NCBI RefSeq assembly: GCF_003144245.1 | Contig: NW_020289975.1 | Location: 2,623,496-2,687,495, forward strand | Source of the DNA: Jaminaea rosea | Lineage: Eukaryota > Basidiomycota > Exobasidiomycetes > Microstromatales | DNA: 64,000 bases | Direction: 5' to 3' | Shown here: positions 1 through 64,000 of the stretch, piece by piece | Position numbering within the stretch: position 1 is the stretch's first letter | Layout of the letters: the number at the start of each line of letters is the position of its first letter | Notes under the pieces: generated by a model | Seen by the model: the letters and a program-made list of their open reading frames with translations, nothing else | What the model was told of the DNA's origin: nothing | Database searches by the model: none | Made by a program: the position numbers and the translations under genes

Positions 1-48
1 CATGGCCGATGACGTGGGCTGTGTCGTGGGTTGCGAGGCTGTGGCCAT
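1..48 (-). CDS. Start of a gene running off the left edge (partial)
   Basis: On the minus strand an ATG at 48-46 sits in a good context (AAG before, G after) and opens a frame of 16 codons to the window edge, beginning MATASQPTTQPTSSAM. Nothing in 16 Thr/Ser/Pro-rich residues identifies a family. It would be transcribed divergently from MAK21. Only the start context and the open frame support it, so it could be a chance ORF. Confidence 0.3.
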   Translation of the reverse strand, partial: MATASQPTTQPTSSAM

Positions 49-604
49 CTTGACGGCGCGATGTGAGGAAACAGTAGCAGAATCAAGAGGAGGCTGAGTG
101 GATTAGTGGGGCGCACTTGGCGCGATAGCCCTTATTGGCTGCGTTCTGGGCAGGAAGGAGTGTGAGGTGGTGCGGGAGGGGGGAAGGGGGATGGGACTGG
201 GAGAAGGCGGAGGGACTGGGTAGGGTACGTGCGTGCGTGTATGCTATATTCCAAGTGCAGAGTAGGAAGCTGTGAGGCTTGAGCTTTCCTTTCTCTCCAC
301 GAGGATATCGTGGAGAAGGAGAAGAAGGGAAGGAAGGAAGCGGGCGCTGCACTCCCACTCACTTTACTCTCCTCGTTGCTCGACCACGTCTCTAAATCCG
401 AGTGAAAAACGCGCGGAGAGCTGAGCAGACGCCGCCAGTGAAGCGCGAATCGATTATGTAAGCGCCCGTCGAGTTGCAACAGAATTTTGGACGCTCTCGA
501 GGGCGGACGAGGACAATCAGGCGAGCAACGTCGAATTGTTGGTGCCCATCCGTCCGCATCATCAATCGATCGATCGTACAGGGGTCATCACGCCAATCAC
601 GACG
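49..604. other. Intergenic region upstream of MAK21
   Basis: About 550 bases between the putative minus-strand start at 48 and the MAK21 ATG at 605. Short open frames occur on both strands but have simple, Ser/Arg-rich composition and no recognisable domain. A G-rich stretch at about 160-215 reads as a pyrimidine tract on the minus strand, as is common in fungal promoters. I see no RNA gene or repeat here. Confidence 0.5.
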
Positions 605-3600
605 ATGGCGAGAGATTTCAGACCAAAAGACAAGAAGCAAGGCGGTGGAACGAAAGACAAGGCGTCCAGGCCTCAGGCTAACGGCCATGCGCAACAGCAG
701 CCTCGCGACTTTAGACCAAAAGCTGCGAAGCCCAGCGGTCAACAGACTCGTTTCGGCGACGACGAGGAGCGTAGCAGCAGCAGCGCAATTGCTAGTGGAG
801 AGGTAGCCCCGAGCGCACACTCAAGTGATGGAGACGATGGCGAAGAGGGAACAGAAGAGGAGCTGCGTGAAGCAATCGCAGCTCTAGGAGGGGAAGAGGG
901 AGATTTGGATCTCATTTCGTCAAAGGCTCTCAAGGCCACTAAGGGCAAAGGAAAGCAGGACGATGGCAGTGAGGTGAGCACACTTTGATGAGACTAGAGA
1001 CTGGCTGTAGCTGACCATCGTCATCATCTGCCACCCGCAGGCTGGCCTTGGCGATGAGCTCAAGGCGTTCATGAAGGGCCTCAACCTTCCCACCGACGTC
1101 GTACCCCAGCCCGCTCCTGGCCCATCAAAGAGCCCTGCGAAGGAGGTCGGTGGCCCCGCGAAGAAGATGGATGATGATGCTGCTGCTGCTCTCCAGGAGC
1201 CCACACCGACGGACGCTGCTCGCGCCTCGCGAGCAGCAGATAAGGAGAGAACAAAGCAGGAGAAGAAGGAGGAGCGCCGCAGAATGGCAGAGGCGCAAAA
1301 GGCAGCAGCAGATGAGAACAAGCGCAAGGCATCCAAGGTCGAGGAAATCGCAAAAAAGGCAAAGGAGACGGCAGCAAAGAAGAAGGTTGAACAGAAGAGC
1401 AATGCTGTGGTCGAGGCAGCCAAGGCCTCTAGCAAGCCGACTGTCAAGGAGGCAACCTCGCAGCTTCTCATCACGCCAGCTCCTCAATGGATGGGCACCG
1501 ACGTTGAGGCTCTTGGGCCTTCCTCGTCTTCAGCATCGTCTTCGGCCCTGTCACACGACAGGGTCGTTTCTCTACTCGCCGAAGGCAATGCCGTACTCAG
1601 CGCCGAGAACGCCACGTATCACTCACTCCTCAACTCCGGGTCTCACAGCATGACGGCTGCTCTCGGCGGCCTCACGCCCAGCGATGCTAAGTTCATCTCG
1701 TCCCTCCTCGGCGATACATCCTCTATTTCTGGCAGCGCTGGAGGCGGTGGTACACTTTCGGATCGAATCGCCGCTCATGCCTTGCTACTGGGCTCATCGG
1801 CGCTTCACAATTTGCGCTCGCTCGATGCCCTTGTCACCATGGCAGGCAAGAAGAGCCGAGAGGAGAGCGGTCGCGCTACACGCGCTCTGGCAGACTGGTT
1901 TGCGGGTGCGGGGCTGGGTAGCTCAGGACGCAAGCTGCGCTACTTCCGCGACCAGCCCGAGCTCGCTGCCACAGCTGCGGCGCCCAGCTCGCGTGGAAAG
2001 CAGCAACGTCTCTGTCTCTTTGCCTTCGAGGACCGTCTCAAGAAGACGTATTTCTCCTTCCTACAGACCCTTGAGAACCAGTCGCACGACCCGCTGCCAT
2101 TCGTGCGTCAGCAGGCCGTCAGCCAGACATTCATTCTTTTGCGCGAGAAAAGCGAGCAGGAGCAGAATTTGATGAGACTGCTGGTCAACAAGTTGGGCGA
2201 TGGAGAGAAGTCAGTGGCGAGCAAGGCCACGAACAATCTCCTGGAGCTTCTCAACGTTCATCCGAACATGAAGGCCATTGTCACTCGCGAGGTGGGCGAA
2301 CTCATCCGCAAGCCCACTCGATCGTCCACACGCGCAGACAAGGAGACAACAAAGAAGCACCACAACCACGCCAAGTACTACGGTGTGCTAGCGCTCAACC
2401 AAATCATGCTCACTCGGCAGGACACAGAGGTGGCCAACAGCCTCATTCAGCTCTACTTTGAGCTCTTTGAGGAGGCACTCAATGACGAGGCGGCACGACC
2501 AGATGCTGACAAGGCGGATGGCGAGGAAGGGGACCAGGCCAGCGGCAAGAAGAAGAAGGATCGTTGGCGTGACAAGAAAGGAAAGAAGGGCGGCAAAGGC
2601 AACAACAGTCAGAATCCGGACCACGCTGCTGCTGCTGTGGCCGAGACCGAAGGCAAGATGATGGCAGCCATCCTTACAGGTGTCCGTCGAGCCTTTCCCT
2701 TTGCCCAGCTGGAGACGAACGTCTTCGACAAGCATCTGGACACCCTCTTCCGCATCACCCACTCCTCCTCCTTCAACATTGCTGTGCAAGCACTCCAGCT
2801 CATCTACGTCGTTGCCACCTCTTCTTCTACCTCCTCCACGAGCCTTAGTGATCGATTCCACTCAAGCCTATACTCCTCCATGCTCGACCCGAGGCTTGCC
2901 CAGACGAGCAAGACGGCCATGTACCTCAATCTATGCTTCAAGGCTATGCGGGACGACGTGGATGAGGATCGCCGAGCGGCAGAGGTTAAGCGCCTCGTGC
3001 AGGTCTTGGCGCACATGGACGTCGAGTTCGTGTGCGGTGCACTGTTCCTCATTGGAGAGCTGATACGTGCTCAGCCGCGCCTGAGGGGCATGCTTACGGA
3101 TCCGGAGGATGACGACGAGGAGGTGGTCCGCGACCAGCCTGAGGACGCCGAGGACGACGAAGAGGCAGACCATTCCAAGTCACAAACAGCATCGGCGCGC
3201 CCAGCCACAGCTTACGATCCTCGCAAGCGCGACCCCCGTTTCGCACGTGCGCGCCCTACCTGCCTCTGGGAAGTGCGTCCCCTCCTGTCGCATCACCATC
3301 CCACTGTCAGACTCCTCACCACGCAACTCATCCAAGGCCAAACCCTCACTACCACTCCCGACTTGACCCTCTACTCTTTGTCCCACTTCCTCGACCGTTT
3401 CGTCTACCGAAACGCGAAGAAGGCTGGCTCTGGCGCTCAAAAGGGTGCTTCAGGCATGCAACCCGCAATCGCTGCGGCTGGATCTGGGGAGGACGGTGTG
3501 AGGAAGGTGAAGGGCTGGAGCGGTGTCGGGGCTGCGGATGAAGTGAACACGGAGAAGTTCAGAAAGAAGAAGGCCGAGGATGTGCCTGTGGATTCGCTGT

Positions 3601-4316
3601 TCTTCCATCACTTCTTCAACTTGAAGGAGAAGAGAGACGCGGCGCAGGGAAAGAAGAAGGGCAAGGGGCGTGGAGATGAGATGGACAGCGATGGCGGCGA
3701 GGCCGGGGACGAGGACGTCGACGACGACGAAGTCAGCAGCGACGCGGGCAGTGCGATCAACATGCTGGACGATGAAGAGGCGGAGGACGAAGATGTGGCA
3801 AGCGACGCTGATTCGGATGCTTCAGACGACTCGGAGGAGCGCGAGATCTGGGCAGCGATGAAGCGTACTATGCCGGCAGAGGACGGAGATGCGGAGCTCA
3901 TGGACGACAGTGGAGATGAGGATGAGGATGACGAGGATCTTGCGGAGCTGGACTACACCGACAGCGAGGAGGAGGCAGAAGAGGGCGAGGAAGCAGACGC
4001 TGGCAAAGCTGGCAAGGAGGACGATGTCTCGTCCGACGAGGAGGGCATGTTCGACGAGGATGAGGACGACTTGCTTCCCTTCGCCGATTTCGAGGACGGG
4101 GAAGACAGTAGCGGCGAGGACGAAGGCGCTGCGGCGACAACAACAAACGTTGCAGGCAAGAAGAGAGGCCGCGACGATGGCGAAGACGAAGAGAGCAAGC
4201 CCAAGTCGAAGAGCCAGCAACGCCGCGCCGAGCGCAAGAAGCGCAAGGCTATGCCGACTTTCGCTAGTGCAGAGGATTATGCGCACTTGCTTGGGGGAGG
4301 AGACGATGAGGAGTAG
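605..4316 (+). CDS. MAK21: Ribosome biogenesis protein Noc1/Mak21 (CBF/Mak21 family)
   Basis: Exons 605-973 and 1041-4316, with a 67-nt intron (donor GTGAGC, acceptor CGCAG); 1,214 residues. The spliced frame is continuous across the junction (GAG|GCT). Homologues form the Noc1-Noc2 complex in the nucleolus and escort early pre-60S particles; the human homologue is CEBPZ. The recognisable part starts near residue 446 with the FAFEDRLKKTYF helix-repeat segment, followed by the KLGDGEKSVASKA region. The C-terminal CBF block is near residue 864 (WEVRPLLSHHHPTVRLL). The N-terminus is Lys/Ala/Glu-rich and probably coiled. Residues about 999-1153 form a very acidic Asp/Glu tract, followed by a Lys/Arg-rich nuclear/nucleolar signal. 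The length exceeds yeast Mak21 mainly through these low-complexity ends. The start at 605 is the first ATG giving the conserved-looking basic N-terminus; upstream extension would need a non-ATG start. Confidence 0.9.
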
Positions 4317-4875
4317 AATGTCTGAACTTTGTCATGTCCTTTCGAAGGCAATCCCGTGTTGGTCCTCTATGTTGGTCCTCTATGATTGATCAGACTAGGC
4401 TTGATGATGAGTGATCAAGTGTGCATCTCTCCCGCCTGCACGAGTGGAAGTCAGCCAACCTCCGAAAACCAACACTTGCGCTCTTGCCGAGCTCAGACCA
4501 ACCAAGTCGACTCTCGAGTCGACGCATCGATGCACGCTTGGACCCTCGCTTTCGCCTTCGCTTCCTCCTGCGCTCGAGCAGGGAAAAAGGAGGTTGATCC
4601 ACCTGACACCATCTCGTCTCCTCTTGACCCCCTATCCTCTTTCCTCACCGCATCGTTGCTCGAAGACTTGACGCCTTCGATACCCTTTCTCAGCTGGCCT
4701 GAGGACAGAAAGACGACGGTTCCCACCCCTAGCACTCTGACGCTCCTTCTACCTCGGTTTCCCGCCCCTCATCCTCGCCTCGGTGCCTGAAGCTGGCTTC
4801 AGACTGGCCGTCGTTCATTCAATCTCTCCATCATCTCCTCCGTACCTTGCCCTCATCCCTCTCCTTCCCGTCAAC
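4317..4875. promoter_or_regulatory. Intergenic region and promoter of the lactonase-like gene
   Basis: 559 bases between MAK21 and the lactonase-like gene, both on the plus strand. The last 80 bases before the ATG at 4876 are pyrimidine-rich (runs of CTC, TCC and CATC), as in many fungal core promoters that lack a clear TATA box. An open frame runs in from 4783 but begins with GTG and would hide the signal peptide, so I place the start at 4876. No other feature seen. Confidence 0.4.
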
Positions 4876-6312
4876 ATGTTCGGCATAACAGTCTCCTTCG
4901 TCGTTCTCTGCCTCGCCCTCTCAGGACACGCCCAGCCCATCAACGTCAAAGAGACGCTGCCGCACCATGCCCCTTTCCAAACGGCGACGACGCACCTCTC
5001 CTCTTACCTGCTCCTCACAGGCGGCTACTCCGGGGATCTTTCAGTCCTGTCCATCGATTCCACCACAGGCAACCTCACCAACCTCACCTCGACCCGTCAA
5101 GCGGGTGCGGGACCCTCATGGGCAAGCTGGAATCCCAGCGATGTCAGCAAGCTCTACGTTGTCAATGACAATGCGGGCGCAAATGCCACGAATCTACATC
5201 GATTCACCTGGGATGGGGCAAAGCTGAGGGACGTCGAGCCTGGAAGGTCAGAGCTCGAAGGGACGGTTCATACTCGCTACTCTCGTCGTAAGAGCGCAGC
5301 CAGTTGTCTTCTCTCAGCAGGCTATGGAGCCAAAGCGGTTAGCAGCCAGGCACTAGACCAACAGCAGAGCCTGCGAAATGCAAAGACGAGCGCAGGCGTG
5401 ACGTACAAGTACAGCTTCTCAGGCAAAGGACCGAACACGGCACGACAGGACCAGTCTCGCCCACATGAGATCATCGATTCGCCTGATGGAAAGTTCGTCT
5501 ACGTTCCCGACTTGGGAGCTGATCGCGTGCACGTCTTCCGATATGCCAATAGCACCACGAGCGATGCTGTTGGGCAGAATGGAAAGCAAGATGGCAGTCA
5601 ATGTGCGCTCGAGGCTTTGGCGCCGATCAAGACAGCCGCGGGCGATGGCCCCAGGCATATGGCCTTCTTCACTGCGACGGATCAGACGGGGTCACGCAAC
5701 TCAAACGCGAAGCGTGGTGGTCGCGCACCATTGTCGCTTCATCCCATGGGCACCACGGCCGCCGCCGCGGCTGCAAACAAGACGTACGCCTACCTCGTCA
5801 CCGAGCTCGGCGGCACCATTCGCAGCTTCACCTACAACTCCACGACCGGTCAGCTTTCCCTCATCGGTCTCGCCCAGACGACCCGCACGGGCATTCAGGG
5901 CAACAGCACCGAGCTCGCAAATGTCGCTCCCTCTGAGCCCATGATCTCCCCAGACGGGCGCTTCGTCTATGTAGCCAACCGCCACCTGCCCCATGCTGCC
6001 AAACAGAGCAGCCGTGCCGCTACAGGCCGCGGAGGGCAAGACGACAGCATCGCCCTCTTCTCTCGCAATCTGACTACCGGGCTTCTCACTGGCCCTCTTG
6101 CCCAGTACTCGAGCGGCGGCCGCAACCCGCGTCACGCCTCGCTGCACAGCGATGGCAAGTGGATCGCAGTGGCCAATCAGGGGGACGACGATGGTACAGG
6201 TGCCAGTCTGGCTGTTTTGCGCGTCAATGTCACGAGTGGAGCGCTCGAGGAGGTGCAAAGGTGGGATAATATCACCTCGCCTGCTTTTGCCGGGTGGTGG
6301 GGTTCATCCTGA
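4876..6312 (+). CDS. Secreted lactonase-like seven-bladed beta-propeller protein
   Basis: Single exon, 478 residues. The first about 18 residues (MFGITVSFVVLCLALSGHA) form a clear signal peptide, so the product is probably secreted or enters the ER. The rest carries the repeat signatures of the lactonase / carboxy-muconate cyclase propeller family (Pfam Lactonase): SPDGKFVYVPDLGADRVHVF near residue 197-216, GDGPRHMAF near 256, SPDGRFVYVANR near 358, and GRNPRHASLHSDGKWIAVAN near 415. Many N-x-S/T sites fit a glycosylated protein. Family members include 6-phosphogluconolactonases and carboxy-cis,cis-muconate cyclases. The substrate here cannot be told, and the signal peptide argues against a cytosolic pentose-phosphate role. 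The Asn/Ser/Ala-rich loops between blades are long. It converges on ARL1. Confidence 0.82.
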   Translation: MFGITVSFVVLCLALSGHAQPINVKETLPHHAPFQTATTHLSSYLLLTGGYSGDLSVLSIDSTTGNLTNLTSTRQAGAGPSWASWNPSDVSKLYVVNDNAGANATNLHRFTWDGAKLRDVEPGRSELEGTVHTRYSRRKSAASCLLSAGYGAKAVSSQALDQQQSLRNAKTSAGVTYKYSFSGKGPNTARQDQSRPHEIIDSPDGKFVYVPDLGADRVHVFRYANSTTSDAVGQNGKQDGSQCALEALAPIKTAAGDGPRHMAFFTATDQTGSRNSNAKRGGRAPLSLHPMGTTAAAAAANKTYAYLVTELGGTIRSFTYNSTTGQLSLIGLAQTTRTGIQGNSTELANVAPSEPMISPDGRFVYVANRHLPHAAKQSSRAATGRGGQDDSIALFSRNLTTGLLTGPLAQYSSGGRNPRHASLHSDGKWIAVANQGDDDGTGASLAVLRVNVTSGALEEVQRWDNITSPAFAGWWGSS

Positions 6313-6565
6313 GTGCGGCGTCAGCCCGGGACTTTCTGCTGCTCTTACACTCTCCGTCATTCAAGCCGAAATGTGATGGTAGTATTACAAGCTTTGACCT
6401 CGCCCCAAAGTAGCACGAAAGCCGCACGCACGAATGAAAGGGCGATTCCAGCGTAGGGCAGAAAGCCTTTCTGGGCCGTTGCCTCGACGGCTCGCTAGAC
6501 GGAGCTTGCCCCTTGAGCTGGTCTCCACCTCGACCCTCTGTATTGACAAACTCGCCCAGTGAGAC

Positions 6566-7269
6566 TTACTTTGCTGTGATCGCATTGACGAGCCTGTGAC
6601 AGACCAGCGATTAGTGGTCAGCTCCTATTTCCCCCATGCAAACGCGCTCGCGCGTACTCACCAATCCATTCCCTCATCCAGTCCCTCTCCCTTTGTTGCC
6701 ACACTCTTGACGATCGTCCATTCCCTATCCTTCAGCTTGGTCAGACCGAGCTTTTCTGTGATCTCCGCTGCGCTTGCTGCTCCCTGGATATCTTGCTTGT
6801 TGGCAAAGATGAGTAACTTTGCCCCTTTGAGCTCGTCTTCGCCGAGGAGGGAGTGGAGTTCTGATTTTGAGAGGGACAGACGAGCGTGGTCTGATGAGTC
6901 GATTACGTAGATGACCGCTGGAGAGGAAAGGAGGGAGGAGAAGGAGTTGGTGAGCAGACATGTCGATGAATGCCCAGTCTGCGGGCTCTTTTGGCGCTCA
7001 CCCTTGGTTCCCCCATAATAACACCTCCAGTACGGCCTGATGCTCGTCTGACCACCCAGATCCCACACTTGAAACTTCACATTCTTGTACTGCAGGGTCT
7101 CCACATTGAAGCCAATCGTAGGAATGGTCGAGACCACATCGCCGATCTGTAAGCGGTAGAGGATCGTCGTCTTGCCTGCCGAATCGAGTCCTAGCATGAG
7201 GATGCGCACGTCCTCTTCGCGTGACCAGAAAGCTAGTCTGCCCAGTAGGGACGAGAAGGTAAGGCCCAT
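6566..7269 (-). CDS. ARL1: ADP-ribosylation factor-like GTPase Arl1
   Basis: Three exons on the minus strand: 7269-7002, 6917-6662 and 6593-6566; 183 residues, the usual Arl1 length. It has Gly2 for N-myristoylation ([10 protein letters not shown]), the P-loop GLDSAGKTT at residues about 24-32, switch I with TIGFNVET, switch [16 protein letters not shown], and the guanine motif NKQD followed later by an SATKGEGL loop. The last exon adds only the LVNAITAK end. Arl1 recruits GRIP-domain golgins and other effectors to the trans-Golgi. Introns are 84 and 68 nt. The first has a length divisible by three and no stop, so the frame reads straight through it. The splice (TK|AVIYVID) is nevertheless required to restore the family alignment. 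The 3' end faces the lactonase-like gene. Confidence 0.93.
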
Positions 7270-8849
7270 GTTTGCAGAGACGAAAAGAGAGAAAGCGAAA
7301 GGGGTCGGGGACGGAGAAGGAATGGGACGTGGATTGGATCTATGTAGAAGAGGAGGATGTCGGAAGAGATGGACCACAACGTTGGAAGGCTGCGCTGTCG
7401 AAACTGCCGTCGCTGGCGGGTCCACGACCCTAGACGAGGTGATAGAGATGCCCCTGCGGTTGCCTACGAACGAGCAGCGTCTTGTACGTCTGCCTATGAG
7501 GTATCGCGATGTGGCAGCGTCTCAGGAGTGGACGATGGTGTTGGGTGAATGAACGGAGAGAAGCGCACTGACTGCCATCTCCCCTAGTCCCGTTGCCTGG
7601 CCCGCCTCGACTCGCTCTCCCCGCAACGCGTGGCAGGGACAGACGGATGGAAGTGAGGGAGTGAAGGCGTGGCTGCTAACTTGATTCGAGAGCCACGGCG
7701 AGCTGAAGCCGTTTCCTTGCTACAGAACATCTCGACGCCAAGGTGAAAATTGGCCGAGGAGCATCACGAAGGCCAGGTGGAGGCTTGTGGCTTAACGAGA
7801 AATGGATGCACGATTTGTTTGGACAGGCGAGTGGTGGTCGCATCGCCGGCTTCATGGCGATCAGCGATTCATACCACGATGGGCGACAAGACAGCAGGGC
7901 CCGCGTTGACAGGCTTAACGAATGGCTCTGCCGCCCACATACGAGCATTTTGGCGCACGTCCCGCCCTCACGCACACCCAGTCTGTGAGACCGTGGCGTC
8001 GACTCGACCAATCTGCAAGCTCGAACTCTCCGGCCAGCTTGCGAGCTCTATCCATCATCATTGCCTTCGCCTGATCCACGACGACAGGCTCCCCCTGCCA
8101 GGTCACCATATGTGAAGATAGGAAATGTCACGAAGTTGCTCCTCCCAGCCGTCCAGCCGTTCGCGCGTCGACGTATGCGCGTCGCCGAGGCTCGCTCACT
8201 CATCACTCATCCTTGATCGTCAATCCACCTTCGCCCATCATCTTTCCTCGCAGGACGTCCGACCACTCATTGCGACTCAGTCGAAGGTCTATTCTGAGGC
8301 CCAGGCTGCGTCCGAGTTTGCCGCAATACGAGGCGAGCGGCCTAGCTGGTCGATGCAATCATCTCCTCGTTGCGGAAGGACGATTGACCATTTCTTGTGC
8401 TGCCAACGTCGGTGGTCCGTCGCGACTTTGCGTGGAGTTGCAGTTTAGCGGACCTGGACCGACGTGCTCCCGACCTCGGTCACGGCTGCCCGGCCTGCTG
8501 CCTGCGTGCTCCTTGGGTCGACATATTGCTCCGCCCGCTGCTCATCGATGCAGCCATTCTCTGTCAACGCCTCGTTTCATCTCGTGTCTCACTCCTTAGT
8601 CCATCTGGATCGCCTTGCTCCATCTCTCCTGGTTAGACATGCTGGCCTCTCGCCTCGATTGGATCATCCTGGGTGATTGACACCAGCCAACCATCATCTC
8701 CCCTCTCTCTCTTCAACACAACACTCACTTCTTAACTCCTCTTCATCAAAGTCACGCGACACGTTCTCACCGCACGCCGAGTAAAGGCTCACCCTCATCT
8801 TTGTCGCCTCGCCTCCTTGTCTTGCTAGCAAAGAGGGCATTTTACAGCC
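7270..8849. other. 1.6-kb intergenic region between divergent ARL1 and the membrane-protein gene
   Basis: This is the longest gene-free stretch in the window. Open frames of up to 128 codons exist on both strands, but they translate to Arg/Ser/His/Pro-rich sequence with no domain and overlap one another, as shadow frames do in GC-rich DNA. The right end (about 8690-8760) is a CT-rich block followed by CAACAC motifs, which I read as the core promoter and 5' leader of the gene starting at 8850. No tRNA, snoRNA or repeat could be recognised. A spliced small gene or long non-coding RNA cannot be excluded. Confidence 0.4.
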
Positions 8850-11036
8850 ATGCAACACCTGCGCATCGCCGCCTTTTGCCTCATCGTCGCGGCCGCGCTC
8901 ATCGCCTTGCCCAACGCAGTCGCAGCAACTCACGATGACCTTCGCCGCGGGATTCGCATACCACCAGCTCGCAGGCAAGCCTCTGGCTCCTCTTCGCCAT
9001 CGTCATCATCAAGCGCCTCCTCGGCGGTGGCCACTGCAGGCGTAGGCGATGCTCAAAATGTAACCGGCGCGGCCTCTGGGGGCAGCAAGTCTACCTCCTC
9101 CTACATCAACTGGCAGCTCCCCGACACATTTGTACAATGCCAGCCGGCCTTGATCTCCTTCTCTGCCGTCTTCGGCGCCAAAGACGAAGATGCTCTGGGA
9201 GGTACACTGAAGAAGGCCATATCCAATACGTGGATCAATCTGCGCATCCGCCCCACTACGGGGAACGAGGAGGGGATTAGTGAAGACTTGTCTAGCAATG
9301 CAACATCGTGGTCATGGGCAGCTGTCAATTTTCCCGAGGGTACCAACTTCGAAGTGCTGATCAGTGCTCTCACCAACATAACTCTTGGCAACACCACGTC
9401 CTCGTCCAAGGGCTCTTCCAACTCAAAGGACAAGAAGACCAACAACCTCGCAGTCTCCAATGCCAAAGACGACATTTCTCCAGTGGTCATCGCGCGCGCC
9501 TTTGCTCGCTCGATTGTAGTCGCCAGCCCAACAAATGATTCCACATGTCTGGGCACTACGACAGCCAGCAACGGTACCGACGCGAGCACGTTCGGCGGAA
9601 GCCATAGCGGCTCTCTTGCTGGACCAGCTGGTGGAGCTCGGGGCGATGCTAGTGGTGGGAGCCGCAAAAAGAACGGCGATCGTACCGTCATCATCGTCGC
9701 CGCCTTCCTTGGCGGGCTCGGCGGCCTCTTCATTGCGCTGGTCGGCGCACTGGCCTGGCACAAGCGCAAAGACCAAAGGAGGCTGCGAGGAGTAGCAGAG
9801 GCAGGGCAAGGAGGATACTCGCATGCCATCCAGATGGCGAGGAGGTCCGGCGCCTTTGCCACAGACAACTCTTTGCCGCGTCCCATGTCTCAAGGCAGCG
9901 GCCTCGCAGGCGCAGCGGGCAACACGGGAGGCAGGGGAGGCGCCCGCTCCTCGGCCGTCCCTCTCTGGGACGGAGGCTATCGTGACGGGCCCTCTGCTGG
10001 CTGGGGTTATATGGCCAGCCTGGTCCCCGGTCTGGCACCTCAGGCCCCACCAGCCTTTACCTCTCCCAATTCAAGTCCCGTTGATGGCACCTTCGCTGCA
10101 CTTCGGGGAAGGAGAGGAGGGCGTAATCGTCTGTTGGCGACGAATCGTCGTCAGGAGGAAGGGGAGGAGGATTTGCCCAGCTATGGGAAGAGTGAGGCCG
10201 AGGTGCGCGACTTGCCTAGTTATGAAGCTGGGTTCTTGGCCGGGCTAGCAGCATTGCAGCAACAACAGCTGAGGGGACGTGCCGGGTATGAGGCGGCACC
10301 AGGTGGGGAGCCGACGGCGTACGAAGATGCGACAGCCGCAAGTCATGGCGCCAATGCCACTGGCTTCTTGGACGAGCGCTCCGGTCTCCTAGCTACGGTG
10401 GCAGAGGAGCGGTCTTCCCTATACTCGAACGACGGTGCATCGGGCGGCAGCCTTGGTCGATCAAACAGCAATGCTACCACGAGCACGACGGGCTTCCAAG
10501 CTCCACCGCCCGCCGAGGTGGGCAGGAGCGTCACGATGAGCAACGTAGATCGACAACAGCGCGGCAGCGGTAGCAGCGGCGGGCCGCGCAGGAACGACTC
10601 TAATTCCTCAACCACCAGCGCGGGCAGTAGTACGGGTAGCGCAACGTGGAGGCTCGATGAGCGCTACTCACAGCAGCCGCGCCTCCCTCCTATCCAAACG
10701 AGCGGGCAGGCTTTCACCCATCATCGCGAGGATAGCGACAATAGCGGTGACCACACGGCCACCGCGACGGTGATGCGCAGCCCCTTTGACGACGACTCTG
10801 CAGCTCGTGGGCACAGGCACGGACACTCTGCGATCACTTTCCTCGACAATCACCACGATGATGTGAATGCGGGGACGGCTACGCCTACTGCTACGACGGC
10901 TTATGAAGCCAGAGCGATACTCGATGGCATGGGCGATGGCGATGGAAATGGAAGAGGCAGCATGGCGGCGAGGAGGCGGTCGAGGGGCGGTAGCCAATCG
11001 ATATTGGGTGGGTTTACTGGGTTGAGTGATGAGTAG
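8850..11036 (+). CDS. Single-pass type I membrane protein, function unknown
   Basis: Single exon, 728 residues. Residues 1 to about 26 are a signal peptide (MQHLRIAAFCLIVAAALIAL...). The outer part, about 27-275, opens with a Ser-rich linker. It then holds a compact segment with NWQLPDTFVQCQPALISF near residue 88 and several N-x-S/T sites, and ends in a Gly/Ser-rich stalk. One transmembrane helix lies at about 279-303 (TVIIVAAFLGGLGGLFIALV...), stopped by HKRKDQRRLR. The cytosolic tail of some 420 residues is low-complexity, with LPSYGKSEAEVRDLPSYEAG near 440-460 (two LPSY repeats that might act as docking motifs), Ser/Asn tracts and many potential phosphosites. The layout resembles fungal cell-surface sensors, but no known sensor domain is recognised. 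Confidence 0.75.
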   Translation: MQHLRIAAFCLIVAAALIALPNAVAATHDDLRRGIRIPPARRQASGSSSPSSSSSASSAVATAGVGDAQNVTGAASGGSKSTSSYINWQLPDTFVQCQPALISFSAVFGAKDEDALGGTLKKAISNTWINLRIRPTTGNEEGISEDLSSNATSWSWAAVNFPEGTNFEVLISALTNITLGNTTSSSKGSSNSKDKKTNNLAVSNAKDDISPVVIARAFARSIVVASPTNDSTCLGTTTASNGTDASTFGGSHSGSLAGPAGGARGDASGGSRKKNGDRTVIIVAAFLGGLGGLFIALVGALAWHKRKDQRRLRGVAEAGQGGYSHAIQMARRSGAFATDNSLPRPMSQGSGLAGAAGNTGGRGGARSSAVPLWDGGYRDGPSAGWGYMASLVPGLAPQAPPAFTSPNSSPVDGTFAALRGRRGGRNRLLATNRRQEEGEEDLPSYGKSEAEVRDLPSYEAGFLAGLAALQQQQLRGRAGYEAAPGGEPTAYEDATAASHGANATGFLDERSGLLATVAEERSSLYSNDGASGGSLGRSNSNATTSTTGFQAPPPAEVGRSVTMSNVDRQQRGSGSSGGPRRNDSNSSTTSAGSSTGSATWRLDERYSQQPRLPPIQTSGQAFTHHREDSDNSGDHTATATVMRSPFDDDSAARGHRHGHSAITFLDNHHDDVNAGTATPTATTAYEARAILDGMGDGDGNGRGSMAARRRSRGGSQSILGGFTGLSDE

Positions 11037-11434
11037 GAGGAAAGGGGCCAGCCTCGAGAGGCCCTTCTTCACGTGAAAGAGAGTGTTGCGGACTCTCCTG
11101 AGAGCTGATTCCCGCATCCTTTCCCGCGATCTCTGTCCCATCATCATCTGCTCCTCTTGTTGTACCTCAGCTGTCCCGTACTCTACACTGTGAAATAAGA
11201 CCCTCAGCATGCCGATTGATCGCTTTGTCATGCTTTCGGCTTGTGGCTCGAACTTCTCGGGCTTTACTCAGTTTGCCGTCGCGCAGAGGATGCGCATACT
11301 CTCGAGCTGGCAGCGAGGTCAGCGACGATGATGAGGATATATTACAAGCGCGGGGCATGTGTGAGCGTGACAAGGAGGCATCGGCGAGACCAGGCAGTGA
11401 TTTGGCTGTCGAGGCTTATTTTCCTAACCGGCTC
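11037..11434. other. Convergent 3' intergenic region
   Basis: About 400 bases between the stop of the membrane-protein gene and the stop of SPC1, which face each other. It should hold both 3' untranslated regions. Short frames on either strand have no recognisable content, and no terminator-like repeat or RNA gene was seen. Confidence 0.4.
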
Positions 11435-12056
11435 TCATCTTGCCTTCTTGCCCTCCGCAGCAGCAAGAAGTGGTTCCTTCTCGACCTCGTCGACGCTTTT
11501 GCCTTGCTCCCCTGTTGCTTTCGCTTCGTCTGCGTCTGAACGGGGAATATTGGGCAGCCACTTGGTCTGGTGACGTCGATACCACGGCCATGCGGGAACG
11601 ACGAGCTATGCGAGTCGGCGAGGGGAGGGGAATGAGCGGAGCGGTGAGCTGGCTGCACTACTTACGAGGCAAGGGCCAAGAACTTGCTCACAACGAAGTC
11701 AACGGCGGAGATGGCGGCAAAGATGAGCATCATGACCTGCAGTGAGGAGAAGGCGAAGCCGACGAAGAGGGCAAGGAGCTGGTAAAGTAGGAGGGACGGC
11801 GAGACGAGCAGGTGAGCCAATCCCTCTGAAAACTCATTGATTGTCTAGTGATTGCCCAGCATACACTCACTGCCCCCATGACCAAGACCTCCTGGTTGAT
11901 GCGGTCGGCAAGGCGTTGCCCTTGGAAGTCCTGGGCGACGATACGATGCAGTGTGGGGTGTGAGCCCTCGGGCGGACATCCTGTCCCTCAGAGCGGCAGT
12001 CTACTCACCACCTTGCCTTCGAAATAGCCCTTGACCTGGTCGAGCATAGCTGACAT
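11435..12056 (-). CDS. SPC1: Signal peptidase complex subunit 1 (SPCS1/Spc1)
   Basis: Four small exons on the minus strand, 12056-12009, 11930-11871, 11778-11692 and 11605-11435, give 121 residues. Introns are 78, 92 and 86 nt. Each junction keeps phase 0 and uses GTGAG donors with CAG or TAG acceptors. The product opens with MSAMLDQVKGYFEGKV and then DFQGQRLADRI, the hallmark N-terminal motif of Spc1. Two membrane helices follow (LLALFVGFAFSSLQ and VMMLIFAAISAVDF), then the conserved aromatic/proline block LVVPAWPWYRRHQTKWLP. The Lys/Glu-rich tail is cytosolic. Spc1 is a small accessory subunit of the ER signal peptidase and helps exclude transmembrane segments from cleavage. Because every exon is short, no single open frame reveals the gene. 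Its start lies 193 bp from that of EMC8. Confidence 0.88.
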
Positions 12057-12249
12057 GGCGATGCGATGGAGACGAGATCAAGTTGCTTGGTTGCACGCCG
12101 CTTGATGATTGAAGGCGGAGAGAAACGAGGCCAGTCCACGTCGTCGAGGGCGGCCCGTGCTCGCTCGCTCGCTCGCGTGCGGCGCTTCTTCGTTTCCTCC
12201 CCTTCGTACCCATTCCCTCTCACTCAACCATAAGAGGAGGCAACGCATC
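12057..12249. promoter_or_regulatory. Divergent promoter shared by SPC1 and EMC8
   Basis: Only 193 bp separate the two start codons, which point away from each other, so both core promoters must lie here or overlap the leaders. The segment is GC-rich and contains a GCTCGCTCGCTCGCG repeat near 12160-12178. No TATA box is obvious. Co-regulation is an inference from spacing alone. Confidence 0.45.
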
Positions 12250-12918
12250 ATGGCAACGCCCCTCACATTGACACCATCAGCCTATGCACTCCTCGTCCTC
12301 CACGCAGCGCGGCACCCACACTCAGCAGTCGTTGGAATCCTGGTAGGCGATGCGGCCACCTCTACCGTAAACCACGTCGTGCCCATCGCACATCATTGGA
12401 CCACTCTGGCGCCGGCGCAGGATATCGCTGTTGACCTGACTGCCGCCCATGTCACTTCACAAGGGAAATATCAGCTTCTGGGCATATACGAAGCCCCGGC
12501 TATCGCTAGCGTCGAGGAGCCTTCAGCCGCCGCTGTCAGGCTGGCGATCAAGGCCTCTGCAGGGCAGGCTTCGAGCTCCAAGTCCTCCTCCTCCTCCTCC
12601 TCCTCATCAGCAGCATCGCATATCATCGTCCTGCAAGGCTCGAAGCTCCTGCAAGGTGACTCGACCGAGTCCACATCGCATGGGCTGATTCCGTACACTC
12701 TTCCGGCTTCTGCTGCGCCTACCAGCCGACCGAAGAAGACAGGAGGCGATGCGGCAGGGAGTGGAATTGTGGTTCAGGGGGCGGGCAAAACGCTGCAGAC
12801 TGTCAAGGGAATGGTGAGGGGGACGACGGGAGAAGCTGGAGCATGGAAGAGGTTGAGAGATTTCGATGGTGAGAGAGAGCCTGCAGCTACGAGTTGGCTA
12901 TATGCGTCAGACGACTAA
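12250..12918 (+). CDS. EMC8: ER membrane protein complex subunit 8/9 (EMC8 family, MPN-like fold)
   Basis: Single exon, 222 residues, close to the usual family length. The N-terminal half matches the EMC8/EMC9 (formerly UPF0172) pattern: LTPSAYALLVLHAARHPHSAVVGILVG near residues 5-31, then VVPIAHHWTTLAP, and later GKYQLLGIYEAPA. The fold is MPN-like, but the JAMM zinc motif is absent, as is normal for this non-catalytic family. EMC8 sits on the cytosolic face of the EMC, which inserts tail-anchored and polytopic proteins into the ER. A poly-Ser run from a TCC repeat at about 12583-12605 interrupts the middle, and a Gly/Lys-rich loop precedes the C-terminus, which ends SWLYASDD. The ATG at 12250 is the first Met of the conserved N-terminus; the open frame extends upstream into the shared promoter. 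Confidence 0.85.
   Translation: MATPLTLTPSAYALLVLHAARHPHSAVVGILVGDAATSTVNHVVPIAHHWTTLAPAQDIAVDLTAAHVTSQGKYQLLGIYEAPAIASVEEPSAAAVRLAIKASAGQASSSKSSSSSSSSSAASHIIVLQGSKLLQGDSTESTSHGLIPYTLPASAAPTSRPKKTGGDAAGSGIVVQGAGKTLQTVKGMVRGTTGEAGAWKRLRDFDGEREPAATSWLYASDD
12583..12605 (+). repeat. TCC microsatellite encoding poly-serine in EMC8
   Basis: A TCC/TCA triplet run in the coding frame gives a serine tract of about ten residues in a loop of EMC8. Triplet repeats of this kind often vary in length between strains. Confidence 0.7.
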
Positions 12919-13275
12919 GCTGTCCCCTTCCCTACGCTTCGCAGACCATCTTGAGGACACGGCCGCCGACTGGCTCGACAATGCTGCACTGGTCAAGTCC
13001 ATAGCTGCGGCAGGCGTAGCAGTCGCATGAAGTAGCAAGTCCGGTAGAGAGAGGTAAATAGGCTTGGGCCTCGTGGGTCAGCAGGGAGATCAAGACGAGG
13101 GCGAGCCACACTTTGTGAGCAGAGCATCAATAAGAATAGAGAGTCGAGCACATTCATATCATGATACAGAGCGAGAAAAGCAAAGCAGACAAGAAGCATC
13201 GAGTCAAGCAATGGCGAACTGCCCCGCGAGGTGCGGTAGGTCGTCATAGATCTACGTCAGAAGAGAGCCGTCAGA
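12919..13275. other. Convergent 3' intergenic region
   Basis: 357 bases between the EMC8 stop and the stop of the adenylate-forming reductase on the other strand. It should contain both 3' untranslated regions. AT-richer patches at about 13110-13165 could serve in polyadenylation. No gene or repeat recognised. Confidence 0.4.
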
Positions 13276-16200
13276 CTAGGCAGTCTCCGGCAGGAACCCT
13301 TCGCCCTTCCAGTATCGCAACCATGCCTTGACCTCCTTCTCAACATTGAGCGGCTTACTTTCCGCTAGCGTAGAGCTGGCCGCGCACGCCCTACTCGTGC
13401 TGAGGCGACGTAGACCCATGGCTTCGTACGCATCATCATCGTTTCCGTCCCCGTCGCCCCCCCTCATCGCCTGGGCAGCGATACCCATTGACTTTGCAGC
13501 GCCCAGATAGAAGTCCAGCAACTTCAAGGTGGGCAGGTTCTCTGCGCCTGAAACACCAGCTGCTTTACCGTACTCCACGAGACGCTTTAACCACTCCGTG
13601 AAGGGGAGGAGCTCGACATGCAGCTCCCGAGCGAAGACGCCGAAGATGTCGTCCCAGCGTGAGAGGCGCGGGTTGACGATGTGCATTGTGCTGACTTTGG
13701 GTGTGCCGGCATTGGTCACGCCATTGCTGTGGCCATTGCCGTTCGCGCCAGGATGTTGGACGAATTGATAGCGCATCTCCAGCAGGGCCTCGGCGGCTAC
13801 GTCTGTTGGGATCCAGGATACGGATCCTTGACTCTCCTCCTTCTCAGAAGCAGACATCAAGGGCAAGCACTTGAGCTCCGAGGCGCTTCGCACAATCATA
13901 GGAAGCCAGTCGCTCGTGGCCCAAGCGCCATTCGTCCTGCTCCCACTCATCTGGCCAACCCTCACGTTCGCCACGGGCAGACCAGCCTCCCTTCCCGCAC
14001 TTGCCAGAAGATGCTCGGTCACGGCCTTGCTCTCTCCGTAGCCTGTAGGCCCCACGCTGCACTCGAGCGGGAATTCCGTCTCGGGAGTCGGGCCCTTCAT
14101 GTCTGCGGGAGGTGAAGCGATGGCTGCGATGGACGAAGTGAAGAGGATTGCTGGCGGCTGCGCATGAGGAGAGGCGAGCGCTAAGTCGACGAGGGCGCGC
14201 GTTCCCTTGACGTGGGGCTCGAATGACGAAAGGGAGAGATTGAAGTTAAGCTGCCAGGCGTTGTGGATGATAAAGGTCGTGGTGTCGCGCAGTGAAGCGT
14301 ACGTCTCTTGAGGGAGGCCAAGCAGAGGCTGCGTAAGGTCGGCCTCGAGCAGAGTCACCTTGCCGTTCGAAGCGATATCAGGCGAGAGGCCACGGCCGAT
14401 GAGAGCATCGCGCTGTCGCTGCAGCAAGGAGCTGCTGCTGTTCGATCGGTTGACAGCGAAGATGCGCGAGACGTGCGCATCGGCTACGAGCTGGTCGAGT
14501 AGGTGAGCGCCGAGTCCGCCCGTGGTGCCAGTGACGAGGGCGACCTGCCCGGCAGCAGCGTGGCTGCCGTTGCTATGCCCCTTCGCTGCGCCATTGCTCT
14601 TGCTTGCACGACGCTGCGGCCAGTTCTTGCCGTACTTTTCCAGCATAGCCTGCATCGCCTCCAGATGCTGCTTGCCCAGGTCAGCATCGGCCGCTGCGCC
14701 ACTAGGCGTGTACTCTCCTTTCTTCGCCGCGAGCAGCGCGGTCGTCAAGGCCTGGATGGTTGGATTGGCGTATACGAATGCCGGCTCGAGCCTGGGCGTA
14801 GCATCGCGCACGGCGCCAGCGAAGACATTTCGGATTTTGGTGGCATTGAGCGAATTCACGCCAAATGAAAAGATGTCTGCGTCGCTGCCAAGCCCCTTGT
14901 CGACGTTGCGGCCGAGTGCATCGCCGATGACGGAGCGTACGAACATCTCAACCGTTTGCTCGTCCCAAACCTCGGGCGTAGCGACCGACGTGCGACCGAT
15001 GGTCTCAAAATCTTCGTAAGCCTGATCAATCTCCTTCTTGTAGAGATCAAGAGCTATGCCTGAGCGGACGCTGCCCTTTGCGGTGCGGGGCAGGGGACGG
15101 GCCTTGTCCGCCACAATGATCATCTCCTTGAAGAGCAGCGAGTGCGAGGGCGCGAAGCTGTTCGCCTTCTCCACCGCAGGCCAGATGGCGTTGCGATACG
15201 CCGCCAGAGCTTCGAGATCGGTGGGATCAATCTCGTGTCCAGGAGCTGGCTCAATCAGAGCACCGACGTGGTTGCGCTGTCGTCCGAAGTACAGGGCCGA
15301 ACGCACGAAGGGGGAAGCCTGGATATGATGCAACAGGGGGCCCGGATTCGTCTTCTCACCAGTCGCGTGCATGATCTGGTCGTCAAGTCGACCGACGACG
15401 TGGAAGTACGTGCGATCGGTCGGTTTCTCCTTGGGGACGAGGCGAATCAGATCCTTGGTTGCGTAGTAGCGCTTCCCGTCTATCGTCTCATTGAGGACAT
15501 TCGGGGCGTACCAGTCGTTCTCACCGATCAAGATCTCAAATACGTCGCCCTCACCCGCCTTGGCAGCCTCGCCTTGTCCTTCCCGGTCACCTTGAGGGCG
15601 AAGGTAGACGGGTAGAAAACGATCTGGCAGTTCCATGCGCAAGGGATCCTCGTCATTATTGATCATGACAGACAACATCGTCTCAGTAGCGGCCATGGCA
15701 TTCTTGATCTTGACGCCCTGACGCTTCAGAGCATGCGCGACATCTGGGTCGATGGGCCCTCCGCCATTGATACAGTATTCGATGTTGGCTAGTATCTTGA
15801 CAGCCGCCGGGATGGGCGCCCAGCCATGAAACATGACCGGAACAGCTGGGAATAGTGAAGGCTTCCAGAACGCTAGCTCGGCGAGAAGCTCCTGCGGGGA
15901 GACTGGCTTCGGAGGGTCCGTGGGCTCTCGCAGGACATTGGTCGTGCCCATACCTGCGCTGCACACTGTTCCGATGAAGAAAGCGAAAGCGTGCCACGCT
16001 GGTAGATGGCCTACGAACTGGTCTCGCCCAGAGACGTTGACGTCGCCATGCCAAAGAAGGCACAAGGATCCTACAGAGTTCTTGTGCGAAGAAGGAATGG
16101 CTTTGGGAAAGCCCGTTGAGCCGGAGCTATGCAGGATGAAGAGGGTTTCTTCCCTCGACTGGACTGCAGGTAGAGTGTGGATGGGCTTGCCGTAGTTGTC

Positions 16201-16919
16201 AAGCTGCTCTTGGGAAGGGTTAAACAACAATGACGACTCTGGCCATTCGATGACTCTGGGTGCCGAAGAATCGCCAAGGTCCGCAAGTGCTGCGTCCAAG
16301 GCAGTATCGAGGTCGACAGTGGTGCCTCTCGACCCTCTGAGAACGGCTACGGCGCTGCTTGACTTGAGAAGGTGAGCGATGGCCTCGCGCGAGTTGTTGA
16401 TGGAGATGCAAAAGGGGACCAGACCAGCTCGGTATACGGCGTTTACGACGCAAAAGTACTAGAGCGTGTCCATGTTGGCTACCATCGCCACAACAGGGCG
16501 GCTGTCCCTGTCGTGCACACCTTTGCCGATAGGTAGGTAGCGACCGGCATCAAGGTCAATGCTGTCGAAGTGCTTGACAAGGTAGCGGGTGCTGTGGACG
16601 GTGCCCCGAGCAAGTCAGCAACGAGCACGACCACGAGCCTCGAGCTCCGAGCTCTTCCATTCCGCACTCACATCCTCTGTACCATGGCAGACATCTGACT
16701 GTAGTTGTACTGGACAACCTCATTCGTTCCCTCCTTGCGGTACTTGGCCCATACGAAGTCGGCATTGTTCTGCGCATGCCATTGCATGATCTCTATGAAG
16801 TTGAGGGAGCCGTCGAGTGGAGGAACTTTGAAGCCATTCCTACCCTCAATCTTCAAATGGGCATCTGGGAAATGCTCCGGATTGCTGCTGGCCGAAGCCC
16901 GATCGACAGAAGGCGTCAT
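13276..16919 (-). CDS. Adenylate-forming reductase (NRPS-like, A-T-R), with an in-frame amber codon
   Basis: Minus strand exons 16919-16672 and 16591-13276, with an 80-nt intron; 1,188 codons. The adenylation domain has FILHSSGSTGFPKAIP near residue 231, NAMAATETM, YYATKDLIRL and the VVGRLDDQIM / TGEKTNPGP pair. A carrier domain (FSFGVNSLNATK, Ser for phosphopantetheine) lies near residue 655. A thioester-reductase domain begins near 763 (VALVTGTTGGLGAHLLDQL) with YGESKAVTEHLL. Such enzymes activate a carboxylic or amino acid, tether it and release it as an aldehyde or alcohol. The substrate cannot be read here. Codon 127 is TAG (16461-16459), inside the conserved segment VANMDTL-stop-YFCVVNAVYRAG. 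Everything else is open, so this is a recent nonsense allele, a sequencing error, or a gene using readthrough. Translation from the next Met (16299) would lack the first part of the A domain. Confidence 0.85.
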
Positions 16920-17905
16920 GCTACGCGACTAGTGGCCGGCGTTGGTGGTCGATTAATGGAATGTCTACTTGCTGGCTGGATATGAGGCGGTTGGGCGTGA
17001 GTCGTCTTTAGCTATGGCTGTTGAAGCAGGCGGCCTGCACTGACCTTAAGGTTGAAGGTCAGGTTGCTACGAGTCTTATAGCCTCTTCCCACCCCGGTTG
17101 CGCCTCCTCATTGTCAACCTTGACCATCAGCAGCCGACGGTATCGCTCAGCCGACAACGGCTTTGCTCCTTCATGTCGACGGGCCGTGCCGGCAGCCGAC
17201 CATTCATCAACTCTCGGGGTTGCTCTGCCGTTGCCCCGTGCCGTAGGTTCGCACGCAACACCAACGAATTAATGCGCCCTTAGCCGTCATCTCAATCTGA
17301 CTCGGTCCACGAGGGCGAGGCATCAGAGGTACGATGGGGGAGGACGGAGCAATCCGCATAAACGAGGGCGCGTGCGAGGGCGCCAAGGCGGCAACTGACA
17401 TTCTCCGCCTCCACCAGGCCAGAGACATCCTCAGCCCGTCTGGGTCTGTGCGGTGGTCGATTACCAGTGAAAGGGTGACTGAGCATTTGGGGCGCTGCCC
17501 TCGCACGGGCCTGCCATTGCCTCCTTCTTCCCCGCGTCTTCCGTGCATTCGTTGCGTGGACCTGCGCACTTTGACTCGACGAGCAAGAAGCGGCATGTAA
17601 GAAGGCACGGACGTGTCAATGGCCAGTCCTTCTAGTTCGCTGTCAAGCTGATAGGGTGACATGACCGAGAAGAAGGGCAAGTCAAAGCGTGATTGACAGG
17701 TATGTTGAGCCTGTGAAAAGGCATGAATAGACGTGTGCGTGCGCCTTCGCGGCTCACTCATCCCGAACGGCATTGAGCCTCACACCCAAGTATTGCTATG
17801 CGCTCGATTTAGGCGACCAAGAAGCATCGGAGGTGCTGATCCGGCCCTTATCGTCGACCTCATCATTCATCCTCATCCATCAGTCTGCTCCACATTTGCC
17901 TTTCT
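16920..17905. other. Intergenic region between the reductase and ornithine carbamoyltransferase genes
   Basis: Nearly 1 kb between two minus-strand genes; it holds the reductase promoter on the left and the 3' region of ARG3 on the right. A minus-strand frame at 17773-17207 is open for 188 codons. Its piece beginning MSPYQLDSELEGLAIDTSVP looks protein-like for about 30 residues, then turns into Arg/Pro-rich sequence typical of chance frames. I leave it uncalled. No tRNA or repeat seen. Confidence 0.4.
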
Positions 17906-19133
17906 TCACTTGTGCGTCGCCCTGCCCCACAACAGATCCGCCAGAGCCATAATCGTCCACTTCCTATTCTCCGCCTCCGGGAAAACCAAGCTGCGCTTCG
18001 AGTAGAAGACTTCATCATCGACCTCCTCGCTCTTCCTAGGCAAGCAATGCATGAACTTCCAGTCGTTCTTTGCTCCACCCTTGCTCGCCATCTGACTCGT
18101 CACCTGGAAGCCGGCAAAGTCGCGCAGACGCTGCTCCTTTGAAGCCTCGTCGCCCATGCTGATCCAGGTGTCGGTCACGATGATGTCTGCATCCTTGACG
18201 GCTTCGAGAGGGTTGCTGGTCCATTGTGTGATGCCCTTCAACCCCTGCTCACCACCACCATTGGAGCGCTGAGCTGCAACCCCGTCTTCCATCGTCTTCC
18301 ACACTCCCTTGTCCACCTCGTAGCCCTTGGGCGTAGCTACAGACAGCTCGATGCCCAGACGGGGGAAGCAGACGAGCATGTCGAAGAGGATATTGTTGGC
18401 GTCGCCAACCCAGGCGACCTTGAGGCCGGAAAGGGAAGAAAGGTCGTGCGTGCCTTTGGGTGAGTACGTCTCCAGAAGGGTGAGGAGGTCGGCGAGGATT
18501 TGCGTCGGGTGGTACAGGGCTGAGAGGGCGTTGATGACGGGTACACCAGACTCTTTGGCGAGCGTCTGTACGGCGCGACCGAAGTGACAAGAAGTCAGTC
18601 AATGTCATGAGACATCATCTCCTGCGTCTTCTCTCTTGGCTCACCTCAACCTCCTCATGTCCGCCGACCCTTGCCATGATCCCATCAGTCATTGACCCGA
18701 TAACCTTTGCCGAATCATACAAGCTCTCGTTTACCCCCAGCTGGATGTCCGACGGCCCCAAGAACATCGGATGGCCACCCAAGCTTGCGACGCTGGTCTC
18801 CGTCGCTACGCGCGTACGAGTGCTACGCTTGCTGAACATGATAGCGATGGTCTTGCCTGACAGCGTCTGCTCGAGAGGAAGCTGTCCGGGGGTGCGAGGG
18901 GCCTTACTTGCTGATTTAAGAGCGGCGGCGTGGGAGAGGATGTTCTGCATTTGAACGGGGGAGAGATCAGCCATGCTAAGGAGGTTGCGGGGCAGGCGGG
19001 GCTCCATCGTCGGCTTGGGTTGCGAGGCAGCTCGCAGCGACGACGTGTGGAAGCGCGAGGTTGCCGCCCATGATGAGCAGCCTGCGCTCTTGGCGAAAGT
19101 GGCGCGAGGTGCTGCCGTCTTAACAGCGAGCAT
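17906..19133 (-). CDS. ARG3: Ornithine carbamoyltransferase, mitochondrial precursor
   Basis: Minus strand exons 19133-18645 and 18565-17906, with a 79-nt intron (GTGAGC, ACAG) in phase 0; 382 residues. The enzyme joins carbamoyl phosphate and ornithine to citrulline in arginine synthesis. The carbamoyl phosphate site SKRSTRTR lies at residues 101-108. The ornithine-binding region shows VGDANN and the HCLPR motif at 336-340, whose Cys is catalytic in the family. The first about 40 residues are rich in Ala, Ser, Arg and Lys with no acidic residue, and fit a mitochondrial presequence. Residues 240-285 hold a small Gly-rich insertion (NGGGEQG). The chosen ATG is the first in frame, since the frame upstream opens only with TTG. 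The 3' end of the RING gene lies about 240 bp upstream on the same strand. Confidence 0.95.
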
Positions 19134-19375
19134 TGTGATGATCAAGGTTCGTGAGGAGGGAAAAGAAGAAGGATTGCGGGGTCACAACGAGCCTTATCTC
19201 GCCCCGAGACGGAAAAGCGCCTCGATCCGAGTCAACGCCGCCAGTCCGCCGGTGAGCGCGAGAGAGATCGGGCAAGGCAATACGCTCATGAGGCTGCATA
19301 GGTAGCAATGGTACATTGTTTATAAGCACATGAGGGCAGAAAGAGATTATGTACAGATCCGAGGAAAGATGCAAT

Positions 19376-21424
19376 CTAATATGTCGAAGTGTTGAATGGG
19401 GCAATCGTCGGCCCCGCCCTCCGCGCTTCTGTCGAGCTACTCGAAGCCTCGGAGCTTTCCTCCCCTGCTCCATGCCTATCCCTCCTGCTTCTCCTCCTCG
19501 TCGTGCCCCTCCTACTGTTGCCCGCCGACGATGTCGTCCTCCCCGGTCGCAGCGCTCGATGACACACAGGGCAAAAGGCCTGCGACATAAGCCAGGGCAC
19601 GAGACAGGGGGCGTGCAGCTCATGCTGGCAGTCCAGACGCACCCCGTCTTCGTCTTCGTTCGCCCATTCGATAGGCTCGAAGCAGATGGCGCACCATCCG
19701 TCCTCGGCACATTCGTCGTGATCGTGACCGGAACAGAACGCGGTAGATCCCAATGCCGCCGCTGCCGCTTTGTCATCGCGCTCCTCTTCGCTCGTTCTCC
19801 TTGCAGTGGTCCGGCCCCATCTCCGTCTCACAAATTCCAGGCCCTCCATCTTTCTTCGCTCGACATTCCAGCTCTTTGCCAGGAGCCCAATCTCGGCCCG
19901 TAGCGCCAGTAGCGCAATGACAGCTGGCAAACTGGTGGGAGAGATGGTCGGAAGCCGCATGGTCACCACGGCGTAGCCCACGATGAGGCTGAGCGAGGAG
20001 CCTACCATCAGCGCCAACGAGGCGAGATAGAGCGAAGGCAGGCTAACCACCTGATTGTCCCGCCTCAGACTGGCCTTGCCTGCCACTGACGTCGCCTTGT
20101 GAAGGGAGCGCGCGTGAGTCGAGCCCAGCTTGCCCGCCGTTTCGAGCTCGTCAAGCATCTCTTGTTGCAGGCGAAGCAGACGACGCCCCTCAGGTGAGGT
20201 GGTAGAGTCGATGCCCCGACTGTCGAGGCCTGAGGCCTCCGCTGCCAGGGCCATCGAGGTGCGCACGGATGGTGAAGGGGAGGCGTCGTCGTGCGATGAT
20301 GTGGCAGCGGGTGCTAATGTGGAGTCGGTGGCCGGTACGTCTGCTGATACGGCAGAAACCGGGCTATCGATGCTATAGCTTTCACTGACGGTATCGTGCG
20401 AGGAGAGACCGGGGTTCCCTACGTTTGCCTCGTCAGGGGAGAGTGACAGGTGCGGAGGTAGTCTTCCAAAGGCTCCGTGCCTTCGACTGCGGCCAGAGGC
20501 GATGGCTGCATTTCGGGCTCTTGCCCTCTCTGACGGCATGAATGGCGCTCGAATCCAGAGAGGGACTGCTTCGAGTAAAGAGGGTGAATGCGAGGGGGAG
20601 GGGACATTGACCTTCGTCGGGAAGCGTGAAGGAAAGAGAAGCAGCGCCAGCGGGAGCAAGGAAAGTAGTGTTGGCACCGCCTCCACGAGGAGGATAATGA
20701 GAGAGGGGAACGTCGTCGGCGGACGAGGTCTGTCAGCGTTCTGACCTGACCATTGCCGTGCTAGGCCGTGCAGTGACGCAGCCGTGGTAGGAGCAACAAC
20801 TGCAACCGTCGTTGCGAGAAGAACAATTCCAGCGACAAGTGTTGGCCAGAAGGCTACGCGTTTGCTCTTGCCGCTCGATCGACCTTCGATCTCACCAGCA
20901 AAGAGCCTGACAAGCCAGAGGCCATGCAGCTGAACGAGCGTCGGGAAGATGGTCGGAAGTAGAAGCGTCTTGGGCGAAAGAGCGCTCGAGAGGGTCGGCA
21001 CCTTGCTACTGCCATTGTCTGCACCCTTGTTCTCGACGAGAACAGCGATGAAGCTTGATGGCTTCCAGATGAGTGCATCGGGTCCATCCGATGAAGACGC
21101 TTGCGACCCTACATTTGAGCTCTCGCCTTCACCTCGCAAAGAATCTGGCAGGACATCGCGCAGCCTCTCTGACCAAGTGCCTGCTGGCGACGAGAACGAC
21201 GATGAGGAGATGATCTGCGTACCGAAGTCGAGCAGCGTACTCTTGCCATTGGAGTATGCCGAGGTGACTGCATCACGAGCGCTAGATGAGGAAGATGATG
21301 GCGTCCGTGCACGTATGCTATCACGATAGTCGTTGAAGCCGAGGGCGAGGAGAAGCAGTACGAGTGCTAGCCGTTGCCGATAGACGCGGGATCGGAAATG
21401 GTCGAGGGAAACGAGAGCGGGCAT
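19376..21424 (-). CDS. Multi-pass membrane RING-H2 protein, probable E3 ubiquitin ligase
   Basis: Single exon, 682 residues. Hydrophobic segments occur near the N-terminus (RLALVLLLLALGF), in the middle (TLVAGIVLLATTVAVVAP and SLIILLVEAVPTLLSLLPLA), and at about 460-520 (LYLASLALMVGSSLSLIVGY and SLPAVIALLAL). This predicts a polytopic membrane protein with a cytosolic C-terminus. That end carries a RING-H2 domain at residues 578-621, with CAIC, the CQHELHAPC core and CPVC supplying all eight zinc ligands. The tail after the RING is Arg/Ser-rich. The overall plan, several membrane spans then a C-terminal RING, recalls ER and Golgi quality-control ligases such as Dsc1/Tul1. The rest of the sequence is not close enough for me to name an orthologue. 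Confidence 0.8.
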   Translation of the reverse strand: MPALVSLDHFRSRVYRQRLALVLLLLALGFNDYRDSIRARTPSSSSSSARDAVTSAYSNGKSTLLDFGTQIISSSSFSSPAGTWSERLRDVLPDSLRGEGESSNVGSQASSSDGPDALIWKPSSFIAVLVENKGADNGSSKVPTLSSALSPKTLLLPTIFPTLVQLHGLWLVRLFAGEIEGRSSGKSKRVAFWPTLVAGIVLLATTVAVVAPTTAASLHGLARQWSGQNADRPRPPTTFPSLIILLVEAVPTLLSLLPLALLLFPSRFPTKVNVPSPSHSPSLLEAVPLWIRAPFMPSERARARNAAIASGRSRRHGAFGRLPPHLSLSPDEANVGNPGLSSHDTVSESYSIDSPVSAVSADVPATDSTLAPAATSSHDDASPSPSVRTSMALAAEASGLDSRGIDSTTSPEGRRLLRLQQEMLDELETAGKLGSTHARSLHKATSVAGKASLRRDNQVVSLPSLYLASLALMVGSSLSLIVGYAVVTMRLPTISPTSLPAVIALLALRAEIGLLAKSWNVERRKMEGLEFVRRRWGRTTARRTSEEERDDKAAAAALGSTAFCSGHDHDECAEDGWCAICFEPIEWANEDEDGVRLDCQHELHAPCLVPWLMSQAFCPVCHRALRPGRTTSSAGNSRRGTTRRRSRRDRHGAGEESSEASSSSTEARRAGPTIAPFNTSTY

Positions 21425-22448
21425 GGCTGATGCTGGTTGTGTTTGAGCGGGAGTAGTAGCTGAGGTGGCTGCTGCTGATGCTGCTGCTGCTCTAGGCAGC
21501 GGCGTAGAGGAGCTTGCTAGCTGAAAGTAATGGTTACCTCCGGCCGGTCAGAGGGCAGTAGTTGTCTGAAAGTTGAAAGTCTGTGCCTGCGCGGCGCTCG
21601 GCCTGGTTATCTCGCAGCGGGCGGCAGCAGCTGCGATTGTGGGCTGCTCGCCCACGTCAGGTGGAGGATGGTAGTGAGGAGAAGGAAAGGTGTGCTGTGC
21701 TGAATGGGTGTTTGAGGGTAAGTGGTGTGCGATGGTTGGAAGGGCAGGAAGGCAGTCACTCCACAACCGGGCAGGCATGCGGGGCTGCTCACAAGCCGGC
21801 TGATGAGATCTGGACCGGGGGTCAATTCAGTCTGGTCTGGTCTGGTCCAGCCGAGTCGAGCTGAGTCGTCGAGTCGACGGTCGAGTTCCGACAGCCAGTC
21901 GCCGAGGGCAAGAAGGGGTGCGAGCGAGCCACGGCGCGGGATAGACGGGATGATTGTCTCCATTGTAGTAGCGAGATGAGTGATGGATGACGCTACGCCT
22001 CAAGCCCCTGTGCACGGATGATTATCGCCCTGGATGCTCGATGCTCAAGGCGACCATGCATTGCCTCAAGATGTCTTGTGAGCAGGCTTGGGTGAGCGGT
22101 GCGGTGGCTTCGGCGCGGGGCAGATCTATCTCCCTGCCCGCGGGTCGCGTGGCCTCTTGGCGTGGGCCCGCCGATCTGTCGAATCGTAGGATTAGCCGCG
22201 GCGGGAGGAGGAGGACACGGGTGCGCTTGCAGCCAGCCAGCCCGCCCTCTGCAGCTCCGTCAGATCGATCATTTTGGCGAAACGGCAAGCCAAGCAGCAG
22301 CACCTCGAGTCGAGTCGCAGCCAACGACGGCCATCACTATCCTCCATCCTCCCATCCTCCAACCTACGCGTCCCCTCGTAGTCATCGCATCCATTGGCGC
22401 AGTGGGCGCGCGATATAAAGCAGTAGAAGCTTGTCAGTGCCATATCGA
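21425..22448. promoter_or_regulatory. 1.0-kb divergent promoter region between the RING gene and the His-rich protein gene
   Basis: The two flanking genes are transcribed away from each other. The region holds a short TCTGG tandem run (about 21831-21848), several GTCGA-containing repeats at 21855-21890, and a TATA-like ATATAAAG at 22413-22420, about 30 bases before the ATG at 22449. The ATG lies too close for that to be an ordinary TATA box unless the leader is tiny. No gene is recognisable. Confidence 0.35.
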
Positions 22449-25229
22449 ATGGCTGGCAGCGCCTCGTCCTCGTCTTCGACAACAGGAACGACGACGATGT
22501 CAACAGGAGGGGCGGGGCAGCCATCCTCTTCGTCGTCGCACGCGCAATTCAGCCTACCGCCGCCAGTAGACTTTGATGCCATCCGCAGAAAGCAGAGGGC
22601 CATCACGCAAGCCGCAGGAAGCGCAGCCAGTAGCAACGGCAGCCAGATGAACAGTCCAGCGTATCAACAAGGCGGAGGCAGCAGTGGCGGTGCTGCAGGC
22701 AACCACTTTAGCATGAGTGGGAGCAATGGCGTCAATGGCAGTAGTAGCAGCAGTGGCGGAGGCGGGCCCAAATTGCCTACGACTTCGTCATCGGCAGGTG
22801 CCTTCGGATCGGGAAACGACCCTGACGCATTTCAAGCTGCGCTGGATCAACTCATGGCGGGCAATGACCATGCCATGGGAACGCCAACGCATCCACCAGG
22901 CGGACACGCCAACATGTTTGCACCCAGCCAACAGCAACCGGCTCCGCACCATCATCATCACCATCCTCACGGCCCAGCACGACAGAATTCTCAGCCAACC
23001 ACGCCGCAGGGCGCGCCGATGATGATGGCCAACCAATTTCACCAGCAACATCAGCAACCTCAACATCACTCTCATCCTCATCTTGCACATTCACATCATC
23101 ATCATCACCATCATCCTCACGCGCCGCAGCAGCCGCAGCAGCCAAGTTCGCAGCCAGGTTCGAGCGCGTCCCCGTTCCCACCCTCGGCCAGTCCCATGCC
23201 TGCCGAGGAGCACGCTCGCCTCTTGGGCAACGCGTCGATGTCCTTCAATACCTTTGCCATGGACCTTGGTCGCTCACAACAGGCAGCTGCAGGCATGCAA
23301 TACATTGACCCAAGCGTGACTGCATGGGTCGGCGGCGTACGCAGTGCGGCGCAGACGCTCTGCACCGAACTTGCTGGCATCAGCCAAGCCTTGCGAGCAG
23401 GGTCGATGTCGTTGTGGAGAGGACAAGGCGGTCGTCCTGGTCCGGCTGGCACCGGCGCGACCAACCAGTTCTGGCCGAATGACTTCGCATCGATGTTCGC
23501 TCAGATGCAAGGTCAGCAGTCGGGTGACAGTTCGGCGCAGGCTTCCCCAGCCAACCCTCGAGGTATGGGCGGCGCGCAGGGGCAACGTGGTATGCCCAAC
23601 GCCGCCAACATGGAGCCTACGATGCTCCTCAACTTCCTCGATCAGAATCAAGGTCTGCCACCTGGCTTGCCGCCTGGCCCTGCCGAGCAGATGCTCGACT
23701 TCCTGACGCAGCCGTCAACAGGCATCGCGCATGATGTCAACGGCAGCAGCGCCAGCTCGTCGAACGCAGCCATTGCGAACAAGAAGCGTCCCGCAGACTC
23801 ATCAGCCTCCCCCGCTGGCCCAGCTGCTGGACCTTCGGCCTCCAAGATACCCAAAGCGGCTGGCAAGCACAAGTCTCGTCCACCCATCGAGGGAGTGCGT
23901 CGCGAGTCAGTACGCTACCGCAATCGCAAGCTTCTGGTTGACATGCGCGAGCAACTCTACAAGTGGCTTGACACGACGGAATTCTGCCGCATTGCCCGCT
24001 CTTACCCTCAGGGATCCAATGGGTGGGCTACTGTACCCATCGACGCTGAGCGCCCCGAGTTGGGGACCAAGCGCGTCTTCAAGCCCAATTTCGAGATTGG
24101 GTCTGACTTGTACATCTGCAACAAGGAGCTGCTCGAAGCGCTGATTGAGCTCGGCCAGCAGAAGGTGCGAGATGGTCCGGAGGCGTACGGGATGAAGGAG
24201 GGTGTGGAGGCGAAGGATGTTGTGGTGGACGTGGCGAAGGATCTGATGGATTCAGCACGACATGGCTATCGCGCGAACCTGAAAAAGCAGCAGGAGGACG
24301 AGGCGGATGCAAAGGCCAAGTCGACGAGGTATAAGCAGCAAGAGCGTCACAGAACCAAGGTCCGCAATCGTGAGGTCGGCGCAAAGAGGCTGCGCCACCC
24401 GATCCCGGATGCCCTCTTGACGATGGGCCTGCACTCGGACGATGCGGCTAGCGACCAAGAGGACATGCACAAGATGGACAAGGACGAGTGGCGTCGTACG
24501 CGTCTGCGCAAGCTGCAGAGTAAGCGTGGGTGGGAAGCTCTCTCACCCCGCTGGCGTAATCCGCACCTGACAAAGGCCTATCACATTGCGGACACCCTCT
24601 CCAAGTCGAAGCAGATGCCTCGCTGGCGTCGCGATGGGGGCGTGGACTTGGATCCTCCTTCACGCCTCTGGGGCAAGACCCTGCCAAAGGTGGTATTTGA
24701 CCCCACCTGGCTCGCGGAAAACGAGCAAAGGATAAAGGAGGACCCTTTCCACATTACTGTGGAGGATCGTCCTGTTGCCGGGTGGAGGAACGAGGAGCAT
24801 GGATTGAGCGACGATACCGAGGATGAATTGGAGCGCTTTGAGCGGGAGGTCGCGCGACTGAACCGGGCAGCGAGGAAGAAGACGGCGGGAACAGCTGGTC
24901 CTTCCTCGAATGCGTATTCGATGATGGGGATGCCTGGGGCCAGCGGTACGGCGGGAACAGGTCGTCAGCACTCCTCGTCTGCTTCTTCGCCGTCGACGGG
25001 TAACTCCGAGGGTCGAGATCGTGGAAGGAGCAATAGCGGGCGCTCAGGGGAAGGAGAGGACGCTGACGGCGATGCGGACGATGAGGGCCACAGCGGGGAT
25101 GTTGGCATGAGCATGGACGTCGATACCAAGGATAGCAGGTCAGCGCTGCTGCCAGGGGTCGGGACGGCTATTGGCGGCGCAGGGGGAGCGGGAGGAAGTC
25201 TACTTCATCAGACGGCCGGCCTTGTATGA
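22449..25229 (+). CDS. Large unrecognised protein with a conserved-looking core and His/Gln/Ser-rich arm
   Basis: Single exon, 926 residues from the ATG at 22449; six earlier codons of the frame start only with TTG. Residues 1-250 are low-complexity: Ser, Gly, Gln and striking His runs near 165-225 (HHHHHHPHGP, HSHHHHHHHPHAP). From about 478 to 777 the composition becomes that of a folded, basic protein. It has RNRKLLVDMREQLYKWLDTT, a segment PNFEIGSDLYICNKELLEAL, a long Lys/Arg/Glu-rich helix near 620-660 (QQERHRTKVRNREVGAKRL), and then WRNPHLTKAYHIADTL. The last 130 residues are acidic and Ser/Gly-rich. Poly-His arms and basic helices suggest a nuclear factor, but I recognise no DNA-binding domain. 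The function is unknown. Confidence 0.7.
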   Translation: MAGSASSSSSTTGTTTMSTGGAGQPSSSSSHAQFSLPPPVDFDAIRRKQRAITQAAGSAASSNGSQMNSPAYQQGGGSSGGAAGNHFSMSGSNGVNGSSSSSGGGGPKLPTTSSSAGAFGSGNDPDAFQAALDQLMAGNDHAMGTPTHPPGGHANMFAPSQQQPAPHHHHHHPHGPARQNSQPTTPQGAPMMMANQFHQQHQQPQHHSHPHLAHSHHHHHHHPHAPQQPQQPSSQPGSSASPFPPSASPMPAEEHARLLGNASMSFNTFAMDLGRSQQAAAGMQYIDPSVTAWVGGVRSAAQTLCTELAGISQALRAGSMSLWRGQGGRPGPAGTGATNQFWPNDFASMFAQMQGQQSGDSSAQASPANPRGMGGAQGQRGMPNAANMEPTMLLNFLDQNQGLPPGLPPGPAEQMLDFLTQPSTGIAHDVNGSSASSSNAAIANKKRPADSSASPAGPAAGPSASKIPKAAGKHKSRPPIEGVRRESVRYRNRKLLVDMREQLYKWLDTTEFCRIARSYPQGSNGWATVPIDAERPELGTKRVFKPNFEIGSDLYICNKELLEALIELGQQKVRDGPEAYGMKEGVEAKDVVVDVAKDLMDSARHGYRANLKKQQEDEADAKAKSTRYKQQERHRTKVRNREVGAKRLRHPIPDALLTMGLHSDDAASDQEDMHKMDKDEWRRTRLRKLQSKRGWEALSPRWRNPHLTKAYHIADTLSKSKQMPRWRRDGGVDLDPPSRLWGKTLPKVVFDPTWLAENEQRIKEDPFHITVEDRPVAGWRNEEHGLSDDTEDELERFEREVARLNRAARKKTAGTAGPSSNAYSMMGMPGASGTAGTGRQHSSSASSPSTGNSEGRDRGRSNSGRSGEGEDADGDADDEGHSGDVGMSMDVDTKDSRSALLPGVGTAIGGAGGAGGSLLHQTAGLV

Positions 25230-25389
25230 ATGAGGAGTCTCGCAGACGGAGGCCGTAGTCGCGGAAAGGCGGTGTTGGGAGTCTTTTGTATTGTATCAAG
25301 TCCACTTTCGAATCGTACACTGTCATCCACTTGACGCATACCGCTCCATTAGCTAGACACGAAGCATTTGTATCGCACTGGCTGCCCAC

Positions 25390-26299
<910 letters not shown>

Positions 26300-26477
26300 G
26301 CGGATAGCGGGGAGAATAGGAAAGGGAGAAGGAGGTGTTGGACGGCTTCCAAGTCTCGCCCACGCGGCTGTCGATTGCTCGCCTTGGGTCGCGGACAGAG
26401 CGAGGAGCGAGGACTTTGCTTCGCTCTGCCTTTGTCTCTTCCGTCCGTCCAATCAAGGCATATACCCACCACGCGCC
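26300..26477. promoter_or_regulatory. Divergent promoter between the small ORF/URA6 unit and NUP57
   Basis: 178 bp separate the start of the 63-codon ORF on the minus strand from the NUP57 ATG. If URA6 has no separate promoter within the small ORF, this segment must drive three proteins. No clear TATA box is seen. Confidence 0.4.
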
Positions 26478-26855
26478 ATGATCCGATCATCATCCTTTGG
26501 CACTCTGGGTCAGCCTCCAGCCAAGCAGCCATTCTCCTTCGGTGGTGGCGCCTCATCATCACAGCCGCAACAGCCTCAATCAGCTACGACGGGAGGCTTC
26601 TCCTTCGGAGGCGCCGCTGCTCAGCCTTCGACGAGCAACAACAACAACACGGCCGCCTCGTCGACGTCTCTGTTTGGAGCACCAAAGCCAGCGACGGCAG
26701 GCGGCTTCTCTTTCGGCGCCGGGGCGACCTCACAGCCTCAACAGCCGCAGCAGCCGCAGCAGCAAAGCAATCCTGCTCCATCACTAGGCGGCAGCCTCTT
26801 TGGCGGTGCAGCTTCCAACTCGGCCCAGCCTTCAACATCCCTCTTTGGCCAGCCT

Positions 26856-26889
<34 letters not shown>

Positions 26890-27860
26890 CGAATCAATTT
26901 GTTTCAGGCGGTGGCGGCTTCAGCTCCTCTCTCTTCGGCCAATCACAATCGCAGCAGCCCAACAACCAGCTACAAGCCTCTCAGGCTTCCACATCCGCCT
27001 CCCCCTTCAGCCGTCACGCCTTCTACCAGAAAGAGCGCTTCAATGATCTCCCTGACGATGCTCGTAAGCTCGTCGAGGAGATGGACGCCTTGATCACCTC
27101 GCACGTCTCCATCCGTGACGAAGTCCACCCCAAACTCATCCCGGCCTCTTCTTCCTCCTCCTCTGCTACAACCGCCGAGCTCGCACCATTAGGGGCGCAA
27201 ATCCACTCTCTCTACTCTCAGCTACACGACGCAACCGTGACCCTGAGCGCGCTGAGTGCTACAGTAGATTACCAACAAGCCAATGTGCGCAGCTTGGCCA
27301 ATGGAGTCGAGACGGACAGGAGGGATCTGGCCCAACTGTGGGAGATTGGGGATGCGTACAGGCAGAATCAGATGGGTGGCACGATGCAAGCGCCGTCGCA
27401 GGGACAGGGGCAGCAGCAAGCCTTTGGACAAAGCCAAGGCTTTGGTCAGAGCCAACAAGGTCAGCAGTCGCAGCAGCCAAATCAGCAACAGCAGCCCCAA
27501 CCCTCCCCCACCTCCTCCCGCCCGAACAATGCCCAAAAGCATCGCCAATTCCTCTCCTCCTACTTCACACGCTCCGCCTCCGACTTCCAGGCCCGTGTAG
27601 CGCAATATAGACGCTCTCTGGACGCTATCACGCAACACCTCTCTTCCCTCTCCTCGCGGGACAAGCACTCACCCAGAGCGATCAGTGACACCATCTACTT
27701 TCAGCATGAGACGTTCATGCAGTTCGCTGGACAGGTGGCTGCGTTGAACGGGGAGGTAGAGGGATTGAAGAGGGACTACCGCACTTGGTATGCGAAGGTC
27801 TTCAGGAGTGTGAGGGATCCATTCGAGGCCAAGGGGGAAGGAGATGGGCTGGACATGTAG
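26478..27860 (+). CDS. NUP57: Nucleoporin Nup57/Nup54 (central-channel FG nucleoporin)
   Basis: Single exon, 460 residues. The first about 175 residues are an FG domain with FSFGGGA, FSFGGAA, LFGAP, FSFGAG, LFGGAA and two LFGQ repeats separated by Gln/Ser-rich spacers and an 11-Gln run. A folded part then starts with HAFYQKERFNDLPDDARKLV near residue 180, the typical Nup54 entry into the alpha/beta and coiled-coil region. A second Gln-rich spacer (about 295-345) divides it, and the C-terminus is helical (DTIYFQHETFMQFAGQVAAL). Nup57 joins Nsp1 and Nup49 in the channel trimer that forms the permeability barrier. The ATG at 26478 gives the expected MIRSSSFGTLG start; the open frame upstream lacks an ATG in a sensible place. 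Confidence 0.85.
26856..26888 (+). repeat. CAG/CAA repeat encoding 11 glutamines in NUP57
   Basis: A 33-bp run of CAG and CAA codons within the FG domain. Mixed codons suggest moderate stability, but the run is a likely length-polymorphic site. Confidence 0.8.
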
Positions 27861-28084
27861 GCAATGAAGAGTGTGCAGGGGGCGTCATAGGCGACAAGGA
27901 AGGCACGCAACCGAACGCCACGGCGAGCCGATGTACATGCAGCATGGAATGGCATCAAAAATGGACACATTAGTGTTGCAAATACAGATTGTAGAACGAG
28001 CGATACCGCCTCTGCGCCGTAACATCTCTTCTTCTCCCTCCTCCCCCTTCGTCCCTACCGACTCTCCTCTGCCCGTCACCCCGC

Positions 28085-31000
28085 TCAAAGCGTCGACCTA
28101 CAAAGTGGGCAAGTCGCAGACCCACTCGTACTGACCCATCTGAACAGACACGCAGCATGGAAGCCGTGCTTACAAGTCTTGCAGTGCTTGTTCGGCAGGC
28201 TCCTCTTATCCTCTGGGCTAATGATCGAATAGCAAATCGCACATTCTGCCCCTTCGTACCCGGCAAATTTGGCTTCAGCGTTGCGCTTGAAGAGGAGCAG
28301 CGCGTCAACAACTAGGCCGCCACCTTCGGTGGAGACGAGACGTTGCACCGAGAGAAGCCAAGAGCGCCAAGTAGACTCGGCGACTCCTACTCTGCGGACG
28401 TCCTTGACTTCGATGGGATGCAGAGGGTACGAAGAGGGAAGACGGATGGCCATCTCCAATGGATGCTCGTCGATCGTGTACGTTGCAAGCACCTCACCTC
28501 CGCCCCCTGTGCCGCTCGACAGCACCTTGATGCTCATCGCGTCATCCTGCAAGAGCTGCTGCCTTGCCTCAGAGTCAGGGTCGCGCAGAGCGGAAAGCTC
28601 CCTGCCCGTGAGGAGCGGTGAGCAATGTCGCGTTGTGAAGGAGGCGACGCCTATCGAGAGCTGGCGGTCCTTGATTGAGGAGAACCATTCGCGCACCGAG
28701 GAGGCAAGATGGATGAGCGAGCGAAGATAGACGTGCGCTGCAAGGTGCCGTAGTGAGGTGACGTCCGAAGGGTCGATGGAGTCCAGGAAGAGCTCGTCGA
28801 GGGAGAAGCGCTCCGGGTCGTAAGCCACCACAGGCGCCGAAGCAGCTTGCGCCGAAGCAGATATAGCGGCCGTCATCGACTGGGTCCGCCCACTACGCTG
28901 CGGCTCCACAAGATCAAAGACGGTCGGCATCAGGCTGCTAGCCACAAGGGCTCCATCGCTCTGCAGCTGACTTGAGAAGACAGCTCGAAGGGCCGGTGTT
29001 GCCCCCTCGAAGTGTTCGAATATTGCAAGCCAGCAGAGCAGGTAGCTCAATGTTGCGCGGCAGAGGTCGGCGTCCTCTTGTAGGTCCTCGACGGTAGCGA
29101 CCAGCGGGGAGCGCACCGCCTCTATGAGCTGGGGCAGGAGCTCGACGCGATGCTTTTGCACCGGTGTCGGCTTGGAGGTGGTCAATTGCTGTGCAGCATC
29201 CGCAACTGGAGTAGCTTCCTTCTCTCCATCTCCTTCGTTGGCACCCTCAGCACCGCCTCCCCCTTCGTTGCCCTTGTCCATCGCCGACTGGAAGATGAGT
29301 TCCTGCACATGAGCGCGAATTGAAGCCGACAGCATACGGTACGCTGTAGCCTGTACAGAGCGCATCGGGCTGCTCAGTAGCTTGCAGAGGGTAACGCGGT
29401 GCTCTGTACTCTGGCCGAAAGCCTTGCCGCTCTTGCCCTCGCTGTTACGGCGAACAACGGAGACGAGGAGGTCGGAGGTGAGCTCGAGAGGGAGAGATGT
29501 GCGCGCTGCTTGCTGCTGCCCTTTTGCAGAGGACATTGTGGCCAGCGAAGCGAAGAGCGGTTGCAAAAGTTCCACGATTGCCTCCTCATGGTCTTTGTGC
29601 ACCTCCCGGAGCGTCGCATTCGTCCCCGCCAGCTCGCACAGCGTCTCAAGCAGCTGAAGTGTCGCATGCAACCCAGGCAGGGATGCCTCCTCCTTGAGTG
29701 AAGCCAGCTCTAGATTCTCCTCCAAGACATCATAAAAGAAGTCCAAATGCGTACCTGGCATCTCCTGCACAATAGGCGCTACATGCAGGAACAAGTCGAC
29801 CACGAGCGTATTGACCTCATCGGGGAAATCCTCTTCGGAGGCCATCCAGCGCTGCAAGCCTTGGAGGAGGAAAAGAGCACGTTGCTGCGGTACCAGAGCC
29901 ACATCCGACTCGACCGGCGGTGCTAGTGCAACGGCCAGACGCAGCAGCCGGACGCCTTCTGATGCTGCCTTGGTGGGTGGAGTGGCGGACAGGCGCGAGA
30001 CGACGTCGTTCCTCATGCGGTCGTAGAAGGGCGTTTCGAGGACGAGGGGCTCGGTTGAAAGAATCACTGCCTCGCTCAGGAGGGGGGCTTTGCTCTCCAC
30101 ACTCATGCCCAGACGCAACCAAAGCGTGGCCTCCTGATCGCCGGCAGAGCTGAAGGAGAGGACGCCGGAGATGAGACGAGAGAAGATGCGGGGCAGGCGT
30201 GAGTCCGATGAGGGAATGAGGCATTGTTGCCAAAGCCGTGCCAGAGTGGCCAGCAGAGCATCTTGGCTGCTCACTGCGCCATCGAGACCTCGTTGAAGAG
30301 CCTCGGTGGCCGTCTTGTGCCATGACTCCGCGATTGACCCGCCCACTGATACGAGAATGCCGCTACTGACCTGTACGGCTCGCACGAGTATGCCCTGTAG
30401 CCTCGCCGGATCGACCGAGCCTTCGACCAGACCTCGAGAGGATCCGGCAGCACTCAGCTCGTCCTCACAGACTGTGGCCAGGAAGACAAGGTGCGGCAGA
30501 GCCCACGGATTGGCTTTGGCTGTTGCCCGACTCTCCTCCAGGGTGAGGAGCAAGGCATACGCGGATCGCACGCCGAGGCTCAGACCCTCAACGTCATGCT
30601 GAACAGATGTGGCTGCGGCGCTCTTGCCGGCCTTTGGCGTGACGAGGGGATCCAGGATAGCTAGCGCAGGTGACGAGGAGGTGGCTGCTAGACCCTCAAG
30701 GAGAACTTCGTCCATCTTCTGTCTTGATGGCAGTATCGACAACGCAGTGACGTCTTTGCTACTTGGTCCGGCGGTGGAGGAAGAGCCGAGAAAGCGCCTC
30801 GCGGCCTCAAGCACGACCACGACCTCGATCTGGGCATCGAGGACTGAATCGCGCAGCACCTCAAGCGCGGCATCCGTTGCCTTGGCGTCTGAGGAGACAG
30901 CATCCCACAGTGACGACAATGAGCCATGCGGTCCGCTCTGCCTGAGATACTTGAGCATGAAGGCTGCAGTAAGCAATGGCTCGAGCAGGTGAATATCGCG

Positions 31001-33655
31001 CACCTGATCGAGTCTCTGCTGCGGCGCCTTTTGTACCCAATGGTGCAAGATGCCAGCGATCTGGTCAAGTGAAGACTCTGCGCTGCCCCTCTGCTCCCTT
31101 GCTGCCCCGTGAATGTGCGAGATGAGGATGGCAAGAATCTGCTTGACCGTCTCCACATCCACGAGCGGGCCCGGCTGGTCCAGAATACGACTGAGGAAGG
31201 CCTCGCCCTCGGTCTTTGATCCTGACGCAAGCTCATTCGCCACGTCGAGCGCCACGTCATCCAGTTTGGTACCGGAAGGGGCATCCAGCTGCACGTCTGA
31301 CGGCAGCCCATCTAGAAGGCATTGCAGGGTTGCTACCTTTGCCTTGGGGTCTGAGACAGAGGCGGCGCTCTCTACGAGAGTGACTACCGCCTTCTCTACG
31401 TCCGACGAAGGCGCCGCGCGAGCGTAAGCGGAGATGAACTTGCCGAGTGTCGAGGTGTTGATGGATTGCTGGGTGATGCTAGTCGGCAAGACGTCCTGCG
31501 CAACGCTGTGAGCCGCTGAGGACGGGCCAAGATCGGCAGGGAAGTGCGAGAGGAGGCTCGAAAGAAGGAGAAGGCGACTATCGAGCGACGTCGTTGTGGT
31601 GGACTGCGCAGCCTCGTCTGCGGCTTTTGTGACTCTGCTTTGGACTTGCTGAGCGAGGATAGAGGTCGAACCCTCTGACGGTGATGATGCCAGCTTCGAC
31701 AGGATGCTGACTGCTCGTTCGATGTGAGCTGCCGAGCTTGCAATGCTGCCTTGTGCAATCTCGTCCAAGCGGCCGAAGATGGCATCGAGAAGCGGAGTGG
31801 CTGCATTCAGCTTGGCCAAGCTCGCGATGGTGCTCGCCAGCCTGTCATCGACGCCTTGGCGAAGGCTGTTCAAACGAGTTACGGCCGCAGGATTGGTGCG
31901 ACGCGTCTCTATCGGTTCCCGCCCCTCAGTTGCATCAAGCACCTCCTCTCTCCACACTTTGCCCAAATGATCCCTCGCCAGCTGTGCCGCCTGCTCCGTG
32001 CTGTTCTTGCTCACCCTTCCCACAAGGTACGCCGCGCACTCAACATAGCTGTTGAAGAAGACATTGAGCGGCAGACGGTCGCCAGAATCGTAAAGACCGG
32101 ACTCGTAGGAAGCCCAGAAGTTGTTGAGAAAATGATCCCATGGTGTGGCTTCGAGGGGAAAAAGGTCTGCGTGGATCGTGGTGAGGAAGATGAGGATCGT
32201 TGGAAGACCTTGCAGTGGCTGGCCTGCACAACCTGACTGAACCCATGCTGTAAAGCTGGCGAGCTTGGTGCTCAGTGTCGAGGTCGTCGATGCGACGATC
32301 TTGGGCTCCTTGACCCCTGCTTCTGCTTCCTCTTCGCTGTCCTCATCGTCCTCATCATCGTCATCGTCATCGTCGCCATCGCTATCTGCCTGCTCACCGG
32401 CCATCTTCCAGGCATCTGGATGCTTGCTCAACAGAGGTAGTAGGGCGTCCAACATCTGCCTCTGCGTCGATGTGTCCCTTTCTTCCCACGCCGCTGAGAG
32501 AGCGATTGGGGCTACGATGTCAAGCGTTTGGGTGAGCAAGCCATCATGCTTGGCCGTCAAGACCTCGATGAGCTCCCATGCTCTTGTTCTTGTGACAGGG
32601 TATCCGGCGCCAAGCCCTTCGTGCTGCGGCGAAGAGTGCAAAGCTCCCCACATCTCTTGTGAATGGAGCAAGTTGACGAGCTCCTCGCACGAATCTGAGA
32701 CGCTCGCGTTGGACGAGAAGATCCAAGTCAGGGCCCCGAGAGCCCCTGCTGCTAGTCTAGCATCGATGCCTCGCGGATCTTCCTCGACATTGGTCTCGTC
32801 GCGATTCTTTGCGTCCCTGCCTCCATCGGCGCCATTGGCGAATGATTGTCCTCTCGTCAAGGCGGGGGCTGCAGAGCCACTCGCGAGAGCTGCTGATGAG
32901 CCTTGGCTGAGGAGGAGGGAGAGATAGTTGGCGAGTTGCGAGAGGTAGTCCGAGAGGGACAGCTTGTCCCCCTCACCTTCGGTGTCACTTCCCCAAGTGA
33001 CTGACTTCTCCCAGCTCTCTCTCGCCGTAAGCGACGTAGCTCGATCGGTATCCCATGCCAGCGTCGCCCAGGGTCCTAAGATTGGTTCGATGTATTGATG
33101 TGACTGGGTGAGTTCTCCTCTTGTGCTCAATGACGGCGCAAGGAGGCGACTGTGTATCTGCGCAGTGAGCAAACGCAACCGTCTTGTGGGCGAGGCTGCC
33201 AATCGAGGGAAAAGGTGCGCCCAGCTAGGAAGCATCATGACGAGAGCGCTCTCTCTCTCCTCAGCGCTGAGCATTTTTGCTTCCTCGTCTTCACCGCCTT
33301 GCCCGTCCACCCAGGCCAGTAGCCCCTCGAGCGCCCTACTTCTCGTGACGACATCCTTCTTTGCAGCTTTCCTCAGCAAGACGACCAAGCCCGGCGGCAG
33401 TAATGACGCCAAGCCGAGCGTATCGAGCGGATCAGGCGGGGGCTGAGGTGGCTTAGGCGGCGGGATGAAGACCTTCTTCTTTGGCTCCTTCTTGGACTTC
33501 TTGTCCTTCTTCTGGCCACGCTGAGGGCCTTTTGGCGTACCGGGAGCTACGGCGTCCGGTCCATCGCCTGCCTTCTTGGCCTTCTTGGCCGCCTGCTTCT
33601 TGCGTGTGGCCGACGAGGCGGAAGATTTGCCGCTGCCCTTTTTGTTGGCGGGCAT
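28085..33655 (-). CDS. RKR1: Listerin E3 ubiquitin ligase (Ltn1/Rkr1), ribosome quality control
   Basis: Single exon of 1,856 residues, near the size of other listerins (about 1,550-1,800). The N-terminal Lys/Ser-rich start (MPANKKGSGKSSASSATRKK) leads into the conserved DTLGLASLLPPGLVVLLRKAAKKD segment, with KDVVTRSRALEGLLAW. A very long HEAT-like helical repeat region fills the middle. The C-terminus has an RWD-like stretch (VLATYTIDEHPLEMAIRLPSSYPLHPIEV) and ends in a RING near residues 1808-1853 with CAICYSIIS, KHCKTCKHGFHAACL and CPLC. Ltn1 binds stalled 60S subunits with Rqc2 and ubiquitinates the trapped nascent chain. An Asp/Glu tract near residues 425-445 is an insertion in a loop, encoded by a TCATCG-type repeat at about 32338-32385. 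Confidence 0.93.
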   Translation of the reverse strand: MPANKKGSGKSSASSATRKKQAAKKAKKAGDGPDAVAPGTPKGPQRGQKKDKKSKKEPKKKVFIPPPKPPQPPPDPLDTLGLASLLPPGLVVLLRKAAKKDVVTRSRALEGLLAWVDGQGGEDEEAKMLSAEERESALVMMLPSWAHLFPRLAASPTRRLRLLTAQIHSRLLAPSLSTRGELTQSHQYIEPILGPWATLAWDTDRATSLTARESWEKSVTWGSDTEGEGDKLSLSDYLSQLANYLSLLLSQGSSAALASGSAAPALTRGQSFANGADGGRDAKNRDETNVEEDPRGIDARLAAGALGALTWIFSSNASVSDSCEELVNLLHSQEMWGALHSSPQHEGLGAGYPVTRTRAWELIEVLTAKHDGLLTQTLDIVAPIALSAAWEERDTSTQRQMLDALLPLLSKHPDAWKMAGEQADSDGDDDDDDDEDDEDSEEEAEAGVKEPKIVASTTSTLSTKLASFTAWVQSGCAGQPLQGLPTILIFLTTIHADLFPLEATPWDHFLNNFWASYESGLYDSGDRLPLNVFFNSYVECAAYLVGRVSKNSTEQAAQLARDHLGKVWREEVLDATEGREPIETRRTNPAAVTRLNSLRQGVDDRLASTIASLAKLNAATPLLDAIFGRLDEIAQGSIASSAAHIERAVSILSKLASSPSEGSTSILAQQVQSRVTKAADEAAQSTTTTSLDSRLLLLSSLLSHFPADLGPSSAAHSVAQDVLPTSITQQSINTSTLGKFISAYARAAPSSDVEKAVVTLVESAASVSDPKAKVATLQCLLDGLPSDVQLDAPSGTKLDDVALDVANELASGSKTEGEAFLSRILDQPGPLVDVETVKQILAILISHIHGAAREQRGSAESSLDQIAGILHHWVQKAPQQRLDQVRDIHLLEPLLTAAFMLKYLRQSGPHGSLSSLWDAVSSDAKATDAALEVLRDSVLDAQIEVVVVLEAARRFLGSSSTAGPSSKDVTALSILPSRQKMDEVLLEGLAATSSSPALAILDPLVTPKAGKSAAATSVQHDVEGLSLGVRSAYALLLTLEESRATAKANPWALPHLVFLATVCEDELSAAGSSRGLVEGSVDPARLQGILVRAVQVSSGILVSVGGSIAESWHKTATEALQRGLDGAVSSQDALLATLARLWQQCLIPSSDSRLPRIFSRLISGVLSFSSAGDQEATLWLRLGMSVESKAPLLSEAVILSTEPLVLETPFYDRMRNDVVSRLSATPPTKAASEGVRLLRLAVALAPPVESDVALVPQQRALFLLQGLQRWMASEEDFPDEVNTLVVDLFLHVAPIVQEMPGTHLDFFYDVLEENLELASLKEEASLPGLHATLQLLETLCELAGTNATLREVHKDHEEAIVELLQPLFASLATMSSAKGQQQAARTSLPLELTSDLLVSVVRRNSEGKSGKAFGQSTEHRVTLCKLLSSPMRSVQATAYRMLSASIRAHVQELIFQSAMDKGNEGGGGAEGANEGDGEKEATPVADAAQQLTTSKPTPVQKHRVELLPQLIEAVRSPLVATVEDLQEDADLCRATLSYLLCWLAIFEHFEGATPALRAVFSSQLQSDGALVASSLMPTVFDLVEPQRSGRTQSMTAAISASAQAASAPVVAYDPERFSLDELFLDSIDPSDVTSLRHLAAHVYLRSLIHLASSVREWFSSIKDRQLSIGVASFTTRHCSPLLTGRELSALRDPDSEARQQLLQDDAMSIKVLSSGTGGGGEVLATYTIDEHPLEMAIRLPSSYPLHPIEVKDVRRVGVAESTWRSWLLSVQRLVSTEGGGLVVDALLLFKRNAEAKFAGYEGAECAICYSIISPEDKRSLPNKHCKTCKHGFHAACLFRWVSTSGSATCPLCRSTL

Positions 33656-34820
33656 GGCGGGTGCTAAGAGAGAGACGAAGACTTAGTTGCGTGGTCTCGA
33701 GAAGAAATCAAAGGCAGGCGGCAAGCAAGACGTCGTGTGCCTCTCTCCATCGCCCGCGGAGTCGGACTCACTCGCTCGCCCCTCGTCTCGCCGCTCTGTC
33801 CGCCTTCTTCGTCAGCCCGCGTTTTCGACGTTTAGGTGGAGTGTCAAGGCTGCGACGTACCACATGGCACAGGGTCTTGTCCAACGTGAGATCACCATTG
33901 AAGCATTTCGACGTCGCTGCTACTGACAGAAATGCCAGGTGACGAGGGAACACGACACGACTACCACACCAACACGTCAGCGTCTTGGTCGAGTCGCGAC
34001 GTCTCTTTGAGATCTCCGGTCGCGGTAGAGCGTGACATGGCCATCAGTGGCGTCACGCTAGGCGCCGAGCATCATCGATTACCACGCCCATCGAGGATTG
34101 CTACGCTTTGACTTCTGACTCCTGATAGCGTGAACACTTTCTCGGCGAGGTCACCGATCCCTCGCTGTTCTCCTACGTCATCCTCTTCAACCTCCATCTT
34201 CCGGACGGGACAGGAAGAATTAGCAGAGGAATAGGCGGGCCTGCCGTCTCGCAGCTCCGCCGTGCGCCCGCTGCTGGACCCTGACCCTGACTATCGACTC
34301 GAAGGACGATGAGGCGGTGCCCTGAATGACGCACGACACGCCCTCGCACAAGCCAAGCACTGCCGATTTGGGCGCTCGATTAAAGTGCCTCCCCATCAGC
34401 AGCAGGCGACCAGGGTCGTGCTCCTTCTGGGCGGCGACGCTTGTTTGGACGCCTGCTTCATTCAGAGGCAGAAAGAGATGTCGGCAAAGCAGCACTCGGA
34501 GCAGCGGCTGAGATCGTACGATGCGGTGCACGCCTTGATGTCCGGGGTGGCACGAGAGCAATCTGAGACGTTGAGCCGTTGACTCTGTTTTGGGCATCAC
34601 GGGAGCCGTCGATGGGGATGGATCCGTCAACTTTTTTAGAGTGCAGCGCCGCTCAATGACAACATCGTTGCCGCTCGACCCCTAGACAAGCTCAGGCTTT
34701 TCTTGACGGGTCGGACGAGGGCCGACGAGGACGGCATACAAAAGGGTCGATGGTGGCCAACTCCGTCTTGACTCACTACAACAACATCATCGCTACATAC
34801 CACTGCCCTCATCTAACAAC
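33656..34820. other. 1.2-kb divergent intergenic region between LTN1 and the microprotein gene
   Basis: Frames here are short and contain no recognisable domain. A TATA-like TACAAAAG lies at 34737-34744, about 77 bases before the microprotein ATG, and is followed by CA-rich leader sequence (ACTCACTACAACAACATC), which would make a good core promoter. A CCCCT element (possible stress-response type site) is at about 34679-34683. These sites are suggestions from sequence alone. Confidence 0.35.
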
Positions 34821-35183
34821 ATGGGAGGTGAGCACGCTCGGGCCTTGGCCACCGTACCGTCCACCATTCGGAGCACTGACAGAATTCCTTTCTTCCGTCC
34901 TCCGTGTCGGCAGCCGTCTACTCTTGCCTTACCTCGATCGTCCACGCCATCGGCGGACTCATCATGGGTCTGTTCCGTGCCATCGGTGCTGCCCTCGCCG
35001 CCGTCGTCCGTGCCGTGGAGAGTGAGTCTCGCGCCCTTGCTGCTCTGAGACCCTGCTTCGGCCATCATGCTGACCATCCACTTCCACTCTTCGCCAACAG
35101 CCGTCTTCTCGGCCATCATCGGCTGCATCACCTGCCAAGGCTGCGGAGGAGGACGCAGAAGGGGAGGGAGGACCAAGGTCTGA
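34821..35183 (+). CDS. 65-residue amphipathic microprotein of the fungal MGAVVSC type
   Basis: Three exons, 34821-34827 (7 nt), 34914-35021 and 35101-35183, with introns of 86 and 79 nt (GTGAGC and GTGAGT donors, CAG acceptors). The product begins MGAVYSCLTSIVHAIGGLIM, continues GLFRAIGAALAAVVRAVETV and FSAIIGCITCQGC, and ends Gly/Arg-rich. Gly2 with Ser6 fits N-myristoylation, and Cys7 sits where palmitoylation could follow. The body is one long hydrophobic/amphipathic helix with a Cys cluster near 47-53. I recall small uncharacterised fungal proteins beginning MGAVVSC with the same repeated AI/G pattern, and the exon phases here agree perfectly with that product. The first coding exon holds only ATG GGA G, so no single open frame shows the gene. 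The function is unknown; a membrane-associated role is inferred. Confidence 0.78.
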
Positions 35184-35577
35184 TCAGCGCAAGAGAGGAA
35201 GGAGTAAGAAGGGACACTTGACGTTAGACCGACGGCTATATCAGCTAAAGTCTAGAGAGATACCCGATCAACAGTAGCAGTCCTCTCCTCAGGATCAGGC
35301 TGTGCATGTAGCATTCACGATACACGTTACGATACGACATGCGCGTAGTGCAATCAGACCAGAGTCGATTGATCAGCGAACCATCAGGACGAGTCTCAGT
35401 AGTCATTGCGTGGTGAGAGTGATGTGTGTTCCTCGAATTGCATCTCGAGGAGTCTGTGATACCAACGGAGAAGCAATGCCCGAGCGTGAGACTTTTGAGA
35501 CGCGTCCGTCAACGCAATTCCATCAACCCATCGTCAGCACAACTGCCTTATCCCTTCCATCCATGTAGTCATCCACT
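35184..35577. other. Convergent 3' intergenic region
   Basis: 394 bases between the microprotein stop and the TOM70 stop on the opposite strand. It is less GC-rich than its surroundings and should hold both 3' untranslated regions. Short frames show nothing recognisable. Confidence 0.4.
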
Positions 35578-37572
35578 CTATCCCATGGCGCCCGCCATCG
35601 CCGACAATTGCGCACCCTGCGCCGGGAACTTCTCAATGAAGTTGAGCTGCGCTCTTGATGCACTAGCGTACGAGAAGGCATTCAGGAGCTCTCCCTCCGT
35701 TCTGGCGATATTCGCCGAGCGCTCAAAGAAGTCGATTGCCTCCTGAAGCTTGCCCGACTGCAGGCTGAACTGCGCAAGCGTACCAACGGCAGCATCGCAG
35801 TCCTCGTCGATCTTGAGTGCCTCGCGGCAGAGCCTCTCGGCCGACGCAATGTCCTGCTTCCACTGGAAGAGGGCCAAAGCCTTGTTGATCATTGGCAGGA
35901 CGTTTCGGCTGGAGTCCCTCTGGCTCTCAATCTCGATCGCTTTGTCGAACTTCTCCATCGCCTCCTCATGCTTCCCCTGGTCGAGGAGCAACTCGCCGTA
36001 GTAGTTGTACGCTTCTGAGCTACCCTCGAAGTTGCGCAAGATGCGACGGAAGGAAGCGAGAGAGCCTCCGACGTTCTCAAGCTTATATTGCGCGACTGCG
36101 TGCTGGACTTGGGAGAAGATGAAGGTGTCGTCAAGCTTGGTGGACTTTTCGTAGTCAGCCATTGCTTCTTTGAACTGGCCGAGGATGAAATAGACCTGAC
36201 CGCGATGGTAGTAGATGTCCGGGTCGTCCGGGTTGGCCGCGATGGCCTTGTCAAAGTCGGAGAAGGCGGCCTCGTTCTCGCCGAGCTCCATATGTACGGA
36301 AGCCTTCTTGACCCAAGACTGGACGTGGCTGGGCTGCAGCTCCGTAGCCTGGTTGAGGTCCTCCAGAGCGCCAGGTGCGGTGCCAATCAGGAAGCGGAAG
36401 GTGCCGCGCATGTTATAGGCCAGCGCCTTGAGCTCGTCCGTGCTTGGCGACTGGTCGACAGCCTCGTTGAAGAGGCTGCAAGCGTGCGGATAGTTGCGCG
36501 CGTCCAGGGCTTGGAAGGCGAGGAGGAGCGTCTGGTCGCCCTGAGAGGGAGAGTCAGGCAGGGTGGGGTGCGGCTTCTTACGGAAGGCCTCGAGGTAGGC
36601 TGTGACGAAGGTGGGCGACGGCAGCTTGGGCTCACGAGTCTTGAGAAGCTCCTTCGCTTTGACGGTCGAGACCTTCTTGAGGACGCGCTCGACGCTCTCT
36701 GTGGCCGTCTGATCAGAAAAGTGGCCGAGGAGAGCAACGGCGGTGAAGTCGCACAGACTGCGAAAGAGGAGGTCTTTCTTCTCGTCAAGCTCAGCGCCGG
36801 GCTTTTCGCCGTCAGCGTCTGCGCCGAGGTGCTCTTGTGCCACTGCTCTCCTGTTGAGAGCTTTGATGTAAGCAGGGTCCATGGCGAGGGCTGAGTCGCA
36901 GTCCTTGATGACCTCGCGGTACTTGGACAGGTTCGAGTAGCAGGCAGCGCGGTTGGAGAAGAAGACTGCGAGAGGCTGCGCCGCGATAGCCTTTGTGTAG
37001 AGGTCGATTGCAGGCTCGAAGCGACGCTCTTGGTAAGCCTTGTTCCCCGCAGCCTTGAGCGCTTGAGCCAACGACTCTTTACGTTCTGATGGCAGCTTGG
37101 CGATCTCGTCCGCGGACAGCTTAAAGAGGGCCTCGTCGGATGCTTCCTCCAGCAGTGGTCCGTCAGGGCGTTTCAATGCATCGTCGCCGCTGCTACCACC
37201 ACCACCGCCGGCTCCACCCTTCTTGCTCTTCTTCTTCTTCTTCGACTTTGATGATGCTGCAGCTGCGCCGGTCCCCTTTGAGCCCGACTCTGCTGCATCA
37301 TCGCTGCCACCTGCCTTTCCCTTCTCAGCTGCATCTGCTCCATCGGGCGCTGACTTGCCCTTGGATGACTTCTTCGAGCTGCTACTGCTGCTACCGCTGA
37401 GCAGGTAGTAGGCTCCTCCTCCAGCGACGACGGCTGATCCGACACCGAGGGCGATGGCGAGGTTCCTGTTCTCGTCAATCCATCGCGAGAGGCGATTAGC
37501 CGTCGTGTGTGCCTGCGTAGAGGCAGCGTCGACGGCCTGTTGAGCGCTGTTGTTGGTCGTCGTGCTCGCCAT
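35578..37572 (-). CDS. TOM70: Mitochondrial import receptor Tom70
   Basis: Single exon, 664 residues from the ATG at 37572. An N-terminal anchor helix at about 38-58 (LAIALGVGSAVVAGGGAYYLL) is followed by a Ser/Lys/Ala-rich linker of some 90 residues. A TPR array then fills the rest, starting near residue 180 with ALKAAGNKAYQERRFEPAIDLYTKAIAAQP and containing AYKALNRRAV-like and YYHRGQVYFILGQFKEAMADYEKST repeats. This is the Tom70 plan: the outer membrane anchor, a clamp-type TPR domain that docks Hsp70/Hsp90, and a C-terminal TPR core that binds carrier preproteins. The open frame extends 34 codons upstream to 37674, but the extension would place an acidic, polar stretch before the anchor and lacks support. 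Divergent from the SUMO gene. Confidence 0.92.
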   Translation of the reverse strand: MASTTTNNSAQQAVDAASTQAHTTANRLSRWIDENRNLAIALGVGSAVVAGGGAYYLLSGSSSSSSKKSSKGKSAPDGADAAEKGKAGGSDDAAESGSKGTGAAAASSKSKKKKKSKKGGAGGGGGSSGDDALKRPDGPLLEEASDEALFKLSADEIAKLPSERKESLAQALKAAGNKAYQERRFEPAIDLYTKAIAAQPLAVFFSNRAACYSNLSKYREVIKDCDSALAMDPAYIKALNRRAVAQEHLGADADGEKPGAELDEKKDLLFRSLCDFTAVALLGHFSDQTATESVERVLKKVSTVKAKELLKTREPKLPSPTFVTAYLEAFRKKPHPTLPDSPSQGDQTLLLAFQALDARNYPHACSLFNEAVDQSPSTDELKALAYNMRGTFRFLIGTAPGALEDLNQATELQPSHVQSWVKKASVHMELGENEAAFSDFDKAIAANPDDPDIYYHRGQVYFILGQFKEAMADYEKSTKLDDTFIFSQVQHAVAQYKLENVGGSLASFRRILRNFEGSSEAYNYYGELLLDQGKHEEAMEKFDKAIEIESQRDSSRNVLPMINKALALFQWKQDIASAERLCREALKIDEDCDAAVGTLAQFSLQSGKLQEAIDFFERSANIARTEGELLNAFSYASASRAQLNFIEKFPAQGAQLSAMAGAMG

Positions 37573-37948
37573 CGAGGAAAGAGTGTTGAGAGGTGAGGTC
37601 GATGAGTTGACAAAAAGCAAGAGATCGTCGTCGACCTCTGGCTCGCACTTGCGCCTCTTTCCTTCCTCCACCACCCTGTGAGCCAGTCACTCACTCTGCC
37701 GCGCGGTTTTGGTCGAGGCCGACTGACTTCAACGACTCAGACTGATGATGGGCGGCGTCGCGTGGCAAACCATCTTGCTCAGGCTCGCTCAGTCCGCCCT
37801 CCGTCGTCCCCGCTCGCTCACCTCGCAGTCGAGGCGGCAATGAAGCGTCGTGTTTCTGGCCCGCCCTGAAACGCATCCTCATCATCTTTCCATCCGATCA
37901 AACCAACCACTCCTCCTTATCGCCACTGCCAGCAAGACACGCGCAATC
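37573..37948. promoter_or_regulatory. Divergent promoter between TOM70 and SUMO
   Basis: 376 bp between divergent start codons. The SUMO-proximal part is CT- and CA-rich (CATCCTCATCATC..., CCAACCACTCC) like other leaders in the window. No TATA box or named motif is clear. Confidence 0.4.
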
Positions 37949-38583
37949 ATGTCTGACCACGAGGAGAACGCTCCCAAGCCCGAGCCTGAGCAGCTCAACA
38001 TCAAGGTCAAGGACAGCGACGTGAGTGGGCGGGCGAGCGAGCGAGGGAGCGAGGGAGCGCGTATCGTGAGAGCGACGCATAAGCTGATGGCGACTGCCCT
38101 TCCTTCGCTCACCACGAATTAGGGAAATGAGGTCTTCTTCAAGGTCAAGTGAGTGCAGTGTGGCGCAAATGTTGCCTGATCGTTGCCGAGCAAGGCTGAC
38201 CATTGTAAACCCTCGTTGCCTCCACCCCCACCTCAGGAAGCACACCAAGTGAGCTTCTTCTCGAGGCCAGCCGCACGCTCCATCGCAGCCAGTCTTGCTG
38301 ACCACGCTCTCATCTTTGCCCCATTCCAGGCTCGCCAAGCTGCAGAAGGCCTACGCGGAGAGGATGGGCAAGCCCTTTACATCCATCCGCTTCGTGTTCG
38401 ACGGTCAGCGCATCAACGACGAGGACACAGCTGACTCGATGGGCATGGAGGACGGCGACGAGATCGACGCTCTGCCCGAGCAATTGGTGATTAGCCTCGA
38501 AGATGATGCTTCCGTGCGTCGCTGTATCGCTGACACCACCTCGCCTCACTTCGCTCTTGCGTTCGCAGGGAGGCTGCAATTAG
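37949..38583 (+). CDS. SMT3: SUMO precursor (Smt3), five exons including a 12-nt microexon
   Basis: Exons 37949-38020, 38123-38148, 38237-38248 (12 nt), 38330-38486 and 38569-38583 (15 nt); introns 102, 88, 81 and 82 nt; 93 residues. The product runs MSDHEENAPKPEPEQLNIKV, then GNEVFFKVKKHTKLAKLQKA, RMGKPFTSIRFVFDGQRI and MEDGDEIDALPEQLGG, a standard SUMO beta-grasp ending in the diglycine. Two residues (CN) follow and must be removed by a Ulp-type protease. Every junction is in phase, and the microexon supplies just KHT with parts of two lysine codons. The last intron uses the less usual donor GTGATT, and the diglycine lies wholly in the 15-nt last exon. SUMO is conjugated to nuclear and other proteins through the terminal glycine. 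Confidence 0.9.
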
Positions 38584-38991
38584 GCGCTGCACACCCTTTC
38601 CTTCTTGTCACCTTGTCGACGTGTGAATGGATGGACGGATCGCTCGCTGAATTGACCAGGACGGCAACATCGGCAACGACGTCCTCCTTGCTCGCTCGGC
38701 CCATATGACCCGCTACCATTCGATGTACACTCAACCTCCCTTCCATCCGTTCATCACCTTCACTCGCCACCTTGTTCCGCTGATGCGAATTTCAAGACGA
38801 TGTTCCTGATTGCGAACGGGATGATGAGCTGTTGCGCTTGGGCGCGTCGGTCGCGTTGTGCCGACTTGCCTGCTAGGCAGATTGGGTCGGCCCTGTCTGG
38901 TTTGCTCTGACCTCCCATTGTCACCCTCCAATCCACCTTGCCTTCCAATCAGCTACATTTGCGCATTCACCCAACAGGCGCACATGTCATC
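38584..38991. other. Intergenic region between SUMO and the xylulokinase-like gene
   Basis: 408 bases between two plus-strand genes. The final part (38925-38985) has CA/CT-rich leader-like sequence. A CAACAG at 38971-38976 could act as a splice acceptor if the next gene had an upstream 5' exon, but the conserved N-terminus begins right after the ATG at 38992. Confidence 0.4.
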
Positions 38992-41900
38992 ATGGCTGTC
39001 GCGGGAATTGGTCACCTCGCGCTCTCCTTCGAGATGCGCCTCGACCGCCTCGTGATTGTCGTCATCGACATTGCACAACAGCTCAAGCCCATACTCACGC
39101 ACACCGTCGTATTTGATCGCGACCTGCCCCAATATCAGTGAGGGCGAGTGCCGTGCACTACCATGAAAGTTGCTAATGCCTCCTCATCATGACCTTCACT
39201 TTCCGCCCCCTCATCGCCATTCTGCAGGACTCGCAACGGTATCTATACGCTTGGGCCCGCTCCTGGCCCAGCATGCGTCACCCCCGTCGAGCTCATCATT
39301 GCTGCGCTCGACACGGCGTTCGAGTGGCTGGCCCATGCTCAACTGCCATCCACGCCAAGCTCATACACCTATTCAGCTCTGCCCATCATCGCCCGCATCA
39401 TGTCCATTTCCATCGCTTCTGAGGTGAGAATGCGCCAGCAGTGACGCTGCACTGCAGCAGTAGTCTTTGCTCAACTCTTACTCCACCGTCCCACAGTCCC
39501 TGGCTCCTGTTTTCCTATCAGAGATGGCCGGCCCACTCTTTACTGCCCTCTCACCCTCGCTCGAGCTACGCAGCCAACTCTGCTACCCGACCTGCTTCAC
39601 GCTCCCGCTGAGCCCCGTCGAGCAAGATCATTCAGCTTCAAACGAATTGCACGACATCGAATGGGCCATATTTGAGCAGCTTCGCGACAAAAACCCCGAC
39701 TGCAAGGACCCAGCCTACCGCCCGTCACGAGTCGAGGTCCGGAGAGTCGTCAATGAGAGGTTGGGAAGCCCTTTGAACGCCAATGGCTGGATGCCGCAGC
39801 TCCTCAAGATCAAGCGTGGACGTACTGTTGCTTCTGATGGACGAGGGATGGGCACGCTGCAAGATGTGTGGGAGAGGAGTGAGCGCGTCGTGACGCTGCC
39901 CGGCTTGCTCGCCAGCATCCTCGCTGCAACGGTCGTAGAGTGAGCCGCCGTTAACATTGCTCAACATTAGTATCTCGCTCACCTTTTGATGCACATTGCA
40001 CAGCATGACACCAAGCGAAGCTTCGCTCACTGGCATGCTCCAAGCCGACGGCAGCTGGGACCACAACATCCTTGCTCTCGTCGATAATCTGAGCCATACC
40101 GGCGCGCCAAGTCAAACCTACGACCGACCCCTGAAGGACATGCTCGGCCCCATCAACGACCTCTCCCTGCAGGGCACCATCAGCGCCTACTTTGTCGAGC
40201 GCTTCGGCCTCAACACAGCTTGCATCATTACTGCCCCTATTCCGTCCGCTGTCGCTGCGTACCTCTCCTTCCTACCTGGCTACAATGACGTCGGCCTGCA
40301 TCTCAGCCACAGCGATACGCTCATCGTACCCACCACCACGGCCGCCGTGATACAAGAGGGCGCTCTCGTACACAATCCGACGGCAGGTCTCACTGTCGAT
40401 GTCGAAGAGAGATCGGGCACACCTTCTCAGCCCTATCTGCGAATTGCCACATTCCCATCGTCCAGCGAGGCTCGTTTGGCCATTCGCAATGCATATGGCA
40501 ATGCGGATTGGAGCATCTTCGGCAAGGTCATTGGTTTCGTGCCCGTCGGCGGGAGCATTGGACTGGACAACAAGGTGGGCGGGATACGCTGCTTTCACAC
40601 CAGCAACATTATCCTGACTTCCACTCTTCTGCTCCTAGTTTTTCTCCATCTGGCGTCACGACGGGCATGGCCCCTTGCTTACGCGCTATGAAGGTGGTAT
40701 CCCTGTGCCGGAATTTTCAGACCTGCGAGCCAACCCACGCTGCCTCATCGAGGGGCAGGCACTGGCCTCACGCGCCGTCTACGCCCGAGTAGCCACAAAC
40801 GACCGCTCCGCAGCGGCTGCAGCGGGCAAGAAGGTCCTCAAGAAGGCCACGCCGCTCTCAGCCGACTTTGCCTCAGGCTTTCTCGGCGCTGGCCAGGTGC
40901 TTGGCTTCGACCCGTACGACCTGACTGTGTCCCCCGAGCGTATACTCGCGTGGGGCAGAGCCGCACACAATGAAGCCATCGCCGACTGCTGGAGCAATGT
41001 CTTGGGTGGGCAGTGGGTCGTACCGTCTTGCGAGCGAGAGCCATGCGCTGCCGTGGGAGCGACCTTTCTCGGCCTGGCCAGCATTGAGGCTCACCATGCC
41101 CGGCAGCATGGAGGCAGCTTCCCCGGCTTCGCTCCCTATATAATTTCCCTTCTCGACGGCTCTACTGCCTTCTCGCCTACCACGCCCTCGAATGCACAAC
41201 TTCCCTCAAGCCCACTCTCACCGCTCTCACCCAGTACGTCGTCGCCCCCACCGTTCTTTCAAGGCAGGCTGCGTTCATCCTCCTCCCCGCTCATTAGCAG
41301 CGACCTCGGTCGCTTCACGCCGTTCAGCCTCGTCATCCAGCAGGCGGACTTTGAGCACAGGTCACCGTCCATCACCAGTCCTACGACGGGCTTCTCAAGC
41401 GTGATCGGTGGAGAGCCACTCACCCCGCCTTCCTCGCCTCTCATGGCGCGTAGGATGCCAAAGAGAACGACTTCGAATATCTCTTCAACGACGCATGGAA
41501 GTAGCTCGTTGCATGTTCTGGAGGAAGGAGAGGAGGAGGGTACTGGTGCCTGTGCTGGGCCGGAAGCCGTGACTTCCAAGGTAGGCAGCGATGAGCCATC
41601 GATTGAGGATGCCACCACGCCCAAATCGTCCGTCTTCAAGATCAACACAGCCGTAGGCCGAGGCCAAGCGGAATCTACCACAGCTTCGACGATGATATCG
41701 CGCCGAAAGTCTTTCAATACTCTCGCCTGGGACATGACGAGCATGAGCCGCAGCATGAGCAGCAGCGGGATTCCAACGACGAGCAGCGCCGCACGAGGCA
41801 TTTTTGAGCCTCCTTTACCTGTCATCGGCCGGCCGCGCGCTGATACGGACCTCGGCCTGCGAACACTTTCTACCATCTTGGACACCGTCCCGCAGGCCAA

Positions 41901-42549
41901 GTCAAGCGCCTACCAGCCACAGCAGTTAGAGCAGCCGATTCACCATGCGCAGCGTCAGAGACAGATCTCTTCCGGCGCCAAGAGTGACGGTGACGTCGGA
42001 GTAATTGGCAGCGCCCGCTCTGCCTCTAACTCTCCAATTCGACGCATCTCCTCCGCTTCCTTTGTCCAGGCGTCGTCCATGTCGCCTATCTCGCCGCCCT
42101 CTGAAACCTCGTCGACCGCAGACAGCGACGGGCATGAGAAGAGGATGCGTGCTTGGTTGATGGGACACATTGATGGTCCAATGCCGGTCGCAAGTGCCAA
42201 AGAGCCGGCTTCTGCGAATGCGTTGCCCGCTAATGCGACAGAGGCAAGCAAGTGCGTGCGATCCGATCACGCTGAAGAGGCGGCTATGCCCCCTCCCTCC
42301 AACAACGAGTCGTCAACCAGCTCCGTCCAGCTCATCAACAATCGTCATCATCTCATTCACCCTCATTACTGCCAGCTTGACTCTCTGCGTCACTCACACG
42401 CGCGTCATGAAAAGCTCCTCGGCTTGAAGAGACTGGCAGAAGCAGACGAAGACTTGTGGATCGTGTACGGTGCGCTGGCCGAGGAGTATGTCAGACTGAG
42501 GTGTGGAGGGAGGGAAGTAGGGAGTGCTGTTGCCGAATCGCGCGAGTAG
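38992..42549 (+). CDS. Xylulokinase-like FGGY protein with eroded active site and long disordered insertion
   Basis: Exons 38992-39137, 39228-39423, 39497-39939, 40004-40574 and 40639-42549; introns 90, 73, 64 and 64 nt, all in phase; 1,088 residues against about 540-600 for xylulokinases. Homology is seen in FDRDLPQYQTRNGIY, QGTISAYFVERFGLNTAC, SHSDTLIVPT, the RHDGHGPLLTRYEGG region, LIEGQALASRAVYAR, and the late block RILAWGRAAHNEAIADCW followed by EPCAAVGATFLG. Key sites have changed. The first phosphate loop (normally GxDxSTQQ) reads LSFEMRLDRL. The substrate motif GQQHG is gone. The TGDNP loop reads TAPIPS near residue 338, and the GGAS loop reads GRAA. An Asp survives in SPVEQDHSA near 155. 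Residues about 640-1015 are a Ser/Pro/Thr-rich insertion before a native-looking C-terminal helix (DEDLWIVYGALAEEYVRLR). A true kinase role is therefore doubtful. Confidence 0.8.
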
Positions 42550-42939
42550 TAGATCATGGCGAGCTGGTCCTCGTCTCTGATGTTGCATTCTCTTCACCCT
42601 TCATCTACTCACAGTCAATGAGAAGTCACTGTCCATCCAGCCGGCTGTGATTTGCACGACTCCACCCCCCAACTTGACAGCCAACCGAGGCGCGCGCCCA
42701 GAGTTGCACGAAAAGAATTCGGATGGCTCGAGCGTCCCCACATTGGGCGTGACCCAGCCCTCCAGCCCTCAAACCCAAAAGCAAGGCATGGCTTGGCCCC
42801 TCAAGGGTGGCGGCCCGCTTGCCCACTGACATCCACCCCAGCTCCGCCTTGCACGCAACCTAGTGCTCTATCTAATCACTACCACCATCATCATCATAGT
42901 CTGAACCCTCAAGCGATAGGAGCGACTATTCAGCTCAAC
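42550..42939. other. Intergenic region upstream of the six-exon gene
   Basis: 390 bases between two plus-strand genes. The open frame of the next gene extends upstream to 42652 but begins with a non-ATG codon and has no conserved look. The ACTACCACCATCATC leader-like stretch at about 42878-42895 is pyrimidine/adenine-rich. No other feature seen. Confidence 0.4.
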
Positions 42940-43979
42940 ATGGAGCACCAGACCACCCACACCACCAGCGAGCCCAGGCTCGACGACCTTTTCGACTCGG
43001 TCAGTCGACTGGCCTCTGGCAACCACACTCCACATCAAGCTCAAGGCGCAGGACACTTCACGCCTGGGGGGCGATGGGTCAGCAATACCAGCTTGCCTGC
43101 TGAGGAGTGAGTTTGGTAGAGATATGGAGTGAGGATGGCGCTGATGTTCCATCTTGTCGATCGATAACAGGCTGGTCGCTCGACTCACTGGCCAGCCTAC
43201 GAGGAGGAGCGCTTCAGCTGTGAGCAGACTACCAAACCTTTCGACTTGCAGATGTGATCGCCCCATCTGACGACCTCTAGCACGCTGCCCATCAACAGTC
43301 ATCCTACCCTAGGAGCACCTCATCCTCCCTCGCCGTCGCCATCCCCGCTGGGCCTAAGAGCAAAGTTGTGAGCATCCAAGGACATGTACAAAGCCGGACC
43401 ACAAGGGAGCACACTGACATCTCGCGTCTTCGCATCGCGCAGCTCATTGCCTTCTCTCGACCCCCCTCTCCTCCCGAGCCAATCAACCTCGAGCTGTGAG
43501 TCCTGTCGCTGCCCTTCGCCTGACAGATCACCAGCTCGCACAGCACTGAATGCTTCCACTGCCCTTGCGTCTCTCTCGCGCATGCTCAGCTACAACATCG
43601 AAGGCTTTCCCCTCCCCCTCACAACAGGCTCAGCCTGTGGATGGCTGATCCGCTTCTCGCTCCTCGAGTGGGATGAGGACCGGCTGGATCGCCTGCTGCT
43701 CAGCTTGAGGCGTAGCATGCCTGAAGGGGCCGAAGGTGAGTCGACGCCTTACCTGCCATCGGCGAAGTTGATTTGACTCTCAAACGTCCCCTTTGCGAAC
43801 ACGTAGCCCGCACCTCTCGCATGCTCCTCCACGACGGAGACTGGGTTTGGCGTCTGCAAATCACCTTGTACCTGGGGCCATTCTTGGGCTGGCAGGAGAG
43901 GACCTTCGCCGCTGCTGCTATGAGCGGGCGTCATCAGAGGGCCAGGCTGAGGCCGGCGGGGCTGATTGCCGCGATTTGA
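42940..43979 (+). CDS. Unrecognised six-exon gene
   Basis: Best model: exons 42940-43106, 43196-43219, 43281-43367, 43443-43495, 43544-43735 and 43807-43979; introns 89, 61, 75, 48 and 71 nt; 231 residues. All phases agree when intron 1 ends at the second AG (CTGGCCAG). Using the earlier AACAG puts exon 3 in a frame that no longer joins the clearly protein-like exon 5. The N-terminus reads MEHQTTHTTSEPRLDDLFDS, the middle is Pro/Ser-rich (PHPPSPSPSPLG), and the C-terminal half looks folded: LSYNIEGFPLPLTTGSACGW, LIRFSLLEWDEDRLDRLLLS and LLHDGDWVWRLQITLYLGPF. I do not recognise the family. The exon count is high for this window, and exon borders 1-4 are less certain than 5-6. Confidence 0.55.
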
Positions 43980-44292
43980 GCGTTGAGGAGGGGAGGACAA
44001 GAAGGGAGGAGGGCCAGAAGCATTCAGAGAGGACGAAATGGCCCTGCATCATCGCTGAAGAACGAAAGAACGTCGTCCAAACCATGTCGAAGATAGCTTG
44101 CAATGAAGTCGTCAATCATTCTCTGAAGGATAAGTGGGAAAGAAGAGAAGAATTGACGGTGCTCTGCCTTGCCTTCTCCGCCTCTTTCAGTCCACCACCT
44201 AGGGCAATCAGACCAACAGCCCCGCTTTCCGCTCTCTCCGCACCTTTCTTCCTTTCCTTCCCACTCGATACCCACCCTTAACGGCTGGCGTA
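43980..44292. promoter_or_regulatory. Intergenic region and ERG7 promoter
   Basis: 313 bases before the ERG7 ATG. The stretch 44170-44280 is strongly pyrimidine-rich (CTTTCCGCTCTCTCC..., CTTTCCTTCCC), as expected of a fungal core promoter. I could not identify a sterol-response element with confidence. Confidence 0.4.
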
Positions 44293-46882
44293 ATGCCAAC
44301 CTCACAACAGCAGTTCCAATCGGTGCCGCTCACCTCTCCGGACCTCACACCCCTCTCTTCACTACCAGAGAAGACCGATCTCGCACGATGGCGTCTCACC
44401 ACTCCTGGCCTGGGAACGCCAGACGTGGGAAGGCATTTGTGGAGCTACTTGAGCGACGATGAGGTGGGCACTGCGGGGGAGCAGACGATGGAGGATAGAT
44501 TTCACCTGGGACTACTGCCGACTTCGTCGTCTGGATCGAAAGGCGAGCGCCGCAGCGCAGCGAAAGCAGCAGAGGATGCGTTCCTTTATTACCAAAAGGT
44601 TCAATCCCCTGATGGCCACTTCGCTGGCGAGTATGGAGGGTGAGTATCGCGCGCAGCGAGACTATATGTTATCAGACGCAGACCAATTAAGCTCACTGTC
44701 CTTCACATTGCCGTGCTCAGCCCTCTCTTCCTCCTTCCCGGTCTCGTAATCGCCTCGTACGTGACCGAAACCCCTTTCCCAACCGAATGGCGCATCGAAA
44801 TCACCCGCTACCTTCGTAACGAGCAACACTCAGACGGCGGGTGGGGCCTTCACATCGCCGGTCCCTCAACAGTGTTTGGCACGGCAGCAAACTACGTCGT
44901 GCTTCGTTTGCTAGGGAACGGGCCCGATCTGCCCTTCATGGCGAAAGCGAGGGCTAAGCTCCACGAGCTGGGCGGGGCAACGGGGATCCCGAGCTGGGGG
45001 AAGCTGTGGCTGGCTGTTCTGGGCGTCTATGACTGGGAAGGCATGAACCCAATTCCGCCTGAGCTGTGGTGCTTGCCCGATGGGGTGCCGATTCATCCCT
45101 GGAGATGGTGGATCCATACGCGCATGGTCTACATCCCTATGGGGTGGTTGTGGGGGTGCAAGTGTGAGTTCGGTGCGACGGGCGATGGCTACGACGGCAG
45201 CTGAAGAGATTGACATGTTCCCGTCCCTGTTTCCGTAGACACATACCATGACGCCGAGACAGATTCGCTCATTTCAGCGCTACGCACAGAACTCTACGCC
45301 AAGCCATACAGCTCCATCAACTGGCCCTCACAGCGCAACAACATCGCCTCAATCGACATTTTTGCACCGCACACTAAGGTGCTCAACGGGCTCATGTCCC
45401 TTCTCGGCATCTACGCCAAATTTACCCCGGGCGTTGTTCGCTCCGCTGGCCTGAAGCAAGCCTACAATCTGCTCTGCCGGGAAGACGAGAACACCGGCTA
45501 CCAATGCCTCGGCCCTGTCAACAAGATGCTGAATCAAGTAGTCCGCTACGCAGTCGATGGGCCCAACTCCCCCGCAATGGCCAAGCATCGCGAGAAGATG
45601 CGCGACTTCCTCTGGATGTCCCCTTCCGGCCTCATGATGTGCGGGACAAATGGCTCCCAACTGTGGGACACGAGCTTCATAGCTCAGGCCGTCTCCTCTA
45701 CCTCGACACTTGTCCGCAACCCCAACATCAAGCCCAGCATCCAAGCCATTCTTGCTTGGCTGGACGACACGCAGATTCGCGAGAATCCGCAGCATTATCG
45801 CTCTTGCTACCGCTTCTCTACGAAGGGGGCTTGGCCGTTCAGTACGAAGCAACAAGGATATACTGTGTCTGACTGTACGGCGGAAGGATTGAAGGCAGTT
45901 TTGGACCTGCAGCAGGAGAGTATGGGATTGGAACAGCTGGTTGATGAGGGGAGGCTCAGAGACGCAGTCGACCTGTTGTTGACCATGCAAAATTCTTCTG
46001 GCGGATTTGCTAGCTACGAGACGATCAATGGACCGGCGGTGCTGGAGTGGATCAACCCGGCGGAGGTGTTCGGAGACATCATGATTGTGGGTGATGGCGA
46101 AGCCGCAGACCGCCAGGTACTTGAGCTGACGATCGATCCCCCTCACTTGGCCGTCATCAGGAGTACTGCTACCCCGAATGCACCACCTCCGTCGTAGGCG
46201 CCCTTTGCAAGTTCCGCGCCCATTCCCCCAAGTATCGCCGTGCCGACATCGACAAGTGCGTCTCTCGTGCCGTGGCCTATATCCTCTCCGCCCAGCGCAA
46301 GGACGGATCTTGGTTTGGCTCATGGGCTGTATGCTTCACCTACGCGACTATGTTCGCCCTCGAATGCCTGCACCTCGCCGGCTACCACTACGAGAACTCA
46401 GAGCCGGTCAGGCGGGCGTGCGCATTCCTTGTCAGCAAGCAGAATGCAGAAGATGGAGGATGGGGCGAAGGATTCGAGAGCTGCGTACGTGGGGAGTGGA
46501 CGCCGACAGAAAGCGGGAGGAGCGAGGTTGTGCAGACTAGCTGGGCACTGTTGGGGCTCCTGCATGCACAGTACCCTGATGAGGATGGAAGCTTGAGGAG
46601 GGGCGCTGAGTTTGTGCTTCGGGGCCAGGAGGAGGATGGGAGCTGGAAAGAGACGCCAGAAGGTAGATGTGTGGGCGTCTTCAACCGTAACTGCGGCATC
46701 GTGTATCCGAACTATCGGTGAGTAGCGCGAGGGAGAGGAGGAGACGTTCGCACACGAGAGCAGCTTTGACTGACTTCCGCCTCGCCCTTTCACTTCGCCG
46801 CAGCTTCTCCTTCACCATCTGGGCGCTGGGTAAGGCAACGCAGCGATTCGGAGAGTCATGGCCGCCGGCATCGACGTCTTAG
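44293..46882 (+). CDS. ERG7: Lanosterol synthase (2,3-oxidosqualene cyclase)
   Basis: Five exons: 44293-44639, 44721-45163, 45239-46086, 46161-46717 and 46804-46882; introns 81, 75, 74 and 86 nt, all in phase; 757 residues, the normal size. The enzyme cyclises 2,3-oxidosqualene to lanosterol in ergosterol synthesis at the ER or lipid droplets. Several QW repeats are visible ([46 protein letters not shown]). The catalytic motif DCTAE lies near residue 474, with its Asp as the initiating acid, and [17 protein letters not shown] joins correctly only across the third intron. The C-terminus [17 protein letters not shown] is also split by an intron. No predicted signal peptide; a membrane-dipping hydrophobic patch ([14 protein letters not shown]) follows the first intron, as in other cyclases. 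Confidence 0.95.
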
Positions 46883-47208
46883 ATAAGGCAAGTACGCGAC
46901 TGTATCTAGCATTAAAGCCAGTCATCACTGGCCGAAAGCTTGGCAATGTCAGACAACAGCATCTCCGTGACATTGGTCCACGCATTCGAGAGATGCTATG
47001 CTGCGCCTGACGTCCTCAATTTGCCTTCTTGGCGCGGTCAACAGCGCCCGCATGTTTTTCAAGCGCTGCCAATCTTTCGGGCAAGGTCGGGTGAGAGTGG
47101 TGATACGCCGAGTAGAGCCAGTCGTAGTGCATCGACGAGAGACTGTTGCAGGAGGAAAGTTGAAGCTGTCAATGTTCGGCTACGAAGAGCGGACTTCGAG
47201 ACTCGCAC
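46883..47208. other. Convergent 3' intergenic region
   Basis: 326 bases between the ERG7 and STE24 stop codons, which face each other. Contains short frames without recognisable content; it should hold both 3' untranslated regions. Confidence 0.4.
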
Positions 47209-48836
47209 TTACTTCTGCTTGTGTAGCTTGATCAGCGCTACCTGCAACAGCTCTGCGTAAGACGTTTGCGTGCTCTGCGCCAGCTCGGCTTCACGCAACT
47301 CTTTCCTTGTTGCTTGGTCCTCGTCTTTCTTCTCTGGCCCCTTCTCCTGGCTCTGGCTCTCCTCCTTCTCGGCTACCGGCTCCGGCTCCTTGTGCATCTC
47401 TTTCACCTGCTCGTCCGTAAACGCTGGCCTATCCAGCCCGGCGGCAAATGAGTCCGCAGCATACTCCATGGAGCGCACGGCGCTATTCATCAAGAACTTG
47501 AGTACCGCATCCAGCGGCGCCAATACCAGCTGGAAAAGCTCTAGCCCAATGATGACAGGCAGCACCGGGCTCGCCAGCCCCGCCTTCTCGGCGAGCGTAC
47601 TCGCCTGCCCAAATCCGAAGGCCTCAAAGAGTGACCTGTTGTCGATGAAGCCAGCAAAGACCGCAAAGGTGAAGCCAATCTGCGCCTGTGCGAGTACCAG
47701 CAGCTTCGTAGGGTCGCTATGCGCCCAGTGGCCCAACTCGTGCGCCAAGACGGCCTCAATCTCACTGCAAGTCGACTTGGCGATGAGCGAGTCGTAGACG
47801 ACGATGTGCTTGTTACCCCAGGGCAGGACACCAAAGAAGTACGCGTTTGAATGGGCAGAGCGCCTTGAGCCGTCGATCTGATGCAACTTGGCCAGAGGAA
47901 AGCGCAGAGAAGCGGCCAATATTTCGACTCGTGCTTTTAGCAGTCCGGGGGGCAGAGGCGTCAAGGTGTTGAATAGCGGCTGGATCACCAATGGATAGAG
48001 TACCTGCAAGACCACCTGGAAGGCGAGCATGAATACCAGCACCCAAAGGACGAAGCCATCCGTCCCCGCCCAGCGGATGATACTGATCAAGGCGGCGATG
48101 ACTGGGCTCAGAACTATCCCGCCCAGAGCGGTGGATTTGAGGAAGTCGGTGAAGAAGGTGGTGCGCGTCATCTTGTTGAAGCCATGTGCCTCTTCGAGGT
48201 AGAAGTGAGAGTAGTAAGAGAGAGGTAGGTCGAGGATAGTGCGAGAGAGAGAGGACAGGAGGGTAAAGATGATCGATTGTGTGATCTGCATATGGAAGGG
48301 GCAATCAGCATGTTGGACACTGCGTGTGCGGGGAATGTATGCTATTCGCGAGCTCACCTCCGTCGTACGCCAGTCGAGCTTCTGCAGCACGTCAGCCGAT
48401 AGCTGCCAAAAGAATGGCATGAGGTCGAAGTAGACTATGGCGAGAGAATTGAGGAGCCCCCACGCTGCTACCACGAAGCCGAAGCGCGCCTTGTCCCTGC
48501 CGTATCGCTGCGATTTCTTATAGGTCTCGAGATCGACATGCTGCAGAAGAGAAGCGGGAGGTGATGGGAAGGAGTAGACCTGCGAAGAGAGCATACTCAA
48601 GCATCAGCTGAACGTTCGTCGATAGTCGGTTTTCCTCGCGATGCACTGACCTTGTATTGACGCAGAGAGAGGTACGTCTCAAAGGCCCAGACGCCCACAA
48701 TGAGGTAGAGGACGAGCGTCTTCCATGGGACAGCAGGGTCGTCCAGCGCAGCAAAGGCGCTATGCAGCTGATGCTTGGCAGCTTGCACGATATGGCCGGA
48801 CATGAACGTTGAATGTGATGGTGAAGAGATAGACAT
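47209..48836 (-). CDS. STE24: CAAX prenyl protease 1 (Ste24 zinc metalloprotease)
   Basis: Minus strand exons 48836-48651, 48579-48358 and 48285-47209; introns 71 nt (donor GTCAGT) and 72 nt; 494 residues. The N-terminus matches Ste24 (VPWKTLVLYLIVGVWAFETYLSLRQYK, then DLETYKKSQRYGRDKARFGF). The zinc site HELGH lies near residues 315-320, with SEIEAVLAHELGHWAHSD around it. Several membrane spans line the rest. After the last spans a Glu/Lys/Gln-rich stretch (about 445-475) precedes the C-terminal helix. Ste24 removes the last three residues of prenylated CAAX proteins, trims fungal a-factor-type pheromones and clears clogged translocons. Intron 2 is 72 nt with no stop, so the frame reads through it. 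A start at the second Met (48803) is possible. Confidence 0.93.
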
Positions 48837-49027
48837 CGTACGACATTCTCTCGCGGCTCTTCTTTGTCCTCGTATGCACGGGCCCCGGCGCCTCGCTCGC
48901 GTGTGAGTCTCGGGCTGACATAAGCAAGGGAGGAGATTTCTGAAGCGGCCGCTCGCCGGGAGCAGCGGGAAAGTGAGAAGCGGGGCAGCGACTTTCTTCG
49001 TGTTGCGCCTCCTCATTCGTCATCAAT
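48837..49027. promoter_or_regulatory. Divergent promoter between STE24 and MEF1
   Basis: 191 bp between divergent start codons. GC-rich, containing a NotI-like GCGGCCGC at about 48944-48951; no TATA box seen. Confidence 0.4.
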
Positions 49028-51604
49028 ATGAGCGCCCGTATCGTCGCTGGCAGCAGAGTTGGAGCTGGCCGACTTGCTCGCCTCTCAGCTAGAGGCGTAG
49101 CAACGTCTCGCAGCGCTCCTGTTGCTGCCTCTATCTCGCCATCATCATCCTCTAGACGATGCATATATTCTGCTCCTCTTCGCTTCGCCGCCGGCGCTCC
49201 TTCATCCTCTCGCTCCTTCCACTCTTCGAGAGCAGCACACGTCGACGTAGCAGCAGAAGCGGCCGCGGCTGCTCCTCCTCCGGTGGAGTTGAGCCAAGCG
49301 GATCTGACTCGTCTCGCTAGGCAACGCAACATCGGCATCGCAGCTCACGTTGACTCAGGAAAGACGACTTTGACGGAGCGAGTCCTCTTTTACACAGGCC
49401 GTATCAAAGACATTCACGAGGTCCGCGGTAGAGATGCCGTGGGAGCAAAGATGGACCATATGGAGCTGGAGAGAGAAAAGGGAATTACCATCCAGTCCGC
49501 AGCTACATACGCACATTATCGTGCCACTCCGCCGACGGAGACACGGGCTGTGAGTGGCGACGCAGCTTTGATGGACACAAAAGGCGAAGCTCCCAAGGAG
49601 GACTTTCACCTCAACATCATCGACACACCCGGTCACGTTGACTTCACAATCGAAGTAGAGCGAGCGTTGCGTGTCCTCGATGGAGCTGTATTGGTGCTCT
49701 GCGCCACCTCCGGTGTTCAGTCACAGTCCATCACCGTCGATCGACAAATGCGCCGCTATCGTGTCCCCCGCATTTCTTTCATCAACAAGATGGACAGGCA
49801 GGGCGCAGACCCCTGGCGTGTTATCGGACAGATCCGACAGAAGCTCCGTATGCCGGCCGCAGCTGTGCAGATCCCTATTGGAGCCGAGGACGAATTCAGT
49901 GGAGTAGTCGACATTGTGAGGTGGAAGACGGTATACAACGAAGGAGAGAAGGGAATCGTCGTACGAGAGGAGGACGGCGTACCTGCCGAACTGGAGGAGT
50001 TTGCCAAGGCAAAGAGGCAGGAACTGATTGAGCAGCTCAGCGAGGTGGATGAGACTATGGCGGACATCTTCCTTGAGGAGCGAGAGCCTACGCTCGAGGA
50101 GTTGGCAACTGCCATTAGGCGAGCGACGCTCACGTGCAGCTTCTCGCCTGTCTTCATGGGCTCGGCCATCAAGAACAAGGGCGTGCAGGCCATGCTTGAC
50201 GGTGTATGCGCGTACCTGCCTGACCCTTCGCAGGTGCCCGTCACGGCGATGGACATGAGCAAGGAGGCCATTGAAAAGGCAAAGGCAGCCGCTGCTGAGG
50301 CTGCAGAGGCCGCAGCGGGTACTGCATCCGCCGAGGCAGTTGTCACCGGCACGCCCGCCACCCAACCCCTCATCAGCCTCGCCCCCGCCTCCTCTGCTCC
50401 CTTTGTCGGCCTCGCCTTCAAGCTTGAAGAAGGTCGTTACGGACAACTAACCTACGTGCGTGTCTACCAAGGGACGCTCAAGCGGGGCACAACAATCTTC
50501 AATGCCCGTACAGGCAAGAAGGTCAAGGTGCCTCGCCTGGTGCGAATGCACTCAAACGACATGGAGGACGTGGACGAGCTTGGCGCTGGAGAGATTTGCG
50601 CCATGTTTGGCGTCGAATGCTCATCGGGCGATACCTTCACGGACGGTCAGACGTCCCTCAGTATGACGAGCATGTTCGTCCCGGACCCGGTCATCTCGCT
50701 CGCCCTCACTCCCGAGGGAGGCGAAGGAGGCAAGGGAGCGGGAGGTGCCATCTCGCAGAACTTTTCGCGTGCGCTCAACAGGTTCCAGAAGGAGGACCCG
50801 ACCTTCCGCGTGCACGTTGACTCCGAGTCTGGCGAGACGATTATTAGCGGTATGGGCGAGCTTCATCTCGAGATCTACGTCGAGAGGATGAAGCGCGAGT
50901 ACAATGTGCCGTGCAAGACTGGCAAGCCTAGAGTCGCCTTCAGGGAGACGATTGGCGCGCGCGTACCTTTCAACTACACACACAAGAAGCAGACTGGTGG
51001 TGCTGGTCAATTCGGACGTGTGGTTGGGTACATTGAACCAATGGAGCGCGACGAGGAGACGGGCAAGGATGTGGCTTTCGAGAACAGGGTGACGGGTGGA
51101 AACATTCCCTCGGGCTACTTCGCTGCATGTGAGAAGGGCTTCTACGAGGCGCTGGAGAAGGGTGCACTTACTGGGCATCCGATTCAAGGGATTCGCTACG
51201 TCCTAGAGGACGGAGCAGCTCACTCGGTCGACTCGTCCGAGTTGGCCTTTAAGCTGGCTGTCATGGGCTCCATCCGAGACGTGTACCGCAAAGCGCAGCC
51301 TATCGTCCTGGAGCCCAAGATGAAGGTCGAGATTACCAGCCCGGCACAATGGCAGGGTGCCGTCGTGGGCTCTATCAATCAGCGTCAGGGACTGGTGGAG
51401 GACTCGGAGACTCGGGCAGACGACTTCAGCTTGACGGCAGAGGTGTCGCTGAACAACATGTTCGGATACTCGAGCTTGTTGAGAGGGCTGACCCAGGGCA
51501 CGGGAGAGTTCAGCATGGAGTACAGGAACCACTCGCCCGTGGTGCCGGGGGTTCAGAAGGATATGGAGGCAGAGTATGCCAAGATTCAGGCGAAGAAGAA
51601 TTAA
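49028..51604 (+). CDS. MEF1: Mitochondrial translation elongation factor G (mtEF-G1)
   Basis: Single exon, 858 residues. The first about 70 residues are Arg/Ser/Ala-rich with almost no acid and form a mitochondrial presequence. The G domain follows with AHVDSGKTT near 106-114, the switch region [21 protein letters not shown] near 198 and NKMD near 253. Domains II-V continue with [22 protein letters not shown], then [17 protein letters not shown], the conserved GGAGQFGRV block, and [20 protein letters not shown] near the end. EF-G1 moves tRNA and mRNA through the mitoribosome. An Ala/Glu-rich insertion of about 25 residues (near 415-445, [11 protein letters not shown]) sits just before domain II and is not part of the usual family. 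Its 3' end meets the BAR gene about 200 bp away. Confidence 0.95.
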
Positions 51605-51806
51605 GCAGTCGAGAATCTCGCATGTGTAGACTATAGAAGCTTCGCCTCCTAGACTGCGGAGACGCATCGGTCAGCCCGATAATCATCACTCTTTTGCGAC
51701 GCATACCTCTCGTCTCGACGTCAAGTCATGGTTATTCGAAGCAACGCAACGCAGCGCAGCTCTCATGGAGGCGCCGTGATATCACCAAGTCAATTTGTCT
51801 CGACGC

Positions 51807-52943
51807 CTACGACCTGCTCGCCCTGTACTCGCCCTCTGCGCTAAGTGCAAGCTGTGCCATCTCCCCACTGAGCTGGCCCAAGAGGTCTCCCGCTGCCTTG
51901 TGATAATCAGCCTGAGCCTTGATCAGAGCCGCGAGACTCTTGACTGGCTCGTCATTCTCCGTCACGCTCTTCATAGCACTAATCGCCTCCTCTGTAGCCG
52001 CAACGAGGGAGTCTTCGGCCTTTTCTACCTCATTTCGCTGATGCTCGACCTTCTCCGTCTTGCCCGCCGCCTCTGAAGCCTTGAGCGTCGCCTTCCATGA
52101 GTCGAGGTGGAGGCGCGCAGAGTTGACGCTCTGTCTAGCCTTTGTGGCAGCGGCGAGCTGCGAGCCAAAGGAGGTCCAAGGCTTCAAGAAGCCCTGGCGG
52201 ATCTGCTCGTCCTGGCTCAACCTCGCATTGCCAAGCCTGTCCTGAGCCAGAGCGAACTTCTGGAGAGCTTCGGCCAGCTTGCCCGGCTGAGCTGATTCGG
52301 GTTGGACGCCAGCGGGCGTTGAGAGGCCGGCAATGTTCGTAGGTGAGGCGCCTAGCTGGATGGCTCCGCTGGCTGCGGCACGCGAGAGGGCATGAGGGAG
52401 AGTGCGGTGAACGTTCTCGGGGGCCGAAGTGGCTTGGATGGGAGGGAGGTTGGTGCCCTTAGCTGCGGAGGCGGCCCAGCTTGTCACCGAGTGGGAGACC
52501 TGCGTCGAGAGGAGAGTCATGGACTCTTGGACTTGCGTCTGCGCGATGTCGTACAAGATGATGGTCAGCATGTGAGGGAGTTGCGGACAAGAACAAGAGA
52601 CGCACCGGGTAGTCGTAGGCTTCGTTGTCATAGGCCTTGGCAATTTTGAGGAGGCTGGCGTGCGCATTCTTGAGTCCATCGACACGGTTTTCGAGGGAGA
52701 TGTACTCCTCAGGGAGCCTGGAACGGGGACAAGAAGTGTCAAAATGCATGTATGCTACGTTTCGTGGCTCGCAGCCTCAAGTCGTCCTCACTCGGTGATA
52801 TCATCACTGTGAACCTGTCCCAATCTCTCACGGGCCTGCTGGCTCAGATTGCCAACGCTCTGTCCCAGGTTACCGACGCTCTGGCCCATGTCTCTGCCCA
52901 ACTTCTGGAAGTTGGCGGATAGCTTGGAAAAGTCCATGTTCAT
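51807..52943 (-). CDS. GVP36: BAR-domain protein of the Gvp36 type
   Basis: Minus strand exons 52943-52792, 52717-52606 and 52538-51807; introns 74 and 67 nt (donors GTGAGG and GTGCGT), in phase; 331 residues. The N-terminus (MNMDFSKLSANFQKLGRDMG) can form the amphipathic helix of N-BAR proteins. It is followed by RLGQVHSDDITELPEEYISLENRVDGL and NAHASLLKIAKAYDNEAYDYP, the signature of the fungal Gvp36 family. The third exon is helical, with LDSWKATLKASEAAGKTEKV and VEKAEDSLVAATEEAISAMK. BAR dimers bind curved membranes; Gvp36 in yeast acts in endocytosis and Golgi/vacuole organisation. Either the Met at 52943 or that at 52937 could start translation. A Pro/Ala/Ser-rich loop (about 110-165) divides the helices. 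Confidence 0.88.
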
Positions 52944-53316
52944 GGCGGCGATGCAAAAGGAGGGATGCGGATGGTGTCGGTGTTGGCGATGGTTATGGTT
53001 ATGGTGGAGGAGGACGATGAGAACAGTCGAAGCCGAGTGTCAATCAAGGCTGCGCGAAGCTGTCCTCGGCGCCTCTTCGAAGCGGCAAGCGGCAAGCGGC
53101 AACGACAGGCACACCATCAGACTGGCGTCGAGCCGGAGAGCGGGCTGCGTTGGCAACACAGACCAGAAAGCAGAGCAACACGTGGCACGGACCTCCGCCT
53201 TGCAGACCGGGACGATCACCACTACGGCGTTTCATCAAGTTAAGGCTCATAAACAAAAGTGGTCTATTGAGCCCTGTTATAGAAGGCTGTTCATCGCCGC
53301 ACACTAGTCGCGCAGC
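52944..53316. other. Intergenic region between PRP43 and the BAR gene
   Basis: 373 bases separating two minus-strand genes: the BAR gene promoter and the PRP43 3' region. An AGCGGCAAGCGGCAAGCGGC-like short tandem repeat is present at about 53080-53100. No gene seen. Confidence 0.4.
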
Positions 53317-62319
<9,003 letters not shown>

Positions 62320-62518
62320 CCAGACGACAAGGATGTATTTTGCAATGCTATCATGAGCTTTCCCCGGGGTCTAAGATGCTTTGTGCCCTTCCGTCCCGAC
62401 CGCGATTCTCTGCCACGCGACGCTGGCTCTCCCACGGGAAAGGCGTCCGCGATTGGTCGACCGTCCATTACTACTCATCGGCTTCGCACCACTACCCCTC
62501 CTTCACCACTCCCTCACC

Positions 62519-63164
62519 ATGCGCCCCACCTCTCTGCTGAGCGTCTCACGCTCGCTGCCTCTGCTCCAACAGCAGGCGGCTTCCTCATCGTCATCAGGAG
62601 CGGCTTCATCTCCCTTCACGACGGCGCATCGCAGCTATGTCAAGTCGCTCTACAAGCGATACCTCAAGAACGAGCTTGACTGGGTGATTAGGAGGGACAT
62701 TTGGAGGGACAGGGCGATTGAGATTCGTGCAGAGGTAAGTTCCAGGCTCGAACTCATCAGCATGTGCGGTGATAAAGGACAGGCAAGGCAATGTAGCGCC
62801 CTTGGACAAGGTCTTCTGCCTGGCGTCTGCAGCTCGTCGAGGCGCATCTATGCTGCTGCCCCCGAACAAGGAGATCGGACATTGGCTCACCGCGTGCGCC
62901 CTTCCCCTCGCTTTCGTAGTTTGAGCGCAACAGGCACATTCGCAACCCCCGTGAGCTCGCCAAGGTCCTCGAGGCTGCGGAGGAGCGATTGGCCAGCCTC
63001 GCCCACCCGGACCCTTACAGGCGTGAGTGCGAGGACGAAGAGAGGATTGAATTGTGCAGTACACAGCGTACTGATGTTCCGCATCCTCACTTTAATACAC
63101 CGCAGCGCCCCTCGCCGAGGATGGAACCAAGTGGGAGCGTAACATGCCGCCGCCGTACGTATGA
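62519..63164 (+). CDS. NDUFB9: NADH:ubiquinone oxidoreductase subunit B22 (NDUFB9, LYR protein)
   Basis: Exons 62519-62734, 62920-63022 and 63106-63164; introns 185 and 83 nt. The first uses GTAAGT and is the longest intron in the window. About 125 residues. The Ser/Ala-rich N-terminal 40 residues could be a presequence or a low-complexity arm. YVKSLYKRYLKNELDWVIRR carries the LYR-type start (SLYKR in place of LYR), then DIWRDRAIEIRAEFERNRHI, LEAAEERLASLAHPDPYRPP and DGTKWERNMPPP, a clear NDUFB9 pattern in which each junction completes a conserved codon. The subunit lies on the matrix side of the complex I membrane arm. The C-terminus is uncertain. Reading on gives PPPYV and a stop at 63162-63164. 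A further GTACGT...ACAG intron would give a slightly different tail ending VEKM near 63254. Confidence 0.85.
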
Positions 63165-63562
63165 GGCGATTAGGCCAAGCTGGGCAGTCGGATCGTCGGA
63201 GGAATGGGAGGGGGGCATGGCCGGCTCACGTACGACAGCGTCGAGAAAATGTAGGCAGAGGCAGCCAGGTCAGATGCAAAGGAGATACTCAATTCGGCAT
63301 TGTGTGGGGTGAGGACGAAAGCGTGCTTTGCTTCGTGACAGTCGGCGCTCCTGCGTGAGGACAGCATCAACTCGATGCAACACCACGAGGAGGCTTTGTC
63401 AAGGACGAAATGATCAGGTCAAGGTTGCTTGAAGATCAAGATACCGCATTGCGTGCAGAGGTATTGGCGGTAGCATAAAGGGCGAAAGGTGTATCTCAGA
63501 GCGCTATGAACAGATTGATTACCCCTCCTTCTCTCCCCCCTCGCGGCCCCCCTCGCGCCGCT
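63165..63562. other. Convergent 3' intergenic region
   Basis: 398 bases between NDUFB9 and the minus-strand gene entering from the right edge. It may include the last few codons of NDUFB9 if a third intron is used. No other feature recognised. Confidence 0.4.
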
Positions 63563-64000
63563 TCATCGCGCCAACAACAACCCCCAAAGCGTCACATAAG
63601 CTAGTGCGCCAATGGGCGCCACATTTCTCCTTACCGCAACCTCCCAATGAAAGACCCTCCTGCTTCTGATATGCCACGACCCTTTCATCGTAGCGGCGGC
63701 CACAGCGGCAGCCCTGTTACTCGCAGCGGCAGAGGCTGTAAGCCCCCATCCGGAGACGGCCCATACCTTCTCGCGCATACGGCGTCGGCGGCGACGTCGT
63801 CGCAGAGCGAGGCGAAGACGACGCAGGGCTTCAGTGGGCGTTTCGCCATCCTGAAGTTGGAGCGAGTCGTGCAGATCTTCATCGTCGTCATCGTCGTCAA
63901 GACCTGTAAGGCCAGCGGTGGTGAGGCCAGGGTCTGTTGTCTCGCCTTCCAGAACGGAATCTTCTGCGCCAGTCACGCCACCACCACCATCGTCCGTTGT
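63563..64000 (-). CDS. 3' part of an unrecognised gene entering from the right edge
   Basis: The minus-strand frame is open from the window edge to a TGA at 63565-63563, giving the last 145 residues of a protein whose start is outside. Features are an Asp run (LTGLDDDDDDEDLHDSLQLQ), an Arg run of about eight residues (LALRRRRRRRRMREK), and a hydrophobic C-terminal segment (APIGALAYVTLWGLLLAR). The last could be a membrane anchor or a late transmembrane helix. I do not recognise the family. The acidic and basic runs are low-complexity, so the frame could be less reliable than its length suggests. Confidence 0.5.
   Translation of the reverse strand, partial: TTDDGGGGVTGAEDSVLEGETTDPGLTTAGLTGLDDDDDDEDLHDSLQLQDGETPTEALRRLRLALRRRRRRRRMREKVWAVSGWGLTASAAASNRAAAVAAATMKGSWHIRSRRVFHWEVAVRRNVAPIGALAYVTLWGLLLAR

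Follow-up and report, generated by a model that had tools for sequence, protein, structure and literature searches.

The XYLB-like gene and its surroundings

The window analysed is a stretch of 64,000 nucleotides from Jaminaea rosea (contig NW_020289975.1), and coordinates are those of the window unless another contig is named. The locus of interest, 38992-42549 on the plus strand, is hereafter called the XYLB-like gene and its product the XYLB-like protein. Five exons join in frame to give 3,267 nt, which encode 1,088 residues with no internal stop and end in a stop codon at 42549. The four introns measure 90, 73, 64 and 64 nt and all have GT-AG borders, and the ATG at 38992 is the first of its open frame, as read from the translation. 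The gene model of a preliminary description (five exons, 1,088 open codons, sound splice sites) is thus upheld. The exons, the sites discussed below and the neighbouring genes are listed in Table 1.

Codon usage in the part encoding the kinase-like domain is coding-like (z 8.5), and the values for this domain and for the Ser-rich arm that follows it both lie within the range of the neighbouring genes. The neighbours scanned against Pfam are ordinary conserved genes. A small ubiquitin-like (SUMO-like) gene with short introns apparently lies directly upstream on the same strand (38000-38600, from reading of the translation).

Table 1. Features of the XYLB-like gene and of its neighbourhood (window coordinates)
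Feature	Position	Strand	Remark
Listerin-like E3 ligase	28085-33682	-	upstream neighbour, Pfam
TPR protein	35578-37686	-	upstream neighbour, Pfam
Exon 1	38992-39137	+	residues 1-49; holds the first phosphate loop site
First phosphate loop site	39013-39045	+	HLALSFEMRLD in place of LGxDxSTQ
Exon 2	39228-39423	+	residues 49-114; ends within the GQQH-equivalent site (SE/SL)
Exon 3	39497-39939	+	residues 115-262; remainder of domain I
Exon 4	40004-40574	+	residues 262-452; domain II, first half
GDN loop site	40230-40262	+	lost
GTS loop site	40296-40331	+	SHS
Exon 5, all	40639-42549	+	GT-AG-joined, in frame
Exon 5, first part	40639-41160	+	residues 453-626; remainder of domain II
GGAS loop site	40942-40974	+	GRAA
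Ser/Pro/Thr-rich arm	41161-42330	+	residues 627-1016 (390); open frame, codon bias
RRKS site	41701-41712	+	arm
RRIS site	42040-42051	+	arm
C-terminal 72 residues and stop	42331-42549	+	possible remnant of the family C-terminal helix at 42457-42498
Cyclase C-terminus	45214-46197	+	downstream neighbour, Pfam
CAAX protease	47209-48603	-	downstream neighbour, Pfam
Elongation factor G	48977-51604	+	downstream neighbour, Pfam

A remote member of the XYLB branch

When 177,635 distinct PDB sequences were searched with phmmer (E up to 1), the sole sequence matching the XYLB-like protein was human XYLB (E 3.4e-12). The match consists of two significant stretches, which cover domain I and the first part of domain II. 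Pfam and NCBIfam scans returned no family at E up to 1, a blindness that indicates how far the protein has drifted.

A profile was built from 82 XYLB-type proteins: 80 from bacteria and archaea (the best 80 of 481 confirmed), XYLB residues 12-481, and the canonical xylulokinase of J. rosea described below. The XYLB-like protein, with its insert left out, scored 93.5 bits over three stretches, and E. coli XylB, an annotated xylulokinase of another branch of the FGGY family, scored 112.8 bits; the canonical copy, itself a profile member, reached 522 bits. Since E. coli XylB is about as remote as the XYLB-like protein, it is a fair control, albeit the only one used.

A tree of 44 rows (40 of the 80 bacterial rows together with the XYLB-like protein, E. 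coli XylB, the canonical copy and XYLB) placed the XYLB-like protein in a group of nine, whose other members are XYLB, the canonical copy and six bacterial proteins; support for this group is weak (bootstrap 88, SH-aLRT 80). Its end branch is 10 changes per column; that of E. coli XylB has the same length, so branch length alone is no sign of decay. Similarity in domains I and II makes the XYLB-like protein an FGGY carbohydrate kinase relative, of the XYLB/XylB-II branch by descent, and the XYLB ancestry first proposed from the sequence is borne out by both the phmmer and the profile scores. Searches of bacterial and archaeal genome contigs and of viral contigs gave no relative of the protein.

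Active-site residues

In the FGGY kinase SePSK, changing D8, T11 or D221 to Ala makes ATP hydrolysis with D-ribulose much lower, and corresponding mutations in E. coli xylulose and glycerol kinases greatly cut activity, according to PMC4880283. The counterparts of all three SePSK residues are absent from the XYLB-like protein.

At the first phosphate loop, the residues aligned to the catalytic Asp and Thr are E and L (S and M with a register shift of one), and no D-x-[GSA]-[ST] occurs in residues 1-60 whatever the alignment. GQQHA is aligned to SESLA. TGDNPA corresponds to IPSAVA in one alignment, and in another GDNP falls on APIP; residues 325-354, the expected place of the GDN loop, contain no Asp whatever the alignment. 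Two further loops are changed in part: SLGTSDTL reads HLSHSDTL (5 of 8 conserved positions kept) and ATGGASxN reads AWGRAAHN (4 of 7 kept). In exon 3, the Asp of the WxDSST motif is kept and its W lost, and the YERFTG motif keeps 2 of 9 conserved positions. Also retained are the SDT that follows the second phosphate loop, the first Gly of GGAS and the C-AxVGA segment. The earlier view that the first phosphate loop, GQQH, GDN and GGAS had all been replaced stands for the first three; GGAS, like GTS, is altered just in part. Intron 2 (39418-39508 region) splits the GQQH-equivalent site between SE and SL.

We also counted retention at 100 conserved positions, for which at least 95% conservation among the 82 proteins and a residue in 70 or more rows were required. 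Of these, 38 are kept by the XYLB-like protein and 46 by E. coli XylB. The list of motifs was drawn up once the alignment had first been inspected. On this list, the XYLB-like protein retains 11 of 45 positions versus 24 of 45 for E. coli XylB (Fisher P 0.009), and it keeps 27 of 55 non-motif positions versus 22 of 55 (P 0.44); the four kept counts tested together, motif versus rest, give P 0.045. A cruder test restricted to positions at which XYLB and the canonical copy are identical showed no concentration of loss in motifs (20/58 motif positions kept versus 51/130 others, P 0.63). We give more weight to the alignment-free absence of key residues than to these counts.

A different set of exons could in principle restore the canonical motifs. 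None of these motifs was found in any forward frame of 38700-42700, nor in the stop-free junction peptides from 165 alternative splice pairs, whose sites lie no more than about 80 bases from the called ones.

A canonical xylulokinase elsewhere in the genome

The preliminary description had proposed to look for a second, canonical xylulokinase, and one is present. Searches of the genome (16.6 Mb, 21 contigs) with FGGY_N and FGGY_C at E up to 0.001 gave three loci, on contigs C4, C10 and C3, and the XYLB-like gene appeared in neither list. NCBIfam places the C4 locus as a glycerol kinase, C10 as an FGGY pentulose kinase and C3 as a xylulokinase; C10 alone passes the NCBI cut-off. C4 and C10 were scanned with a single exon apiece. 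The C3 gene (about 997,908-999,747 of that contig, minus strand) encodes 612 aa from the first Met, with 40% identity to XYLB (E 4.1e-77) and every motif intact, and for this locus the XYLB match and the complete motifs weigh more than the NCBIfam placement. This copy excludes the XYLB-like gene as the only xylulokinase of the genome.

The two proteins are homologous, with 126 identical residues at 555 aligned positions. The canonical copy lies entirely within one open frame of 646 codons (L007, 1909-3849, minus strand). Because the XYLB-like gene has four introns whereas the canonical copy sits in a single frame, it is unlikely to be a retro-copy of the latter. A domain search of J. rosea's own genome listed the XYLB-like gene alone and missed the canonical copy, so further remote copies may exist.

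The Ser-rich arm and the C-terminus

The arm (residues 627-1016) has no in-frame stop. In 2000 simulated sequences with the same base-to-base transitions the mean number of stops was 9.2, and none was stop-free (0/2000). Compared with nine long reading frames nearby, its codon usage leans in the same direction (z 4.5), with a codon score of 0.073, near the floor of the range of 17 reference stretches (0.070-0.198). The arm is thus a long coding Ser-rich stretch, as had been described. It is single-copy, matching nothing but itself in the genome. Order-promoting residues make up 18% of it versus 33% of the domain, and it is probably disordered. At 41740-41766, within a stretch encoding SMSRSMSSS, an imperfect 12-base tandem repeat is present in 2.2 copies.

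Four site patterns were tried in the arm, with P values uncorrected. [ST]P pairs number 16 versus 11.2 expected from composition (P 0.06), and the richness in SP sites noted earlier is therefore not secured; enriched instead is RxxS/T (12 versus 6.5 expected, P 0.009). The pattern [RK][RK]x[ST] occurs 3 times versus 0.76 expected (P 0.039), and the 14-3-3-type R..[ST].P once versus 0.66 expected (P 0.49), which is no enrichment.

The arm had been regarded as an insertion placed before a native C-terminal helix. The sub-profile of this helix scores the last 72 residues at 0.5 bits, a value reached by 219 of 2000 shuffles and hence not significant, although these residues outscore 26 of 26 windows of the arm. 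Codon bias in the last 73 codons is not significant either (z 1.2). With the helix not borne out, the arm may simply extend the C-terminus instead of being inserted before it.

Predicted structure

The AlphaFold2 model of the exon 5 frame alone is unusable (pLDDT 38.7); the arm has neither helix nor strand in this very low-confidence model. For exon 4, with 41 of the 80 bacterial relatives in the alignment, a modest pLDDT of 57.5 was obtained. The six best PDB matches of this model, which are the sole ones at E < 0.001, are all human XYLB chains (E 1.4e-4 to 3.5e-4), with low TM-scores of 0.37-0.38 of the query and large rmsd values of 10.8-15.1. The predicted fold agrees with the sequence evidence and adds little to it, since the xylulokinases in its alignment may have steered the model.

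A probable pseudoenzyme with a binding or regulatory role

By sequence comparison, the XYLB-like protein is homologous to FGGY kinases in both domains and has lost the residues for phosphate binding and sugar binding and the catalytic base; the genome also encodes an intact xylulokinase at another locus. Three features of an active xylulokinase are missing, namely the Asp and Thr of the first loop, the Asp of GDN and GQQH, and the combination of an open frame, lost catalytic residues and an intact paralogue is that of a sugar-kinase pseudoenzyme. A pseudoenzyme is the likely reading, and the protein probably has a binding or regulatory role.

The best explanation, to which we give a probability of about 0.5, is an FGGY pseudoenzyme of the XYLB branch whose role would be that of an adaptor bearing a phosphorylatable arm. 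The two-domain fold would be retained, sugar turnover would be gone, and the fold would be reused as a protein-binding platform. The arm would be phosphorylated by cellular kinases at basic-directed Ser/Thr and at some SP sites, and its phosphorylation would switch binding by the platform. The basic-directed sites would point to an AGC-type kinase as the controlling enzyme, and a PKA/AGC-like kinase would be the first candidate. An adaptor is preferred to a sugar sensor because the sugar-contact motifs are gone together with the ATP loops; residual nucleotide binding is possible, given that GGAS keeps its first Gly and that S-D-T is still present behind the second phosphate loop.

The protein might instead be a dead sensor, which would bind a small ligand (a pentulose or a nucleotide) and signal through the arm. 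The model for this is yeast Gal3, a galactokinase-derived sensor of galactose and ATP and thus a fungal sugar-kinase relative turned regulator; it differs in having a GHMP fold, in keeping substrate binding and in lacking a long disordered arm. The SDT, the GGAS Gly and the C-AxVGA segment speak for some retained binding, but GQQH, the W of WxDSST and GDN are gone and the GT of the phosphate loop has become SH, and we consider a sensor unlikely. From the initial proposal of a pseudoenzyme serving as scaffold or sensor, the pseudoenzyme, the intact frame and the scaffold are hence favoured, and the ligand sensor, with GQQH, W and GDN lost, is the less likely part.

Many FGGY kinases are dimeric, and the XYLB-like protein could associate with the canonical xylulokinase as a partner subunit and tune its activity, the two being homologous and encoded in the same genome; with identity at just 126 of the 555 aligned positions, this appears quite unlikely. 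An active kinase with another substrate and re-invented active-site residues would account for the intact frame and for the family segments kept in both domains, but would have to work without an Asp in residues 325-354 and without D-x-[GSA]-[ST] in residues 1-60, and is very doubtful. Finally, a gene decaying under relaxed constraint, or a wrong gene model, would agree with the long end branch, with the similar loss rates of motif and non-motif positions in one test and with the lack of a relative showing constraint in the bacterial, archaeal or viral contigs searched, but is made highly improbable by 1,088 open codons, GT-AG introns, codon bias like that of neighbouring genes and the equal branch of E. 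coli XylB, in keeping with the earlier view that this is not a decaying pseudogene.

The adaptor reading can be carried further. A duplicated xylulokinase would have become a signalling adaptor, whose phosphorylated arm might couple a PKA-like pathway to pentose metabolism or to the canonical xylulokinase; in this extended form the scenario is speculative and, as it stands, rather improbable.

Relation to known proteins

The XYLB-like protein had been presented as a new kind of regulator. This is too strong, because the FGGY family already provides an adaptor precedent in mouse Gykl1 and Gk2, proteins without detectable kinase activity that were proposed to be adaptors and whose sequences depart from that of glycerol kinase at several residues, Asp17 of the catalytic site among them (PMC5566117). 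They resemble the XYLB-like protein as FGGY kinase paralogues with a catalytic-site change and extra C-terminal sequence; they differ in their glycerol kinase origin, in a short tail that targets mitochondria, in being close to their parent and in being animal proteins. In the titles and abstract starts of open-licence PubMed Central articles, no report of a xylulokinase or FGGY pseudoenzyme, be it a paralogue or a fungal case, was evident, and the available portion of an FGGY family survey (PMC3245297) contains no words beginning with 'inactive', 'pseudo' or 'fung'.

Relatives of metabolic kinases that lack catalysis are a recurrent source of regulators, and a fungal regulator derived from a xylulokinase would extend the Gykl1/Gk2 case to the XYLB branch. 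It would also be a warning, in genome-based reconstruction of pentose pathways, not to label such genes as xylulokinases. The likeness to human XYLB (PDB 4bc2-4bc5) consists of the sequence match in domain I and early domain II and of the top fold match of the exon 4 model; compared to XYLB, the XYLB-like protein lacks the catalytic D, T, D set, GQQH and GDN, and has 390 extra residues.
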